DNA from: Candidatus Kapaibacterium sp.
GTDB taxonomy: Bacteria > Bacteroidota > Ignavibacteria > Kapaibacteriales > JAEUSM01
NCBI GenBank assembly: GCA_016788785.1
Contig: JAEUSM010000006.1
Span: 372,001-436,000 of the forward strand
Direction: 5' to 3'
DNA: 64,000 nt
The translations under genes were made by a program, and so were the position numbers. Shown piece after piece: positions 1-64,000 of the stretch. Positions within the stretch are counted from its first letter, which is position 1, and each line of letters starts with the position of its first letter. The notes under the pieces are model-generated. The model did no database searches, was not told the DNA's origin, and was given only the letters and a program-made list of their open reading frames with translations.

Positions 1-1
1 T

Positions 2-310
2 TTGGGAGTTCGACCAACTCGAAATCTTATGGAAGGTACTAAATTCAATTACCCTCATCATTATGATTTGATTGATGAACTAAGTTTTTATATGAATGAT
101 CGTATCGGTGCTGCGAGAAAGTTTAATTTAGATTTTTATACAAAAGCTTTTGGAATTGAATCTCCAAAAACTAAAGAAGTGAATGGTTCAATGGTTACTG
201 AATTATTCTTTCAAGGTAAAATTGAAGAAATTGCTGATTACTGCCTAAAAGATATTCGTGCTACATGGGAATTGTTCCTAAAATGGCAAAAGTATTTACA
301 GTTTAACTAA
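2..310 (+). CDS. 3'-5' exonuclease, PolB/DnaQ-like (3' part of gene)
   Basis: The reading frame is already open at the left edge, so only the last 102 codons are present and the true start lies outside. The fragment matches the end of the predicted PolB-type 3'-5' exonuclease family (DNA_pol_B_exo2, RNase H fold). A DLIDELSFY segment lies near residues 22-30, and the Exo III signature Y-x3-D (YCLKD, about residue 79) followed by an Arg/Thr helix ends the domain. The family removes nucleotides from DNA or RNA 3' ends using two metal ions; the Exo I Asp-Glu pair is not in view. The gene ends at a strong hairpin shared with the convergent gene. The family call rests on the C-terminal motif alone. 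Confidence 0.7.
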   Translation: MGVRPTRNLMEGTKFNYPHHYDLIDELSFYMNDRIGAARKFNLDFYTKAFGIESPKTKEVNGSMVTELFFQGKIEEIADYCLKDIRATWELFLKWQKYLQFN

Positions 311-313
311 AAC

Positions 314-343
314 AAAAAAATCCTTCTTCGGAAGGATTTTTTT
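314..343. terminator. Bidirectional rho-independent terminator with TTCG tetraloop
   Basis: A perfect palindrome has seven A, then TCCTTC, loop TTCG, then GAAGGA and seven T. The UUCG loop closed by C-G is an exceptionally stable RNA tetraloop. Since the stem is flanked by A and T runs it can terminate transcription both ways. It lies between two convergent genes, and the stop codon of the minus-strand gene (342-344) overlaps its T run. Confidence 0.9.
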
Positions 344-1079
344 ATGTCGATAACCCACTATTTTTTGCTTCAATGTCTCGAAGTTCAGAATAATTTTTCT
401 TCCAATCGATCGAACCATGCGTTTCCCAAGCAACAATAGGAATATGATTTTTTTCCGCTAATTGACGTAATAACCTTTTTTCACACTCTATACTTCTGTG
501 AAATTGAAATGGATTTCTAAACTTTTCATCATGTAATTGTGGATACATCGAATCGTTTTTCTGAATTAATAGTTCTAATTCTTTACCTCTTTGAAACATT
601 CTCTGTAAAAATGGCAATGAAAATGGTAAAATTTCTTTTCGATGTTCACTATCATTTCGAACCCATTTAGCCCAGTCAAATCCATATGAAAAATCATGCA
701 AATACTGAAAACGTATGGATGAACATTTTCCAAACAATTCCAAAAGTGAAATATAGGTATGAACATATTCGGAAAGAAACATTTCTTGTTCATTGCTTGG
801 AAACTGACAAATTTGTTCCAATAAGTAAATCAAAATATAATCCTTATCCCAAAAGATATTGTTGGGAAAATGTAATAATTCCTTTTTGACAAGTATTGTT
901 ATCGAATCTATGAATAGATGTAGTTGCACTGTTTGAATTTTCTGAAAATATTCAAATTGTTCTTCAAAGGAAGTACAAATATTCTTAAGGGGATTCAAAG
1001 TAAGAACATCTCCTCCACAATGATAGTGCATCATTGTATCCAAAGCACGAATCTTCGGGTGAATTTGTACAAAACTCAT
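342..1079 (-). CDS. Conserved-looking hypothetical protein, third gene of der-UbiA operon
   Basis: The product has 245 residues. I do not recognise the family. The ATG at 1079 is preferred over an upstream one at 1136 because it overlaps the UbiA stop codon as ATGA, the usual sign of translational coupling. There is no signal peptide and no membrane helix. The protein is rich in aromatic residues and His, with a HYHCGGD segment near residue 17, a YGFDWAKW segment in the middle and an FRNPFQFHRS segment towards the C-terminus. Such conserved-looking clusters would suit a metal- or cofactor-binding enzyme, but that is speculation. Coupling to a UbiA prenyltransferase suggests a step in quinone or other prenyl-lipid metabolism, again by context only. 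Confidence 0.75.
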   Translation of the reverse strand: MSFVQIHPKIRALDTMMHYHCGGDVLTLNPLKNICTSFEEQFEYFQKIQTVQLHLFIDSITILVKKELLHFPNNIFWDKDYILIYLLEQICQFPSNEQEMFLSEYVHTYISLLELFGKCSSIRFQYLHDFSYGFDWAKWVRNDSEHRKEILPFSLPFLQRMFQRGKELELLIQKNDSMYPQLHDEKFRNPFQFHRSIECEKRLLRQLAEKNHIPIVAWETHGSIDWKKNYSELRDIEAKNSGLST

Positions 1080-2017
1080 GAGTTGTATATACTTACGATT
1101 GTAATCACTATTGAAACAAAAAGAAGTGTGTACCAAATACCTTTGTGGAGAAAGTTTTTCAATATGGCAATTTCTGCAAATGTATTTGTTTGAACATTCT
1201 CTGCAATTCCGAACATTTTTGTTACGAGAAAAATTCCAAATAGACCCAAAAAAGAACCAGATACTGTTGTAATAGTATTTTCCTGAGTTAGTAAAACAGC
1301 CGTAAGCATTCCCATTCCAAGTGAAAATGAAGTAATAAGGAGCAATGTTGCTTTTTTTGAACCAATTAAAGCTACTAATGTTCTTTTTCCGCCTATTTTA
1401 TCACTTGATTCATCTGAAAGTCCACTTGCAATAGCAGATGATAACGACAAAAAAAAGCTTGGTATCAACCAAATAAAATCGTGTTTAGATAATGTAGTGC
1501 CGAACAATTGAAAAATCGTGAACGGAATAACTATTGATATACCCATCGCTTCTAACAGCTCTCCACCACCACGATAATTCAATCGAAATGGACGTAAAGA
1601 ATACATCCAAAATGTCGCAATTGATAGTAAAATCCCAGAAAGTGAAATAGCATAAAAATACAAGTATGCTATTATACCAACAAACAAAACGAGTGCTAAC
1701 GAAAGTATACCTGTACCTAAGACTTGATTTTCGGTAAGAATACCATCAGGAATTGTTTTTGGAGAACAATGTTCAGGAAACATTGCACGTTTGATTCTAT
1801 CGACTTCTACATCAGCATAGTCATTCAAAAGGACTATATATACTACCAAGAAGAAAATATATAACAGACCTAAAATTATACTTGAGACAGGTAGAAACTC
1901 AGTCGTATGATATAGTAACGAAACAGAAAACACATAGGGAACAAGTACTTTTGGCCAACTTCCCAATTTTAGTGAATAAACTACTTTTTTAAACAATGAT
2001 TCCGAAACATTGCTCAC
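1076..2017 (-). CDS. UbiA-family prenyltransferase
   Basis: An integral membrane protein of 313 residues with about eight or nine hydrophobic helices. The first Asp-rich motif NDYADVEVD (residues 65-73) followed by Arg is the NDxxDxxxD signature that binds the Mg2+-diphosphate of the prenyl donor. A second acidic motif, SDESSDKIGGKRT, lies near residues 200-213. The family attaches polyprenyl chains to aromatic or other acceptors (quinones, chlorophyllide, haem, geranylgeranylglycerol phosphate). The sequence alone does not show which acceptor is used. It begins 3 bp after der ends and overlaps the following hypothetical gene by 4 bp, so the three genes are likely one transcript. Confidence 0.9.
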   Translation of the reverse strand: MSNVSESLFKKVVYSLKLGSWPKVLVPYVFSVSLLYHTTEFLPVSSIILGLLYIFFLVVYIVLLNDYADVEVDRIKRAMFPEHCSPKTIPDGILTENQVLGTGILSLALVLFVGIIAYLYFYAISLSGILLSIATFWMYSLRPFRLNYRGGGELLEAMGISIVIPFTIFQLFGTTLSKHDFIWLIPSFFLSLSSAIASGLSDESSDKIGGKRTLVALIGSKKATLLLITSFSLGMGMLTAVLLTQENTITTVSGSFLGLFGIFLVTKMFGIAENVQTNTFAEIAILKNFLHKGIWYTLLFVSIVITIVSIYNS

Positions 2018-2020
2018 AAA

Positions 2021-3340
2021 TTAGTCTCTTTCTTTATTCTTTTTTCTAAAAATGAAGGAGATTGGAACACCAACTAAATCAAATTCTTTTCGTAAACTTC
2101 GTTCTATAAATCGTTTGTAAGAGTCAGGAATGTCTTCCGGATAATTACAGAAGAACGCAAAAACGGGTGGTTCTGATTTTACTTGCGTTACAAAGTTAAT
2201 TCGCAAATCTCTACCACGAACTGCTGGTGGAGGTGTATTATCTAAATGTTGCAATAGTTTCTCGTTTAACGTGGCAGTTCGAATTCTCGTAGCACGTTTT
2301 TCTTGTATTTCTTTCGACATTTCGATTAACTTCGTCGTACGCTGTTTTGTAACTGCAGAAATGAAAACGACAGGTGCATAATCGTATGTTCGTAACTCTT
2401 CGTAAATTTTATCTCGGAAATTTTCAGCTGTTTTTTCGTCTTTTTCAATCAAATCCCATTTGTTAACAGCGATTATGATTCCTTTACGTGCATCGATAAC
2501 TTGCGTGATTATTCTTTTATCTTGATGTTCCAAACCACGCTCTGCATCTAAAACGACAATAACAACATCACTTCGCTCAATTGCTCTTGTCGTACGAATA
2601 GTAGAATAATATTCTACTGTCTCAACAACATGCGATTTTCTTCGTAATCCTGCCGTATCTATAAGAATAATCTCTTCACCATAGTATTTTACCACAGAAT
2701 CAGTAGAATCACGTGTCGTACCAGGAATGTCTGTTACAATTGCACGATTTTTACCCAAAAGCACATTTGTAAGACTTGATTTACCAACATTTGGTCTTCC
2801 GACAAGTGCTATTTTCAAACGCTCATCTTCAACTTCTTCCGTTCCATCGAATGTTTCTGTCGCATGATCTAAAAAATCACCAGTATTTCTGCCAGATAGT
2901 GCAGAAATGGCAAAAACATTTTCAAACCCCAATTCATAAAACTCATATGATAACTCATCTAATTTTGAATTGTCACATTTGTTTATCACAACTGTAATGG
3001 GTTTTGTACTTCTACGAAGGATGTGTGCAATTTCTTTATCAGTTTCTGTAATACCGTCACGAGCATCACAAACAAAAATAATTGCATCTGCTTCTTCAAC
3101 AGCCAAAAAAGCTTGTTCTTTGATAACAACATCAAATACTTCTTCTGAATTGGGAACAATACCTCCAGTATCTATAAGCATAAAGTGTTTTCCTGCCCAT
3201 TCTGCCTTCGCATAGTGGCGATCTCGCGTCACACCAGGTTGCGATTCAACGATTGCCTCTCGTCTTTCTATGATTCGATTAAACAAGGTTGATTTACCAA
3301 CGTTCGGTCTTCCGACAATTGCAATAAGATGTAAAGACAT
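2021..3340 (-). CDS. der: Ribosome-assembly GTPase Der (EngA)
   Basis: Two tandem Era-like GTPase domains are followed by a KH-like domain, the layout unique to Der, which acts in 50S ribosomal subunit maturation. In domain 1, G1 is GRPNVGKST (residues 9-17), G3 is DTGG and G4 is NKCD. In domain 2, G1 is GRPNVGKSS, G3 is DTAGL and G4 is NKWD. The basic tail ends FRKKNKERD. I chose the ATG at 3340 (439 residues), which puts the first P-loop at the usual distance from the N-terminus; an in-frame ATG at 3382 would add 14 residues not typical of the family. Head of the der-UbiA-hypothetical operon. Confidence 0.97.
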   Translation of the reverse strand: MSLHLIAIVGRPNVGKSTLFNRIIERREAIVESQPGVTRDRHYAKAEWAGKHFMLIDTGGIVPNSEEVFDVVIKEQAFLAVEEADAIIFVCDARDGITETDKEIAHILRRSTKPITVVINKCDNSKLDELSYEFYELGFENVFAISALSGRNTGDFLDHATETFDGTEEVEDERLKIALVGRPNVGKSSLTNVLLGKNRAIVTDIPGTTRDSTDSVVKYYGEEIILIDTAGLRRKSHVVETVEYYSTIRTTRAIERSDVVIVVLDAERGLEHQDKRIITQVIDARKGIIIAVNKWDLIEKDEKTAENFRDKIYEELRTYDYAPVVFISAVTKQRTTKLIEMSKEIQEKRATRIRTATLNEKLLQHLDNTPPPAVRGRDLRINFVTQVKSEPPVFAFFCNYPEDIPDSYKRFIERSLRKEFDLVGVPISFIFRKKNKERD

Positions 3341-3438
3341 ATCGTTTCGTCTAAGTAAGTATTCGGTTGTAAAAATAGGCACAATCTATGATTGTGTATT
3401 TATATATGTAAGTTTTTAACAGTAATTTTGTTAATGGT

Positions 3439-4230
3439 ATGCTACGACGTATAACCCTCGGCATTGTGGTACTTTTCACGACTTTAAACGTATTTAGTCA
3501 AAATAATTACGATCGTTCCGTTAAAAACGAAGCTTTTGGTTTCAGTGAACGATTGAATTATGACATCAAATATAAATTCATCAAAGCTGGTGAGGCGTCA
3601 TTTATTGTTGGTTCGAAACCAGTTTTAATGAATAACGGAAAAAACAAATGTTATGACATTCGATTTGAAGTCAATTCCTTAAAAAGTTTAGAATTTTTGT
3701 ACAAAGTTCAAGATATGTATAAAACACTTTTGGACATTGACGGTATTTACCCTTGGTTTTTCCAACAACGTATTCGAGAAGGTAATTACAAAAAAGATTA
3801 TAAGGCAACATTTGATGTACCGAATCTTAAAGCACTGACTACTGATGGAAATTTCGATATTCCATTGCACGTGCATGATATTGTCTCTGCATTTTATTAT
3901 ATTCGTACACAAGATTTATCTTCAAAAAAACGCGGTGATGTCATTAAACTCAAAAACTTTTTTGATAAAAAAACACACGATTTGGGTGTCAAAATACTCG
4001 GAAAACAAACCATCGAAACAGAAGCAGGATCATTCAACTGCGTTGTAATCGAACCAATGATAAAAGAAGGTGGTCTTTTTAAAAGCGATGGCAAAATACT
4101 TATGTGGATGTCCGACGACGACCGAAAAATCCCTGTAAAAGTAAGTACGAGAATTCCCATCGGTGCAATTGACGCTGAACTAACTTCCTACTCTGGTTTA
4201 CGAGGACCCCTCACTAGCAAAATAAAATAA
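3439..4230 (+). CDS. DUF3108 exported protein
   Basis: The product has 263 residues. An N-terminal hydrophobic stretch ending VFSQ (about residues 1-21) is a signal peptide. The mature part opens with FSERLNYDIKYKFIKAGEA, the characteristic start of the DUF3108 family, and ends with the family's acid/basic MWMSDDDRKIPVKV stretch. DUF3108 proteins are beta-rich envelope proteins of unknown role in Gram-negative bacteria. It is divergent from der, with about 100 bp between the two starts. No neighbour suggests a function. Confidence 0.85.
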   Translation: MLRRITLGIVVLFTTLNVFSQNNYDRSVKNEAFGFSERLNYDIKYKFIKAGEASFIVGSKPVLMNNGKNKCYDIRFEVNSLKSLEFLYKVQDMYKTLLDIDGIYPWFFQQRIREGNYKKDYKATFDVPNLKALTTDGNFDIPLHVHDIVSAFYYIRTQDLSSKKRGDVIKLKNFFDKKTHDLGVKILGKQTIETEAGSFNCVVIEPMIKEGGLFKSDGKILMWMSDDDRKIPVKVSTRIPIGAIDAELTSYSGLRGPLTSKIK

Positions 4231-4258
4231 ATACAGCAAATTTACCAACAACATCAAA

Positions 4259-4302
4259 CTCCCCACCTAAATTAGGAGGGGTGCCACAAAGTGGCGGGGT
4301 GG
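4259..4302. repeat. Double-hairpin intergenic repeat, GC-rich
   Basis: This GC-rich stretch in an AT-rich gap contains two adjacent inverted repeats: CCCCACCTAA/TTAGGAGGGG (one mismatch) and GCCAC-AAA-GTGGC, followed by GGGGTGG. The design resembles short dispersed intergenic repeats seen in many bacterial genomes, but only one copy is visible here. It lies 3' of the DUF3108 gene and could form a terminator-like RNA, although no T run follows. Confidence 0.55.
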
Positions 4303-4361
4303 TATGGCTTCCTGACTACAGAGTGGTCATATATTTATAGAACAAATTCCCAAAAAATCAA

Positions 4362-4388
4362 CTCCCTCTCCCCTTGAGGTAGAGGGAG
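4362..4388. repeat. Imperfect hairpin, CTCCCTCTCC / GGTAGAGGGAG
   Basis: A GC-rich inverted repeat with a short CCTTGA-type loop lies in the 177-bp gap between the convergent DUF3108 and Kef antiporter genes, about 60 bp from the double hairpin. On the minus strand it lies just downstream of the Kef stop codon and may help end that transcript. The rest of the gap shows nothing recognisable. Confidence 0.45.
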
Positions 4389-4407
4389 ATTTGTTCTTTA
4401 TGGGTTG

Positions 4408-6285
4408 TTATCTTTGTTTTGGTTGGGCGTTTTTGATGAGGGGTTCGGAGTCCCAAGCATTATCGTGTTGTGTGAGAGTGAAATGAAGGTCTTCCGAAAG
4501 TAGTTTTTCTTGGAGTTCAATTTGTTCACGTACACTTAATATGTATTGTTTGGTATCGTGGCGGTCTTTCGCTAATTTTTTCATTGCTGCTTCATCAAAT
4601 GTGATGAAGTCTTGCCCTTTTCGTTCTGCAGTATAAGCTCTCATACCCAGTTTTGCGAGTACATCAACTGCCAAATGGACAGCAGTATACAACGTTTCTC
4701 TGTAAATGGATTCTATACCCATATCTAAAAGTTCATAAGCATCATATCTGTTTTTAGCTCTGGCGATAATTTCCAGATGTGGGAAGTGTTTTTTTACTAA
4801 GGTAATAATCTGTTGATTCACACTTGGCGGATCAACTGTTGCTATAAGGTATTTTGCTTTTTCTGCACCTGCTGCAAACAGCAAATCTACATCCGTTCCA
4901 TCACCAAAATAGACGTTGAATCCCATTTTTCTTAGCATTGTAACCCTATCTGGGTCACTGTCTAAAATTGTTGCAGAAATTCCATTAGCACGTAAAAACC
5001 GACCGATGGTACTACCGAAATGCCCAAAACCAATTAAAATGACATCATGTTTTGAGTGAATTTCATCTGGCTTTTGTTTAGGTATTTCGACGTTTTTTAA
5101 CGTAAACTTCTGTACAATTTCATATACAACCAATAGCATTGGAGTTATAACCATACTAATTGCAGTTACTGCCATTAATAAGTCAAATGTAGTTTTATCA
5201 ACAATGTGTAACGTTGTGGAAAAATTTAGCAAAACAAAGGCAAATTCACCAACTTGCGAAAGTAATAACGCAGTCAAAATGTTGTTTTTAAATGTCATTT
5301 TGAATAGCTTTCCAATAGCAAATAAGACTATACCTTTGACTATCATTACTCCTAAAACAATTGATATAACTTCTACAGGTTTTGAGCCAATAATTCCGAA
5401 ATTGATAGTAGAACCAACAGCAATAAAAAACAACCCTAATAATAATCCTTTGAATGGTTCAATAGTTGATTCTAAAGAGTGACGATATTCAGTAGTTGCA
5501 AGAACAATTCCCGCTAAAAAGGCACCCAGTGCAGGTGAAAGTCCAACTAAAGTCATTGCATACGAAACACCGATGACAATTGTTAGTGCAGCTGCAACAA
5601 AGACTTCTTTTAAGTTTACTTTGACAATTAAGTTAAGCATTGGAGTTACTACAAAACGAGTTACAGCATAAACCAATCCGATAACACCAAACACAACAAA
5701 TGTTTGAGCATATCCTGGTAAGCCACTAATTAGGGTGTGATTAGTAGTGGGAGGTGCAACACCTGGGATAGCCAATAATGGCAAAACAGCCAAAATTGGT
5801 ATCACCATAATATCTTGAAAAATGAGAATTGAAAAAGAAGCTTGACCGGGAATAGTATTTGAAATACCTTTCTCTTTGAGGGTTTGAAGGATAATCGCAG
5901 TTGAAGATAAAGCCATAGATAATGAAACCGTAATAGAAACATTTACTGACCAATTGAAAAAATAGAGAAAACACAAGAATAGTAAAAGTGAAGTACCAAA
6001 CACTTGTAAGGAACCAAATCCTAATATCGCTTTCCGTAATCCCCAAAACTCTTTAGGATCTAATTCTAATCCAATAATGAATAGTAACATTACTACCCCA
6101 AATTCCGAAGCATGAAGAATATCTTCACCCTCAGCACCTATGAACCCTAAGACAAATGGTCCTAAAATAATCCCTGCAATTAGGTATCCTAATACAGAAC
6201 CCATTCCTAATTTTTTTGCAATTGGAACACAAAGTACAGCTGCTATTAAAAAAACTAATGCTTGAAATAGAAAAGAATGTTCCAT
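4408..6285 (-). CDS. Kef-type K+/H+ antiporter with RCK (TrkA-N) domain
   Basis: The product has 625 residues. Roughly the first 390 form the CPA2 Na+/H+-exchanger fold, with about twelve hydrophobic helices and the GYLIAGIILGP stretch typical of the first helices. A TrkA-N Rossmann domain follows, with nucleotide-binding motif GFGHFG near residue 418 and an acidic residue (ILDSD) after the second strand, so NAD(H)-type binding is likely. KefB/KefC proteins export K+ in exchange for H+ to acidify the cytoplasm against electrophiles. The C-terminal tail of about 90 residues is charged. The flavoprotein gene 9 bp upstream matches the KefF/KefG ancillary subunits, supporting this call. Confidence 0.93.
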   Translation of the reverse strand: MEHSFLFQALVFLIAAVLCVPIAKKLGMGSVLGYLIAGIILGPFVLGFIGAEGEDILHASEFGVVMLLFIIGLELDPKEFWGLRKAILGFGSLQVFGTSLLLFLCFLYFFNWSVNVSITVSLSMALSSTAIILQTLKEKGISNTIPGQASFSILIFQDIMVIPILAVLPLLAIPGVAPPTTNHTLISGLPGYAQTFVVFGVIGLVYAVTRFVVTPMLNLIVKVNLKEVFVAAALTIVIGVSYAMTLVGLSPALGAFLAGIVLATTEYRHSLESTIEPFKGLLLGLFFIAVGSTINFGIIGSKPVEVISIVLGVMIVKGIVLFAIGKLFKMTFKNNILTALLLSQVGEFAFVLLNFSTTLHIVDKTTFDLLMAVTAISMVITPMLLVVYEIVQKFTLKNVEIPKQKPDEIHSKHDVILIGFGHFGSTIGRFLRANGISATILDSDPDRVTMLRKMGFNVYFGDGTDVDLLFAAGAEKAKYLIATVDPPSVNQQIITLVKKHFPHLEIIARAKNRYDAYELLDMGIESIYRETLYTAVHLAVDVLAKLGMRAYTAERKGQDFITFDEAAMKKLAKDRHDTKQYILSVREQIELQEKLLSEDLHFTLTQHDNAWDSEPLIKNAQPKQR

Positions 6286-6294
6286 AGTACTGAC

Positions 6295-6891
6295 TTAAAT
6301 GCTTTTGAGTAATTCGTTTAACAATGTAACGTTCGTAAAATCTGATGAAGTATTGATATCGTCATTTTGTAACATTTTGAGAATTTGTTGGTACTGAAGA
6401 CCTATATCTTGAAGTTTAGTCTCTATAAGTCTATGAGAACCTTGAATTGCAAATGGAGGTAGATAGGTAAGTTTACAAAGTTTTGCTGTTTGTTTGAATG
6501 GCAAGAAAAACTCTAATAACGTATGTTGATGTGATCCTTCCTTAGTATAAGCAGTTGTACTTCCACCAGTTGAAACAACATTACACATCAGTTTGCCTTC
6601 CAATTTATTCCCACCTACTCCATATGCCCATCCATACGACAATACCAAATCAATCCATTGTTTAATTATTGGAGGACATGAATACCAATAAACAGGATGT
6701 TGTAATATTACCACATCATGCTCAAGCAATAATTGTTGTTGATGTGCAACATTGATGTTAAAATTAGGGTATTGTTCGTACAAATCCTGAATAGTAATGT
6801 TCTCTAGACTTGAAGCTGCTTCGATAAGTGAGGAGTGAACTTTTGAATTTTCAAATCTTGGATGACCGAAAATAATAAGTATTTTTTTCAT
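6295..6891 (-). CDS. KefF/KefG-type NAD(P)H oxidoreductase (flavodoxin-like)
   Basis: The product has 198 residues and a flavodoxin-like quinone reductase fold. The N-terminal KKILIIFGHP strand-loop binds FMN/FAD phosphate. HPVYWYSCPPIIKQWIDLVLSYGWAYG (about residues 85-110) is the flavin-contacting segment conserved in KefF/KefG and in NAD(P)H:quinone oxidoreductases. These proteins bind the antiporter, raise its activity and reduce quinone electrophiles. It is the first gene of a two-gene operon with the Kef antiporter. The gene divergent from it starts at 6981. Confidence 0.92.
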   Translation of the reverse strand: MKKILIIFGHPRFENSKVHSSLIEAASSLENITIQDLYEQYPNFNINVAHQQQLLLEHDVVILQHPVYWYSCPPIIKQWIDLVLSYGWAYGVGGNKLEGKLMCNVVSTGGSTTAYTKEGSHQHTLLEFFLPFKQTAKLCKLTYLPPFAIQGSHRLIETKLQDIGLQYQQILKMLQNDDINTSSDFTNVTLLNELLKSI

Positions 6892-6920
6892 AGATTGTTT
6901 GTTTGTTGTACATCAAATTT

Positions 6921-6941
6921 GACGGTTAACTTTTTACCGTC
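6921..6941. promoter_or_regulatory. Inverted repeat in divergent promoter region
   Basis: GACGGT-N9-ACCGTC is a 6-bp perfect inverted repeat with a 9-bp AT-rich spacer. It sits in the 89-bp gap between the kef operon (minus) and the VWA-protein operon (plus), a place where an operator would control one or both. The arms are short, so chance is possible. Confidence 0.3.
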
Positions 6942-6980
6942 GTGTGTAAATATCTATTTGCATATTCCGTTTATGAAAGT

Positions 6981-9900
6981 ATGATTACAAAATCCCAATT
7001 TTTTATTATATCTTCTTTACTGTTTTGTGTTGTCTTTACAACACAATGCTTTTCACAATCTTTTTCACTTTTTAGTATTGATACAACCAATTATCCTGTT
7101 CTACGTGCGAAATTTTTGAATGTAACAGCTGAAGGTTTTTTGTCAAACATACCTGAAACATCCTTACAACTAAAAGAAAATTCAGCACCAAGAACTATAC
7201 TTTCCGTTAATTGTCCAATACAAAATCCTCCAAAAACTCTCTCAGCAGTTTTGGCTGTAGATGTTAGTGCATCGATGGGATTTGGTCCTCTAAACGCAAC
7301 AAATATGGTTTTTGCAAAAGCAGCTGCGAATGCATGGATAAATACTTTATTTGTTGGAAATAGCGAGATGGCTCTTACCTCGTTTGATCAGTTTTCTTAT
7401 CTACTTCAAGACTTTACCAAAGACAAAACGAAGTTAAAAAACGCACTTGTTTCGCTTGTGCCTCAAGGGCAAACTGATTTCAATAATGCGTTTCTAACCG
7501 TACCCACGGGAGCAATATCCATTGCAAAAAACGGTAAAAACAAGCGAATAATTCTCTTTGTAACAGATGGAGATGCACCGGATACTGATATTCAAACAAT
7601 TATTAACGAAGCACAGAATAATTCAATTACAGTATATGCTATTAGTATAGGTAGAGATTGTCCACAATCTTTGAAAGATATTTCTCTATCAACAGGTGGT
7701 TTGTGGTTTGAAGATGTACAATCATCTTTACGTGCAGAACAAATATTTTTTGAAATTTTTTCTAAAGAAAGTCAAGTTTCACCTTGTGAAATCACATGGG
7801 AATCACTTAATCAATGTAAAGCAGAAACTATCATAGTATCGTTAGAAAATACAGAAAATAATACCGTCGCACAATTACCCTATACTATTCCACAACGAAA
7901 AAAGGGAACTATTCAAGCCTATCCTGCATCGGTTGCATTTTCAGATTTGCCACTCTTTGTTCCAAAAGATACAACAATTTATTTACGTGCAAATGGTGCA
8001 AATACAACCATTAGTTCAATAACTTCTTCAAACCCTCGATTTTCGGTAACTCCAACAAGTGGTGTAATTTTAGAAAATGATTCTATTCCTGTTGTCATTC
8101 GTTATACACCAACGGATAGTTCATATCAGTGGAGTGAATTTACTATAGAACATTCATTTTGTACAGCAAGCTTTTATTCGAGTGCTCGATATAGCAATGC
8201 TCAGTTTTTTCCAGTTGTTCAACTACTTGCTCCTAATGGTGGAGAGACGTATTTAAGTGGAAGTGATACGCTAATACGTTGGGACGGTATTGCTCCTTCT
8301 GATACCGTTCAGTTGGAATATAGTAATAACAATGGAAAAAGCTGGAATTTGATTGAATCAGCAGTTACAGGAGGTTCCTATCGATGGAAATTACCTAATC
8401 AAATTGGTAATAATTTTTTAGTCAAGGTTTCTTTGACTGGTAAAAACGATATTCTAACCGATGGATGGGCAAAACGAAGTGGAAGTTTTTTTGAAGAAAT
8501 CGGTTATTCGCTTTGCACTGCTTCAGATGGTTCAATTCTTTCCACCGGTTCATTTCAAGGTTTGTCAAGTTTTGGTTCAACAACAATTCAACTAACTTCT
8601 CAAGGTGCTGAGGACATATTCGTTCTCAAAATCCGTCAGGATGGTTCCCCTGAATGGGCAAAAGGAATAGGAGGAATTGGAAAAGATGTTGGCAGAAAAA
8701 TTCTTACTTTATCAGATAATAGCTTTGTCGTTATTGGTACTTTTCATAATCTAATAACATTTGAACAAGGAAATCAGAATCAAAAAACACTTACTTCCAA
8801 TGGAGGTTCAGACATATTCATTGCCAGATATTTGGCTGATGGTACATTTGTCTCTGCATTCAGTGAAGGTGGAGTGGGTAACGATATTGTTAATGATGCA
8901 ACGAGAAATCAACTTGACGAAATTCTTATTACTGGTACATTTACACAAAGTATCAATTTTGGTAATTTTCAAGTATCTTCATCTGGCTTGAGTGATGTTT
9001 TTGTAGCTTCAATTACTCCTCAAGGTTTAATTCAATGGGCGACATCCTTTGGAGGAAGCAATAACGATGAAGGAACTGGAATTGGAGTTAGTACAGATGG
9101 GAGTATTTATGTTGCTGCTACTGTAAAAGGTTCGTTTCCAATTGGTTCATTTCCCATAATTAGTACAGGATTTGACGGTAATATTGCTTTAGTAAAATAC
9201 AACTCCACAAAATCTATTGAATGGGTAGAACAAATTGGAGGAATCTTTGAAGAAACAGCAAACGCTTTAGAAGTAGATGCAAACAACGATATCCTGCTTT
9301 CAGGTACATTTATAGGAACATTCAACCTCCAAAATACTTTCTTCACATCAAATGGACTTGAAGATGCTTTGCTCTTGAAATTTGACAGAAACAAAACCTT
9401 ACTTTGGGGAACAAGTTTTGGTGGAGTAAGTTTTGATAAAATTCGTTCGGTGTATACTGACAATTCAGCTTCTGTCTATTTGGCTGGGTTTGTGGAAAAG
9501 CTTTCTTCCATTGGTAATTCCGAACTTGTTAATTATGGATCTAAAGATGTACTTATTGCCAAATATTCGTCTACTGGAGTCAATGAGTGGGCTATTACTG
9601 CTGGTGGGAATGTAGTTGACGAAGGATATGATGTTTTTGTAGATAACAATGGAAGTGTTTTTTCAACAGGATTTTTCAACTCCAATGCAAGATTTGGAAT
9701 CTTCCCTTTGAACACTTCCAGTGGATTTAATGAGATTTTTCATTGGAAAATCCCAACAATAAGACGAAAATCCTTTGATATTTCCGATACAACTTTTTCA
9801 CTGATTCGTGTTCAACCAATTGCTGACTCTTTAGATTTTGGTGAAGTATTATTACAAACTTCCAAAGATTCAGTATTTCAACAATCATTACGAAATAGCA

Positions 9901-11108
9901 GTCCATTTACAATGGTAATTGACTCTGTATCGTTTGAACCACCTACCGATTTTCGTCTTTTTTCTTCCATTCCTTTCCAATTGAATGCAAATGAAGCAAA
10001 AGATATTGAATATTCCTTTGCTCCAAGTCAACTTGGTTTACGTCAATCTTCGTTGCGATATTGGGTTCGTAGCACAGATACACTCAATAATGCCACTACA
10101 GTAATCAAAGGAGTTGGAGTTCAGCCCCAACTTTTGGTGGAAACTCCCATTATTGATTTTGGAGATGTTGAAGTAAGCACAAATAAAGATACTATTATTC
10201 CAATAGTTTTACGTAATGTAGGAAATGGACCCTTAACAATAGTTGGTTCTTCGATTATAGGACCAAATACTATTGACTTTGTGCAATTGTTACCTTCTTC
10301 TTCTATAACCTTACAACCAAATGATGTCATTTCTACAGAACTCCGATTTTCGCCCAAAGTATTGGGAAGAACACAAAGTACTATCGAGTTTAATTACGAT
10401 GGAGTAGGTGGTAAAGAACGAGTATTTCTTTTTGGGAATGGAATTGATTACAATCAAAGTATATATTCTCTTGGTTGTCAGACCATAGAAACTACTGTTG
10501 GATCACTTGTATCAATACCATTGCGAGTTTCAACCATTAAATCTGGAAACACCTTTTCCAATGAAATTGTGAAAGGATTTATGAAGTTTAATGAAACGAT
10601 ATTAGCACCTATTCAAAATACCCCAAAAGGTGTTGTTATAAATGGAGATAGAATAATTCCATTTGAATTTCCTTTAACAGCTTCTAATGAATTGTCATAT
10701 ACCTTTAGAGTTGGATTGGGAAATGATTCGATGACTTCAATCAGCTTTGAAAATGTGACAATAGAAAATTCTACAGCTGAAATGGAATTAGACAATTGTA
10801 CAGTTTTGGTAACGGATTTGTGCTACGAAGGTGGTACAAGATTAGTCAAGTCAAATAATGCATCGGCAATAGTCTCATTAACTTACAATCAAGCCACTAA
10901 TACCATTGATGTTTTGTTTTCAACCATTGAAGATGGTTCAATGATTTCTTTGATTACGTTACTCGGTACAGAAGTATTTTCAAAGGAAGTTGAAATAAAA
11001 AATTCATTTGTTCAAATTCCTTTTGAGAATTTTGCTAATGGTGTGTATTATATTGTGCTATCTTCACCAACTATTGTGATTTCAAAACCTATAGTTATCT
11101 CACGGTAA
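6981..11108 (+). CDS. Secreted VWA / SBBP-repeat / ASH-domain protein, probable T9SS substrate
   Basis: The product has 1375 residues. The ATG at 6981 places a clean signal peptide (hydrophobic core, CFSQ end) at the N-terminus; an upstream ATG at 6942 would bury it. Order: a VWA domain (about residues 90-270) with MIDAS motif DVSASMG and a later TDGDAPD; an Ig-like domain starting LLAPNGGETYLSG; six or seven SBBP-type repeats of about 50-60 residues, each opening with W-x-x-x-x-GG-x5-G; two choice-of-anchor/ASH-like domains (DFGEVLL, DFGDVEV); and a C-terminal beta domain ending FANGVYYIVLSSP...IVISR that looks like a T9SS sorting signal. Likely cell-surface and adhesive. Translationally close to the T9SS plug gene downstream (2-bp gap). 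Confidence 0.88.
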   Translation: MITKSQFFIISSLLFCVVFTTQCFSQSFSLFSIDTTNYPVLRAKFLNVTAEGFLSNIPETSLQLKENSAPRTILSVNCPIQNPPKTLSAVLAVDVSASMGFGPLNATNMVFAKAAANAWINTLFVGNSEMALTSFDQFSYLLQDFTKDKTKLKNALVSLVPQGQTDFNNAFLTVPTGAISIAKNGKNKRIILFVTDGDAPDTDIQTIINEAQNNSITVYAISIGRDCPQSLKDISLSTGGLWFEDVQSSLRAEQIFFEIFSKESQVSPCEITWESLNQCKAETIIVSLENTENNTVAQLPYTIPQRKKGTIQAYPASVAFSDLPLFVPKDTTIYLRANGANTTISSITSSNPRFSVTPTSGVILENDSIPVVIRYTPTDSSYQWSEFTIEHSFCTASFYSSARYSNAQFFPVVQLLAPNGGETYLSGSDTLIRWDGIAPSDTVQLEYSNNNGKSWNLIESAVTGGSYRWKLPNQIGNNFLVKVSLTGKNDILTDGWAKRSGSFFEEIGYSLCTASDGSILSTGSFQGLSSFGSTTIQLTSQGAEDIFVLKIRQDGSPEWAKGIGGIGKDVGRKILTLSDNSFVVIGTFHNLITFEQGNQNQKTLTSNGGSDIFIARYLADGTFVSAFSEGGVGNDIVNDATRNQLDEILITGTFTQSINFGNFQVSSSGLSDVFVASITPQGLIQWATSFGGSNNDEGTGIGVSTDGSIYVAATVKGSFPIGSFPIISTGFDGNIALVKYNSTKSIEWVEQIGGIFEETANALEVDANNDILLSGTFIGTFNLQNTFFTSNGLEDALLLKFDRNKTLLWGTSFGGVSFDKIRSVYTDNSASVYLAGFVEKLSSIGNSELVNYGSKDVLIAKYSSTGVNEWAITAGGNVVDEGYDVFVDNNGSVFSTGFFNSNARFGIFPLNTSSGFNEIFHWKIPTIRRKSFDISDTTFSLIRVQPIADSLDFGEVLLQTSKDSVFQQSLRNSSPFTMVIDSVSFEPPTDFRLFSSIPFQLNANEAKDIEYSFAPSQLGLRQSSLRYWVRSTDTLNNATTVIKGVGVQPQLLVETPIIDFGDVEVSTNKDTIIPIVLRNVGNGPLTIVGSSIIGPNTIDFVQLLPSSSITLQPNDVISTELRFSPKVLGRTQSTIEFNYDGVGGKERVFLFGNGIDYNQSIYSLGCQTIETTVGSLVSIPLRVSTIKSGNTFSNEIVKGFMKFNETILAPIQNTPKGVVINGDRIIPFEFPLTASNELSYTFRVGLGNDSMTSISFENVTIENSTAEMELDNCTVLVTDLCYEGGTRLVKSNNASAIVSLTYNQATNTIDVLFSTIEDGSMISLITLLGTEVFSKEVEIKNSFVQIPFENFANGVYYIVLSSPTIVISKPIVISR

Positions 11109-11110
11109 AT

Positions 11111-12514
11111 ATGAGAAAAAGTTTCAAATTAATTATAGTATTTTTCTATTTTTTTGTTGTAGGATTTGCGTCATTGCATTCACAAAATCCTATTATTGCT
11201 GTAAGAGCATATGGCGGTTCTAATGAGTTAACACCTCCCGTATTGTTACTCAAAAACAATCAAAAATCTGTTTCGCCAATTGGAGAGGAGACTGTTACTA
11301 TTGAAATGGATGTGTTAACTGAAAATCCTCCACAATTGTTTATTAAATTTGTGCATTGTAATGAACGATGGCTTGAAACAGATAATGTTATTATAAATTC
11401 TCTCGGTATTTTTCAAACTTCTGCAGTTGATTGGACTCAAGCACCTGGTCAGTCTAAATACTTTCGGTGGAGAGGAAAGGTTCAAATTCCTTCTGCTCAA
11501 ATGCAGTTTCCAGTTTCAGGAAATTGGTTAGCAAAGATATATTCGTTAGATAATACAGAAGAAGTTCTCTCTACAGTTAAAATCTTTGTAGTAGAAGCAT
11601 TGATTCCCTCTCGAACAGTTATGATTAATGATTTTTACAAACCAACATCCCGATTTGCTGCAAGTTCAGCTTACAATTATGAAGTGGTAGTTGATGGTAC
11701 TCCAAGACTTCTCGACTTTCAATTAAATACAGTTGCTATGTATAAAATGAATTGGTGGAACAATCCATTATATATTTCGCTCAACAATAATGAAGGGAAG
11801 GATGAATATACCGACGAAGAATTATACGGAGATGGGGAAAGTATTGATAATACTTCTCCCAAAAACAACCCACATCGTCAACAACTTTCTTCAAGTATAA
11901 CTGATCAAGGACCTTTTCCAATGAATATTTCTGGTTTTGCGAATGTAAGAAAAATGTTTCGAGTAAATAATGTTCCTTCAGTTAATGAATATAGAATATT
12001 TGATTGCTCTAATCCTGGATTGTTTCCTTTTGTAGAAGAAGGAATACAACTACCATTTCGCGATTTACGTAGAAGAAATCAGTTTTTAGAATATGCAGAC
12101 GATGGTTTTATCGTAACTTCAAGAGTTAGTCAGTTTGCTGATGAATATATTAGGGTTGAGTTTGTGTTAGACCCAGAAAAATTACCCGTTGAAAAATCAG
12201 TCTTTGTTGTTGGTTCTTTCAACAATTGGACGCCAACTCGTGAATGGGAGATGTCTTTTGACAATGAAAGGGAAGTTTATTCTTTAAAACAGTGGATAAG
12301 AAGAGGAAGACATAGTTACCTTTATGGAATTGGCTCGTTAAATTTTGAAAAAAATAACGTTGAAGGCTTGTCTTTTGAAGAATTTGAAGGAAATACAATC
12401 CATTCACGACAAACAATGATAAGTTTCGTTTATTATCGTGAATTACAATACGGAGGTTATGATGCAATCATCAGTGTTAGTGCAGTCAATTCACAAGGCA
12501 CTTTCCAACGATAA
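11111..12514 (+). CDS. Type IX secretion system plug-domain protein (DUF5103-like)
   Basis: The product has 467 residues with a signal peptide ending LHSQ (about residues 1-25). The mature N-terminus (PIIAVRAYGG...PPVLLLKNN) and the following KFVHCNERW and SAYNYEVVVDG segments match the family whose member Plug closes the lateral pore of the SprA translocon in the T9SS. The C-terminal VFVVGSFNNWTPTREWEM stretch is the carbohydrate-binding-like (CBM48/AMPK) part that ends many DUF5103 proteins. It lies between a probable T9SS substrate and a glycosyltransferase, with gaps of 2 bp and -1 bp, so the three are almost certainly one operon. Confidence 0.85.
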   Translation: MRKSFKLIIVFFYFFVVGFASLHSQNPIIAVRAYGGSNELTPPVLLLKNNQKSVSPIGEETVTIEMDVLTENPPQLFIKFVHCNERWLETDNVIINSLGIFQTSAVDWTQAPGQSKYFRWRGKVQIPSAQMQFPVSGNWLAKIYSLDNTEEVLSTVKIFVVEALIPSRTVMINDFYKPTSRFAASSAYNYEVVVDGTPRLLDFQLNTVAMYKMNWWNNPLYISLNNNEGKDEYTDEELYGDGESIDNTSPKNNPHRQQLSSSITDQGPFPMNISGFANVRKMFRVNNVPSVNEYRIFDCSNPGLFPFVEEGIQLPFRDLRRRNQFLEYADDGFIVTSRVSQFADEYIRVEFVLDPEKLPVEKSVFVVGSFNNWTPTREWEMSFDNEREVYSLKQWIRRGRHSYLYGIGSLNFEKNNVEGLSFEEFEGNTIHSRQTMISFVYYRELQYGGYDAIISVSAVNSQGTFQR

Positions 12515-13434
12515 TGGAATTACAAGAAACATATTCTTTTACCACAGTTGTTGATGTAATAATACCATCATTTAACAATTATTCTTCCTTAATTAAAACT
12601 CTGCGATCGTTAGAACGACAAACAGTATCAAACTTTTTTGTCTATATATGTATTGATGGAGCCTCTGAAGAAATTGAGCAGAAGTTACTGAATGAGAGAC
12701 TTACTCTTCAGTATCGAGTAATGACGCACCCAAACAATGAACATAGAGGTCGAAATGCTACCAGAAATTTGGCATTACCGTATGTTAAAAGCGATTACAT
12801 TATCACAATTGATTCTGATGCAGTTGCATCTCCAACATTGATTGAAGAACATTTGAAAGTCGTTAGCAACAATGTTATATCTGTTGGGATGTTTTGCTAT
12901 ACTAATACTAACGATAATCTATGGGCAAAATATCTTTCTACTCGAGGGAATTCTAAACGACACCATTTAGATGAAATACCTTATTATTATTTTAAAACAG
13001 GAAATGTGTGTTTTCCATCATCATATTTTACTCAATTAGGTGGTCAAGATGAACAAATGAAACACTATGGTGGTGGAGATACAGAATTTTCAATACGTAT
13101 TCATAATACTTTTCACCCCAAATATGTTAATAATGCAAAGGCTATAGTTTTTTCTGAAATGGATAAAGACATTGCTTCTGCATTACAGCAATTTTTTGAG
13201 TTTGGTGCAATAAATCTTCCGTACATTTTACAAAAACACCCTAGTGAACAGCAGATATTTTCTATTGATAAACTTTTGAACAATCGTTTATATTTTCATG
13301 TATTAAAATTGCCAATTACTTCGCTTTTTATTCCAATTCTGTCTATACTTCCTACATTTTTGCAGGAAAGAGTTCTTCATTTATGTGTTGCCTCTCAAAT
13401 TGTCAGAGGTTATTCATCCAGAGTAAAAGTGTAA
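12514..13434 (+). CDS. GT2 family glycosyltransferase
   Basis: The product has 306 residues and a GT-A fold. VDVIIPSFNNYSSLIKTLRSL (residues about 14-34) is the nucleotide-binding start, and IDSDA (about residue 107) is the metal-binding DxD. GRNATRNLAL is the helix that commonly precedes it, and YGGGDTEFSIRI supplies the acidic catalytic ED-like segment. The family transfers a sugar from a nucleotide donor; donor and acceptor are unknown. Its start codon overlaps the plug gene stop as TAATG. The pairing with T9SS genes suggests, but does not prove, glycosylation of surface proteins or of A-LPS-type anchors. Confidence 0.88.
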   Translation: MELQETYSFTTVVDVIIPSFNNYSSLIKTLRSLERQTVSNFFVYICIDGASEEIEQKLLNERLTLQYRVMTHPNNEHRGRNATRNLALPYVKSDYIITIDSDAVASPTLIEEHLKVVSNNVISVGMFCYTNTNDNLWAKYLSTRGNSKRHHLDEIPYYYFKTGNVCFPSSYFTQLGGQDEQMKHYGGGDTEFSIRIHNTFHPKYVNNAKAIVFSEMDKDIASALQQFFEFGAINLPYILQKHPSEQQIFSIDKLLNNRLYFHVLKLPITSLFIPILSILPTFLQERVLHLCVASQIVRGYSSRVKV

Positions 13435-13554
13435 GTAAATTTCAATTTTTATACTAAACTCCACTTTCGTAAAATTCTCTTCAGAAAAAGTTAGTATTAC
13501 TTGTAAAATTTTCGTAATTTAGAAGATATAGTTATTTACCCAATCAAATTATCA

Positions 13555-15957
13555 ATGTCAATTCAAAACGAAAAGTTAGCTCGATATACACAAACACATA
13601 CACCAGTAACAAATTTACAACAAAGTAAAAAAAGAAATATATTTGCCTTAGTACGAGATTCAATCTATTTCCAAAACTTCGTTTTGGTTATGATTATTTT
13701 TACAGGAATCCTTGTTGGAATTGAAACAAATAAAGATTTGATGGGCTCTTATGGCACATTAATTCGATTGTTAGATTTGCTAATTGTCAGTGTGTTTGCA
13801 ATAGAAGTTTTAGTAAAAATATTTGCTGACGCAACAAAACCATGGAAATATTTTTTAGACCCTTGGAATGTCTTTGACTTTGTCATCACTTTAGCCTCAA
13901 TTATCCCACTTTTCTTTTCATTACATTACGAACTTATCAATGTTTTACGCATTATTAGAGTATTACGGATTATTCGATTAGCACACGAATTGCCCCGATT
14001 AGAATTAGTCGTTGGAACAGTGTTACGTGGTATTCCAGCACTTTCTTCAGTAATACTATTTATGGTATTACATTTTTATGTATATGCTGTTTTGGGTGTA
14101 TTTTTCTTTGGTTCTCCAACTCCTCCGGTTGGAGATGAAAAACATTTTGATACTATTCCGACAGCCATGTTAACACTATTTAAAATTGTTACCTTTGACG
14201 ATTGGTCTGAAATACTTACAAGTACCATTCTAGCTAATTCGACTATACCAGAGACAGTGATTAATCTCTTTTTTATCAGCTTCATCGTTATCGGAGCGAT
14301 GGTTATTTTAAACTTATTCATTGGAGTCATCACTTCAGAAATGGCAGAAATGAAAATAAGTGAAGCAAAAAAACTCATTGAGTACAAGGAACATACTATT
14401 ATTTTAGGTTGGAGTTCGCAAGTGTTTACTATAATTCGTGAACTTGCAATTGCAAACCAATCTGAAAAAAAGTCGCTGATTGTTATACTTGCCGATCAAC
14501 CTCATTCTCTTATGGAGCAAGAAATCAAGGTTAAAGTTGGAAAAACAGGAAAAACTCGAGTACTATGTCGTACAGGAAATCCTTTTGATTTGGCTGATTT
14601 AGCAATAGTTGCACCACAAAATGCAAAATCAATTATCTTATTGCGAGTTGAAGGTGATTTTGTTCAACCAGATTCTCATATATTCAAGATTATTTTAGCA
14701 GTTATAAATCACCCACAAAGAAGCGACGAGCCGTATTCGATAGTAGCACCTCTTGCAGATATTGGGAATTTTGATATAGCAAGTGATATTCCTAAAATTG
14801 TAGATAAAGAAGATAAGATTCAATTTATTGTCACAGATGATCTTATATCAAGAATTATAACCCAAACATGCCGCCAACCCGGACTTTCTGACGTTTATTC
14901 CGAATTACTGTCATACGCAGATAATGAGATATACTTCTATCACCATTCATTTTTGATTGGTAAAAAGTTTGAAGACATACTTCATTTCTTCAACGAAGCT
15001 ACTGTTATTGGAATTTGTCATTTTGACAAATCAATGGAAATTAATCCAAACCCATCTACTGTATATAAAGAAGGTGATAGTGTTATTGTCATTGCTGAAG
15101 ATGACTCAATGATTGATAAACCTCGTGCTATTCCCTATTCATCTAATGTTTCTAAGTTTGCAGATGTCGTTTTACGAACACAAAAACCAGAAAGAACACT
15201 TATTATGGGTTGGAATCACCGTGTTACAATGATTATTAACCATTTAGACAAATATCTGACAAAAGAATCAGTTATTGACGTTGTAGCAGATTTTGATAAA
15301 GGAGAAGAGGTTATTCGCAGACGTTGTTCTGATTTGAAAAATTCTATTGCAACATTCAGACAGGGATTAACAACTGAACGATTGATGATAGAACAAGTTA
15401 TAAATAACGACTATGACCATATCATTATTCTTAGTAATGAATCCGCAACTTCAGCACAAGAGGCAGATTCTCAAACAATGTTCACGTTGTTGCATATTCG
15501 AGCAATAACACAAAATGATCATGAATTTTCTTTAGTTTCAGAAATGTTAGATGATAGAAATAGACAAATTGCTGCTGTTACAAATCCGAACGATTTTATC
15601 GTTTCAAACAAAATAGATTCACAAATGATGGCTCAAATTAGCGAAAATGCTTTTTTGATGGATATCTTTAATTATCTTTTAGACCCTGTTGGTTCAGAAA
15701 TTTATTTGAAACCATTTGATAGGTATATTAAAGAAAATGAAGAAGTTGATTTTCATTCTGTGATTGAATCTGCAAAACGATATAATGAAATTGCAATAGG
15801 ATATAAACTTCATTGGAAAAACACTCCAACGAAAGAAACTTCGGCAAAAAGTGTGTTCATCAATCCAACGAAAAATCAAAAAATTCGATTCAAAAAGGGT
15901 GATAGAATCATTGTCATATCAGAATATGAATATGATTTGAATATTTCAAAACTCTAA
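13555..15957 (+). CDS. Voltage-gated-type cation channel fused to CASTOR/POLLUX-like RCK domains
   Basis: The product has 800 residues. Hydrophobic segments near 41-57, 70-91, 103-121, 128-145, 160-186 and 235-261 fit S1-S6 of an ion_trans pore. S4 carries Arg at 132, 135, 138 and 141, one every third residue. The pore loop reads TFDDWSE (213-219), the position of TLESWAS in NaChBac and TLDDWSD in the engineered Ca2+ channel CavAb. Residues from about 280 on form two RCK-like halves: HTIILGWSSQV (280-290), CRTGNPFDLADL (338-349), CRQPGLSDVYSELL (439-452) and LIMGWNHRV (549-557). These match the plant CASTOR/POLLUX pattern, where GW replaces the usual dinucleotide GxG. Divalent cation conduction is inference. 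No TxGYG potassium filter is present. Confidence 0.88.
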   Translation: MSIQNEKLARYTQTHTPVTNLQQSKKRNIFALVRDSIYFQNFVLVMIIFTGILVGIETNKDLMGSYGTLIRLLDLLIVSVFAIEVLVKIFADATKPWKYFLDPWNVFDFVITLASIIPLFFSLHYELINVLRIIRVLRIIRLAHELPRLELVVGTVLRGIPALSSVILFMVLHFYVYAVLGVFFFGSPTPPVGDEKHFDTIPTAMLTLFKIVTFDDWSEILTSTILANSTIPETVINLFFISFIVIGAMVILNLFIGVITSEMAEMKISEAKKLIEYKEHTIILGWSSQVFTIIRELAIANQSEKKSLIVILADQPHSLMEQEIKVKVGKTGKTRVLCRTGNPFDLADLAIVAPQNAKSIILLRVEGDFVQPDSHIFKIILAVINHPQRSDEPYSIVAPLADIGNFDIASDIPKIVDKEDKIQFIVTDDLISRIITQTCRQPGLSDVYSELLSYADNEIYFYHHSFLIGKKFEDILHFFNEATVIGICHFDKSMEINPNPSTVYKEGDSVIVIAEDDSMIDKPRAIPYSSNVSKFADVVLRTQKPERTLIMGWNHRVTMIINHLDKYLTKESVIDVVADFDKGEEVIRRRCSDLKNSIATFRQGLTTERLMIEQVINNDYDHIIILSNESATSAQEADSQTMFTLLHIRAITQNDHEFSLVSEMLDDRNRQIAAVTNPNDFIVSNKIDSQMMAQISENAFLMDIFNYLLDPVGSEIYLKPFDRYIKENEEVDFHSVIESAKRYNEIAIGYKLHWKNTPTKETSAKSVFINPTKNQKIRFKKGDRIIVISEYEYDLNISKL

Positions 15958-15976
15958 TTATCTTCTCAATTTGTAA

Positions 15977-16010
15977 AAAATGGCACGTTTCATTTGATAC
16001 GTGCTATTTT
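15977..16010. terminator. Bidirectional terminator hairpin between channel and methyltransferase
   Basis: AAAATGGCACGT, a ten-base loop, then ACGTGCTATTTT form a 12-bp stem with one G-T pair, flanked by A and T runs. It sits between convergent genes. The methyltransferase stop codon lies in the stem-loop, so its last codons and the terminator share DNA. Confidence 0.75.
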
Positions 16011-16724
16011 TGTTATAATAGGAATTGTTACGGTCTTTTCTTGATTTTCTTCCCACATTGAATAAATATGGGGTTTGATAATTTCAATTGCATCGTTGCC
16101 AGTTTCTTGATTATACTTTTTCACAGCAGACCAAGTAGAAAGATACACTATAAGTTCATCTCTATTCCAACGCATCTTACAATTGTATTGAGGAATTTTT
16201 ACTTCTTCAAATGGGAAAGGTATTGTTGAATATTGTTCATCAATATACCTTCTTCTTTCATCCCAATAATCATTTAACTTGTTTGTATAAAAGTCAAAGA
16301 CACATTCGTCAATTTCTTTCGAAATAGATAATAATTCATATCCAATAATGGCTATGATTGCATTTGGTTTAGCAACCCTTTTAACTTCAGAGTAAAAAGT
16401 ATCAAATTCAAACCAATGAATCGCCTGTGCGACTGTTATCAAATCAATACTACTATTTCCAAGAGAAGAAAGAGAAGATGATTCTACTTTGTAGTGTATA
16501 TTGTCATTCTTTTGTGCATTGTCAAGCTGTTCTTGGGAAACATCTGTCCCTATGACTTGTTCAAAGTAGTTAGAAAGTTCAAATGTTAATTGTCCATTTC
16601 CACAAGCGACATCCCAAGCAGAAAATAGATTTGGTGAAAGACTCACAATAAGTTCTATCAACTCATTTGGGTATGTAGGTCTATAGAGAGCATATTGATC
16701 AGATTCTAGAGAAAATGGATTCAT
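15990..16724 (-). CDS. SAM-dependent methyltransferase, class I
   Basis: The product has 244 residues. AWDVACGNGQLTFELS (about residues 36-51) is SAM-binding motif I. IGTDVSQEQLDNA supplies the acidic residue that holds the SAM ribose, and SIDLITVAQAIHWFEF is motif II/post-II with the HWF often seen in the Methyltransf_11 group of small-molecule methyltransferases. The C-terminal part (KMRWNRDELIVYLSTWSAVKKY) matches the end of the trans-aconitate/Crg1-like subfamily, where W-S-A-V-x-x-Y is common. The substrate is unknown. It stands alone: a terminator lies upstream and convergent genes lie downstream. Confidence 0.88.
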   Translation of the reverse strand: MNPFSLESDQYALYRPTYPNELIELIVSLSPNLFSAWDVACGNGQLTFELSNYFEQVIGTDVSQEQLDNAQKNDNIHYKVESSSLSSLGNSSIDLITVAQAIHWFEFDTFYSEVKRVAKPNAIIAIIGYELLSISKEIDECVFDFYTNKLNDYWDERRRYIDEQYSTIPFPFEEVKIPQYNCKMRWNRDELIVYLSTWSAVKKYNQETGNDAIEIIKPHIYSMWEENQEKTVTIPIITKIARIK

Positions 16725-16744
16725 TATTCTAAGTAAAATTGGTT

Positions 16745-16778
16745 AAAAAAAAAGCCCAACTATAGTTGGGCTTTTTTG
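16745..16778 (-). terminator. Rho-independent terminator of the giant secreted-protein gene
   Basis: GCCCAAC-TATA-GTTGGGC forms a perfect 7-bp stem (16754-16771) with nine A on the left and six T on the right. On the minus strand it lies 15 bp after the stop codon of the large T9SS substrate gene and is followed by a long U run. It also separates that gene from the methyltransferase start. Confidence 0.9.
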
Positions 16779-16792
16779 AGTTTTTGAAATGC

Positions 16793-19700
16793 TTATCTTC
16801 TGATAACTAAAGAAGATACTGCTGTTTTTCTTCCAGAACGTACTAATATCTTATACGTACCTTGTTCAAGGTCTTTTGCAGAAAGTGTTGCATCGAATAC
16901 ATCACCAGTTAATACAAAGTTTTGAACCAATCTGATTCTTCCTAAATAATCCATAATTGTAACTTCAGCATCTCCTTCGGCACCAGTCAGGTGGATTTGG
17001 AAGTTCGTTGCTACAGGATTTGGATATACAAATGAATTGGAAGACATTTCAATCACACTCGCATTTGTTGAATACAAAGGATGTCGTTGAATTATAATTT
17101 GACCAGTAGTGTCACTGTTTTCAACAACTTCAATTTGTCCATTAGAGGCTAAAAACCCAACTTTAGATGCTTCATATTCAAAAAATCCTAATTCTAAATT
17201 ATCTAACTCTACAAATCCATTATTAGAACTTATAGCATAATCTGAAACTTTGCCGTTGTTATCATTTAGCATAATGATTACTCCAGGTTCTGTAATAGTA
17301 GAACTTGGTTGTTCACGTTGCTTTCTTCCAAATTTTAGACCCGCAGCTTCTGAATAAACATTTCCAGTCCACTTATGGATTCCTTTGGTACCATCAGTTG
17401 CTTCCAATCGAATTGTTGGAATTTGTGTTGTTAATTGAGTAGTTATTGGAATTTCCGTTGCATCTATCCAACTTCTTGGCGCAGATACAGCTTGGAAATT
17501 TGCATAGCCAGGTATATATTCCTTAGTTTTAGGAATTGCTAATATGACATAAGTACCTTGTTTAACATTTTTTAAAGTCCAAGTACCCAATATTGAGCTA
17601 ACAATTGTCTCTGTAGAAGTAATTTCTGGAATTGGGATGATTTGTCCAGATTCATTTTTAATTCTATGAGCAATTATTATGGCTTCCACTCTTTGTCCAG
17701 AACTATTCTCCACAATACCATTCATAACATATTGTGTAGGAACTTCAGGAGTCAAAACAAAGTTGATAGCAGATTTATTTTGAGTATTTATATCAACAGT
17801 CGTTGCTTGAACAATTGATGAAGCTTTATCAAAATATTGAGAGTTATAATCAACTGCTGAACAGAATACTAAGTATTTTTGTGTAGCATCAATTGTTGAA
17901 TTATAAGTTCCATTAGTAGTAGATACTACTTCTGTTACATCTCCTATTTTTTGACCAGCAGAATTTACAGGGATAAATCGAACACTTGCAACCAAATTTG
18001 CTCCAGCAGAATTTGTCACTCTTCCACCAAAATTCATCGTGGTGGTACTTGATGGATTAGCAATATTATTGAAATCAATTACTTGATTTTGATTACATTC
18101 AGTAGTTACAGTTTCTGCATCTTGAATGGAAGTTCCATTATAGTACCATTTTGATTGATAATTTACCCCACTAAACTGCAATTTGTAATTACCAGCAGGT
18201 AAATGTAATGAGTATGCATTATTTACAATAGCAGCTTCATAGGTCATAATCATATCAGTATTGATTTGTTGATCAATTCTATGAGCAGTTATTTTTGCAT
18301 TAGTTACATTGTGGTTATTTGCTGTTATGATTCCACCTGTTACACTAACACATTTTACGTTGTACCATTGTGGTGGCAAACAAGTTGTTACTGTAACACT
18401 GTATTGTTGTGTATCTCTAATTGCAGTGTTGTACGAAGAAGTAACAATTGTTTGGAAATTATAGATTCCATTTGATTGTGGCGTCCAATTGATTGCTCCA
18501 TTCATTTGATTGAACGAAACTCCTGACGGTGGATTTACAATTGAATGCATAACCGAACCTAAGGTCGTCTTTTTCAATGATGGAGTATAAGAATAGACAC
18601 TATCTTTACAAGTACTCAAAATTGGAGCGGAATTATACTTCAAGGTATCCGCATTAAACGAAATTGTTGATGAGGTTCCTGCTGGAAATTCAGCAATTGA
18701 AGATGCAGGTCTCAAACGAATGGTATGAATTCCATGTTGAATTCTTTGATCATTAATTTTTGAGATTTTGTATGTTCCACCATTAGAATTTAACGTTCTT
18801 GCAATAGAATCAATAACTACAAAAGTAGATGGATTTGAACCTGAACCATATTCAATATATATCTTCGAGGTTGTGGAATCTTTAGGAGTAATCACCCAAT
18901 TAAAATGAATATTTCTTACAGAATCTCTAACTTCTGTTGTTGTAACCACATCAGTAGCAGTAGGAACTACTCTGGTTAGATCACTAGTTGTAGGAGGACC
19001 TGTTTTTGGATCTTTTGGTTGTTCTCCGATAATGACTAATGCTGTTGGAACTACATCATAAGTGTATTTTCTGTGTGGATTAACTCCATTATCTGTAAAC
19101 ACATAGTTTTCAACCGTTGTATCTCGAGGTACAACTGCCAACACTTCAAATTGTGCTTCTGTATTATCACCATTGATACCAAAATCTTTTCTAACAACAT
19201 AAAATTTATTAGAGCGAATAGCATTCGTTTGTAATGACCAATTCAATCTAACTGAGACCTTATTCGTATCAGGAATTACCGTAGTTAATGTTGCAGGTAC
19301 ATCAAATGGATGAAGAGTAGAAACAGATTTTGTTTCAGTGTAAACGTACCCTAAATCATTTTTAGCAAACGCTCTGTAATAATACAATGTAGAGTCTTTA
19401 AGATTGGTAATGTTTGTACCAAACAATCCTGTTCCTGAGCCAACAACAACCTTAGTTCCTAAAGTGACTGTTAAACTATCAGCACTTCTGCTGTAAACAA
19501 ATCCACGTTCTGTTATAGGATTATTACCATCATTGATTACATTTGCAGAAACTCCAAACGAGAAAGGACGTACTCCCCAAATTGTGTCATTTTCTACAGT
19601 TGCAGTAATATAATGATCAAACCCACTCAACCAAAAATTGTCGATACCTTGAGAAGTTCTAACAATTCTTGTCGTAGCTTGGTCAGGATTGAAATCTGAA

Positions 19701-21130
19701 GAATCTTGAAAAGATCCAGCACTTCCTATTTTTTTCAAAGTTTGGTTATAGAATAAAGAAGTTAATTTTTCATCACCAGCACCACCAGTTGTTTTCACAA
19801 AATTAAATGATAGGTTAGCAGATGAATAACTCGCAAAGAAATTATCTAAATTTCCTTTACTTGGTATCATTGTAGCACCATTACTTGGGTCAAAATCAAC
19901 TAAAGAACTGAAATTTCCGCCCAAAAGGATTGAGTTTTGCCATGAGTCAATAGCCAATGAAGAACTAATGTCACTACCAGTACCACCAATAGAAAAGCCT
20001 TGTTCATACGAACCATCTGAAGCTAGATACTTACCAACAAATATATCAGTAGAACCTTGGGAAATTCTAATTGCACTTCCACTATTTGGATCTAAATCCA
20101 TTGCAGAAGTAAAATTTCCACTTACGAAAATGGAAGTTACATTATTTGAATTTTTCACTGCTACCATGTCTGTTAGTGAGACATTACCAGTAGAAGATTC
20201 AAATTGTTTAGCATATTCGAGGTTTGTCGAAGAAGAAAACTTCAATAAAGCAGCATCTTCTCCAATTAGACTTGTTAATAGCGTAGCATTGTTAGTTGGG
20301 TCTGCGTCAAAAATACCAGTAAACTCAACACCAATGTAAACATTTTGATTTTCATCTACTGTAATGGTTTTACCTTTACTACTATTTGTTCCAGAAAGAA
20401 TAGTAGCAGTAATAATTGCACCATTTTTATCAACTAATTCAAACCATAAATCATCCCAAACTCTCGGAATTTTGGTTAATGCAGCAGGTCCAGCATCCAA
20501 GTCAATTGATCCAGTTGTTGAACCAGTCATATATATACGACCAACTGGGTCAATAAAGAGGTCATATACATTACAAGTACCTACAGTTGTATGGGTTGTA
20601 TCAAATTTTCTTGCAAAAATTAACTCCCCTGTAGAAGAATATTTAGCATAAAAACCTGCTAAATCAACATTTGCAGTCATTTCGGTAGCTGAAAAACCCG
20701 GATCAAAATCCACTGTTCCTTTGAACTCTCCAATGATGACAATATTTCCTTCAAAATCAACAGCATGCTTGCGTACATTGATTGAGGAATTACTGGTTGC
20801 AGTACGAATTTGTTTAGCCCAAACTAATTCTTCTGAAGAAGAGTATTTGGCAATAAACCCATCCTGAGTACCAGTAGGATTGAAAATTGTGGAAGTTGGA
20901 CCTGGGTCAAAATCAACACCACTGTTGAAAACACCTGCGACAATGCTATTACCATTGTCATCTACAGTAATACTATTGGCAATTTGTTTTTGAGAACCTC
21001 CAATAGTAACAACAGATTTTAACCTTACGTTTTGTTCTGCTGCTTCAGTTTTTACAACTTCAAATGCTCCGATTACGAGGAACAAAAGAATAGTCCATGT
21101 TACCTGACTAATTTTGAAGAAATTTTTCAT
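16793..21130 (-). CDS. Very large secreted multidomain protein, T9SS substrate
   Basis: The product has 1445 residues. I chose the ATG at 21130, which starts MKNFFKISQ and puts the hydrophobic signal segment first; in-frame ATGs at 21136 and 21253 would extend it. Residues of about 30-520 are repeats of 50-60 residues carrying an (V/L)DFDPG-type motif and FxAKYSSxxE, like SBBP/delta-60 beta-propeller blades. Fibronectin-like domains follow (GFVYSRSADSLTV; WSLQTNAIRSNKFYVVRKD), then an Ig/cadherin-like domain, several carboxypeptidase-regulatory-like beta sandwiches, and a C-terminal T9SS type A domain (VYPNPVATNFQIHL ... GTYKILV). Probably exported and surface-anchored. The native role is unknown. 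Confidence 0.9.
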   Translation of the reverse strand: MKNFFKISQVTWTILLFLVIGAFEVVKTEAAEQNVRLKSVVTIGGSQKQIANSITVDDNGNSIVAGVFNSGVDFDPGPTSTIFNPTGTQDGFIAKYSSSEELVWAKQIRTATSNSSINVRKHAVDFEGNIVIIGEFKGTVDFDPGFSATEMTANVDLAGFYAKYSSTGELIFARKFDTTHTTVGTCNVYDLFIDPVGRIYMTGSTTGSIDLDAGPAALTKIPRVWDDLWFELVDKNGAIITATILSGTNSSKGKTITVDENQNVYIGVEFTGIFDADPTNNATLLTSLIGEDAALLKFSSSTNLEYAKQFESSTGNVSLTDMVAVKNSNNVTSIFVSGNFTSAMDLDPNSGSAIRISQGSTDIFVGKYLASDGSYEQGFSIGGTGSDISSSLAIDSWQNSILLGGNFSSLVDFDPSNGATMIPSKGNLDNFFASYSSANLSFNFVKTTGGAGDEKLTSLFYNQTLKKIGSAGSFQDSSDFNPDQATTRIVRTSQGIDNFWLSGFDHYITATVENDTIWGVRPFSFGVSANVINDGNNPITERGFVYSRSADSLTVTLGTKVVVGSGTGLFGTNITNLKDSTLYYYRAFAKNDLGYVYTETKSVSTLHPFDVPATLTTVIPDTNKVSVRLNWSLQTNAIRSNKFYVVRKDFGINGDNTEAQFEVLAVVPRDTTVENYVFTDNGVNPHRKYTYDVVPTALVIIGEQPKDPKTGPPTTSDLTRVVPTATDVVTTTEVRDSVRNIHFNWVITPKDSTTSKIYIEYGSGSNPSTFVVIDSIARTLNSNGGTYKISKINDQRIQHGIHTIRLRPASSIAEFPAGTSSTISFNADTLKYNSAPILSTCKDSVYSYTPSLKKTTLGSVMHSIVNPPSGVSFNQMNGAINWTPQSNGIYNFQTIVTSSYNTAIRDTQQYSVTVTTCLPPQWYNVKCVSVTGGIITANNHNVTNAKITAHRIDQQINTDMIMTYEAAIVNNAYSLHLPAGNYKLQFSGVNYQSKWYYNGTSIQDAETVTTECNQNQVIDFNNIANPSSTTTMNFGGRVTNSAGANLVASVRFIPVNSAGQKIGDVTEVVSTTNGTYNSTIDATQKYLVFCSAVDYNSQYFDKASSIVQATTVDINTQNKSAINFVLTPEVPTQYVMNGIVENSSGQRVEAIIIAHRIKNESGQIIPIPEITSTETIVSSILGTWTLKNVKQGTYVILAIPKTKEYIPGYANFQAVSAPRSWIDATEIPITTQLTTQIPTIRLEATDGTKGIHKWTGNVYSEAAGLKFGRKQREQPSSTITEPGVIIMLNDNNGKVSDYAISSNNGFVELDNLELGFFEYEASKVGFLASNGQIEVVENSDTTGQIIIQRHPLYSTNASVIEMSSNSFVYPNPVATNFQIHLTGAEGDAEVTIMDYLGRIRLVQNFVLTGDVFDATLSAKDLEQGTYKILVRSGRKTAVSSLVIRR

Positions 21131-21379
21131 AAACATCTTTCTACGATATAGAAGATAAAAGTAAATTGTTTCGATATTTAGGGCAAAAAAGGGGTAAGAA
21201 CTCCCAATTCGTAGCAACTTGATACTAAACCTACGGTCAAGTATCATGTACAACTACGATTAAGATATAAAAAAATTCTATTTATACAAAATATCTTAGA
21301 ACTTTTTTTCCTGAGTACGTGTTTTTGTTACTTAAAACTAAATTACCATAGGATGCAATAGGAATCACAAAATCAAATA

Positions 21380-22114
21380 TTACAGTAACACAATTCTCTT
21401 TCTAAAAACCTTACCATTACACTGAAGTAGTCGAACTTCTGAAACATAATCGCCCGGTGGCATTTTTTGACCTGCGTCATTTTTGCCATTCCAAGTCAGT
21501 TCGTAGGTACCAATGCCTTGTTCGGATTTTAGTATTGTTCTAATTACCTTTGCTTGCATTGAATATACTACAATTTCTACAAAACACGGTTCTAACAATT
21601 GATACCGTACTGTTGAAGAGACGTCTTCATTCAATCCAAAAAAAGATAGAATATCTGATATAGCAATTTGCATACCAGGGTTTCTGTGTTGAAGTAATCC
21701 CGGTACATAAGTAGATTGATTGATTGCATATTGGTTTAATGCAACCTCTTGTGGACTTGGCAGATAATATTGTGATGGTATCTGCATATTTCTATTTAAT
21801 ATTTCTGCTGATGTTAATTCTTCTGTTGGAATACCTTTTGATAGTCTTCCAAAGACTCGTAAATCATTCCAAAATCGCGAATTAGCACTTATTCTCATTC
21901 GTAATGCTCGTTGATACAAAGTGTCTTGAATAGCGGTGAATGTATTTCCAATCCGTTTTACCGTATCTGAGGGTAATATTGGTTTAGAGGTATCTTTTGC
22001 TATAATAGTTTTAACAGTATTTTGTGAAAACACAAAAATTGGCATTAAAGAAAAACTTATGCAAAAGAAAAGAATTGCTGTTAAATGGGGAATTATAATG
22101 TTCTTACTTTTCAT
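21380..22114 (-). CDS. Exported protein with C-terminal FlgD-Ig-like domain
   Basis: The product has 244 residues with a signal peptide (hydrophobic stretch ending FVFSQ). A low-complexity Thr/Lys region follows, then an unrecognised helical middle. A C-terminal beta domain of about 80 residues, VEIVVYSMQAKVIRTI...WNGKNDAGQKMPPGDYV, is the FlgD_ig/C-terminal fold in which WdGkdxxGxxvpxGxY is the signature. In FCB bacteria this domain often ends surface proteins. It lies 11 bp after the MCE gene, so it is probably co-transcribed. The 250-bp gap to the giant gene downstream holds only AT-rich sequence with no clear hairpin. Confidence 0.8.
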   Translation of the reverse strand: MKSKNIIIPHLTAILFFCISFSLMPIFVFSQNTVKTIIAKDTSKPILPSDTVKRIGNTFTAIQDTLYQRALRMRISANSRFWNDLRVFGRLSKGIPTEELTSAEILNRNMQIPSQYYLPSPQEVALNQYAINQSTYVPGLLQHRNPGMQIAISDILSFFGLNEDVSSTVRYQLLEPCFVEIVVYSMQAKVIRTILKSEQGIGTYELTWNGKNDAGQKMPPGDYVSEVRLLQCNGKVFRKRIVLL

Positions 22115-22125
22115 TTTATCTCTAT

Positions 22126-23073
22126 TTATGGTCTGTGACCAATTCCACCTATGTTAATATTGACACCATATTTTCGAACTTCCTTTACAAAACCAGAAAG
22201 TGAGTCAAAAGCACTATCTAATTTATTTGCTAATTGTTGATCATATAAAAGTCGTGAAATGAGGCCATTTCCATTTTTTGTATCTTTAATTACTCCATCT
22301 ACTGAACTTAAGAGTGAATCAACTTTCACAAACGATTTGTCAGTAGTTGCTAGTAGTTTTCTTGCATCATTGCTAACAATTTGGAGACTGTCTAACAATC
22401 TCGAAACTTTGGGTTCATTGTTTGCTACTGCTACACGTAAATCTGATGTAAGTTTCTCTATTGACGTTAAACTGGTTTTTAAAGAGTGTTTATTATCTGA
22501 AACTACACTTTGCATGTCGGTTATGAGTTTTTCTGCAGAAAATACACTTTGTTTTATAGAAGCGATAAACTCTTCATCTTGTACTAAACCGGTTACAGAA
22601 CCGGAAATTGTGTCCAAACGTTTAAGAAGGATTTTCGCATCGTCTGTCATCATTCCCAAACTTGCAACTACTTCTGGAATGTCTGGTAAGGCGATTCCTG
22701 AAATTATCTGAGATTGATCAATTTTCGTTGAATTAGTCCCTGGAAGAATTTCAACCTTTTTACCTCCAGTAATTTCTAAAATAGAAATTTGGGCTGTTGC
22801 ATCAACTTTGATGTCGTTGATATTATCCAAAGATACAACAACTATAACAGAATTTTTATCATTTTTAACATCAGTAACTTGTCCTCGTTTTACGCCATTG
22901 ACAACAACTGGTGAGCCTTCGGTGATACCACCAGAATTTTGAAAACGAATTTTTAAGGGAATTCCATCCCCAGATACATTTAATCCTTTCACGGATATTA
23001 CTGCAACTACCAAGAGGATTAATGAGATAAATGAAATAATACCTACTGTTACTTCTTTGTTGTTTTTCTTCAT
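22126..23073 (-). CDS. MCE/MlaD-family lipid-transport protein
   Basis: The product has 315 residues. One N-terminal membrane helix (about residues 8-28) is followed by an MCE domain: PLKIRFQNSGGITEGSPVVVNGVKRGQVTDV is its conserved beginning. Then comes a long helical region rich in Ser, Lys and Val with repeated LL/SV patterns, like the tube-forming helices of larger MCE proteins. MCE proteins form hexameric rings that carry phospholipids between the inner and outer membranes, with an MlaE permease and MlaF ATPase. Neither partner is in the window; the neighbours are ssb and a FlgD-Ig protein. Confidence 0.92.
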   Translation of the reverse strand: MKKNNKEVTVGIISFISLILLVVAVISVKGLNVSGDGIPLKIRFQNSGGITEGSPVVVNGVKRGQVTDVKNDKNSVIVVVSLDNINDIKVDATAQISILEITGGKKVEILPGTNSTKIDQSQIISGIALPDIPEVVASLGMMTDDAKILLKRLDTISGSVTGLVQDEEFIASIKQSVFSAEKLITDMQSVVSDNKHSLKTSLTSIEKLTSDLRVAVANNEPKVSRLLDSLQIVSNDARKLLATTDKSFVKVDSLLSSVDGVIKDTKNGNGLISRLLYDQQLANKLDSAFDSLSGFVKEVRKYGVNINIGGIGHRP

Positions 23074-23105
23074 TCTACTTTAATTTTTGATATATAATTT
23101 ACATT

Positions 23106-23546
23106 TTAAAATGGCTCGTCGTCATCAGTTTCCTCAAATGGAATATCTGTCAATTGCTCGAAATAATGTGTATCTGAAGATAGAGAATTATCTCTGAGGT
23201 CATTTTCTTTCTTTTTTGCGTCTAATATCAAGAGTTGTTCAGCAACTACTTCGACGACTGTACGTTTTGTTTTTTCTTGAGCATCGACAATTCGAGTTTT
23301 TAGTTTACCTTCAATGTAGAGTCTAGAACCTTTTACAACTAATTTATGTGCAATATCTGCAAGTGATCTCCACGCAACAATTTGATGCCAATCTGTAGTT
23401 TCGACTATTTTTCCGTTTTTATCTTTCCAGGATACCGAAGTTGCTAAGGAAAAAGTCGAAACTGGAATGCCTGATGGAGTAAATTGATATTTGACTTCTG
23501 AACCAACATTTCCTAACAAAAATACTTTATTGACAGATCTATTCAT
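23106..23546 (-). CDS. ssb: Single-stranded DNA-binding protein
   Basis: The product has 146 residues. The OB fold begins VNKVFLLGNVGSEVKYQFTPSG and contains TDWHQIVAW and GSRLYIEGKLKTR, all SSB signatures. The C-terminal tail is acidic and ends DDDEPF, the tip that recruits partner proteins (usually DDIPF). The linker is short, so the protein is smaller than Escherichia coli SSB (178 residues) but normal for this group. A GAGG purine stretch lies five bases before the ATG. Confidence 0.96.
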   Translation of the reverse strand: MNRSVNKVFLLGNVGSEVKYQFTPSGIPVSTFSLATSVSWKDKNGKIVETTDWHQIVAWRSLADIAHKLVVKGSRLYIEGKLKTRIVDAQEKTKRTVVEVVAEQLLILDAKKKENDLRDNSLSSDTHYFEQLTDIPFEETDDDEPF

Positions 23547-23610
23547 TCTAACCTCAAATAAAAAAGGTTCTTAATCTACTACATACTATGTACTATAAGT
23601 GTGTAAACGT

Positions 23611-23913
23611 ATGATTGAATACATTGTTGAAGTTTCTGTACAACACCAAAGTGTTGATGAATGGGTAAATTGGATGTCAAATGATCATATTCCAGATGTT
23701 ATGAGTACTGGAATATTTCTTATCAATACTTTTTTACAAAAAGCATTAACAAAAAATGTCTTTGTAATAACTTATACTTGCGAAAGTTTAAAAGACTTTA
23801 GGAAGTATCAAATGAACTATGCTAAGGAAAAGCAATTAAAACATACCAAACGATTTGGAGAGGTTACTTCTGCTCAAAGAAAACTTCGAATAGTTACATC
23901 AATAGATATTTAA
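23611..23913 (+). CDS. DUF4286 family protein
   Basis: The product has 101 residues. The ATG at 23611 gives the family's typical IEYIVEVSVQ beginning; an upstream in-frame ATG at 23599 would add four residues. The signature W-x2-W-M-x2-DHIPDVMxTGxF lies at about residues 20-38. DUF4286 proteins are small cytosolic proteins of the dimeric alpha-beta barrel type, common in Bacteroidota, with no established function. It is divergent from ssb and convergent with the PAS/GAF gene. Confidence 0.88.
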   Translation: MIEYIVEVSVQHQSVDEWVNWMSNDHIPDVMSTGIFLINTFLQKALTKNVFVITYTCESLKDFRKYQMNYAKEKQLKHTKRFGEVTSAQRKLRIVTSIDI

Positions 23914-23926
23914 CAATTTCTATGTT

Positions 23927-26860
23927 CTATTTGATGGTGAACTGAAATAGTTTTTGATGTGTACTTTCTATTTTTACTACAGTAACTTCGAATTGAGTAT
24001 TTACATTCATTTTCACCAATGTAGTAAAGTTATTCGCTGATGAATTTATACATTTTTGAAGAACAGAATCTACAGTAGTATACAGTTCAATTGGGAAAAG
24101 ATGTTCAAGTTCAACTCCTTGAATTTCTTTTTGATCATTGGTTAAGATATTGACCCATTTTTTTGCTATTTGATTATAATTTCTAATTGTATATGGTCTT
24201 TGAGAAGTTATGATGAATATTGGGTCTGGATTGTTCAAAAATGCACTATAATACAGTTCATTATTTTCGTGTATTTCATTGTCTTTAAAGTAATTTACTG
24301 CTTTGTTAGCAACTTTTACCATTTCTGCTGAAACTTTTATTGCTATAAACGATAATGTAGAATGAATGATTTCAGCAAATTGAAATGAAGTATTATGGAA
24401 CAAACATATCATTCCTATTACTTCATCATTATTGTTTACGATTTTTTTGAAGATGTACTTTTTAGCAGCTAATTGATTAATAAATTGCTCTTCTTGTAAA
24501 TCATCTGGAATAGAATGTTGAACTGTCTCATCTTCTGTTGTTGATATACTTTCAAAAAATGAATACAGGTCATCCGAAATTGGAAATTTCTGAGGTTCTT
24601 GATTAATATAAGAAGATAGTAATGAAATTTTCCCATTTACAATTTTCAAGATACATGCACATTCTACACTCAATACTTTAGTTAAAGATTCTGAAACTAT
24701 TTCGAACAATTCAATTCCAGAGTTTTGGGAAGTTTTTGGTAAAAGCTCTGAAACAACTGAAGTCATAATGCTTTCTTTTTGCATGATTTTATAACCAGCA
24801 AAAATGGTTTCAATCGTAGTAGTCAAGGGACTAATTTCATCACAAATTTCTTTAGAATAGACCTGAGAACTATTCGCTAACATCAAAAAGCCGATAAGCT
24901 TTTTATTCATCTTCAATGGCTTTAAAACAAATGTTGATATTTCTGGAAATAATGGTGAGAAGGCACTATTTTTTAAGACTTTTGTACTAACATTTTGAAA
25001 AACAAACGATTCAAGTGTAGCTGGTTTAAACAAATCATCCGCTTCTAAAATCATTGGATACAATGAAGGTATTGCTTGTTTAACTGCCCCATTTGATTTT
25101 TTTACTAATGCTGATAATACTGTAATTGATGAAATAGGTACCAAACACTGAATCTTCTCATCTGTTACTTCCGCTACTAGTCCAAAGGTCGATGAAGTAT
25201 TATTCATACAATCTAAAAGAATCGAATGAAGACTGTGCATTGAAAATCGTGTAGAAATAAACTCTTGTTGTAAAGCTGTAATGCTTTGAAACATTTGGTT
25301 CTTTTTTAACAACTGTTCTTCAGTTTGCTTCAACTTGGTAGTATCTAATGAAGATGCTATTACTCGAAACACCTCTCCATTTTCATTTGTAATTGGAGTT
25401 AATCTTGTAAACCACCAGTTTTTCTTTCCATTTACAATGATGTTTTCTTCATATTCTATAATCTCATTGTTATTAAAACACTCAGTATATTTTTGTAGTA
25501 AAATTTTTGAAATTTTATCATTAACCAAAACTGGAATTTCTTCGGGTGATTTTCCTATTAACTCCTCTCTTTTAATTCCTGATAACCGTTCATGAGCAGG
25601 ATTGGAATCAGTGTAAACTATTTTTCCTTCAATACTTTTTTCAATTACAAAAATAGCTTGATCGACACTCGAAAAAACTGAATGAAAAAATTGATTTGAT
25701 TGAACTAAGTCTGTATCCTTCTTTTTTTGCTCTGATATATCTATATTTACACCAACAAAATGTGTAGGATTCCCTTCATAGTCATATCTAGCTTCTGCAA
25801 TAACTCTCAACCAACGTAATGTAGTATATTTTGTTCTTATTCTAAACTCTTCATAGACTTGAGTTTTATTATCAATAGAAGCAAACATACTTTTATTCAC
25901 TCTTTCTATATCATCAGGATATACTTGTTGATTCCACTCCAAATTTGTTTTTGAAAATGTATTTTCATCTACATCATATAAAGCAAGCATCGTTTGGTCC
26001 CAATACATTTCTTGGGTTTGAATATTAAATTCGAAAATTCCTGTTCTTGCAGCCTTTGTAGCTCGTAAGTATCGGTCATATAAAGATGAAAAACGAATAT
26101 TATCATTTATTTTATCAGTAACATCTTGATAGGTGCCGTATATTTTGAAAATTGTATTGGAAGAAGTTTTCTCTGCAGAAGCATTGAGCATTATCCATAC
26201 TTTATTTCTATGTTCAGTTTGTAAAGGTACCTCTATTGAAATATTTTTAATAGAACCATTCATCAATTGTTCGAAAAGGAACAGTAGATCTGTTCGGGAG
26301 TTATTTTCAAAAAACTGCAACATTTTTTCAAAACTTGGATTGTAACTTGTAGATACATTATGAATGGCATACATCTCATGCGACCAATTCAATTTAGATT
26401 GTTGTATATCATATTCCCAAGTCCCAATTTTGTTCAATCGACTAATTGAATCTAAAATAGAATTTTGAACCCCAATCAATTCTTCTAATTTCTTTTGATT
26501 TGAAATATCGCGTCCTAAACAACAAATATAACGTTCATTTGAACTATTAATAGATTGAATAGTCGCTTCCATTGGTAAAGTTTTACCATTCATTGTTCGA
26601 AGTGCAAAAGTAAGAGTGTAATTCATTTCTTGTGAAGAAGATATCATCATCATCCAAACGCTATTTGTTAGATGAGGACTTAATTCAAATATTGACCTTC
26701 CTAATAATTCTGAAAGTGAAAATCCTATCTCTTGAATAAATTTTTCATTAGCATAAACAAATTTACCTTCTTGAGAGAGATAAAATACTAGAATGGAACT
26801 ATTTTTGAGGACTAAAGAAGCGGTTTTAGATATTAGGGATTCTGAGTATTCGGTTTGCAT
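23927..26860 (-). CDS. Multi-PAS/GAF sensor protein with no output domain
   Basis: The product has 977 residues with no membrane helix. Four PAS domains can be placed: about 15-125 (ILVFYLSQEGKFVYANEKF), 130-250 (IGTWEYDIQQSKLNWSHEMY), 265-385 (TGIFEFNIQTQEMYWDQTM, PAS_3 type with RWLRVIAEARYD) and 390-510 (AIFVIEKSIEGKIVYTDSN...LIGKSPEEI). Two GAF-like regions follow (about 520-690 and 700-850), then a last PAS-like domain (NNPDPIFIITSQRPYTIRNYN). No HisKA, HATPase, GGDEF, EAL, cyclase or HTH domain can be found and the C-terminus looks complete. It is divergent from the membrane cyclase at 26969, which may be its partner. Confidence 0.85.
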   Translation of the reverse strand: MQTEYSESLISKTASLVLKNSSILVFYLSQEGKFVYANEKFIQEIGFSLSELLGRSIFELSPHLTNSVWMMMISSSQEMNYTLTFALRTMNGKTLPMEATIQSINSSNERYICCLGRDISNQKKLEELIGVQNSILDSISRLNKIGTWEYDIQQSKLNWSHEMYAIHNVSTSYNPSFEKMLQFFENNSRTDLLFLFEQLMNGSIKNISIEVPLQTEHRNKVWIMLNASAEKTSSNTIFKIYGTYQDVTDKINDNIRFSSLYDRYLRATKAARTGIFEFNIQTQEMYWDQTMLALYDVDENTFSKTNLEWNQQVYPDDIERVNKSMFASIDNKTQVYEEFRIRTKYTTLRWLRVIAEARYDYEGNPTHFVGVNIDISEQKKKDTDLVQSNQFFHSVFSSVDQAIFVIEKSIEGKIVYTDSNPAHERLSGIKREELIGKSPEEIPVLVNDKISKILLQKYTECFNNNEIIEYEENIIVNGKKNWWFTRLTPITNENGEVFRVIASSLDTTKLKQTEEQLLKKNQMFQSITALQQEFISTRFSMHSLHSILLDCMNNTSSTFGLVAEVTDEKIQCLVPISSITVLSALVKKSNGAVKQAIPSLYPMILEADDLFKPATLESFVFQNVSTKVLKNSAFSPLFPEISTFVLKPLKMNKKLIGFLMLANSSQVYSKEICDEISPLTTTIETIFAGYKIMQKESIMTSVVSELLPKTSQNSGIELFEIVSESLTKVLSVECACILKIVNGKISLLSSYINQEPQKFPISDDLYSFFESISTTEDETVQHSIPDDLQEEQFINQLAAKKYIFKKIVNNNDEVIGMICLFHNTSFQFAEIIHSTLSFIAIKVSAEMVKVANKAVNYFKDNEIHENNELYYSAFLNNPDPIFIITSQRPYTIRNYNQIAKKWVNILTNDQKEIQGVELEHLFPIELYTTVDSVLQKCINSSANNFTTLVKMNVNTQFEVTVVKIESTHQKLFQFTIK

Positions 26861-26968
26861 ATAAAATTAGCAGAAAAAGTTAATCCCAAATCCTATTGTT
26901 AATGATTTTGGAAACATCTTCATACAACGTTTAAATTTTTGTTTCATTTCTATTTTCTCGGAGAATTT

Positions 26969-28201
26969 GTGTATAAATTATTTTCTAACTTACGGCAATT
27001 TATCTTTGAAGACTTTCACTTATTGTCTCCAGAACATGGCAAATCAGTTACGTTAACAATCACATTCTGTTTGGTTGCATTAGTTGTTTTTCCTTTTTTT
27101 ATGCTAGCCCACTTATTAATGGGTGATACAAATGGTGCTGTATTTCTTCTAATTTTTAGTTTACTATTTGGAGGATGTTTAGGGATTTTAAAACTTACTC
27201 GTAGTATCTCGTTGGTTGGTAACATCGGTACATTTCTTTTCTTTTGTATTACAACCTATTTCTGTTATACTCAAGGTGGTTTTGAATCTACTAGTATTAT
27301 TCCGAAAATTGCATCACCAATTATTGCTTATATTTTGGTTGGTAAACGTTCGGCAATTGTTTGGCTTATTTTGGAATTTATTTCTATCAGTCTGTTCTAC
27401 CTTCTAACTAACAGTGGGTATCAATTCCCTAATGCAATTTCATCTGAATGGATTGATTTTGATAGATATTTACAATTGATTGGTTCTTTATTCACGTTAT
27501 TTGTTTTGTTTTTGTATTCAGAAACATCAAGACTTCAATTACTAAAAGAACTTCAGATAGAACGTGAACGATCAGAATCGCTTCTTTACAGTACACTACC
27601 TAAACATATCGCGTTACGATTAAAAAACGAAAAAAAGCAAATTGCAGATTATTTCCCTACTTGTTCGGTGTTGTTTGCAGATTTAGTTGGGTTTACTGCA
27701 TTATCATCTAACAAAGTACCTGCAGATATTGTTAATTTATTGGATAAAATTTTCTCTAAATTTGATGAATTAAGTACAATTCATTCAGTGGAAAAGATCA
27801 AAACAATTGGTGATTGTTATATGGCTTCGGTTGGACTAAATGATGTAGAATCATCAGATATTTCAAGTCATAAAAATCTTGTAGAATTAGCGTTTGCAAT
27901 GATAGATATAATTCAGGAGATTAATAAAGAAATTGGGTTTCAATTGCAGATTCGCATTGGGATTTCAAGTGGTGAAGTTGTTGCAGGAGTAATTGGATTT
28001 GAAAAATTAGCGTATGATTTATGGGGAGATACAGTCAATACTGCATCTAGAATGGAATCTCATGGGGTTGCAGGACTTGTACATTGTTCTGAATCAACAT
28101 ATTTACTACTGAAGGACAATTTCTCCTTTACAAAAAATGATAGTATCAACATAAAAGGTAAAGGAGCAATGAACACTTACTTCATCGCTCCATTACGGTA
28201 G
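26969..28201 (+). CDS. Membrane-anchored class III adenylate cyclase
   Basis: The product has about 410 residues. There is no ATG near the front. I chose GTG at 26969 because GGAG lies five bases upstream; TTG at 26939 is the alternative (420 residues). Five or six membrane helices fill about residues 30-180, then a coiled linker and the catalytic domain (about 215-400). Metal ligands sit in FADLVGFT and KTIGDCY. The adenine-selecting Lys (KTIGD) and Asp (YDLWGD) and the catalytic Asn/Arg (VNTASR) are all present, so ATP is the expected substrate. The tail NIKGKGAMNTYF is the class III end. It is divergent from the PAS/GAF gene and convergent with the P-type ATPase. Confidence 0.9.
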   Translation: MYKLFSNLRQFIFEDFHLLSPEHGKSVTLTITFCLVALVVFPFFMLAHLLMGDTNGAVFLLIFSLLFGGCLGILKLTRSISLVGNIGTFLFFCITTYFCYTQGGFESTSIIPKIASPIIAYILVGKRSAIVWLILEFISISLFYLLTNSGYQFPNAISSEWIDFDRYLQLIGSLFTLFVLFLYSETSRLQLLKELQIERERSESLLYSTLPKHIALRLKNEKKQIADYFPTCSVLFADLVGFTALSSNKVPADIVNLLDKIFSKFDELSTIHSVEKIKTIGDCYMASVGLNDVESSDISSHKNLVELAFAMIDIIQEINKEIGFQLQIRIGISSGEVVAGVIGFEKLAYDLWGDTVNTASRMESHGVAGLVHCSESTYLLLKDNFSFTKNDSINIKGKGAMNTYFIAPLR

Positions 28202-28226
28202 TTCATTCAATTTTCATAGTTAGTAT

Positions 28227-30932
28227 CTACGATAACTTGGCACGAATCTTTTTTTCTAATTCGATTACTATATAAATAACAACTCCAATCCCAGTAATTA
28301 TCAACCAATCCAATCCAGTTATTGGAGCAGAATGAAACGCTTTGTTCATCCATGGTAAATAGGTAAATAGCAATTGCAATATAGTCATTGCACCAACCCC
28401 TATCCATAATGGGATATTAGTAAATAATCCTAATTTGAACATAGATACATCCAATGAACGACAATTAAACAAATAGAACAACTCACCCATAACGAAGATA
28501 TTCACAGCCAAAGTTCTTGCTTCTTCTACTGTTCGTCCGTAATGATAGGCAACAAAAAAGTAAACAAAACTTGCAATACATAGCATCATCGAAACAATTA
28601 CAATTCTTCCTATGAGTTGTTTTGTTAGAATTGGAAGTTTAGGGTCACGAGGTTTTCGATCCATTACTCCAGGTTCTTTTGGCTCAAAAGCTAACATTAG
28701 TCCCATCAGAACTGCTGTAGTCATGTTAATCCAAAGAATTTGAACAGGTAATATAGGTAATGTAACTCCCAAAATAATTGCAAATATGAGGACTAATCCT
28801 TCTCCAAAATTCGTTGGTAGGGTCCATGCTATAAACTTTATGAGATTATCATATACTCCACGGCCTTCTTCTACAGCCGCTTGAATGGTAAAAAAGTTGT
28901 CGTCAGTTAACAACATATCTGCTGTTTCTTTAGCCAAATCAGTGCCAGTTAGACCCATAGCAATTCCTATATTTGCTTGACGAAGTGACGGTGCGTCATT
29001 GACTCCATCTCCAGTCATAGCGACAACATTGTTATTTTCTTGTATTGCCTTCACCAAGCGTAATTTATCTTCAGGAGAAACTCGAGCGAAAACAGAAATT
29101 TTTTGAACAACGTGGACTAATTCTTCATCAGTTAATTTGGTTATCTCTTTACCATTAAGCACCAAACTATCGTCCTCTATAGTGTCAACTATTCCTAATT
29201 TTTTGGCAATAGAAACTGCAGTTTTGACATGGTCACCGGTTATCATTTTCACGGTAATCCCTGCTCTTTGGCATCGTGCAACGGATTCAATAGCTTCATC
29301 TCTCGGCGGATCTATCATTGCTTGTAATCCTAAAAAGACTAAGTCATCAACCAAATCTTCATGGGTGATTTCTGTTTTTTCGGCTGGAACGACCTTCATT
29401 GCAAATGCTAAAACACGTAAACCTTGTAAAGCATATTCATTCGCTTTCGTATAGAGCAATTGCTCTGATGGGTCAATAGATTCATTATGAATCGAAGAAG
29501 AATATGAACATCTATCAACGATACTTTCTACAGATCCTTTTATAAAGATAATATTGGTGTTTTCAGTAGTATTTTTGTGTAAAGTAGCCATGTACTGGTA
29601 TTCAGATTCAAAAGGAATTGAATCTATCAATGGGTATTGGTGAATAGCTGTGTCCACATCGAAACCTCCTTTTTTTGAGGAAACCAACAATGCACCTTCA
29701 GTGGGATCACCTTCGACTGCCCACATACCTTCTTTTTCAACCACTCTCGCTGTAGAACATAAAGTACCAGCCAGTAATGTGTTTTTAAGCGAGAAGTTTT
29801 CATTAACATCTGTTACTTTTCTATTATCTACTTTGATTGTACCATTCGGTGCATATCCTGAACCAGTAACGTCGTATTCAATTTTTGCTGCAAATATCTT
29901 TTCAACAGTCATTTGATTTTGCGTCAATGTTCCAGTTTTATCGGAACAAATCACCGTTACAGAACCTAGAGTTTCCACTGCAGGTAATTTGCGAACTATG
30001 GCATTGCGTTTTGCCATCTTTGACACACCTATCGCTAAGGTAATGGTTACCGCTGCAGGAAGACCTTCTGGAATCGCACCAACCGATAGAGCAACTGCTG
30101 CCATAAACATTTCAACAAATGTCTCTCCACGGATTAGACCAACAACAACAGTTACGGCTGCCAAACCAAGAATAATATAAAGCAAAAATGCACTAAATTG
30201 TTGGATTTGTTTTGTTAAAGGTGTTTGCAAAATATCTGCTTCAGAAATCATTGTATTAATTTTTCCGATTTCCGTGTCATTTCCAATGGAAGTGACAATT
30301 GCTCTACCAATACCATAGGTTACATACGTACCTGAAAACCCCATATTTGTACGTTCACCCAGAACACTATGTTCGTCAAGTGCAACTGTTGACTTTTGAA
30401 CAGGTACAGATTCACCAGTCAAAGCTGATTCTTCAACTTGTAGTTCTTTTACTTCAACAAAACGAACATCTGCGGGAATTTTGTCTCCAGATTGTAAAAG
30501 TACTACATCACCAATAGTAACTTCCGAAGATGATATCACTTGCCTTGTTGAATTACGAACAACTGTAGCAAAACTTTCAACTGATTTTGATAATGATTCT
30601 ATCGCTTTGATAGCTTTTGATTCTTGTACATAACCAATGATTGCATTGACAAGAACCACTCCCATTATTACCGAGCTATCAACCCATTCTCCTAAAATAG
30701 CAGTTATAACTCCAGCAAGTAAGAGAATATATACTAAAGGTTGATTGAATTGTTGAAGGAATATGACTAATTGGCTTACCTTCTTTTTGTGAACAATGAT
30801 ATTTTTGCCATATTGTTGCTGATTGGCAGTAACTTGTTCTGTAGTTAATCCGTGAGTTGTATCAACAGAAAAAGTTTGTATTATTTCATCTATGCTTTTC
30901 GAATGTGGGCTTGCAATTTTCTTTGTATTCAT
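28227..30932 (-). CDS. P-type cation-transporting ATPase, type II (Ca2+/Na+-type)
   Basis: The product has 901 residues with ten membrane helices. The phosphorylation site is CSDKTGTLTQNQM, the actuator loop is TGES, the hinge is TGDGVNDAPSL, and the helix-4 motif is IPEGLPAAVTITLAIG, as in SERCA and PMA-like pumps. Helix 6 reads WINMTTAVLMGLMLAFEP, so the Asn/Asp pair that co-ordinates Ca2+ in SERCA (N-x-x-T-D) is not kept. The transported ion is therefore uncertain; H+, Na+, Ca2+ and Mg2+ are all possible. It is convergent with the membrane cyclase (25-bp gap), with no clear terminator hairpin between them. Confidence 0.93.
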   Translation of the reverse strand: MNTKKIASPHSKSIDEIIQTFSVDTTHGLTTEQVTANQQQYGKNIIVHKKKVSQLVIFLQQFNQPLVYILLLAGVITAILGEWVDSSVIMGVVLVNAIIGYVQESKAIKAIESLSKSVESFATVVRNSTRQVISSSEVTIGDVVLLQSGDKIPADVRFVEVKELQVEESALTGESVPVQKSTVALDEHSVLGERTNMGFSGTYVTYGIGRAIVTSIGNDTEIGKINTMISEADILQTPLTKQIQQFSAFLLYIILGLAAVTVVVGLIRGETFVEMFMAAVALSVGAIPEGLPAAVTITLAIGVSKMAKRNAIVRKLPAVETLGSVTVICSDKTGTLTQNQMTVEKIFAAKIEYDVTGSGYAPNGTIKVDNRKVTDVNENFSLKNTLLAGTLCSTARVVEKEGMWAVEGDPTEGALLVSSKKGGFDVDTAIHQYPLIDSIPFESEYQYMATLHKNTTENTNIIFIKGSVESIVDRCSYSSSIHNESIDPSEQLLYTKANEYALQGLRVLAFAMKVVPAEKTEITHEDLVDDLVFLGLQAMIDPPRDEAIESVARCQRAGITVKMITGDHVKTAVSIAKKLGIVDTIEDDSLVLNGKEITKLTDEELVHVVQKISVFARVSPEDKLRLVKAIQENNNVVAMTGDGVNDAPSLRQANIGIAMGLTGTDLAKETADMLLTDDNFFTIQAAVEEGRGVYDNLIKFIAWTLPTNFGEGLVLIFAIILGVTLPILPVQILWINMTTAVLMGLMLAFEPKEPGVMDRKPRDPKLPILTKQLIGRIVIVSMMLCIASFVYFFVAYHYGRTVEEARTLAVNIFVMGELFYLFNCRSLDVSMFKLGLFTNIPLWIGVGAMTILQLLFTYLPWMNKAFHSAPITGLDWLIITGIGVVIYIVIELEKKIRAKLS

Positions 30933-31052
30933 AAGGTATTTCTATAATTTCTTCTCCTAAAACGAAATTACGTTTTCTTTAGTTCGATTTAGTAAATTTT
31001 TCGATTTTAACCATAGCTAATCAATGTAAATCAACAAAGTATTATTTGTTAT

Positions 31053-32777
31053 TTACCTTGCCTTCTCCAACCAAAACGTCTTCATGAGACCTTTACCTTT
31101 GATGGAGATTTCACCACGAGGAATAATTTTAAACTCTGGGAATTGTTTAATAGATTTTGCAAACTCACTGCTTATATGAATACGACCTGCTTCTGAGTTG
31201 GATTCCATTCGAGATGCCACATTCACTGCATCACCCCAAAGGTCATAGGTGTATTTGTTCTTGCCAATAATCCCTGCGACTACTTCTCCAGTGTGAATAC
31301 CAATACGAATTTCAATGTCGTTTATATTATGAATCCTATCGGTTTCGCCCAATTCAGAAGGAAAAATCACTGTGAAGTTTTTCATAGTTTCAAGTAGTTG
31401 AAGAGCAGCGTTTGCAGTTGCTTTTTGATGATTTTCGACAGGAGTTGTTACATTTGCTACAGCCAAATACCCATCTCCAATGGTTTTGATTTTTTCCAAA
31501 CCAAAAGACTCTATTATTTCATCTGTTTTTGTGAAAATAGTATCGAGAAAATAGACAAGTTGTTTGGGTGGAATTAGTGAGGAAAGTGTTGTAAAGTTAA
31601 CGATATCAAAAAAAAGAACTGATGCTGACTCAAAGTAATCAGCAATGAATGTTTCTTGTTGAAGTATACGATCTGCAATCTTGATTGGTAGTATATTTAA
31701 GAGAATTTTTTCTTGTTCTTGAAATCGTGCTAATTTTAACTGTCGAGCTTTCTCATCTTCTTCGATTTTACGACGTTGCTCAAAAAATTGTGCTTTATTT
31801 TTTGTTTCTTCATTATGAATTTCTTTCTCAAATTCTATTGATTTTTTGTAATAGTTAAGTGCCTCTTCAAAGCGATTTTCATTTAAACGAAGATTATGGA
31901 GTGCATAGTAAACTACTTTCATATCTTCTTTACTACCTATTTCATTTGCAATTGCTAATCCTTTGAAGAGATATTCTTCAGCTAAATTTTTATTATAATA
32001 AGAATTTTCTTTGTTAGAATACATCATTCCTAAGTTAAGAGTTGCAATTACTACTCCCAATTTATTTCCAACTTTTTCATAAAGGGAAAGTGCTTCTAAA
32101 ATAGACTCAAAAGCTTTGTCATATTTTTTTAAATTACTATAGCTACTTCCAATATTATTTTTTGCTCTTGCAAGATATAAACTATTACCTATTTCTTCAA
32201 ATAGTGCTAATGCTTTTTGTGAATATTCAATACTAATATCAAATTTTCTAGAAGAATTATAGACTGACCCAATATTTCCAAGAGCCTTTGCTTTTCCTTC
32301 CTTATGATCTATTTCCTCATAGTGTGACAATGCTTTGAAATAAAATTCTAATGCTTTATCATAATCACCAATAGTATCGTAAAAAATTCCGATATTACTT
32401 ATTGACTGAGCAATTCCATCTTTATAGTCAATTTCTTCACATATTTGAAGAGCTTTTGTACAATAATCCATAGCTTTTTCATTATCACTGAGTATACTAT
32501 AGACACTTCCTATTCCTAAATATACATTTGCAATATCTTTCTTATTACCTAATTCATTTTGAAGTTCAATAGCTTTTGAAAAAAATTCAATAGCACTTTG
32601 GTATTCAGAAAGGTTATACATTATGATACCTAATTTATCATAAACTATAAATAATGTTTCACTATCAATCTTTGTATCAAAAGAATCCAAGAATTCAAAT
32701 GCTACACTTTTGGCTTCTTCAAATGAAGATGTGTTTATCAATTGTAATATATTCTGTATTGTTTCTTGTGAAGTCAT
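31053..32777 (-). CDS. TPR-adenylate cyclase, class III
   Basis: The product has 574 residues. The ATG at 32777 overlaps the stop of the upstream cyclase as ATGA; an ATG at 32795 would add six residues encoded by that gene's end. About seven TPR units of 40 residues (ALEFYFKALSHYEEIDHKEG pattern) fill residues 10-320. A charged coiled linker (EQRRKIEEDEKARQLKLAR) leads to the LPIKIADRIL transducer element and the catalytic domain. FFDIVNFT and KTIGDGY carry the metal Asp residues, YDLWGD the adenine-selecting Asp, and VNVASR the Asn/Arg. The linker and catalytic half match those of the plus-strand array at 45-53 kb. Confidence 0.94.
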   Translation of the reverse strand: MTSQETIQNILQLINTSSFEEAKSVAFEFLDSFDTKIDSETLFIVYDKLGIIMYNLSEYQSAIEFFSKAIELQNELGNKKDIANVYLGIGSVYSILSDNEKAMDYCTKALQICEEIDYKDGIAQSISNIGIFYDTIGDYDKALEFYFKALSHYEEIDHKEGKAKALGNIGSVYNSSRKFDISIEYSQKALALFEEIGNSLYLARAKNNIGSSYSNLKKYDKAFESILEALSLYEKVGNKLGVVIATLNLGMMYSNKENSYYNKNLAEEYLFKGLAIANEIGSKEDMKVVYYALHNLRLNENRFEEALNYYKKSIEFEKEIHNEETKNKAQFFEQRRKIEEDEKARQLKLARFQEQEKILLNILPIKIADRILQQETFIADYFESASVLFFDIVNFTTLSSLIPPKQLVYFLDTIFTKTDEIIESFGLEKIKTIGDGYLAVANVTTPVENHQKATANAALQLLETMKNFTVIFPSELGETDRIHNINDIEIRIGIHTGEVVAGIIGKNKYTYDLWGDAVNVASRMESNSEAGRIHISSEFAKSIKQFPEFKIIPRGEISIKGKGLMKTFWLEKAR

Positions 32778-34594
32778 TTTGCCTTCTCCAACCAAAACGT
32801 CTTCATGAGACCTTTACCTTTGATGTTTATTTCACCCCTTGGAACAACAGAAAATTCTGGATATTCCGATATTGATTTTGCAAATGCTTCACTAATGTGG
32901 ATTCGAACTGCTTCTCCTTGTGTCTCAAGCCGAGACGCAACGTTTACTGAGTCACCATATACATCATATTGAAACCGTTCTTCTCCAATTATTCCTGCTC
33001 TTACAGACCCACAGTGAATCCCAATTCTAAAGTTTATAGTATAATTCGAAGGAAGTAACTCTCTAATTTCGAATGGAATATTTAGATTATTCATTACGTC
33101 AATTGCTGACTTGGCAATTTTTAGAGTATGTTCAACATTAGGAATTGGAATTCCACACATCGCAACATAACAATCTCCAATAGTTTTCAAACGTTCGCAT
33201 TGATTATTCGAAATAATAATATCAATTTGACCCATAATATAATTTAACACCGTAAAAATATTCTCTGGGGACATTGAATCTGCTATTTTTGTATAACCTA
33301 CCAAATCTATAAACATAATAGAACAATTATCAAATTGTTCTGAAACATCTTGTTTTTTTAGCAATTTCGATGCAATACCAGTAGGTAACATCTGTGAAAG
33401 TAACCGTTCAGTAATTACTTTCTCTTTTTCGCTTAATAGCATTTTGTTTTTAAATTCATTATTACGGATTTCTAACAAAGACCTGGTTTTAGCGACTTCA
33501 ATTTCTGTAGCATTATACAACTCAAAATAAAGAAACGCCATTTTCCAATGTTCATGCTCTTTGTGTAAATTTACTAATTCCAAATATACTTCTTTTAACT
33601 CTACTTGGGTTGGCGATTGTTTGAAATAAGTAACAGACTCTAGTAATATCTGTTCTGCTTTTTCAAAACTATATAATGAAAATTGTTTTTTACAATAGAT
33701 TTTTGCTTTTTTAAAATTTAGTAAATTTTGTAGATGGGAATCATTTACTTGTTCAAAGTAATCAATGGCTTTATTATATATTTCATAAGCATCATCATAC
33801 CTTAATTGTTCAAAATAGACATCTCCCATGTTTGCATATACAACGCCAATTCCTCGAGGTATAGAGAATTCTTCAAAATACACTAATGATTTTGAAAAAA
33901 ATTGTAAGGAAGTATCGTAACTTTTAGAATGAAAATAATAGAGACCAAGCTGTAGATGTAAAAAAGCAATTCCACGATCATATCCTATGGATCTGTGCAA
34001 ATCTAAGGCTTTATGAAGATAGTATAATGAAGTATTTCTATCTTCTAAACTACTATACACCTCTGCTATGTCTGTGTAAATTTTTCCCAAAATTCTCGGT
34101 TTATTTAACGTCTCAAAATATTGGAGAGCAAGTAATAAATTGTCTAATGATTTTGAATATTCACGAATTTCAGAATAAACATTACTTAAGTGAATATATC
34201 CAAAGTATTTTAGACCACGAATATCATCATCGGGAATGAATTCTAAACCTTCATAAATACATTCCAAGGCTTTATAATATTCTTGTTTGTAAATATACCA
34301 TTGGGCAAGAATATATTTTGAGGTAGTTTTTTCAAAGTATGATTGTGCACTTATTGCATATTGTTCTGCTTCTATAGCATATTTGTATGCTAATTCAAAA
34401 TCAGTTTGTCTTAAATTTATCTCGGCAATAATATTATAAATCTGTGCTTTTAGCGCTAGATTTGTTTTATATTTTTCGTCAAATGAATAGGATTTTAGAA
34501 GTGAAAAACATAGATTCTTTGCAGAATCGTAGTCACTATTATCTATGAAAGTGTATGCTTTCGATATTTCGTCTTTGCAAGTTTCTAATGTCAT
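32774..34594 (-). CDS. TPR-adenylate cyclase, class III
   Basis: The product has 606 residues. TPR units are divergent and rich in Tyr and Phe (residues about 15-370). A linker, NKMLLSEKEKVITERLLSQM, leads into LPTGIASKLL and the cyclase domain. Metal ligands sit in FIDLVGYT and KTIGDCY. YDVYGDSVN replaces the usual YDLWGD but keeps the Asp, and VNVASRLE keeps Asn/Arg, so the enzyme should be active on ATP. It ends with the shared IKGKGLMKTFWLEKAK and its stop overlaps the next cyclase start by 4 bp. It is the least like its siblings, so it may be an older copy. Confidence 0.93.
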   Translation of the reverse strand: MTLETCKDEISKAYTFIDNSDYDSAKNLCFSLLKSYSFDEKYKTNLALKAQIYNIIAEINLRQTDFELAYKYAIEAEQYAISAQSYFEKTTSKYILAQWYIYKQEYYKALECIYEGLEFIPDDDIRGLKYFGYIHLSNVYSEIREYSKSLDNLLLALQYFETLNKPRILGKIYTDIAEVYSSLEDRNTSLYYLHKALDLHRSIGYDRGIAFLHLQLGLYYFHSKSYDTSLQFFSKSLVYFEEFSIPRGIGVVYANMGDVYFEQLRYDDAYEIYNKAIDYFEQVNDSHLQNLLNFKKAKIYCKKQFSLYSFEKAEQILLESVTYFKQSPTQVELKEVYLELVNLHKEHEHWKMAFLYFELYNATEIEVAKTRSLLEIRNNEFKNKMLLSEKEKVITERLLSQMLPTGIASKLLKKQDVSEQFDNCSIMFIDLVGYTKIADSMSPENIFTVLNYIMGQIDIIISNNQCERLKTIGDCYVAMCGIPIPNVEHTLKIAKSAIDVMNNLNIPFEIRELLPSNYTINFRIGIHCGSVRAGIIGEERFQYDVYGDSVNVASRLETQGEAVRIHISEAFAKSISEYPEFSVVPRGEINIKGKGLMKTFWLEKAK

Positions 34595-34690
34595 CTAAAT
34601 ACTTTGTTGAATTTAGATTCTAATTTACATATTTTTGCTGTATTAACCTATTTTTTGTGATGAAAATTTTGGGTATATAATCGCTTTATC

Positions 34691-34732
34691 AAAAAAACAC
34701 CCTAAAAAGGAAAAAAGAGACCTTTTTAGGGT
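34691..34732 (-). terminator. Rho-independent terminator of the WD40-like gene
   Basis: ACCCTAAAAAGG and CCTTTTTAGGGT form a 12-bp perfect stem (34699-34732) around a ten-base purine loop. Read on the minus strand, it lies 24 bp after the stop codon and is followed by seven T (A on the plus strand, 34691-34697). Confidence 0.88.
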
Positions 34733-34756
34733 ATAAACACAAAAAGAAAATCTAAT

Positions 34757-36976
34757 TTATTTAGAAATTACAAATTTGGAACGAATTTGGGTATTTCCTT
34801 CAGTAGCTTGTACAAAATATACTCCATTTGGCAAATTTGCCACATTGAAAGAAACTTTATCATCAGTTTGAGCAATTATTGAAAAGTCAACCTTTAACCC
34901 ATCAGCATTGTACATGGAATATGTTGGATTTACTAATGCTTTATTAAATACTACATCAACTTTATACTGAGCTGGGTTCGGAAAGGCTTCAGCTTGGAAC
35001 ATCGGTGTAGTTGAAACGGATGTTATCCATTTTTCGAGAGAAACAAGATGCAGATTAAAATAGTCAGAATAAAATGCTATTTTAGAATTGTTTACATTAA
35101 ACTGAGGTTCTCTAATGTCATAGACATCTCCATTTATATTGAAAAATTGAACTTGTGATTCAATAGTATTTGTGGTTAAATTAAATGAGTATATTTCATT
35201 AAAGTCTGTAAAAAACATCTTGGTTTCAGATGGGTCTACAGTAAAGTTATATACTGCGTAATCATGATGAAAAAAAGATTGACCTTGTTTAGTTTGAAGG
35301 TCTATTTTGAAAAACATACCATCAAAATCAACTACATAAATCTTTGAATTATCTTCATTCCACTGAATTTTCCAAGGTGATTCCACAGTGTTGTATTCAA
35401 ATATTTGATCTCCTGTTTCAAAATTATAAACCCGAACATACTTATCTTGTGATGCAACTGCAAAAAGTTGTTCATTAGGACTAATTTTAACATCATAAAT
35501 TCCAGATTGAGCAGTGTTAAATCTATATTTTTCAGTAGCAACACTCATATCCCAAACGACAACATTACCCTGAGCATCACCTGAAATTGCTTTTGAGCCA
35601 TTCGGTGTAATATCCACAGACCAAACTGAAACTTGATGAGCATTTAACTCTATTGGTTCTTCAAATGCTCTTCGAAGTATTAATGAACCACCACCTCCAC
35701 CAGTAAAATGAATCTCTCCAGTTTGAGAAATATCAAAAGCAAAAATTGGTGCATTTTGTGTAACAAATGAGGTTAGATAGTTACCAGTATTAATGTTTAT
35801 AGTTCGTGTTAACCAATCAGAACTTGTAAATAAAAACGTATCATTTTGTGAGAAATTAATAGGTCCTACTCCAAAACTAGTAACTCCTATGTTGATATTA
35901 TTTACATTATCGAAATTAACATTAAATTCTCTTAAAACTCCATCATTACTGGTAACAAGCAATCTTTCTGAGGTACTATTTAATCTTGCTCCAAAATTTG
36001 AGTACCGACCAAGCCGTACTCTTTGAACTTCATTTGTTGATAAATTTATTAAGTTTACTGGCCCACCAAATCCAGCGATAACAAGGATGTCATCAGCCTC
36101 ATTAAAATTAATTGAATTTACTTGATCATTTGATATTGAAATTGAAGGTAGAGGTATAGAATTTTCTACATTTTGAACAATCACTCGTCGATCAACACCT
36201 CCAGCAGCAATAAGGTTTCCCTTTTTATTAAAACAAACAGCAGTAACTGGTCCTGTAAAAGTGGATAAAGAAGAATGAAAATTTAACGAGTTTGCATCAT
36301 AGACAATGACAGAATTATCATTTCCAGCACTTGCTATTTTCGTCCCATCATAATTATAGGTAACCCAATTAACAACATCATTATGTAGTTTTACACGATT
36401 TACCAATTGTCTTGTGAATGAATTATAGATAATCACTTCTCCATTCGTATTTGACACGACTATGTTGTGACCATCTGGCGAGAACTTTGCATGAGTAAAT
36501 GCGCTGTCAGTTAATGGCGGAGTAATTATATTTCTAATTTCTCCAGACTCAACATCATAGATGTTAATCGCATATCTTGAACAAGTAAGAACTCTTTTTT
36601 TGTCTCGTGATAAATCGACACTATTGATAACCCAAGTAAACGTTGTGAAATTACGTATAAGTTGTTTTGATCGTAAATTAATTAAACTCGCTGAATAAAA
36701 TCCTGCAGTTACGGCTATTGAGTCATTGAGATAAATTGGTTCAAACAATGAACTTCCATGTTCCCATAGCTGATACGGTTTCCAATTTTGTGTTCCGAAT
36801 GAGTGGAAAGAATGCTCGAATTCTTTTTTATCCTTATTTTTATTTTTTCTTGGTAATTGAGGTTTTTCATCGTGAGATGAAGTATAATTTGGTGGGATTC
36901 CCTGACTAAATACATCAGAAGAAAATACAATTAAAGACAAAATTACGCTGATTAAGAGAAATGTTGTTGGTTTCAT
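34757..36976 (-). CDS. Secreted WD40-like beta-propeller protein, T9SS substrate
   Basis: The product has 739 residues. The signal peptide ends FSQG (residues 1-26) and a Lys-rich spacer (PQLPRKNKNKDKKEFE) follows. Repeats of about 42 residues of WD40 type cover about residues 75-620, each with blade motifs such as VTYNYDGTKIASAGNDNSV and SVDITPNGSKAISGDAQGNV; some twelve to fourteen blades, so perhaps two propellers. The C-terminal part, AEAFPNPAQYKVDVVFNKAL ... NLPNGVYFVQATEG, is a type A T9SS sorting domain. A GGAG stretch precedes the ATG. The role is unknown. Confidence 0.9.
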   Translation of the reverse strand: MKPTTFLLISVILSLIVFSSDVFSQGIPPNYTSSHDEKPQLPRKNKNKDKKEFEHSFHSFGTQNWKPYQLWEHGSSLFEPIYLNDSIAVTAGFYSASLINLRSKQLIRNFTTFTWVINSVDLSRDKKRVLTCSRYAINIYDVESGEIRNIITPPLTDSAFTHAKFSPDGHNIVVSNTNGEVIIYNSFTRQLVNRVKLHNDVVNWVTYNYDGTKIASAGNDNSVIVYDANSLNFHSSLSTFTGPVTAVCFNKKGNLIAAGGVDRRVIVQNVENSIPLPSISISNDQVNSINFNEADDILVIAGFGGPVNLINLSTNEVQRVRLGRYSNFGARLNSTSERLLVTSNDGVLREFNVNFDNVNNINIGVTSFGVGPINFSQNDTFLFTSSDWLTRTININTGNYLTSFVTQNAPIFAFDISQTGEIHFTGGGGGSLILRRAFEEPIELNAHQVSVWSVDITPNGSKAISGDAQGNVVVWDMSVATEKYRFNTAQSGIYDVKISPNEQLFAVASQDKYVRVYNFETGDQIFEYNTVESPWKIQWNEDNSKIYVVDFDGMFFKIDLQTKQGQSFFHHDYAVYNFTVDPSETKMFFTDFNEIYSFNLTTNTIESQVQFFNINGDVYDIREPQFNVNNSKIAFYSDYFNLHLVSLEKWITSVSTTPMFQAEAFPNPAQYKVDVVFNKALVNPTYSMYNADGLKVDFSIIAQTDDKVSFNVANLPNGVYFVQATEGNTQIRSKFVISK

Positions 36977-37066
36977 GAAATCTCCAAAAAACTAGTAAAT
37001 ATTTGACTAATATAATCAAAACTTTTGAAAAACTAGTTTATATTCATTTAATTTTGGATTTTCCAG

Positions 37067-38128
37067 TTATTGAGCTAACAAAGGATTTTTCATAAAGTTT
37101 TGGTCAGTAAGAGTATGTAAGAATAGGGTGAGGACTCGTTTTTCCTCAGAAGTAAGTGGGATGCCAAGTCCATTTGGTATTCGAAATGAACTATCTAAGG
37201 TTGGATGGTCAATCATCCCTGAGGAATAATGATCTAATACATCGGAAAGTGTTCTAAACTTTCCTGTATGCATGTATGGAGCAGTTTCGGCAACATTTCG
37301 TAGACTTGGAATGATAAACCTATATTCGTCTTTGGGGTTTAAGGTTATGGAAGCTCTTCCTTTGTCTTCAGGATTGACAATAGGTATACCATTATTTGTG
37401 AAAGCTTCATTGGTAAATAGTGGCTCTTTATGACATGATTCACATTTTTGTAAAAAGAGGGTATAACCTGCTTGTTCATCTGAAGTAAACGAAGCACCTT
37501 CATTTCGTTTTACTTTGTCGTATTTTGAGTCTGCTGAAACACACATCAATTGAAATTGAGATAGTGCTTTTAAAAGTCGTTCAGTATTAATATCTTTTGA
37601 ACCAAATGCCTTGTCAAAAAGTGAAGGATAGTCTTTATGATTTCGCAATTTTTCGAGAACATTTGCCATTGTTTCTCCCATTTCGTTATGTGCAGTAATA
37701 GGATTAATTGCAAACAAATCTAAATCTAAGACACCTCCATCTAACATAAAGAATCGTTTCCACGCCATATTTTGTACAGGCGGAGTATTACGAAGTGTCA
37801 AAAGGTCGTTTATTCCGTGTGAAAGGTCATGCCCATGTTGAGTAAAAGCAGAAGTTTGAATGTGGCATGTTGCACATGCAATTGTTCCATCGAGTGAAAG
37901 AATTTCATCATAAAACAACTTTTTGCCTAATAAAAACCCAGCCTCGGTGACTGGGTTTTTCGCAAAGTTGTAGGTTGGTTGAGGGAAATTCAAAGGTACA
38001 GAAAAACCTTTGAATTGTCTGTCTGTTGGTTGATTTGATTCTCCACACGATGTGAAAACAATCAACACTATTACGGTAACAAGAAAATACTGAATATCTT
38101 TTTTTAATGAAATAACAATACTGTTCAT
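37067..38128 (-). CDS. MauG/MbnH-like di-heme cytochrome c peroxidase family enzyme
   Basis: The product has 353 residues. The ATG at 38128, two bases after the MbnP stop, gives a lipoprotein signal with Cys28 in VFTSCGE; an upstream ATG at 38182 lies inside the previous gene. Two haem c sites are seen: CATCH (85-89) and CESCH (about 233). The APYMHTGKFRTLSDVLDHY segment carries the distal Met/His-type ligand region of the CcpA/MauG family. MbnH-type members oxidise a Trp of their partner MbnP to kynurenine to make a copper site, and the partner is encoded directly upstream, so that role is the best guess. A plain H2O2 peroxidase is the alternative. Confidence 0.88.
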   Translation of the reverse strand: MNSIVISLKKDIQYFLVTVIVLIVFTSCGESNQPTDRQFKGFSVPLNFPQPTYNFAKNPVTEAGFLLGKKLFYDEILSLDGTIACATCHIQTSAFTQHGHDLSHGINDLLTLRNTPPVQNMAWKRFFMLDGGVLDLDLFAINPITAHNEMGETMANVLEKLRNHKDYPSLFDKAFGSKDINTERLLKALSQFQLMCVSADSKYDKVKRNEGASFTSDEQAGYTLFLQKCESCHKEPLFTNEAFTNNGIPIVNPEDKGRASITLNPKDEYRFIIPSLRNVAETAPYMHTGKFRTLSDVLDHYSSGMIDHPTLDSSFRIPNGLGIPLTSEEKRVLTLFLHTLTDQNFMKNPLLAQ

Positions 38129-38129
38129 A

Positions 38130-38921
38130 TTAATCCATAATTTTTCCAAATTGAAACATGGTTGCATATTTATTTGCAACATTTACTGAATAAGGAGAAA
38201 ACATCACTGTTGGGTTTGCTTCAATGGAAATTGCTTCATCACCTTTAAACAAAGTTGAAATATCAGCGGAAATATGTACGTGTGGTTTATTTCCTTCTCG
38301 AATTTTCAAAACAGATGAACCAAATGGGACAGTAATTGTTTTAATGTTATTTAAATTTGGTGCATTGTATCCACCAAATCCCCCAATATGATATTTAAAC
38401 GAATTATTAATCAATCTTGGTGTTGTATACATTCCTTCTAAAGCGAAAAAAATGTAACCAGAATTCCAAGTCCAATACATAGATTTTGCTTCACCAGCAA
38501 CATCCAATACACCTATTCGTTCGCCAACAGGTGAAACAGATTTTGCAGAATCAATACCCAAAATGAAGCTAATTGAGGAGTAATCTCCTTCTGGAATATA
38601 TTGCAAGTTAATACTTTGTGTAATTATCTGTGCTTGATTAATAAGAAAATATGAAGTTTCTTTTGGAAGAACATATTGTGAACCGTTCGAATTGTTCAAT
38701 ACTATATTACTAACATAATATTTAAAATCTTCGGTAACAACTGTTATTGAATCATTCAATGTGAATCGTTTCAATAACTCAAATTCTTCTGAACCAAATT
38801 TATTTTCGAAAACAACTAAAAGAGAACCTTTTTTTGAAGAATCTGGAGTCGGATCTGTAACATTGCTTGAACAAGAAAGAACAAGAATTGAAAGTGCAAA
38901 AAATATAAAAAGTCTAATCAT
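38130..38921 (-). CDS. MbnP-like copper-binding lipoprotein
   Basis: The product has 263 residues with a lipoprotein signal, VLSCSS (Cys about residue 17). The mature domain shows the MbnP family layout: an initial LLVVFENKFGSEEF strand, the YYVSNIVL strand, SISFILGID, and the highly characteristic KSMYWTWNSGYIFFALEG with two Trp residues. The end contains PHVHISADISTLF, with His residues likely to bind metal. MbnP proteins bind Cu(I) after a Trp is turned into kynurenine by MbnH. Adjacent to the MbnH-like gene (1-bp gap), so the two form the known pair; no methanobactin genes are nearby. Confidence 0.88.
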   Translation of the reverse strand: MIRLFIFFALSILVLSCSSNVTDPTPDSSKKGSLLVVFENKFGSEEFELLKRFTLNDSITVVTEDFKYYVSNIVLNNSNGSQYVLPKETSYFLINQAQIITQSINLQYIPEGDYSSISFILGIDSAKSVSPVGERIGVLDVAGEAKSMYWTWNSGYIFFALEGMYTTPRLINNSFKYHIGGFGGYNAPNLNNIKTITVPFGSSVLKIREGNKPHVHISADISTLFKGDEAISIEANPTVMFSPYSVNVANKYATMFQFGKIMD

Positions 38922-38976
38922 AGAAAAATCACAGTAATAGTTACAACATCGTTAATTGACGAAAATAGAAGACTAT

Positions 38977-40926
38977 TTAGTATTTCCCACCAACTACCCT
39001 TTTATTTAGGCTGTTTGCATTTTCTGAATGTAACGGCACACCTTTTGGTTGTTTGTTCAATTTGGAATAATCCGTCAAAGAATTCATAAATGCTATGATA
39101 TCCTTTATTTCTGCTTTTGTTAATTCTAATTTTTCTGTCGGCAATGTTTGATTCTCTAAGTGAATCCCAATTCCTGCACCACCACCGTTGTTGTAAAATT
39201 CCATCACCTCTTCTAATGAATTATAAACCCCATTATGCATATACGGTGAAGTCGCATTAACATTTCGAACAGTAACAGTTTTGAAAGAGTGTTTGTAGAT
39301 TTTTGAACGCTCTTTCAAAGGACCCAAATATCGACCCAAATCTGGATCAAGAGTTTGTTTTCCTTTTTGGGCAGTCAATGGTATACCCAAAACTTCAGAC
39401 TCCATTTCACGATACATTGGAGGAACTGAACCATTAAAAACCGGAAGAAAATGACAAGTTGCACATCCTGCTTTTCCCAAAAACAAATTTGCACCTTTGT
39501 AGACAGAAGTTGACAGTTTAGGTGTTTCTTTTCGCATATACTTATCAAATTCTGAATTAAAACTTGTGAGTGATGCAACATAAGAACTTAGCACCTCTTG
39601 AATACGGCTTTTTGTTATAGGTTCAGTTTCATTACCTCCATAGGCTACATTAAAGAGTTTTCTGTATTCATCTATTGATGATATTTTATTGATAATTTCT
39701 TCAAAAGAAGTATCAAATTCTTTTTCTGAAATAACAACATGTTCTAATTGTGATTCTAATACATCAGCTCGTAAATCATAAAAAAATTTGTCTGAATATA
39801 CAGCATTGACCAATGTAGGTGAATTTCTTTGTACCGTTCCTTCAAAATTCATTGCAGCACTTTTTGGAAGTCCATCAGTGAATGCAAGTTCGGGTCTGTG
39901 GCAAGATGCACAAGCACGTTCGTTATTTTTTGACAGAATCGGGTCAAAAAACAACAATTCACCTAATCGTTCTTTTTGCGAAGAATTTTCAGCTTCTGTT
40001 AACGAGGTGAAATAGTATTTGTTCAAAAAGTTTTCAGAAAAAATCGAACGAGATTTATAGTTTAACGATTGTTTGAAAGGAGTTGTTTCATACACAAATT
40101 CAATGTGTAATTGTTCTTGAGCATCAACTAGTTTACCATATAACGGGTCAGCGAAATCTCTGATGAAACGCACTCTATCAAATTCATCAGGATTTTTATT
40201 CTTTTGAAGTTGAATAATTGATGTAGTTAGAAGTTTTTCTATTTCACCCTTTAGCTTTGGATTAACTTTTTGTAATTCTGATGAATATTGAATAAAAACA
40301 TCTTGAATTGTTTGCAAGGATATGTTAGTTTCAACTAAAGAATTTGAAGATGCTGGAGTATCAAACCCAGTTATAGTCAAAGTCATTATGCGAATCATTT
40401 GTAATTGCATCGCTTCAAAAATATTTCTATCTGAAAGTCGGATATTGGGTTGAAATCGGACAAATTCATCGACTTTGGTAATCAGTTTTGCAACCTTATT
40501 GCTCAATTCGTTTTTTGTTTCTGCGCTTGTCTCCAAATCATCGCTATAGACTATTTCTTCTATGGCTTGAAGTCCTTCAGGTTCTAATTCTGATAACTGA
40601 GCAAAGTTTCGTTCCAAATGTGGTAATGGCGGACCATTAACATAATCTTTAATGAAATCAGGTTCTAAATATTCTGCCAAAAACTCTATTTTTTTGTATT
40701 GTAAACGAATCGTTTTGAATTGATTTTGAATAGTTGATTGTACTATTGTTGGTTTTTGTAATTCTAATTGGAATTCTTTTAATAGTTGCAAAAAATGTTC
40801 TGAATTTTTTCTATAGTTTGCAAGAATGGAATCTGTTTTTTTTGGTGTTGAATTATTGAAAGAAAACAATAACATCGAAATACAAATCAATGCAAACGAA
40901 GACAATAGTAGTGATAGTTTTTTCAT
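38977..40926 (-). CDS. Di-heme cytochrome c peroxidase with N-terminal helical domain
   Basis: The product has 649 residues, about twice the size of a minimal family member. A signal peptide (residues 1-25) precedes a helical N-terminal region of about 250 residues containing EFLAEYLEPDFIKDYVNG and PEGLQAIEEIVY, which looks like the imelysin-type domain joined to peroxidases in Bacteroidota. The peroxidase half has haem motifs CASCH and CATCH and a SPYMHNGVYNSLEEVMEFYNNG segment. It lies 55 bp upstream of the MbnP gene on the same strand, so it may be co-transcribed with mbnP/mbnH. Function could be H2O2 reduction or maturation of a partner. Confidence 0.9.
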   Translation of the reverse strand: MKKLSLLLSSFALICISMLLFSFNNSTPKKTDSILANYRKNSEHFLQLLKEFQLELQKPTIVQSTIQNQFKTIRLQYKKIEFLAEYLEPDFIKDYVNGPPLPHLERNFAQLSELEPEGLQAIEEIVYSDDLETSAETKNELSNKVAKLITKVDEFVRFQPNIRLSDRNIFEAMQLQMIRIMTLTITGFDTPASSNSLVETNISLQTIQDVFIQYSSELQKVNPKLKGEIEKLLTTSIIQLQKNKNPDEFDRVRFIRDFADPLYGKLVDAQEQLHIEFVYETTPFKQSLNYKSRSIFSENFLNKYYFTSLTEAENSSQKERLGELLFFDPILSKNNERACASCHRPELAFTDGLPKSAAMNFEGTVQRNSPTLVNAVYSDKFFYDLRADVLESQLEHVVISEKEFDTSFEEIINKISSIDEYRKLFNVAYGGNETEPITKSRIQEVLSSYVASLTSFNSEFDKYMRKETPKLSTSVYKGANLFLGKAGCATCHFLPVFNGSVPPMYREMESEVLGIPLTAQKGKQTLDPDLGRYLGPLKERSKIYKHSFKTVTVRNVNATSPYMHNGVYNSLEEVMEFYNNGGGAGIGIHLENQTLPTEKLELTKAEIKDIIAFMNSLTDYSKLNKQPKGVPLHSENANSLNKRVVGGKY

Positions 40927-40947
40927 ACAATGGTAAATTTATATACA

Positions 40948-40983
40948 GAAAAATGGGCATTTAGAAACAAAACTAAATGCCCA
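40948..40983 (-). terminator. Rho-independent terminator of the PhoX-like gene
   Basis: TGGGCATTTAG, an eight-base loop, and CTAAATGCCCA form an 11-bp perfect stem. On the minus strand it lies 23 bp after the PhoX-like stop and is followed by TTTTTC. It separates this gene from the peroxidase gene that starts at 40926. Confidence 0.88.
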
Positions 40984-41005
40984 CTTTGAAGAAATTATTT
41001 ATGAA

Positions 41006-42928
41006 TTATTCGACGATAACTTTTTGTGTTTCACCTTCAGCAGTACGAATAAAGTATGTACCAGCAGAAAGACCAGACATATTGATAACATTAGAGTTTC
41101 TAATTACTTTGATTCTGTTACCAGATGCATCATAGACAGCAACATCAGTAGTTTTGTTCATTTTCAACTCACGGTTTACCGGATTTGGCCATACTTCAAA
41201 ACCTTGAGAAGGCAATGTAGGCTCATTGAAAATAGAAGTAACAGCTTTATCGAATCCAGTGATAGCATATGTTAATGAATTACCCCAAGGGAATGGTAAA
41301 TCTGCTTTAGGGTGTTGAGAATTAACGATGATTGATTTACCATCAGGAGTAGCTACAGCACCTGTTACTTCTGCACCATCAGGAACAACACTGATTCTTT
41401 TCAAATTCTCAACTGTCGGAGCATCGTCCATATCAAGTAGATACATTTCACAAGTATTATTAGTAACACCTTCGGCAACTCTACCAAATGAACGACCAAT
41501 TAAATCTTCTTGAATAATCATATAAGTTTTATTTCCAACAGTCATAAAACTTAAACCATCAGGAGATGTTAAATGATTATTTGGGTAATTTGCTGCAGAA
41601 GGAGATGTAGAATAGTATGGTCCACCTTCTAGGAAAGAAGTAACTTTGTTAGTTGCTGGATCATAGCAAAGTACTCTACCATAATAATCATTAAAACGAC
41701 CAACTCTCACTGAGTCTAAAATTTGAGCATCTGTCATAGTAGGTGTCAGCCATGATGGATTTTGTAATTTAACTGCTCCAACAAAGTGATCAGGAATTGT
41801 TCCTGTTCTTGCAACACCAGAATTAAAAGAAGAACCCCAAGAATCACGTCCAGTTTCAGTAAAATATACTTTACCATCTTTTTTACAATATGCACCCCAC
41901 TCTAAGCGGTTGAACATTGATGCACCATTACGCATTGCAATGTTTCTCATTTGCAATGTAGAATCAATGTTATTGTTTGGAAGAACAATCCATCCACCAG
42001 GTGCATCTTTTTTATAAGCATACAATGTTCCTTTTGTAAAATCACCAGCTACATCAGCGACGAATTTTGTAAATACTCCAGGTGACATATCTTCGAAACC
42101 ATACATAGTTCTGTTGTCAGGCATAATAACTCCACCTTCCCAACCGCCACGACCCCAGTTGTATTGTTTACGAACAGCTTTTGCAGTACGTGGATCAATT
42201 TCAACAAACCAGTTAAAGTTTTCAAATTTTTTGATAGTACGACCATTGTAGTTACCGTTAATAGTTGACTCTATAGTCCAATCAGCAGTATCACGAACAC
42301 CTTGACCGCGACCACCATTAGAAATTGGTGGATTTGCTCCCCAATAAATAGTATTTGAGCCAACAGATGCATTATCTGCATCGTTAGCAACGCGGAACCA
42401 CTCTTCCGCTGTCCAAATTCTACCATCAGCTTCAGAAATAATACCACCGCAATTCATTCCAGTTTCACCAACAGTGTTTGCGAAATCAACATTGAAAAAC
42501 AAACCAGTACGACCGTCAGGTAATGTTTGAGGTACGATAATCAATGTGTCGTTTGTTGGGTCACGACGAATTTTGAATGTAGTCATTCCACCACCATCAC
42601 CAATTTTGTCATCATTCCACACCATTTCGTGATTTACTGACAACCAGCCGATATCTCCTGAACCAGAGTTATCTTTAGTTAATCCGATAAAGTCATGCCA
42701 TTGTTTTGCAACAGCAGTTCCATTTGGCATACCGTTTTGGTCTAACGTTTGAACCAAATGATGACCACCAACAAACAATACTTGCATTGTCAATGGTGAT
42801 TTTGGTAACGTAACAGATTGAGCTGCCCATTCAACTGAAATTGTAGGGTCAAATTTGATTTGTGCTGTTACTTTTGCCATTGGACTTATTAGCAACATAG
42901 CAACAAGAATGAGAAGAGAGTTTTTCAT
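41006..42928 (-). CDS. PhoX-like (DUF839) secreted phosphatase with T9SS domain
   Basis: The product has 640 residues. The ATG at 42928 gives a normal signal peptide (KNSLLILVAMLLISPMAKVTAQ). The body is a PhoX/DUF839 propeller: GWLSVNHEMVWNDD, EWGAYCKKDGKVYFTETGRDS and SPDGLSFMTVGNKTYMIIQED contain the NHE, E and D clusters that hold Ca2+/Fe in PhoX. PhoX hydrolyses phosphate monoesters at the cell surface. The T9SS type A domain (FEVWPNPVNRELKM ... GLSAGTYFIRTAEG) shows export through type IX rather than Tat. Substrate and activity are unproved; some DUF839 proteins have no known activity. Confidence 0.87.
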   Translation of the reverse strand: MKNSLLILVAMLLISPMAKVTAQIKFDPTISVEWAAQSVTLPKSPLTMQVLFVGGHHLVQTLDQNGMPNGTAVAKQWHDFIGLTKDNSGSGDIGWLSVNHEMVWNDDKIGDGGGMTTFKIRRDPTNDTLIIVPQTLPDGRTGLFFNVDFANTVGETGMNCGGIISEADGRIWTAEEWFRVANDADNASVGSNTIYWGANPPISNGGRGQGVRDTADWTIESTINGNYNGRTIKKFENFNWFVEIDPRTAKAVRKQYNWGRGGWEGGVIMPDNRTMYGFEDMSPGVFTKFVADVAGDFTKGTLYAYKKDAPGGWIVLPNNNIDSTLQMRNIAMRNGASMFNRLEWGAYCKKDGKVYFTETGRDSWGSSFNSGVARTGTIPDHFVGAVKLQNPSWLTPTMTDAQILDSVRVGRFNDYYGRVLCYDPATNKVTSFLEGGPYYSTSPSAANYPNNHLTSPDGLSFMTVGNKTYMIIQEDLIGRSFGRVAEGVTNNTCEMYLLDMDDAPTVENLKRISVVPDGAEVTGAVATPDGKSIIVNSQHPKADLPFPWGNSLTYAITGFDKAVTSIFNEPTLPSQGFEVWPNPVNRELKMNKTTDVAVYDASGNRIKVIRNSNVINMSGLSAGTYFIRTAEGETQKVIVE

Positions 42929-42961
42929 ACAAAACACCTAAATGAAATAAAAATAATGATA

Positions 42962-42969
42962 CAAAATTA
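42962..42969 (-). promoter_or_regulatory. Candidate -7 box for the PhoX-like gene
   Basis: TAATTTTG on the minus strand is a perfect match to the Bacteroidota TAnnTTTG element, 33 bp before the ATG. No clear TTTG box lies about 20 bp further up, so the call rests on one element. An AGGTG purine stretch precedes the start codon. Confidence 0.4.
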
Positions 42970-43176
42970 GGTGTTTCTTTTCCCATTTTTCGTTATCAAA
43001 TTGTTATTTTTTTGTAACTAATTAGATTCTGTATAAACAACATTCGAATATAAAGAAATCATCATCAAATTGTTATCTTTATGTCAAGAAATTGTAAAAT
43101 GTACATACATTACTGTTTTAGCGTTCTATACTTGTATCATTTTATCTTCTAAGGATGAACTTCATTGAATTTAGAG

Positions 43177-43184
43177 TATATTTG
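43177..43184 (+). promoter_or_regulatory. Candidate -7 box for the exported-paralogue/cyclase operon
   Basis: TATATTTG matches TAnnTTTG and ends 26 bp before the ATG at 43211. The 282-bp divergent region (42929-43210) that holds it has no other gene. An AAAGG purine run lies just ahead of the start codon. The upstream -33 box is not evident. Confidence 0.4.
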
Positions 43185-43210
43185 TAGTATTATTTTACAA
43201 AAAGGTATTT

Positions 43211-43861
43211 ATGAAATTATACTATTATTTTCCTCTCTTATTGTTTGTATTTCTATTCAATTTTCTGTTTTCATACTCTCAGAATTATCAATTTCCGGAA
43301 AATGTAAAATCTATTTCCCAAATTATAAAAGATCTACCTCCATATTTAGATTCTTCAGCAACACTTCAAGCTGATTTTAACTCCGATGGCTTAATTGATT
43401 TTGCAATTGTGGTATCAAACAGCAAACATCTTATTGAAAAGAATTCTCCAGTGAATTTAGGTATTTATTTAGGAACATCTTCTAAAATATACTCCTTACA
43501 TACGACCTCAACTTCAGCTATTTTGCCACTTACATATGGAATGGAATCTACTTTTCCTTTTTCAGGTATGAACTTTGAAAAAGGTAAACTCAGTATTTTT
43601 CATTATTATGGAGAAGAAATTATCACTTCTATTGAAGACACCTATATGTATATGGAGAATACGTTCAATTTAGTTCAAAGTTCAAACAGTATCATCCAAC
43701 GTGATAACGATATGCTTACTACAACTGAAGTTTACAATTGGCAAAAAGGTATCAAAGAAGTCAAAAAGAATAATTTCCATCAGAATTTCAAAACTAAAAC
43801 TTCAAAATTTCCTGTAAAACCACTTTCTCCAATTACCAAACATATTCCAGGAACTATTTAA
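43211..43861 (+). CDS. Exported hypothetical protein, paralogue 1 (degenerate)
   Basis: The product has 216 residues with a signal peptide ending FSYSQ. A DxNxDGxxD calcium-loop-like motif (ADFNSDGLIDFAIVVSN, about residues 56-72) is followed by VNLGIYLGT. It matches the two genes downstream in length and order but has lost their CxxCGG pair (here ILPLTYGMES) and their HYGGSxERW segment (here HYYGEEIITS). The C-terminal tail is Lys-rich. Function unknown; family members occur in many bacteria. First gene of a co-directional set that leads into the cyclase array. Confidence 0.85.
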   Translation: MKLYYYFPLLLFVFLFNFLFSYSQNYQFPENVKSISQIIKDLPPYLDSSATLQADFNSDGLIDFAIVVSNSKHLIEKNSPVNLGIYLGTSSKIYSLHTTSTSAILPLTYGMESTFPFSGMNFEKGKLSIFHYYGEEIITSIEDTYMYMENTFNLVQSSNSIIQRDNDMLTTTEVYNWQKGIKEVKKNNFHQNFKTKTSKFPVKPLSPITKHIPGTI

Positions 43862-43880
43862 TTCTTTTCTATATAATCCT

Positions 43881-44591
43881 ATGAAACTTTTTACTTTCGC
43901 TGTTTTCAGTGTTCTTTTTCTTTATTCGATTTCTTTTTCTCAAACAACAGATTTAAACAATCCACCACCTCACGAAATTGATTCATATCAGTTTCCTAAA
44001 TCTATTACCTCTCTACAGACGTTATTTGCTACATTCCCCAAAAGGGTTGATACATCAGCTACAGTTATTGGAGATCTCAATAATGATGGTATTCAAGATT
44101 TAGTTGTTGTGATTACGTATCCATTTCTTGTAGATTATGATGAAAATATGCCCTATGATGGAGATGCAATGGTTCCACTCGCCGTTTATTTGGGAACAAA
44201 AGATGGCTATTCACTTTTAGTTCAATCAAATAATGCTGTTCTTTGTACAGGGTGTGGAGGTATATTTGGAAACCCATTTAGTGGTCTTGAAATAAATAAA
44301 AAGAATCAATTACTTATTTATCACTATGGTGGTTCTTCAGAGCGATGGGCTTATACTGATGTATATGAATTTCGAAATGATAATATGTATTTAGTAGAAA
44401 ATTCTTTTACAAATAGTACAACTCATAATATGTCTTACACTACTGTTTGGACAAACTATCTTACTGGTCAGCAGGAAAGTGTTTGGTCAAATGGTGAAAC
44501 TAAGAAGAAAAGATATAAAGAGAAAAAATCCAAAAAGAAATTGAAAATCAAACCACTAACCTCTATCGACAATTATGAACCTATCAACTAA
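43881..44591 (+). CDS. Exported hypothetical protein, paralogue 2
   Basis: The product has 236 residues with a signal peptide ending ISFSQ. GDLNNDGIQDLVVVIT (about residue 68) is a calcium-loop-like DxNxDGxxD. AVYLGTKDGYSL, LCTGCGGIFGNPFSGLEI and YHYGGSSERWAYTDVYEF follow in the order seen in small exported proteins of this family in many bacteria. CTGC could form a disulphide or bind metal. The C-terminus is a run of Lys residues ending in a PLTSIDNYEP tail shared with the next protein. Role unknown. It lies 19 bp after paralogue 1. Confidence 0.88.
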   Translation: MKLFTFAVFSVLFLYSISFSQTTDLNNPPPHEIDSYQFPKSITSLQTLFATFPKRVDTSATVIGDLNNDGIQDLVVVITYPFLVDYDENMPYDGDAMVPLAVYLGTKDGYSLLVQSNNAVLCTGCGGIFGNPFSGLEINKKNQLLIYHYGGSSERWAYTDVYEFRNDNMYLVENSFTNSTTHNMSYTTVWTNYLTGQQESVWSNGETKKKRYKEKKSKKKLKIKPLTSIDNYEPIN

Positions 44592-44607
44592 ATCCAACGT
44601 TCATTAC

Positions 44608-45270
44608 ATGAATAGAATACTTCTTTTACTTGCTTTTATAGTTCTTCCTACGTTACAAATATTTGCTAAAGAAACTACAGCGTATTCTTTTCCAAAAACT
44701 ATCTCCAATGAGTTAGAAATAGAATCAAACCTCCCTCAAGGATATGAAATGATAGGTTCTACTTATGGAGATTTGAATAAAGATGAAATGATGGATTTAG
44801 CATTGATTGTTGCAGATACCCGAGAAGATGTAGAATTTGATACACCAGTATATTTGGGTATTTATTTCAAAAATGCAAAGGGTTCATATGATTTGAATGT
44901 AGTTTCAACTACTGCAATGCTATGTTTTAAATGTGGAGGTGTTATGGGTAATCCATTTGCAGGAATCGAAATAACGCCAAAAGGAATTTTACAAATTCAT
45001 CATTACGGAGGTTCAGTTGAACGATGGGGGTATATTGATAAATATCGATATCAAAATGGTGCATTTCACCTCATTGGACATACTTACACTGAAAGTAGCC
45101 CCGATAGTCCCAAAACCAAAAGTACAGACACAAATTTATTGACAGGAGATCAAGAAATCATTGAAGATCCTAATATTGCCTCAAAAAAAGACAATGTGAA
45201 AAAAACTCGCTCTAAAGTAAAAGTTAAACCTTTAAAAACTATAGATTCGTATAGTCCTGGAAACTTGTAA
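44608..45270 (+). CDS. Exported hypothetical protein, paralogue 3
   Basis: The product has 220 residues. The ATG at 44608 gives a clean signal peptide (MNRILLLLAFIVLPTLQIFAK); an earlier ATG at 44575 would overlap the preceding gene and bury it. GDLNKDEMMDLALIVAD is the degenerate calcium-loop motif, LCFKCGGVMGNPFAGIEI the CxxCGG segment, and HHYGGSVERWGYIDKYRY the third signature. The tail ends VKPLKTIDSYSPGN like its sibling. Gaps are 16 bp upstream and 10 bp downstream to the first TPR-cyclase, so the exported set and the cyclases are probably one operon. Confidence 0.88.
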   Translation: MNRILLLLAFIVLPTLQIFAKETTAYSFPKTISNELEIESNLPQGYEMIGSTYGDLNKDEMMDLALIVADTREDVEFDTPVYLGIYFKNAKGSYDLNVVSTTAMLCFKCGGVMGNPFAGIEITPKGILQIHHYGGSVERWGYIDKYRYQNGAFHLIGHTYTESSPDSPKTKSTDTNLLTGDQEIIEDPNIASKKDNVKKTRSKVKVKPLKTIDSYSPGNL

Positions 45271-45280
45271 TTTGAATGAA

Positions 45281-47158
45281 ATGACAGCTGAAGAAATATG
45301 TACCCAAATACAAGAATTTAAAAGTTTCAAATCTATTTCTAAAGAAGTAATTGAAAATGAAATTACGAAACTTGAAGGCTATGAACTTTCTTTGAACTTG
45401 ATTTCACCTCAAAATGAAAATAATGAGATTCAATATAGTTCAATTAGTTCAGAGATAAAGTTATTATTAGCAACACGGTATAAATTCCTTGGACAATACC
45501 AAAATGGGGAAAAGAAGTTGCTTGAAATAATAGATTCTAAATACCAATTAAATCAATTTAGTAAAGCAAAAGCATATAACATTTTGGGAAACATATATGA
45601 TGACCAAAATGATTATGTACAAGCACTTTCTAGTTTTTTTCATTCTAAATCAATTTATGAACTAAACCATGACGTAGAAAATCTATCAGGTGTTCATATT
45701 AACATTGCAAGAGTTTATACCAATTTAGGAGATTATCATCAATCGTTACAATTTGTATTTTTTGCCCTCAATGAATTCGAAAAGTTGAAGAACAAAAAAG
45801 GAATTTCTTACTCTTTAAACATGATAGGTACAAATTATAGGTTTTTACAATTGTATAATCAAGCTTTAGAGTACTTTTTAAAAAATTTACAAATTGATGA
45901 AGAACTAAATATACCTATAGAAATAGCATCTTCACATTCTAATTTAGGCATAATTTATTCTTTAATTGATGACAATATTCAAGCACTTTTTCATATGTTA
46001 AAAGCTTATGAAACATTTGATAAAATTGATAATAAACTTGAACTTGCAAATTGTAGCATTAATTTAGGTATATTCTTTATGAAAGTTCAAGACTTTGAAA
46101 AGGCATATATTTATTTAAACAAAGCTTTAGAATCACACATACTTTTAGAAAATGAATATGGAATTGCAGTTTGTTACCATAACTTAGGAAATTATTTTCT
46201 TCAAACAACTTTTGATGACTTTGATAAATCATTAGAATATCAACATAAGGCACTTATTGGATTTTCAAAAATTCTCCACAAAGAAGGGCAAATGAATTGT
46301 CATAAATCATTGTCAGATTTGTATAAAAAGCAACATGATTTTGAAAATGCTTTGTATCATATTGATTTTCACTATTCTATAAAAAATGAAATTCAATCCG
46401 ACGATCTTAAAAATAAAGCACTTCTTTTTGACCAACGTCGTAAAATTGAAGAAGATGAAAAAGCTCGTCAATTAAAACTCGCTCGATTCCAAGAACAAGA
46501 GAAAATTCTTCATAATATTCTTCCCATTAATATTGCAGATAGAATTCTCAATCAAGAAACCTTTATAGCAGACCACTTCCAATCAGTTTCAGTTCTTTTT
46601 ATGGATTTGGTTGGGTTTACTTCTCTTTCTTCCATTGCACCTCCAAAACAACTTGTGTACTTACTTGATACCATTTTCACAAAAGCAGATGAAGTAGTCG
46701 AGTCATTTGGTTTAGAAAAAATCAAAACCATTGGAGATGGATATTTAGCGGTTGCCAATGTAACAACTCCTCTCGAACATCACCAAAAAGCTACAGCACT
46801 TGCATCACTCAAACTTCTCGAAACAATGCGAGATTTTACAGTGAATATTCCAACAGAATTGGGAGAAACCGATTGGATTAACAATATGAATGACATTGAA
46901 ATTCGCATTGGCATTCACACTGGCGAAGTTGTCGCAGGAATCATTGGCAAAAACAAATATACCTACGACCTTTGGGGAGATGCAGTGAACGTTGCTTCAC
47001 GAATGGAATCCAACTCGGAACCAGGTCGTATACATGTTAGTGATGAATTTGCAGAGTCTATCGAAAATAACCCTGAATTCTCACTCATATCCAGAGGAGA
47101 AATTTCCATTAAGGGCAAAGGAACAATGAAGACATTTTGGTTGGAGAAGAGGATATGA
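45281..47158 (+). CDS. TPR-adenylate cyclase 1 of array
   Basis: The product has 626 residues. The ATG at 45281 is preferred to a TTG at 45272. About eight TPR units (residues 60-365) are followed by the coiled linker DQRRKIEEDEKARQLKLARF, the transducer LPINIADRIL and the catalytic domain (about 440-620). FMDLVGFT and KTIGDGY hold the two metal Asp; KTIGD and YDLWGD give ATP specificity; VNVASR the catalytic Asn/Arg. The DNA of the catalytic half is a mosaic: its first part is nearly identical to cyclase 3 and its last part to cyclase 2. It ends in the shared MKTFWLEKRI with an ATGA overlap. Confidence 0.95.
   Translation: MTAEEICTQIQEFKSFKSISKEVIENEITKLEGYELSLNLISPQNENNEIQYSSISSEIKLLLATRYKFLGQYQNGEKKLLEIIDSKYQLNQFSKAKAYNILGNIYDDQNDYVQALSSFFHSKSIYELNHDVENLSGVHINIARVYTNLGDYHQSLQFVFFALNEFEKLKNKKGISYSLNMIGTNYRFLQLYNQALEYFLKNLQIDEELNIPIEIASSHSNLGIIYSLIDDNIQALFHMLKAYETFDKIDNKLELANCSINLGIFFMKVQDFEKAYIYLNKALESHILLENEYGIAVCYHNLGNYFLQTTFDDFDKSLEYQHKALIGFSKILHKEGQMNCHKSLSDLYKKQHDFENALYHIDFHYSIKNEIQSDDLKNKALLFDQRRKIEEDEKARQLKLARFQEQEKILHNILPINIADRILNQETFIADHFQSVSVLFMDLVGFTSLSSIAPPKQLVYLLDTIFTKADEVVESFGLEKIKTIGDGYLAVANVTTPLEHHQKATALASLKLLETMRDFTVNIPTELGETDWINNMNDIEIRIGIHTGEVVAGIIGKNKYTYDLWGDAVNVASRMESNSEPGRIHVSDEFAESIENNPEFSLISRGEISIKGKGTMKTFWLEKRI
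46408..46533 (+). repeat. 126-nt block identical to 50492-50617
   Basis: The linker region of cyclase 1 and that of cyclase 3 are the same base for base over 126 nt, and continue with only scattered silent changes for about 250 nt more. The TPR halves upstream are much more diverged. This points to gene conversion or very recent exchange. Confidence 0.9.
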
Positions 47159-49404
47159 TGCTCGAGGAATTACAAGAAAAACTTCAATTAGCGACTGAAG
47201 AACAAAAACGAGGAAATGCAAAAAATGCTGAAATTCTTGCACAAGAAATTCTAACACATTTAGATTCTTTCTCAGATGATATAAATTCCGAAGAAAATAA
47301 TTCTGAACAGAGCATTCAAATTCATACAATCAGAGCAAGGACAATGTATTTGTTAGGATTTTGCTCAGCTCGATTAAGTGATTATGATAAATCAATTCAA
47401 TATTTAAATTCCTCAATTATTATTGCTGAAGAATTTAATTTACAAGAAATAATAGCTGAATGTTATAATGGATTAGGAAATACATACTCTAATCTTGGTG
47501 ACAAAAACCGTTCTATGAATTATTATTTGCAAGCTCTTGAAATTTTCGAAAAGCTAAATATGTTAAATAAGATAGCTTTAGTCAAATCAAATATTGGCTT
47601 AATTCAAGATGATTTGGGATTATATGATTTAGCAATTGAGAATTTCACTTTTTCTTTAGATGTTTACGAGAAGTCCCAGGATATAGAATCATTAGCACGT
47701 ATAACTAGTTATTTAGGGAATTTATATGTAGACATCTCCTCAACAGAAAAGGCAATGGAGTATTATTTACGTTCCTTATCTTTAAGTGAAGAAATTGGTA
47801 ATAATCATAGCGTTGCTACAGTACTATGTAATATTGGAACTCTTTATAACAAACAAGGCTCATTTCAAACTGCTTTACAGTATTACAATAATGCTCTTGA
47901 AATATATAGTGTCTTAGATGATAAAGCTAAAATCGCATTAATATTTAGTGCCATTGCAGTTGTCTACAGAGGTCTAGGTTCGTATGAATTAGCAATTGAG
48001 TTTATTAGAAAATCTTTAGATATTAATCAACAAATCAAAAATAAAAACGGCGTTGCAAATAATTTATTAAATATAGGAGTAATTTATGGTAACTTAAAAT
48101 CAAATGACAAAGCAAAAGAGTATATTAGTGAAGCACTCACTATTTATGAAGAAACTGGTGATATTTTACCTATTGTTCATTGTAAACTTCAAATTGTATT
48201 AGTTCATATTAAATTAGATCAATTTGAAAAAGCAAACAGTCTTTTACTCCAATTAATGCCAATGGTTGAAAATCTTGGAATAAAAAAACACATCGTTTTA
48301 TGTTATTCAAATTTGGGTACAACATATTCAGGATTACATAACTATCAAGAAGCAAAGAAATATTTCGTAAAAGCATTATACATTCAAAAAAATGAAATAA
48401 AAACAGACGAAGGCATTGCTAATCTTCTCATTTCATTAGGTGAAGTTTTTTTGTTCGAAAAAGACTACAAACAAGCAATCTCATATTTTAAAGAGTCATT
48501 AGAGCTTTCTACTAAAACACAAGACAAAATACAAATTTGCAAAGGTCACAAGTATCTTGCAGAAGTCTATTCTCAATTACATAATTGGAAAAAATCGGAT
48601 TTTCATTTTCGACAATTTTATGAAATTGAAAAATCCTTACATAAAAATGAAGTAATAGTAAGTGCTGAACGTTTTGACATAGAACGAAAAGCAGCTAATC
48701 GAGAAAAGGAGCTCGCAATTGAAAAAGCTCGATTCTTGGAACGTGAAAGTATTCTCAAAAACATTCTCCCAGATTCTGTCACAAATAGATTGGTAAAAGG
48801 TGAAAATCCTATTGCAGATTACTTTCAATCTGCAACTGTTTTATTTTTTGATATTGTTGGGTTTACAGCACTTTCATCTTTTATTCCTCCAAAACAACTT
48901 GTGTATTTACTTGACAATATATTCTCAAAAGCTGATGAGATTGTTGAGTCGTTTGATTTGGAAAAAATTAAAACAATTGGCGATGGTTATCTTGCCGTTG
49001 CGAATGTAACAACTCCTCTCGAAAATCACCAAAAAGCAACTGCATTGGCAGCACTCAAACTTCTCGAAACGATGAAAGATTTTACAGTGAATATTCCATC
49101 CGAATTAGGTAATACCGATTGGATTAAAGATATGAACGATATTGAAATTCGAATTGGTATTCACACTGGCGAAGTTGTCGCAGGAATCATTGGCAAAAAC
49201 AAATATACCTACGACCTTTGGGGTGATGCAGTGAACGTTGCTTCACGAATGGAATCCAACTCGGAACCAGGTCGTATACATGTTAGCGATTCGTTCGCAA
49301 AAACAATCGAAAATAACCCTGAATTCTCACTCATCCCACGTGGAGAAATCACTGTCAAAGGCAAAGGAACAATGAAGACATTTTGGTTAGAGAAGGGGAT
49401 ATGA
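47155..49404 (+). CDS. TPR-adenylate cyclase 2 of array
   Basis: The product has 750 residues, the longest of the set. Its ATG at 47155 overlaps the cyclase 1 stop as ATGA. About eleven TPR units of 40 residues fill residues 55-480. The linker differs from its siblings (FDIERKAANREKELAIEKARFLERESILKNILP). The catalytic domain keeps FFDIVGFT, KTIGDGY, YDLWGDAVN and VNVASR, so it should be active on ATP. The last 160 bp are nearly identical to cyclase 1. It ends MKTFWLEKGI, with the next start codon inside the end of the gene. Confidence 0.95.
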   Translation: MMLEELQEKLQLATEEQKRGNAKNAEILAQEILTHLDSFSDDINSEENNSEQSIQIHTIRARTMYLLGFCSARLSDYDKSIQYLNSSIIIAEEFNLQEIIAECYNGLGNTYSNLGDKNRSMNYYLQALEIFEKLNMLNKIALVKSNIGLIQDDLGLYDLAIENFTFSLDVYEKSQDIESLARITSYLGNLYVDISSTEKAMEYYLRSLSLSEEIGNNHSVATVLCNIGTLYNKQGSFQTALQYYNNALEIYSVLDDKAKIALIFSAIAVVYRGLGSYELAIEFIRKSLDINQQIKNKNGVANNLLNIGVIYGNLKSNDKAKEYISEALTIYEETGDILPIVHCKLQIVLVHIKLDQFEKANSLLLQLMPMVENLGIKKHIVLCYSNLGTTYSGLHNYQEAKKYFVKALYIQKNEIKTDEGIANLLISLGEVFLFEKDYKQAISYFKESLELSTKTQDKIQICKGHKYLAEVYSQLHNWKKSDFHFRQFYEIEKSLHKNEVIVSAERFDIERKAANREKELAIEKARFLERESILKNILPDSVTNRLVKGENPIADYFQSATVLFFDIVGFTALSSFIPPKQLVYLLDNIFSKADEIVESFDLEKIKTIGDGYLAVANVTTPLENHQKATALAALKLLETMKDFTVNIPSELGNTDWIKDMNDIEIRIGIHTGEVVAGIIGKNKYTYDLWGDAVNVASRMESNSEPGRIHVSDSFAKTIENNPEFSLIPRGEITVKGKGTMKTFWLEKGI

Positions 49405-51242
49405 CATCAGAAGTAATACAAAAAGTAATCGAAAAAATAGAAAATTTATTGAGAACTTTTAAAAATGAAGAAGCAAAGGAATTAGCTTTTGAACTATTGG
49501 AGCAACATGAAATCTTAGATGATGTAGAATCACTTGCTAAAGTATATAGTACTCTTGGAATAGTTTATTATCATTTATCTGATTTCATAAATGCAATTGA
49601 GTATTTTGATAAAGAATTTTATATATTACAAGATACTGAAAGAAAAGAAGAAATTGCACATAACCTCAAAAATATTGGAACTGCCTATGCTTCTCTTAAC
49701 AATAATGTAAAAGCATTAGAATGTTTTGAAAAAGCCCTACAAATAAATGAAGAAATTGGAAGAAAAGATGGCATTGCTTCAAATTATGGTAATATTGGGA
49801 TTATTTATAGTTCTCTAAATGATTATTCAAAAGCATTAGAATATTACGAAAAAGCACTTCAAACAAATGAAGAAATTGGAAGGATAAAAGGAATTCCATT
49901 TAATTTAGGTAATATTGCGAATGTTTATAGTTCTCTTTTTGACTATTCGAAAGCTTTAGAATATAACAAAAAAGCTTTAGCAATTTTTGAAGAAATTGGT
50001 CATAAAGTAGGAGTCGCCGATAAGTTACATAGTATTGGAATAATCTATAGAAATTTTCTCGATTATCCAAAAGCTATTGAATATTATAAAAAAGCTTTAT
50101 TCTTAAATGAGGAAATGGGAAGAAAAGCAGGTATTGCAGCTAACCTCGGTTGTATTGGTAATATTTATTCGGATCAATTAGAATACCCAAAAGCATTAGA
50201 ACATATCAAAAAATCTTTAGACATCAATAAAGAAATTGGTAATAAAATTGGAATTGCATATAATCTTTTAAACTTGGGAGTTACTTATAAAGAAATTGAA
50301 GAATTTTCAACTGCGTTAGAATATATTCGTCAATCTTATTCTATTGCAGAAGAAAACAAATCCTATGATATCATGATGAATTGTATTGAACAATATTCTC
50401 AGATATATGAAAAAAAAGGTGATATAGTACAAGCATTTTCATATTACAAACAATACATTGCTTTAAAAGATGAAATTCAATCTAAAGAAAGTAAAAATAA
50501 AGCACTTCTTTTTGACCAACGTCGTAAAATTGAAGAAGATGAAAAAGCTCGTCAATTAAAACTCGCTCGATTCCAAGAACAAGAGAAAATTCTTCATAAT
50601 ATTCTTCCCATTAATATCGCTGATAGAATTCTCAATCAAGAAACCTTTATCGCAGACCACTTCCAATCAGTCTCTGTTCTTTTCATGGATTTGGTTGGGT
50701 TTACTTCTCTTTCTTCCATTGCACCTCCGAAACAACTTGTGTATTTACTTGATACCATTTTTACGAAAGCAGATGAAGTAGTCGAGTCATTTGGTTTAGA
50801 AAAAATTAAAACAATCGGTGATGGATATTTAGCAGTAGCGAATGTGACAACACCGCTTGAACATCACCAAAAAGCTACAGCACTAGCAGCACTCAAACTT
50901 CTCGAAACGATGAAAGATTTTACTGTGAATATTCCATCTGAATTAGGCAATACTGATTGGATTAAAAATATGAAAAACATTGAAATTCGAATTGGCATTC
51001 ATACTGGAGAAATAGTCGCAGGAATTATTGGTAAAAACAAATACACATATGATCTTTGGGGTGATGCAGTGAACGTTGCCTCAAGAATGGAATCCAACTC
51101 AGAAGCAGGTCGTATTCACATTAGCGATGAATTTGCACATTCTATTGAATCTCACTCAGAATTCTCCCTCATCCCACGTGGCGAAATCACCATCAAAGGC
51201 AAAGGTACAATGAATACCTTTTGGTTGGAGAAGGGGATATGA
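49401..51242 (+). CDS. TPR-adenylate cyclase 3 of array
   Basis: The product has 613 residues. The ATG at 49401 overlaps the previous stop (ATGA). Eight or nine regular TPR units of 40 residues (SKALEYYEKALQTNEEIGR type) cover residues 35-350. The linker DQRRKIEEDEKARQLKLARF is the same as in cyclase 1 at DNA level. Catalytic motifs FMDLVGFT, KTIGDGY, YDLWGDAVN and VNVASR are intact. It ends MNTFWLEKGI and overlaps cyclase 4 by 4 bp. Confidence 0.95.
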   Translation: MTSEVIQKVIEKIENLLRTFKNEEAKELAFELLEQHEILDDVESLAKVYSTLGIVYYHLSDFINAIEYFDKEFYILQDTERKEEIAHNLKNIGTAYASLNNNVKALECFEKALQINEEIGRKDGIASNYGNIGIIYSSLNDYSKALEYYEKALQTNEEIGRIKGIPFNLGNIANVYSSLFDYSKALEYNKKALAIFEEIGHKVGVADKLHSIGIIYRNFLDYPKAIEYYKKALFLNEEMGRKAGIAANLGCIGNIYSDQLEYPKALEHIKKSLDINKEIGNKIGIAYNLLNLGVTYKEIEEFSTALEYIRQSYSIAEENKSYDIMMNCIEQYSQIYEKKGDIVQAFSYYKQYIALKDEIQSKESKNKALLFDQRRKIEEDEKARQLKLARFQEQEKILHNILPINIADRILNQETFIADHFQSVSVLFMDLVGFTSLSSIAPPKQLVYLLDTIFTKADEVVESFGLEKIKTIGDGYLAVANVTTPLEHHQKATALAALKLLETMKDFTVNIPSELGNTDWIKNMKNIEIRIGIHTGEIVAGIIGKNKYTYDLWGDAVNVASRMESNSEAGRIHISDEFAHSIESHSEFSLIPRGEITIKGKGTMNTFWLEKGI

Positions 51243-53299
51243 CACAAGAAGAAATGCAACAAGCAATCGAAAAATTAAAAGATTTGTGGGAAACTTCACA
51301 AATTCAAGAGGTAAAAGCATTTGCATACGAACTCTTGGAAAATCCTGAAATCAAAGAAGACCTCGAATCTCTCGCTAGGGTCTATAATAGTCTTGGACTT
51401 GTTTACGATAATCTTTCAGACTACCCCAAAGCCTTAGAGTATTATTCAAAATCAGTACAAATTAGTGAAGAAATTGGAAACAAAGTGGGAGTAGCTAATA
51501 GCCTTGGTAATATTGGGTTAGTTTACAGAAATCTTTCAGACAACTCTAAAGCATTAGAATATTACACAAAAGCATTACACCTTGATGAAGAGTTAGAAAA
51601 CAAAAATGGTATTGCGCGGCATCTTGGGAGTATAGGGAGTGTTTATTTGAGAATTACAGACTATCAAAAAGCATTAGAATATTTTTCAAAAGCATTACAA
51701 ATCAATGAAGAAATTGGAAACAAAGTTAATATTGCTACTTACTTAGGGAATATTGGACTTGTTTATTCAAAACTTTCAGACTTCCCAAATGCTTTGGAGT
51801 ATTATTTAAATGCATTACAAATCAATGAAAAAATTGGAAACAAAAAACATATTGCTTCCAACCTTGGTAATATCGGGCTTGTTTACTTTTCTCTTTCAGA
51901 CTACCCAAAAGGCTTAGAATATCTATCAAAAGCATTAAAAATCGATGAAGAAATTGGAAATAAACGTGGTATTGCAATACAACTTGAGAATATTGGGAAT
52001 GTTTACGCAGAACTTTCAGACTACCCAAATGCATTAGAGTATCATTCTAAAGCATTAAATATAAATCAAGAAATTGGTTATAAAGATGGAATTGGAAGTA
52101 ACCTTGGGAATATAGGGATTATTTATTGGAGTCTTTCAGACTATCCCAAAGCTTTAGAGTATTTATCAAAAGCACTTCAAATCGATAAAGAAATTGGAAA
52201 CAAAGCTGGCATAGCACGTCATCTTGGGAATATAGGGATTATTTACTGGAGTCTTTCAGACTATCCCAAAGCCATAGAGTTTTACTCAAAAGCATTACTA
52301 ATCGATGAAGAAATTGTAAATAAACGTGGTATTGCAATTTCTCTTGTGAATTTAGGGAATGTTTATTCAACAAAAGAATCAACTTACTATGTTGCTAATA
52401 AAGCAAAAGAGTATCTTCAAAAAGCATTACAACTTGCAGAAGAGATAGGTCTTAAAGAAGTAATAAAAGACGTTTATGAACATTTTCACACACTCTGCAT
52501 CAATGAAAAACAATATGAAGAAGCATTAGAATATTACAAAAAATCAGTAGAAATTGAAAAAGAAATTCAGTCAGAAGAAGCAAAAAACAAAGCAGTACTT
52601 TTTGACCAACGTCGTAAAATAGAAGAAGATGAAAAAGCTCGTCTGTTGAAATTAGCACGGTTTAAGGAGCAAGAACGAATTTTTCATAATATTTTACCTG
52701 TTTCTATTGCCAACAGATTAATTGAAGGTGAACAAACCATTGCAGAGTCGTTTGAAAACGTTAGTATCTTCTTCTCAGATATAGTTGGTTTTACAACTCT
52801 TTCCTCAAACATCGAGCCTGCTGAATTAGTCAAAGGATTAAATACCATTTTTACTGCTTTTGATAGAATTGGCACAATATACGGTTTAGAAAAAATTAAA
52901 ACAATCGGTGATGCCTATATGGCAGTATGTGGTGTTCCAACCGAATATGAGAATCATGCACTAAGAACTGCAAATTTTGCGATTGAGGCAATTGAAGTAA
53001 TCAATAGTTTAGAACTTGGAGAAGAATTTAAGAATTTACAAATTCGTATCGGTTTGCATAGTGGTAGTGTTGTCGCTGGTATAATTGGAGAGAAAAAGTT
53101 TGCCTACGATGTTTGGGGTGATGCAGTCAACGTAGCCTCTCGTATGGAATCATATTCAGAAGCAGGTCGGATTCACATTAGCGAAGCCTTTGCAAAATCA
53201 ATCGAAAATAACCCAGAATTCTCACTCATACCTCGAGGCGAAATCACTGTCAAAGGCAAAGGTACAATGAACACATTTTGGTTGGAGAAGGGGATATGA
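51239..53299 (+). CDS. TPR-adenylate cyclase 4 of array (highly regular TPRs)
   Basis: The product has 686 residues. The ATG at 51239 overlaps the previous stop (ATGA). Residues about 45-390 hold nine TPR units of exactly 40 residues, very alike (LSDYPKALEYYSKALQINEE), encoded by a 120-bp tandem repeat. The catalytic domain belongs to a different sub-branch from cyclases 1-3: FFSDIVGFTTLSS, KTIGDAYMAVCGVP, YDVWGDAVN, VNVASR. All catalytic residues are present. The linker and the last 30 codons match the siblings, so the unit is again a patchwork. Confidence 0.95.
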   Translation: MTQEEMQQAIEKLKDLWETSQIQEVKAFAYELLENPEIKEDLESLARVYNSLGLVYDNLSDYPKALEYYSKSVQISEEIGNKVGVANSLGNIGLVYRNLSDNSKALEYYTKALHLDEELENKNGIARHLGSIGSVYLRITDYQKALEYFSKALQINEEIGNKVNIATYLGNIGLVYSKLSDFPNALEYYLNALQINEKIGNKKHIASNLGNIGLVYFSLSDYPKGLEYLSKALKIDEEIGNKRGIAIQLENIGNVYAELSDYPNALEYHSKALNINQEIGYKDGIGSNLGNIGIIYWSLSDYPKALEYLSKALQIDKEIGNKAGIARHLGNIGIIYWSLSDYPKAIEFYSKALLIDEEIVNKRGIAISLVNLGNVYSTKESTYYVANKAKEYLQKALQLAEEIGLKEVIKDVYEHFHTLCINEKQYEEALEYYKKSVEIEKEIQSEEAKNKAVLFDQRRKIEEDEKARLLKLARFKEQERIFHNILPVSIANRLIEGEQTIAESFENVSIFFSDIVGFTTLSSNIEPAELVKGLNTIFTAFDRIGTIYGLEKIKTIGDAYMAVCGVPTEYENHALRTANFAIEAIEVINSLELGEEFKNLQIRIGLHSGSVVAGIIGEKKFAYDVWGDAVNVASRMESYSEAGRIHISEAFAKSIENNPEFSLIPRGEITVKGKGTMNTFWLEKGI
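51381..52340 (+). repeat. Tandem 120-bp in-frame repeat encoding TPR units
   Basis: Eight consecutive units of exactly 120 bp, plus a partial ninth, lie inside cyclase 4. Each carries a variant of TTTCAGACTACCCCAAAGC followed by TTAGAGTATTATTCAAAAGC and AATTGGAAACAAA at constant offsets. No unit has a length change, so the frame is kept. The order and number of units can change by slippage or unequal exchange. Confidence 0.95.
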
Positions 53300-53355
53300 C
53301 AAAAATAACATCGCATTCTCTCTATTTATTTCTTTTTGTAAGTCAATCTACTTGA
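53296..53355 (+). other. Vestigial overlapping start at end of the array
   Basis: The end of cyclase 4 carries the same GGGGATATGA junction as the other members. The ATG here opens a frame of only 19 codons (beginning MTKITSHS) that ends at TGA. No TPR or cyclase follows in frame; the next cyclase starts 78 bp later with its own ATG. This looks like a leftover junction, not a real gene. Confidence 0.35.
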
Positions 53356-53377
53356 TAACTTCTTTAATTTTGAATCT

Positions 53378-55126
53378 ATGAAATCGAAAACACATCAAGA
53401 GATTGAAAGGGAGTTAGAAAATGATCTACCTGTTGAAACAAAATTATCTTTACTAAATGATTTGGCTTTTTCTTGCAAAGAACGTTCAAAATATGAAGAA
53501 GTAAAAAGTATCTCAGAGCAAATTCTAACTATATTAGAATCGTATCCTAATGATCTTGAACATGGAAGAATCCTTAATACTTTAGGGTTGATGTATTTAG
53601 ATAATGGAGATTTCGTTTTATCGTGTACAACCTTACATCAAGCTATTTCAATATTTACCAACATAGATAATCAGGAGTTTCTATCCGTTGCATTATGTAA
53701 TATTGGGGCTGCTTACCGTTCACGTGGAAAGTTTCAAAAAGCAATAGAATATTTGCAAGAAAGCATTACAATTGCTGAAAAATACTCGTTTGAAAAAGTT
53801 ATAGTTGGTTCTTTCATTAATATAGGAAACGCCTATCGAAACCTTAAACAATACCCATTAGCAATTGAATATTATAACAAATCATTATCAACTAGCAGAA
53901 AAATAAATTATTTGAATGGAATAGCAAATTCATTAGGAAATTTAGGAAATGTGCATAGTAATCTATTGGAATATGATACAGCATTACAATTCCATTTTCA
54001 ATCCTTAGAAATCTCTCAGATTTTGGAAGACCTAACTGGAATATCTATCGATTTAGGAAATATTGGAACTATCTATTTAGAATTGAAAGATTATCCAAAA
54101 GCAATAGAATTCTTTTTACAATCACTAAATATTGCAGAACAATTAGGAAATAATAATTCTGCTGCAATTAAACTAATTAATTTGGGAGTAGTCTATGGAA
54201 GTTTAGATTTTGTCGGCAGTGATGTTATAAAGGCACTTGAATATTTAGAAAGGGGATTACAAATTGCCATTGAAAGTGATGATAAAAAAATCCAAAGCAT
54301 AACACACCAAAATATCGCAGAAATTCTTAAAAGAGAAAAAAAATGGGAAGAATATTCCTATCATTTTGAGAAGTTTCATGAAATTCACTCTGAGTTAAAT
54401 GATACAAAAGTTAAAGAATTTGTACAACAATTTAACTTGGAAAGAAATGAAGCAGAACGAGAAAAAGAGCTTGCAATAGAAAGAGCTACCGCAGAAGAGA
54501 GAACGAAAATACTAGAAGATATACTACCGAAAGAAATTCTTCATCGTCTAATACAAGGTGAAACAAAAATTGCTAATTATTTAGAAAATGTAGGCATTTT
54601 ATTTGTAGATATAGTAGGTTTTACTCAGCTATCAGAGTCAATTTCTCCAAATGAATTAGTTGATTGTTTGGACATTGTTTTTAGTCATTTTGATATAATT
54701 TGTCAAAGAAATTCGATTGAGAAAATTAAAACTATAGGGGACGCTTACTTTGCAGTAGCTGGAGCAACATTAAACATTAATAATCCATGTTTTCATTTGG
54801 CTATTGCTGCTTTAGAAATGTTGGAAATTGCAAAATATTTACCAACACTATTGAACAACCGACCACTTGATTTTAGAATCGGTTTGCATGTTGGAGAAGT
54901 AGTTGCAGGAATCATTGGCAAAAACAAATTTACTTTTGATTTGTGGGGAGATGCAGTAAATATAGCCTCTCGAATGGAATCTAGCTCTGAGCCAGGTAAA
55001 ATTCAAATATCTGAAATTTTTGCTAATTCAATAAAAGACTGTTCTGAATTTAATATCATACCTCGAGGAGAAATCAACATCAAAGGTAAAGGTACAATGA
55101 ACACATTTTGGTTGGAAAAAGCCTAA
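53378..55126 (+). CDS. TPR-adenylate cyclase 5
   Basis: The product has 582 residues. It is separated from the array by 78 bp, so it may have its own promoter. Seven or eight TPR units (residues 55-330) show a looser repeat than cyclase 4. The linker is RNEAEREKELAIERATAEERTKILEDILP. The catalytic domain has FVDIVGFTQLSE, KTIGDAYFAVAGA, FDLWGDAVN and VNIASR, so metal and ATP-binding residues are intact; FDLWGD replaces YDLWGD. It ends IKGKGTMNTFWLEKA. The DNA is less like the others, so it is an older member. Confidence 0.94.
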   Translation: MKSKTHQEIERELENDLPVETKLSLLNDLAFSCKERSKYEEVKSISEQILTILESYPNDLEHGRILNTLGLMYLDNGDFVLSCTTLHQAISIFTNIDNQEFLSVALCNIGAAYRSRGKFQKAIEYLQESITIAEKYSFEKVIVGSFINIGNAYRNLKQYPLAIEYYNKSLSTSRKINYLNGIANSLGNLGNVHSNLLEYDTALQFHFQSLEISQILEDLTGISIDLGNIGTIYLELKDYPKAIEFFLQSLNIAEQLGNNNSAAIKLINLGVVYGSLDFVGSDVIKALEYLERGLQIAIESDDKKIQSITHQNIAEILKREKKWEEYSYHFEKFHEIHSELNDTKVKEFVQQFNLERNEAEREKELAIERATAEERTKILEDILPKEILHRLIQGETKIANYLENVGILFVDIVGFTQLSESISPNELVDCLDIVFSHFDIICQRNSIEKIKTIGDAYFAVAGATLNINNPCFHLAIAALEMLEIAKYLPTLLNNRPLDFRIGLHVGEVVAGIIGKNKFTFDLWGDAVNIASRMESSSEPGKIQISEIFANSIKDCSEFNIIPRGEINIKGKGTMNTFWLEKA

Positions 55127-55131
55127 TTATT

Positions 55132-55257
55132 AGATTTAACCGCAAAGGTCGCAAAGGGAAGAACGCAAAATTCGCAGAGATGAATTGCTTTGAGTTGTAA
55201 TATTTAAGATAAATAGCGACCTCTGAGTGAAGCTTAGCGACCTTTGTGGTTAAATCT
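55132..55257. repeat. MITE-like unit with 21-bp inverted ends
   Basis: AGATTTAACCGCAAAGGTCGC at 55132-55152 and its inverse at 55237-55257 (one mismatch) bound a 126-bp unit. Within it, GGGAAGAACGCAA-AATTCGCAGAG (55156-55183) is repeated in degenerate form at 55289-55315, outside the right arm. No open frame of note lies in it. The 312-bp gap between cyclase 5 and the GxxExxY gene is filled with such pieces. Confidence 0.7.
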
Positions 55258-55866
55258 TCTAACACAAAAAAAAAATCGCTAACACAATGGGAAGAACGCA
55301 ATGTTCGCAGAGTGAAGAAAAATTTATTCTCTACATTCGAATTAACCGTAAGGAAGGCAAAGTTTGCAAAGAAGTTTAACAAACAATAATTTTAGGAATA
55401 GAACTTGTTTTTATATTTCTATATTCAATAATATAGATATGATAGAAAATGAGATTTCAAATAAGATTATATCTTCTGCTATAAAAGTGCATTCAAAATT
55501 AGGACCAGGTCTGTTAGAAAGTGCTTATCAAGAATGTTTATTTTATGCAATTAGTAAAGATGGCTTAAAGGTAGAAAAGGAGAAACCAATGCCATTGATT
55601 TATGAAGAAGTAAAATTAGAATGTGGATATAGAATAGACTTGGTTATTGAAAATAAAGTTATTGTTGAAGTAAAAAGTGTAGAAGCAATAAATGATATTC
55701 ATCTTGCACAAACTCTTACCTATTTAAAGTTAGGTAATTACAAACTAGGTTTGTTAATTAACTTTAATGTTTCTTTACTGAAACATGGAATTAAAAGGGT
55801 TGTAAACAGATTGTAACAAACAACTTTGTGACCTTTGCGGTTTTCAATTTGCGACCTTTGCGGTTA
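55137..55866. mobile_element. Putative small element: GxxExxY gene bounded by 19-bp inverted repeats
   Basis: TAACCGCAAAGGTCGCAAA at 55137-55155 and its exact reverse complement at 55848-55866 bound a 730-bp stretch holding the GxxExxY gene. A further inverted copy (CTTTGTGACCTTTGCGG) lies at 55824-55840. Known transposase genes are absent and no target duplication is obvious, so mobility is inference; any movement would need help in trans or recombination. Confidence 0.5.
55439..55816 (+). CDS. GxxExxY protein, PD-(D/E)xK-like
   Basis: The product has 125 residues; the ATG at 55439 gives the normal family N-terminus (MIENEISNKIISSAIKVHSK). The family name motif GLLESAY lies at residues 24-30. 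Asp67 (YRIDLVIENK) and Glu77-x-Lys79 (VEVK) form the PD-(D/E)xK nuclease-like active-site pattern. Function is unknown; a nuclease role is suggested only by the motif. The gene sits between dispersed inverted repeats that do not occur in neighbouring genes. Confidence 0.9.
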   Translation: MIENEISNKIISSAIKVHSKLGPGLLESAYQECLFYAISKDGLKVEKEKPMPLIYEEVKLECGYRIDLVIENKVIVEVKSVEAINDIHLAQTLTYLKLGNYKLGLLINFNVSLLKHGIKRVVNRL

Positions 55867-55924
55867 GAACTGTAGGCTCAATCTCACAAATAATTCAATG
55901 ATTTAGAAATAATTATCCCTTCCC

Positions 55925-56668
55925 TTATACTGCTTTTTTGTTGAAAATGGAGAGGAGTTTTAATTTCCAAACGAGGAAGGCTGCTTCGTAAACGATGTTT
56001 TTGCTCATTTTGGAAACGCCGTTTATACGGTCGATGAATATGATAGGTAGTTCACGAATTTTTGCACCTTTCACCCATAAACGGAACGTCATTTCAATTT
56101 GAAAAGCATACCCATTCGATTTGATTTTGGAAAAATCTATTTGTTTGAGTACTTTCGCTCTGAATCCTTTGAATCCACCAGTGGCGTCTTTGACTGGCAT
56201 TCCAGTGATAATGCGAGTATAAGCATTGGCGAAATAGCTCAAAAGCAATCTGCTCATAGGCCAGTTGACAACATTCACTCCTGTTACATAACGAGAACCT
56301 AAGACAATATCAACTTCGTTTAAGGCTTCAATAAACCGTAACAAATCCTTTGGATCGTGCGAAAAATCAGCATCCATTTGAAAAATGTACTCAAATCCAG
56401 CCTTGATTGCATATTGGAAACCGTCGCAATAAGCAGTTCCCAATCCCATTTTACCTGCACGTTGAAGTAAATGAATGCGAGGATTTTCCTCCATACGTTT
56501 TTTCACCGCATTGGAAGTACCATCTGGTGAATTATCATCAACGATGAGAATATTGAGCGTTTGCTCTAAATCCAAGAGTACATCAAAGAGTTTATTGATG
56601 TTTTCAATTTCATTATAGGTAGGAATGACGACTATTTTTGAAGGCATTTTTGGTGTTTCTTTTTCCAT
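55925..56668 (-). CDS. Polyprenol-phosphate mannosyltransferase-like GT2 (DPM1 family)
   Basis: The product has 247 residues. KIVVIPTYNEIENINKLF starts the GT-A fold, DDNSPDGT is the nucleotide-binding loop, and QMDADFSHDP is the DxD metal-binding motif (about residue 97). DATGGFKGFRAKVL and GYAFQIEMTFRLWVKGAKIRELPI are typical of dolichol/polyprenol-phosphate mannosyltransferases. No C-terminal GtrA-type membrane part exists, so it is the soluble short form. It transfers a hexose from GDP- or UDP-sugar to a polyprenyl phosphate. Last gene of the exopolysaccharide operon (10-bp gap). Confidence 0.92.
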   Translation of the reverse strand: MEKETPKMPSKIVVIPTYNEIENINKLFDVLLDLEQTLNILIVDDNSPDGTSNAVKKRMEENPRIHLLQRAGKMGLGTAYCDGFQYAIKAGFEYIFQMDADFSHDPKDLLRFIEALNEVDIVLGSRYVTGVNVVNWPMSRLLLSYFANAYTRIITGMPVKDATGGFKGFRAKVLKQIDFSKIKSNGYAFQIEMTFRLWVKGAKIRELPIIFIDRINGVSKMSKNIVYEAAFLVWKLKLLSIFNKKAV

Positions 56669-56678
56669 ACTTTTCGAA

Positions 56679-58139
56679 TTACGCTGTACCTCGTGAGGTA
56701 AATACGCGGACTACAGTTCTCAGTAAAATTTCAAAATCAAAACGTATTGACATATTTTCGATGTAATACAAATCATATTTTAGTTTCTTTTTTACAATTT
56801 CAGGAGTTTCTTCCAACTCGGTATAACTTATTTGCCAATACCCAGTTAAACCGGGACGTACCTTATGTCGACGTGAGAAATTAGGAATTGTTTCCTGAAA
56901 TTTTTCCACAAAGAATGGACGCTCTGGTCGAGGACCTACCAAACTCATCGTTCCTTGCAAAATATGAAGGAATTGTGGTATCTCATCTAAGTGAGTTTTC
57001 CGCATAAATTTACCGTATGGTGTTACACGTGGGTCGTTGGAAGTTGCCCATTTGGGACCATCTTTTTCTGCATTTTGCACCATTGAGCGAAACTTACGAA
57101 GCATAAAAAGTCTTCCGTCTTTGCCCACACGCTGTTGCGAATAGAAAATAGGACCTTTAGAGGTTACTTTTACTAACAATGCGACGATAATCCACATTGG
57201 TAAACCAAATAGTATAACTGAGGCACTAAAGAATATATCTAGAAAACGTTTCACAAATCGTTCCCAAGGCTTCATTAACTCGGCATCCATTTCAATAAAT
57301 GGTGAACCATAGATTGGGTATGTTCTGGCAACTCCCACTAAAACGTCGTACAAATCAGGAAGTATTTTCAATTTGATAGACCGTTCTTCACAAATCTCAA
57401 GAATTTCTAAAACTTTTTCGTGGTCTTTATTCTCAAATGTAATGATAAGTTCGTGTGGATGTTTTGCTTCTATGCTATCTACTATGTTGGAAAAATCACC
57501 AAGTACTTCAATGGAAGAAGTCAAAGGATGGTTCTTCCAATCATCACAATTTTCTATGGAATCTAATAACACACCTTCAATTTGAAAACCCCACCAAGGT
57601 GAGGAATGAATTTGTTCAATCAAATCGAAGAGTTTTTCTTTCGAACCTAACAGTAATACTTTTGTTTTGAGTATACCATTTTCACGCAATCTTCGTTGAA
57701 GTAATCGTGAGAGAATTCTTCCAATGAGTGACAACACAACAAACAAAAACAAATACAAAAGCATGTCAAGACCAAAACTTTGTCTTCCACTTTTGTTATC
57801 TATCAACAAAATAAATGCTACAATTCCACACCCCACAACACTCGTTTTGACAATGGTGAAAAGTTCGTCAAATGGAGAACGAATGAACCAATTTCTATAT
57901 AATCCTGCAAACCAAAATATGACAAACCAATACAAAGAAACAAAAAGTGAAATCGTAACAACATCAGCAATTGTCCAAACAAAATCAGCTTTGGACATAC
58001 CAAAAAATTTTTTCAATGCCCAGTACAAGAGAATCGAAAAACTAAACGCCAAAAAGTCAGCTAACCCTTGCGTTACCTGTGGTGAGTAACGGTAAGAAGT
58101 GCTCTCGAATTTATGTTGTATTTGAAAAATTTTGGACAT
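56679..58139 (-). CDS. Undecaprenyl-phosphate sugar phosphotransferase (WcaJ/WbaP type)
   Basis: The product has 486 residues. The ATG at 58139 follows the flippase stop by 4 bp; an upstream ATG at 58202 would overlap that gene. Four or five N-terminal membrane helices (about 30-150) and a Rossmann-like CoA_binding_3 domain precede the catalytic bacterial sugar transferase domain (RFVKRFLDIFF...FYSQQRVGKDG...LRKFRSM...THLDEIPQFLHILQGTMSLVGPRPE...VRPGLTGYWQ). It moves a sugar-1-phosphate from a UDP-sugar to undecaprenyl phosphate, the first step of exopolysaccharide repeat assembly. Confidence 0.95.
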   Translation of the reverse strand: MSKIFQIQHKFESTSYRYSPQVTQGLADFLAFSFSILLYWALKKFFGMSKADFVWTIADVVTISLFVSLYWFVIFWFAGLYRNWFIRSPFDELFTIVKTSVVGCGIVAFILLIDNKSGRQSFGLDMLLYLFLFVVLSLIGRILSRLLQRRLRENGILKTKVLLLGSKEKLFDLIEQIHSSPWWGFQIEGVLLDSIENCDDWKNHPLTSSIEVLGDFSNIVDSIEAKHPHELIITFENKDHEKVLEILEICEERSIKLKILPDLYDVLVGVARTYPIYGSPFIEMDAELMKPWERFVKRFLDIFFSASVILFGLPMWIIVALLVKVTSKGPIFYSQQRVGKDGRLFMLRKFRSMVQNAEKDGPKWATSNDPRVTPYGKFMRKTHLDEIPQFLHILQGTMSLVGPRPERPFFVEKFQETIPNFSRRHKVRPGLTGYWQISYTELEETPEIVKKKLKYDLYYIENMSIRFDFEILLRTVVRVFTSRGTA

Positions 58140-58143
58140 TATG

Positions 58144-59625
58144 TTAGTAAGAATTTGCCTTTTTCGAGTGTAGTATGGTTCGTAGAAGTTGTTGAATTTC
58201 ACCCATTGATGTTAATCTAAAAATGAAAAGTAGAGAAATAAAACAACCAAAGGCAATGAAAGGTTTTACAAATATAGGAAGTTGGGAGGTAAAAAGGAAA
58301 AAATTTACCGTAAACATCATACAAATCACCAAAATTAATGCAACAATTGTTGAAACTCGAAGAATGGAGGCGTCTATTTTCCATAGCATCGAAACAACTA
58401 AAACACAAGTTACAACAAATGCTATTCCTTTGCTGATAATTGCCCCCAAAACGCCATACATTGGTATAAGCATAACTCCACAAAGTACTGTTACAATTGC
58501 CATAGTAATTGGTAAAATCATATTACTTTTAGCTCTATCCAATGCTACATTTATTTCTAACATCAACAGAATCAGGCTTGATGGAATATACGTCCAAATA
58601 AAATAGAAAAACTCCATCGTATAGGCATTATAATTCCCTTTTGTAAAAAGGTCAACAACGAAGGTCATTATTGATGTAAAAAAAACCGCAATAGATATCG
58701 ACAAAATGAGATAATACCGAACAACTTTAGACATAAAATCTATGGCGTTCGTTTTATCCTCTTGTCCAAATCGATGGACGACTTGCGGTAAAACTGCTTG
58801 ACCAATTGAAAACAAAATAGTTGAAAACGGAGATCCTGTTCGATAAACAGCTCCCAAAACTCCAACATCTATAGGAGTAGCAAAAGTTTGCAAGAAAAAA
58901 GTGTCAATTTTGTCATAAATTTGATAGAAAATCTGTGTTGAAAAAAGAAATCGACATTCTTTCGCAATATTTCGTAAAACATCCAGTGAAACAGAACCCC
59001 ATAACGATTTCCATAAACCTTGTGTAAACAAAATCACCAAAAAAGAAGGTATAGATGAACCTAAATAGCACCAAGCAACTGAACGAGAGTGAAGAGGTTG
59101 TTCGGCAACAAATCTTAATAAAACAAAAAATAGGATACCATCAACTACCTGCAAAAGGTTTATTAACGCAAAATCAGAATGAACCCTACGTTTAAATTCC
59201 AATGTATATCGTATAAACGGTGTTTTTGCGGATAATGCACATGCAAAGAAGATGATTATAGCAACATCAACGGTTGAAGGATAAAGAGAATAAAAGACGC
59301 TAAACAAACCAATTGCAATAAGAAACAAGAGTGCAATTCTAGCGAAAAAGAACGTTCGAAACACCTCGTCAATGCGTTCTTTGGATTCTATCATAACCCG
59401 TTGTAATGCACTGCTTACACCAAAATCTGCACCAAGAACCATCACAAACAAAACTGTTTGAAGAAAAAAGTAGTAAACACCATTTTCATACAAAGACATT
59501 CCTAAAACCTCACGTTGAGCTAAAAAGAACGAACCTTGTGCAAGTACTTGACCTACGACATTAATGAGAGTGCTTCTGGCGAATGATTTGACCTTTGGTT
59601 GGTGAGAGGAGTCTATGGAACTCAT
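58144..59625 (-). CDS. Polysaccharide flippase, Wzx/MATE superfamily
   Basis: The product has 493 residues with about 12-14 membrane helices and no other domain. SFARSTLINVVGQVLAQG and FGVSSALQRVMIE are the first helices and loop of the oligosaccharide flippase family (MurJ/Wzx/MATE fold). The family flips undecaprenyl-diphosphate-linked repeats across the inner membrane. Its ATG overlaps the stop of the GT2 gene upstream as ATGA. The place in the operon, next to the sugar-phosphate transferase, fits Wzx. Confidence 0.9.
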   Translation of the reverse strand: MSSIDSSHQPKVKSFARSTLINVVGQVLAQGSFFLAQREVLGMSLYENGVYYFFLQTVLFVMVLGADFGVSSALQRVMIESKERIDEVFRTFFFARIALLFLIAIGLFSVFYSLYPSTVDVAIIIFFACALSAKTPFIRYTLEFKRRVHSDFALINLLQVVDGILFFVLLRFVAEQPLHSRSVAWCYLGSSIPSFLVILFTQGLWKSLWGSVSLDVLRNIAKECRFLFSTQIFYQIYDKIDTFFLQTFATPIDVGVLGAVYRTGSPFSTILFSIGQAVLPQVVHRFGQEDKTNAIDFMSKVVRYYLILSISIAVFFTSIMTFVVDLFTKGNYNAYTMEFFYFIWTYIPSSLILLMLEINVALDRAKSNMILPITMAIVTVLCGVMLIPMYGVLGAIISKGIAFVVTCVLVVSMLWKIDASILRVSTIVALILVICMMFTVNFFLFTSQLPIFVKPFIAFGCFISLLFIFRLTSMGEIQQLLRTILHSKKANSY

Positions 59626-60797
59626 TGTTGTTCATTACTCCAAATTGAAGTTGCTTTCCCTTGTAAAAATTCGGTTATTCCAACTATCATAGCGATATTC
59701 AAAGAAAAGAAATAGCCAAATATTTTTATTTTTGACGGTATCTCAACCTTATCTTCTAAATAGAAAAGCAACAGTGAAAGGAAAAGAATACTCAATTCAA
59801 ATGCAATAAAGTACAAAGAAAAAAACGATGTTTCAAGTAAAAATGACGTTAGAAGAATCGTTATAAGATACAATGGTGTGAACCAACGAAGCATTTTATG
59901 CGACCACATAAAAAATCCAATCCATTTTGAAAATGGATTAAGAATAGTAGGAATTGAGGCGATAGTTGCTAAACCACCCGAAACTGTACGTATTCTCCGC
60001 TTAAAGTCACGTTGTACTGAACGATCTCTAACTTCCACCACTTGTGCATTTTCTGCTAAAACAACACATTTATGTTGTAAATTAACTGAAGAGGTAATAA
60101 AAAAATCATCACAAACAGCTAACGATGGGATTGGAGTAAACAATCGAGTTCGCAATGCATAACAGGGACCAAATGTATTGACAGTTGACCAAATTTTTGA
60201 TTCAATTTTTTGAATAAAGACTTCTAATGAATGATAAACACCTTCACTCATAATAACAGTTGAATTGCTATCGTTAATCTCAGAATGCGTTCTTCGAGCT
60301 AATACCGCACCTACTCTATTATCCGTGAATTTATCTAAAAGTTGTTGTATAGTGTTTTTCTGAACACGAATATCTGCATCAACTAAGACCACAAACGGAT
60401 ACAAACTATGATTAATTTGTTCGAAAGTCTTATTTAAAGTTTTATTTTTCCCACCACGAGGAAATGGTAGTAAGGTAACCGAGGGGAAATATCGTTCGTA
60501 TTCTTGTACTATCGCATTGGTTTCATCTGTTGAACCATCAGAACCAACAAAAATTTGTAGTGTAACTCCATTCAGTTCCGATGCTAAAATAGCATCAAGA
60601 CAATCAGCAATAGAATTTTCTTCGTTATATGCAGCAATAACGACTGCTACAGAAATTCCTTCTATGTTTGTTACGTGTGTTGTTTGTTTTTTTGAAAATA
60701 ACAACGAAAGAATCCACAATAAACATGGATAACCAATATAGGTATACAGAAATACACCTATACTCACAAGAAAGATACCGTATATCACTTGTTCCAT
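59622..60797 (-). CDS. Membrane-bound GT2 glycosyltransferase
   Basis: The product has 391 residues. One N-terminal and about three C-terminal membrane helices flank a GT-A domain. SVAVVIAAYNEENSIADCLDAIL starts it, GSDGSTDET binds nucleotide, VLVDADIR (about residue 136) holds the metal-binding DxD, CDDFFITSSV the acidic base region and QRDFKRRIRT the Q-x-x-x-R-R helix that replaces QxxRW. It resembles the processive IcaA/BcsA-like group but could add single sugars. It lies in the exopolysaccharide operon, 21 bp after the Wzi-like gene, and overlaps the flippase gene by 4 bp. Confidence 0.92.
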   Translation of the reverse strand: MEQVIYGIFLVSIGVFLYTYIGYPCLLWILSLLFSKKQTTHVTNIEGISVAVVIAAYNEENSIADCLDAILASELNGVTLQIFVGSDGSTDETNAIVQEYERYFPSVTLLPFPRGGKNKTLNKTFEQINHSLYPFVVLVDADIRVQKNTIQQLLDKFTDNRVGAVLARRTHSEINDSNSTVIMSEGVYHSLEVFIQKIESKIWSTVNTFGPCYALRTRLFTPIPSLAVCDDFFITSSVNLQHKCVVLAENAQVVEVRDRSVQRDFKRRIRTVSGGLATIASIPTILNPFSKWIGFFMWSHKMLRWFTPLYLITILLTSFLLETSFFSLYFIAFELSILFLSLLLFYLEDKVEIPSKIKIFGYFFSLNIAMIVGITEFLQGKATSIWSNEQQ

Positions 60798-60818
60798 GTA
60801 AAGATTCTATGGTTAGAA

Positions 60819-62462
60819 TTAAAAATCTTCGAATCGGAAGATAAGTTGACCTGTTAATCGGGTTTCGTCATTGACAGACTGTGCTTTCACAACAGTATGT
60901 AATGAAAATCCACGAATAATCTCATATCCAATAGAGCCTTGGAATGTGAGAATTTTTTGAACATCCCCTTCTAAAAACTTGACAAACTCACTATCGAATG
61001 GTCTTCGAGTTTGCAAAACATCTCCCCCTGCATTGAAGACTAACGCTCCGGTAGAATCAAAAACATTCTTACCGTATCGTTGATAGGAGGCAGTAAGTGT
61101 AATTGGATAACGATTCCCTAACCACCAATTCACAGTTTGAAAAGAAAGTATATCGCTATTAGGAGGAACATAACCAGAAAAGGCTATTCCGTCATTTGTC
61201 ATTGAGTTTTGAACATTGAAATGTGTAAACACATACGGACTATTTCTCGTATACTCTACAACAATGTCTGACCCAAAAGGAGTAGCATACAATACACCTA
61301 CTGTCGACGAGAATTTGTTGTGCCACCAGTCTGTATTCAACGTAGAAAAAGATATATCATCCATTAAAAATGATGCACGAATTTGTATTCTATTCAAAGG
61401 TCGAATTGTGGCGTCAAATCCCAACATTGAATTATCTCTATCACGCAAAGAATGTTCGACTGATTTCAGAAATGTTAATGGATTTATATATGCCAAATCG
61501 AAATTTCTTTGAGAATACAAGGTAGATTGAACGAAGGAAAATTCTCCCCAAGTTGGGCGATAAGAAAATCGACTCATTGCCAAATACTTTGGTGGAATGA
61601 CTGTTGAAAATCCTGCGCTGACACTTCCTACTGGAATCCCTAATAAACTTGCATGAGTAAATCGATATTCGAATTTTTCGAAAGTTGCACCTACTTGAAT
61701 AGCATCCATAGGTGGTGCATTATCTGAAAGAAAAGTTCGTTGCAAATATCCCGCTCCAACTAACCGATTTTCTCGTCCAATGATACCATAAAACCAATCT
61801 TTTTGAAATCGAATGTGTGATTCGGTAAAATCAAAATCGCTATTAAATTTAGTGAATTTGATATTTTGACTGAGTCTTGGAATTTCTAATGCGACGTTTC
61901 TATCACCTTGCAATACAGTTCCATTTGTTGTTTGAAGGAAGTATCCAAAATTATCACCAATCGAACCATGTATTCTCGCACCAATCTGTCCAAGAACTCC
62001 GGAAAGATTGTCAGATTCATTTGCTGCTTTGACAGAAATTGGCTCTAACGATACTAATGGATAAATTGAAATCATTGTAGAAGTATCTGCGAAAAAAAAG
62101 ACAAGTTTCTCAGCAGATTCATCAAACATTTCAGTAGAAAGTACTTGCAACGAATCTGATTGTGAAGGAAATACAGTTGCATTTTTACGTTCAATTACTC
62201 GGAATTCACGTAAAAATCGCACTAATGTATTGCGTTCCATTTCGGATAAATCAGTTGAATTTTTTTGAATTGAAATGAGAGCATCAATCACTTGTTTTCG
62301 TTGCAAAGGAAGTTGCGTCAATGATGTATGCCCTAAAAACCCTCTCACCTCCATACGAGTTAAAAAAGTATAGACTGGGTGATATATTGGAGTGTGTTCT
62401 ACTTGTGAAAATAAAGAAATAGAAGAGAGTAAAACAAGCCCAAATAACAAGAATTTCTTCAT
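60819..62462 (-). CDS. Outer-membrane capsule-assembly (Wzi-like) beta-barrel protein
   Basis: The product has 547 residues with a signal peptide ending SLFSQ. After an N-terminal helical part (RKQVIDALISIQ), the rest is alternating beta-strands with aromatic girdles and ends VVKAQSVNDETRLTGQLIFRFEDF, a C-terminal aromatic residue typical of outer-membrane barrels. The pattern FGYFLQTTNGTVLQGD and SHIRFQKDWFYGIIGRENRLVG fits the Wzi-like capsule assembly family of FCB bacteria, in which Wzi anchors capsule to the outer membrane. It lies 2 bp after the Wza-like gene, supporting the call. Confidence 0.8.
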   Translation of the reverse strand: MKKFLLFGLVLLSSISLFSQVEHTPIYHPVYTFLTRMEVRGFLGHTSLTQLPLQRKQVIDALISIQKNSTDLSEMERNTLVRFLREFRVIERKNATVFPSQSDSLQVLSTEMFDESAEKLVFFFADTSTMISIYPLVSLEPISVKAANESDNLSGVLGQIGARIHGSIGDNFGYFLQTTNGTVLQGDRNVALEIPRLSQNIKFTKFNSDFDFTESHIRFQKDWFYGIIGRENRLVGAGYLQRTFLSDNAPPMDAIQVGATFEKFEYRFTHASLLGIPVGSVSAGFSTVIPPKYLAMSRFSYRPTWGEFSFVQSTLYSQRNFDLAYINPLTFLKSVEHSLRDRDNSMLGFDATIRPLNRIQIRASFLMDDISFSTLNTDWWHNKFSSTVGVLYATPFGSDIVVEYTRNSPYVFTHFNVQNSMTNDGIAFSGYVPPNSDILSFQTVNWWLGNRYPITLTASYQRYGKNVFDSTGALVFNAGGDVLQTRRPFDSEFVKFLEGDVQKILTFQGSIGYEIIRGFSLHTVVKAQSVNDETRLTGQLIFRFEDF

Positions 62463-62464
62463 TC

Positions 62465-64000
62465 TTATCGGAACAAATTGATAATGGTAGACACTAAGAA
62501 TGCTGTGGAACTAATTATACCACCATACGCTCCAATTTCTTGGGCACGAAACATAGCTGACATAGGAGTAGGTTTTGGAACATATATTACATCTCCTGGC
62601 TCTAAATATACATCATCATCGCCAACAAGAGTAACAAAATTTCTACCTTTGATGATTCGGGCTCTATCTTTATCAGCACTTTTTAAATAACCACCAGCTC
62701 GATTAATATACCATTCCATATTTTTATTTGGAACGTATTCTACATAACCATACTCTTTTAACTGACCATATACATAGATTGATTTGGGTGTTTTTGGAAT
62801 AACTATTTTATCACCATCTTCCAAGAGTACATTATCATCTGCAATGTTTTTAGTAAAGGCATTGACGAAATCACAACTGACTGTATGAGTTTTTAGTAAT
62901 TGGTCTACAATATAAAATACAGTATCTTCAAGTGCAAAATCATTAAATTGCATTTCTAATAAAAGTCGTTTTCTTATTTCAACGGGGTCGATAAGTACTT
63001 CATACTTACGAAATACTTTTGCTAAATTCAAAGCAGCTTCGGAATTAAAACCTCCTGCTTTTTCTATAACATCTTTTAATCGAGTTTTATTTGGTTCTAT
63101 GATATAATTACCAGGAGTTAGAACTTCACCTTCAACTTGAACAATTCCAGTAGAACTAAACTTTTTACTATCGTCTAATTGTTTGCGACCAACAATAATC
63201 CGTGAACCATTTTCTAAAGGAACATCATTAAGTAAGTTACCAGCTTCATCTACTTGAAGTTGCTCAAATACATCACTACCAGGGTGGAATAACTGAATTG
63301 CATTTTCATCAAAATCTTCATTTAACCCTCGACAAAGCATAAATAATAATGATGCTTTATCTCCTTTTTTAAATGCAACTTCTATTGGTCTTGCAACTGC
63401 TCCAGATATCGATACTTTTGGATACTGATTCGGGACAAATGGTACAAATATATCATCACCTTCGCGGATGTATGGGTCAAAATTGCTCTCTGGTTCAACC
63501 ATCCCTTGAATCAAATCTACTATTTGAACAGTACCATCTTTGTGTAAAACACGAATATTTCTTGCACTATATGTATGAATTGAACCCTCGGATAAGGCGA
63601 TACTTTCCTTTTCACCTTTACGAACCGCTTCAATCATTTGTGTATACCTTGCATTGATATCTGAGCTAGTTTGAGTTGCACCAGGTTGATTAGAAAGTTT
63701 TGCTACGCTACTAACCTTTAAATTTGCTTGGCGAACTGTTGTAGACGGTAAAAGAACATTTCCTGAGATGGAAACCATAACCGCTCTAGGTCGTTTGAGA
63801 ATTATAGAAGGGTTTGCTTTCGGATTGCGTTTTTTATAAAGAGCTACGACTGTATCCTTAACTTGTTGCAAGGTTTTTCCTCGTAGAGAAATCTCTCCAC
63901 CAAATGGTAAAAGAATTGAGTTTTCTGGAGAAACTATCAATGGAATTTCTGGTATATCTATGGAAATTCCAGTACTTAAAGACAAAACATCTCCTGGTCC
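62465..64000 (-). CDS. Polysaccharide export protein (Wza-like, SLBB domains), start outside window
   Basis: The frame is open to the right edge: upstream of the first visible TTG it reads GPGDVL, the conserved start of the poly_export domain, so the N-terminus and signal peptide lie outside. Visible are the end of the poly_export domain (PENSILLPFGGEISLRGKTL), then SLBB repeats (VSISGNVLLPS; VSISGAVARPI; VQVEGEVLTPGNY; IYVYGQLKEYG), and a C-terminal membrane helix (IISSTAFLVSTIINLF). These octameric outer-membrane channels release capsule or exopolysaccharide. Leads the operon that continues with Wzi-like, GT2, Wzx, WcaJ/WbaP and DPM1-like genes. Confidence 0.93.
   Translation of the reverse strand, partial: GPGDVLSLSTGISIDIPEIPLIVSPENSILLPFGGEISLRGKTLQQVKDTVVALYKKRNPKANPSIILKRPRAVMVSISGNVLLPSTTVRQANLKVSSVAKLSNQPGATQTSSDINARYTQMIEAVRKGEKESIALSEGSIHTYSARNIRVLHKDGTVQIVDLIQGMVEPESNFDPYIREGDDIFVPFVPNQYPKVSISGAVARPIEVAFKKGDKASLLFMLCRGLNEDFDENAIQLFHPGSDVFEQLQVDEAGNLLNDVPLENGSRIIVGRKQLDDSKKFSSTGIVQVEGEVLTPGNYIIEPNKTRLKDVIEKAGGFNSEAALNLAKVFRKYEVLIDPVEIRKRLLLEMQFNDFALEDTVFYIVDQLLKTHTVSCDFVNAFTKNIADDNVLLEDGDKIVIPKTPKSIYVYGQLKEYGYVEYVPNKNMEWYINRAGGYLKSADKDRARIIKGRNFVTLVGDDDVYLEPGDVIYVPKPTPMSAMFRAQEIGAYGGIISSTAFLVSTIINLFR

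Follow-up and report, generated by a model that had tools for sequence, protein, structure and literature searches.

Does a single bacterial gene join a voltage-gated pore of the Nav/Cav type to the ring of RCK domains known from the nuclear CASTOR channels of plants and, if so, what would such a channel sense and conduct? The question is raised by one gene in a stretch of 64,000 nucleotides from Candidatus Kapaibacterium sp., referred to here as the window. RCK rings are familiar mainly from K+ channels, transporters and plant CASTOR-type Ca2+ channels; here the ring appears to sit on a Nav/Cav-type pore that carries its own voltage sensor. If functional, such a protein would show that modules for pore and ligand ring are freely exchanged between classes of ion selectivity, and it would provide a single-gene homotetramer in which to study a gating ring and S4 acting on a Nav/Cav gate. 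It would also be a full-length bacterial relative of CASTOR/DMI1, which is represented by rings only in the copy of the PDB that was searched, and a possible means by which bacteria couple signalling to voltage and Ca2+.

One reading frame with a channel half and a ring half

The gene is a single uninterrupted open reading frame of 800 codons (Table 1). A preliminary description of the locus had proposed that a Nav/Cav-type voltage-gated pore and a CASTOR/POLLUX-type double RCK are combined in one protein, and Pfam searches bore this out, with matches to Ion_trans (PF00520, residues 38-267, E 6.7e-44) and Castor_Poll_mid (PF06241, residues 429-522, E 3.4e-30) in the same chain, together with a Slo-like_RCK match at residues 278-368. 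No NCBIfam model matched the 800-aa protein. The motifs listed in that description were all found where it had placed them, namely the S4 arginines R132, R135, R138 and R141, TFDDWSE at 213-219, GW at 285-286 and 552-553, and CRTGNPFDLADL and CRQPGLSDVYSELL. An AlphaFold2 model of the whole single chain, built from a 49-sequence alignment, reached a mean pLDDT of 87.3 and a pTM of 0.75.

The pore half alone matched Nav and Cav channels among the PDB sequences, the best single-domain chains being of the NaChBac type (about 117-125 bits). When a pore-only model was compared by Foldseek, NavAb and CavAb were the top matches (E down to 4e-10) and NaChBac was matched as well. Residues F81, E84 and D108, at the gating-charge-transfer positions, and R132, R135 and R138 are identical in all five intact fusions described below, with Arg or Lys at position 141 across the five. 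Taken together, alignment and model show this half as a predicted six-transmembrane (6TM) pore whose voltage sensor looks complete. Identity as a K+ channel was rejected, TVGYG and TVGFG being absent from the protein.

The isolated C-terminal half retrieved CASTOR and DMI1 as its only matches among the PDB sequences (E about 1e-60 to 1e-53; 6.6e-61 for CASTOR 6o6j), and Castor_Poll_mid scored 104.6 bits against a curated cut-off of 26.7. Foldseek on the whole-chain model returned the CASTOR/DMI1 rings first (TM by target 0.91) and then whole Slo1/BK channels. VIA-align superposed the model on the CASTOR/DMI1 rings with Z 41.2-42.3 and an rmsd of 2.3-2.4 Å over about 495 residues, both RCKs being aligned in the case of 6o6j (Z 41.7, 2.3 Å, 493 residues). 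The preliminary description had allowed that this half might be an ordinary TrkA-N/RCK pair; the profile search found it CASTOR-like instead. TrkA_C reached 24.4 bits, below its cut-off of 27, TrkA_N was unmatched, and the match to CASTOR/DMI1 is seen in both sequence and fold. These comparisons assign residues 278-792 to the CASTOR/DMI1 family as a full gating ring with two RCKs in tandem. The same genome holds no further Castor_Poll_mid protein above the family cut-off.

Table 1. Features of the fusion gene in the window and positions of the related f3 genes on their own loci
Feature	Position	Strand	Basis
Complete gene for a 6TM channel of 800 aa with two RCK domains in tandem (ATG 13555 to stop 15957)	13555..15957	+	ORF, Pfam, fold model
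Voltage sensor S1-S4, residues 37-145	13663..13989	+	Helices in model, conservation in fusions
S4 arginines R132, R135, R138, R141	13948-13977	+	Conservation in fusions
S5, pore helix, filter, P2 helix, residues 160-227	14032..14235	+	Pfam Ion_trans, pore-only model
Selectivity filter TFDDWSE	14191-14211	+	Pore-only model vs NavAb/CavAb/NaChBac
S6, one helix into cytoplasmic linker, residues 233-271	14251..14367	+	AlphaFold2 model
RCK1, residues 278-522	14386..15120	+	Pfam, 6o6j alignment, Foldseek, VIA-align
Predicted Ca2+ ligands (CASTOR equivalents)	within 14461..15105	+	Alignment to 6o6j; ligands from PMC6697748
S303 (CASTOR S345), predicted ligand	14461-14463	+	Alignment to 6o6j
D402 (CASTOR D442), predicted ligand	14758-14760	+	Alignment to 6o6j
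Castor_Poll_mid within RCK1, residues 429-522	14839-15120	+	Pfam
E458 (CASTOR E493), predicted ligand	14926-14928	+	Alignment to 6o6j
D516-D517 (CASTOR D553, D554), predicted ligands	15100-15105	+	Alignment to 6o6j
RCK2, residues 546-792	15190..15930	+	6o6j alignment, Foldseek, VIA-align
f3 fusion, locus L047	5955-8360		
f3 fusion, locus L048	6603-8918		
f3 fusion, locus L046	6707-8983		
f3 fusion, locus L049	7889-10183		

Relatives and distribution

Intact fusions were found in five of the 123 genomes of the window's order: that of the window itself, which belongs to family f1, and four genomes of family f3 (G019, G083, G086 and G093), distributed over three genera. The f3 fusions are 758-801 aa long and share 29-34% identity with the window protein, and Ion_trans and Castor_Poll_mid are present in all five. 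The window fusion is thus not unique, having at least four intact relatives, and because these come from four more genomes of the order the fusion gene is confirmed as real and not an assembly accident. The window copy sits inside a 645-kb contig, and the GC3 of its two halves (0.245 and 0.213) matches that of the neighbouring genes (0.20-0.22). Another copy (L088, G084:C17:1-1500) spans the junction, is frame-broken and is cut by the contig end; its frame break lies in a run rich in T immediately ahead of S6, where sequencing error and decay are not separable. An f3-type pore is cut at a contig end in G087. One f3 genome, G093, carries a stand-alone CASTOR-like channel with two transmembrane helices (2TM; contig C68) in addition to its fusion (C76).

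No fusion was found outside the order in samples of 391 genomes of the class and 395 of the phylum, in the order of G137 (44 genomes) or in the class of G429 (245 genomes); the large class and phylum searches scored about two candidates per genome, so that a few fusions were possibly missed. Ordinary 2TM CASTOR-like channels are common in class and phylum genomes outside the order, and two longer open frames that stood out, in G818 and G164, proved to be ordinary 2TM stand-alone proteins. Among 72,556 plasmids there was no fusion; 2TM CASTOR-like channels are borne by plasmids of Deinococcus and Streptomyces, and the only plasmid match above 80% query coverage (H3, Streptomyces) is a 2TM protein. 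Searches of IMG/VR with two short patterns gave no relative, and a single short-pattern search of the whole genome collection, which with the plasmids made up the coverage of bacteria outside the phylum, gave two stand-alone pores only. In searches of open-access papers, no account appeared of an RCK ring combined with a Nav/Cav pore or of a bacterial CASTOR fusion, so the concern that many proteins of the same domain order might already be described finds no case there. The protein presents known modules in an undescribed, functionally suggestive order.

Predicted calcium sites of the ring

The CASTOR ring contains three Ca2+ sites with the side-chain ligands D442 (and D444), E493, S345, D553 and D554, and D442 and E493 mutants show no nodulation (PMC6697748). 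Five of these six Ca2+/Mg2+ side-chain ligands are identical in the window protein at an overall identity of 31%, the exception being D444, replaced by G404; the chance of such a match is 0.012, treating sites as independent. Sites II and III of the window ring are predicted to be intact. Site I is doubtful and may be lost, because D444 and the CASTOR residues H463, R589 and R590, which belong to cluster I and the inter-lobe contacts, are not kept. The retention of ligands is not special to the fusion, since four or five are also present in several of the stand-alone proteins. Many stand-alone bacterial rings have three or four of the ligands, so the family may have sensed Ca2+ from early on. 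Among the fusions, variation at the positions of CASTOR D553/D554 and S345 is seen in the two that have diverged furthest.

Selectivity filter

Compared with the pattern T-L-[ED]-x-W-x-[DE], the filter TFDDWSE keeps the acid at position 3 and Trp at position 5 and has Phe for Leu at position 2. It resembles the CavAb filter and equals it in the number of acids per subunit, and passage of Ca2+ or other divalent ions had been argued from this likeness. The argument is not supported as stated, since position 4 is Asp (Asp216) and not Gly as in native prokaryotic Cav channels of the CavMr type. The nearest characterised group is that of the AnclNavs, which includes CavMr and NavPp (PMC7041947). 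CavMr, with the filter TLEGWVD, is Ca2+ selective, a property conferred by Gly at position 4, and NavPp, with TLEDWTD, is Na+ selective and blocked by Ca2+ (PMC7041947). Conversion of the NavPp filter to TLEDWSD still allowed no Ca2+ passage, whereas the D4G exchange did (PMC7041947). The earlier claim is weakened because AnclNavs that have Asp at this position are Na+ selective or blocked by Ca2+ (PMC7041947).

The filters of the f3 fusions read SFEGWSW (L049), AFEGWSW (L046), SFEGWSG (L047) and MFDTWAE (L048), with Gly at position 4 in three of the four. These differences suggest different ion selectivities within one architecture, and selectivity may vary among members because the window protein has Asp where three f3 fusions have Gly. 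Judged by the filters, Ca2+ is the more likely ion for the f3 proteins, and the window protein is compatible with Na+, Ca2+ or both.

Comparison with known systems

The whole C-terminal ring is homologous to those of CASTOR/POLLUX/DMI1 (6o6j, 6o7c, 7vm8; about 30% identity, Z about 42), with the RCK placed directly after the pore helix and five of six Ca2+-site side chains in common. The plant CASTOR-type pore has four predicted TM segments and the filter AD(S/A)GNHA, in contrast to the 6TM voltage-gated pore and TFDDWSE of the window protein. The bacterial 2TM CASTOR-like proteins, annotated as 'potassium transporter TrkA' or 'NAD-binding protein' and found in the same order, Deinococcus and Streptomyces, share the linker position and an RCK part up to 45% identical; unlike the window protein, they have two TM helices, a filter region such as TLDGGVIS or TLDPGTMGGD, and no voltage sensor. 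Channels of the BacNav/AnclNav type (NavAb, NaChBac, CavMr, NavPp) share the 6TM fold and the S4 arginines, carry a TxExW-type filter that TFDDWSE matches in part, and have stand-alone homologues in the same order that are 35-46% identical, but their C terminus is a short tail or a coiled coil and they lack an RCK ring. The plan of voltage sensor, pore and tandem RCK in one subunit is that of Slo1/BK and of bacterial 6TM or 2TM RCK K+ channels. Slo1/BK has a K+ filter, whereas the window pore is of the Nav/Cav type, and BK rings match by fold at only about 15% identity. Over the whole-chain model, VIA-align matched BK from residue 28 to about 797 (Z about 25, for example with 8s3e). The window protein thus joins the plan of BK to a CASTOR ring and a BacNav/BacCav-like pore.

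Junction and origin of the fusion

The junction lies at about residues 262-279. The distance from the 'IG' motif of S6/M2 to a conserved His on the first strand of the RCK is 25 residues in the window protein, 27 in all four f3 fusions and 27 in every stand-alone CASTOR-like protein with a recognised motif, a comparison that rests on few independent events. The segment after S6 in the window protein, ITSEMAEMKISE, is similar to ITNEIAELK of stand-alone pores, and the f3 members L047 and L048 have RGK(S/T), which recalls LRKGKS, the linker in stand-alone CASTOR-like proteins. Linker length and these likenesses place the crossover just behind S6.

Both parts occur as separate genes in the window's order, as 2TM CASTOR-like channels and as stand-alone 6TM pores, and three genomes (G115, G012 and G037) each contain one of either kind. 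Across the set, stand-alone pores are up to 46% identical to the window pore and stand-alone rings up to 45%. Because the parts occur separately within the same order, the fusion is best read as a pore swap, in which a stand-alone Nav/Cav-type pore would have taken the place of the 2TM pore in a CASTOR-like channel from bacteria.

In the ring tree and in the pore tree, the window protein stands apart from the f3 fusions and nearer to stand-alone genes. This would mean two fusions if the placement is right, in trees with long branches and with one-clade tests that are not decisive (p 0.03-0.21): the AU p was 0.055 for the RCK tree without CASTOR, 0.034 with CASTOR and 0.21 with wider sampling, and the pore tree gave p 0.21. 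A one-residue gap before the filter, common to the f3 pores in the alignment and absent from the window protein, could be derived within f3. That a depolarising counterpart of BK, responding to voltage and to cytosolic Ca2+ through a CASTOR-type ring, was assembled twice independently, in the window's family and in f3, out of stand-alone pore and CASTOR-like genes from their common order, is a tentative idea that we hold with some doubt.

Proposed gating and alternatives

From its composition, gating of the window protein by voltage and ligand is plausible. The protein is probably a tetrameric cation channel gated by voltage and by cytosolic Ca2+, with a BK-like layout in which a Nav/Cav-type pore has been swapped onto a CASTOR-like ring. 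It would assemble as a homotetramer held together by the RCK ring, a task that in stand-alone pores is expected to fall to a C-terminal coiled coil. Depolarisation would move S4 and loosen the S6 gate, and cytosolic Ca2+ bound between the RCK1 lobes (E458, S303, D516, D517, D402) would shift the ring and pull on S6, the two inputs being additive as in BK channels. The open channel would admit Na+ and/or Ca2+ and leave the cell depolarised or its Ca2+ raised.

It is rather unlikely, though worth serious consideration, that the ring senses something other than Ca2+, such as a nucleotide, Na+/K+, pH or another metabolite, so that voltage and this other ligand, but not Ca2+, would gate the channel. 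RCK domains as a class bind ions or nucleotides (PMC6957272), CASTOR is modulated by Na+/K+ and perhaps by unknown factors (PMC6697748), and the missing equivalents of D444, H463, R589 and R590 agree with another ligand; however, GW stands in place of the glycine-rich dinucleotide motif, and the ligand residues of sites II and III are all kept. A ring that serves only in tetramerisation and trafficking, replacing the C-terminal helix of the pore and leaving a purely voltage-gated channel, is improbable: the S6-RCK linker is near the CASTOR-like length and the Ca2+ ligands have persisted at about 30% identity, even though ring interfaces alone would hold a tetramer and the stand-alone pores of the same order end, as judged by eye, in probable coiled-coil tails. 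More improbable still is a vestigial voltage sensor on a protein ligand-gated like CASTOR, which does have extra TM helices dispensable for conduction (LjCASTOR-2TM), since fusions that are 29-34% identical show little or no variation at the S4 arginines and the charge-transfer positions. An assembly artefact, a chance read-through or a pseudogene, as the frame-broken G084 copy near a contig end might suggest, is ruled out by the four intact relatives of 758-801 aa, and the window frame is itself intact within its 645-kb contig.

Genomic surroundings

The neighbours of the fusion gene encode a glycosyltransferase, a T9SS plug-domain protein and a methyltransferase, and they give no functional operon clue, the f3 fusion loci in other genomes having different neighbours. 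The plug-domain protein (PF17116) is encoded at 11111-12514 of the window and a 1486-aa protein with Por_Secre_tail at 16793-21253, flanking genes that point to type IX secretion in a source organism of Bacteroidota/FCB type. Elsewhere in the same genome (G000, contig C15; L086 485-1561, minus strand) there is an ordinary 358-aa 2TM K+ channel with TVGYGD and an RCK tail. Positions 6942-11108 of the window encode a 1388-aa protein with a VWA domain and HYDIN/ASH-type Ig-like domains, and four consecutive, slightly overlapping open reading frames of 619-755 aa, with TTG starts in the ORF list, occupy 45272-53299 on the plus strand.
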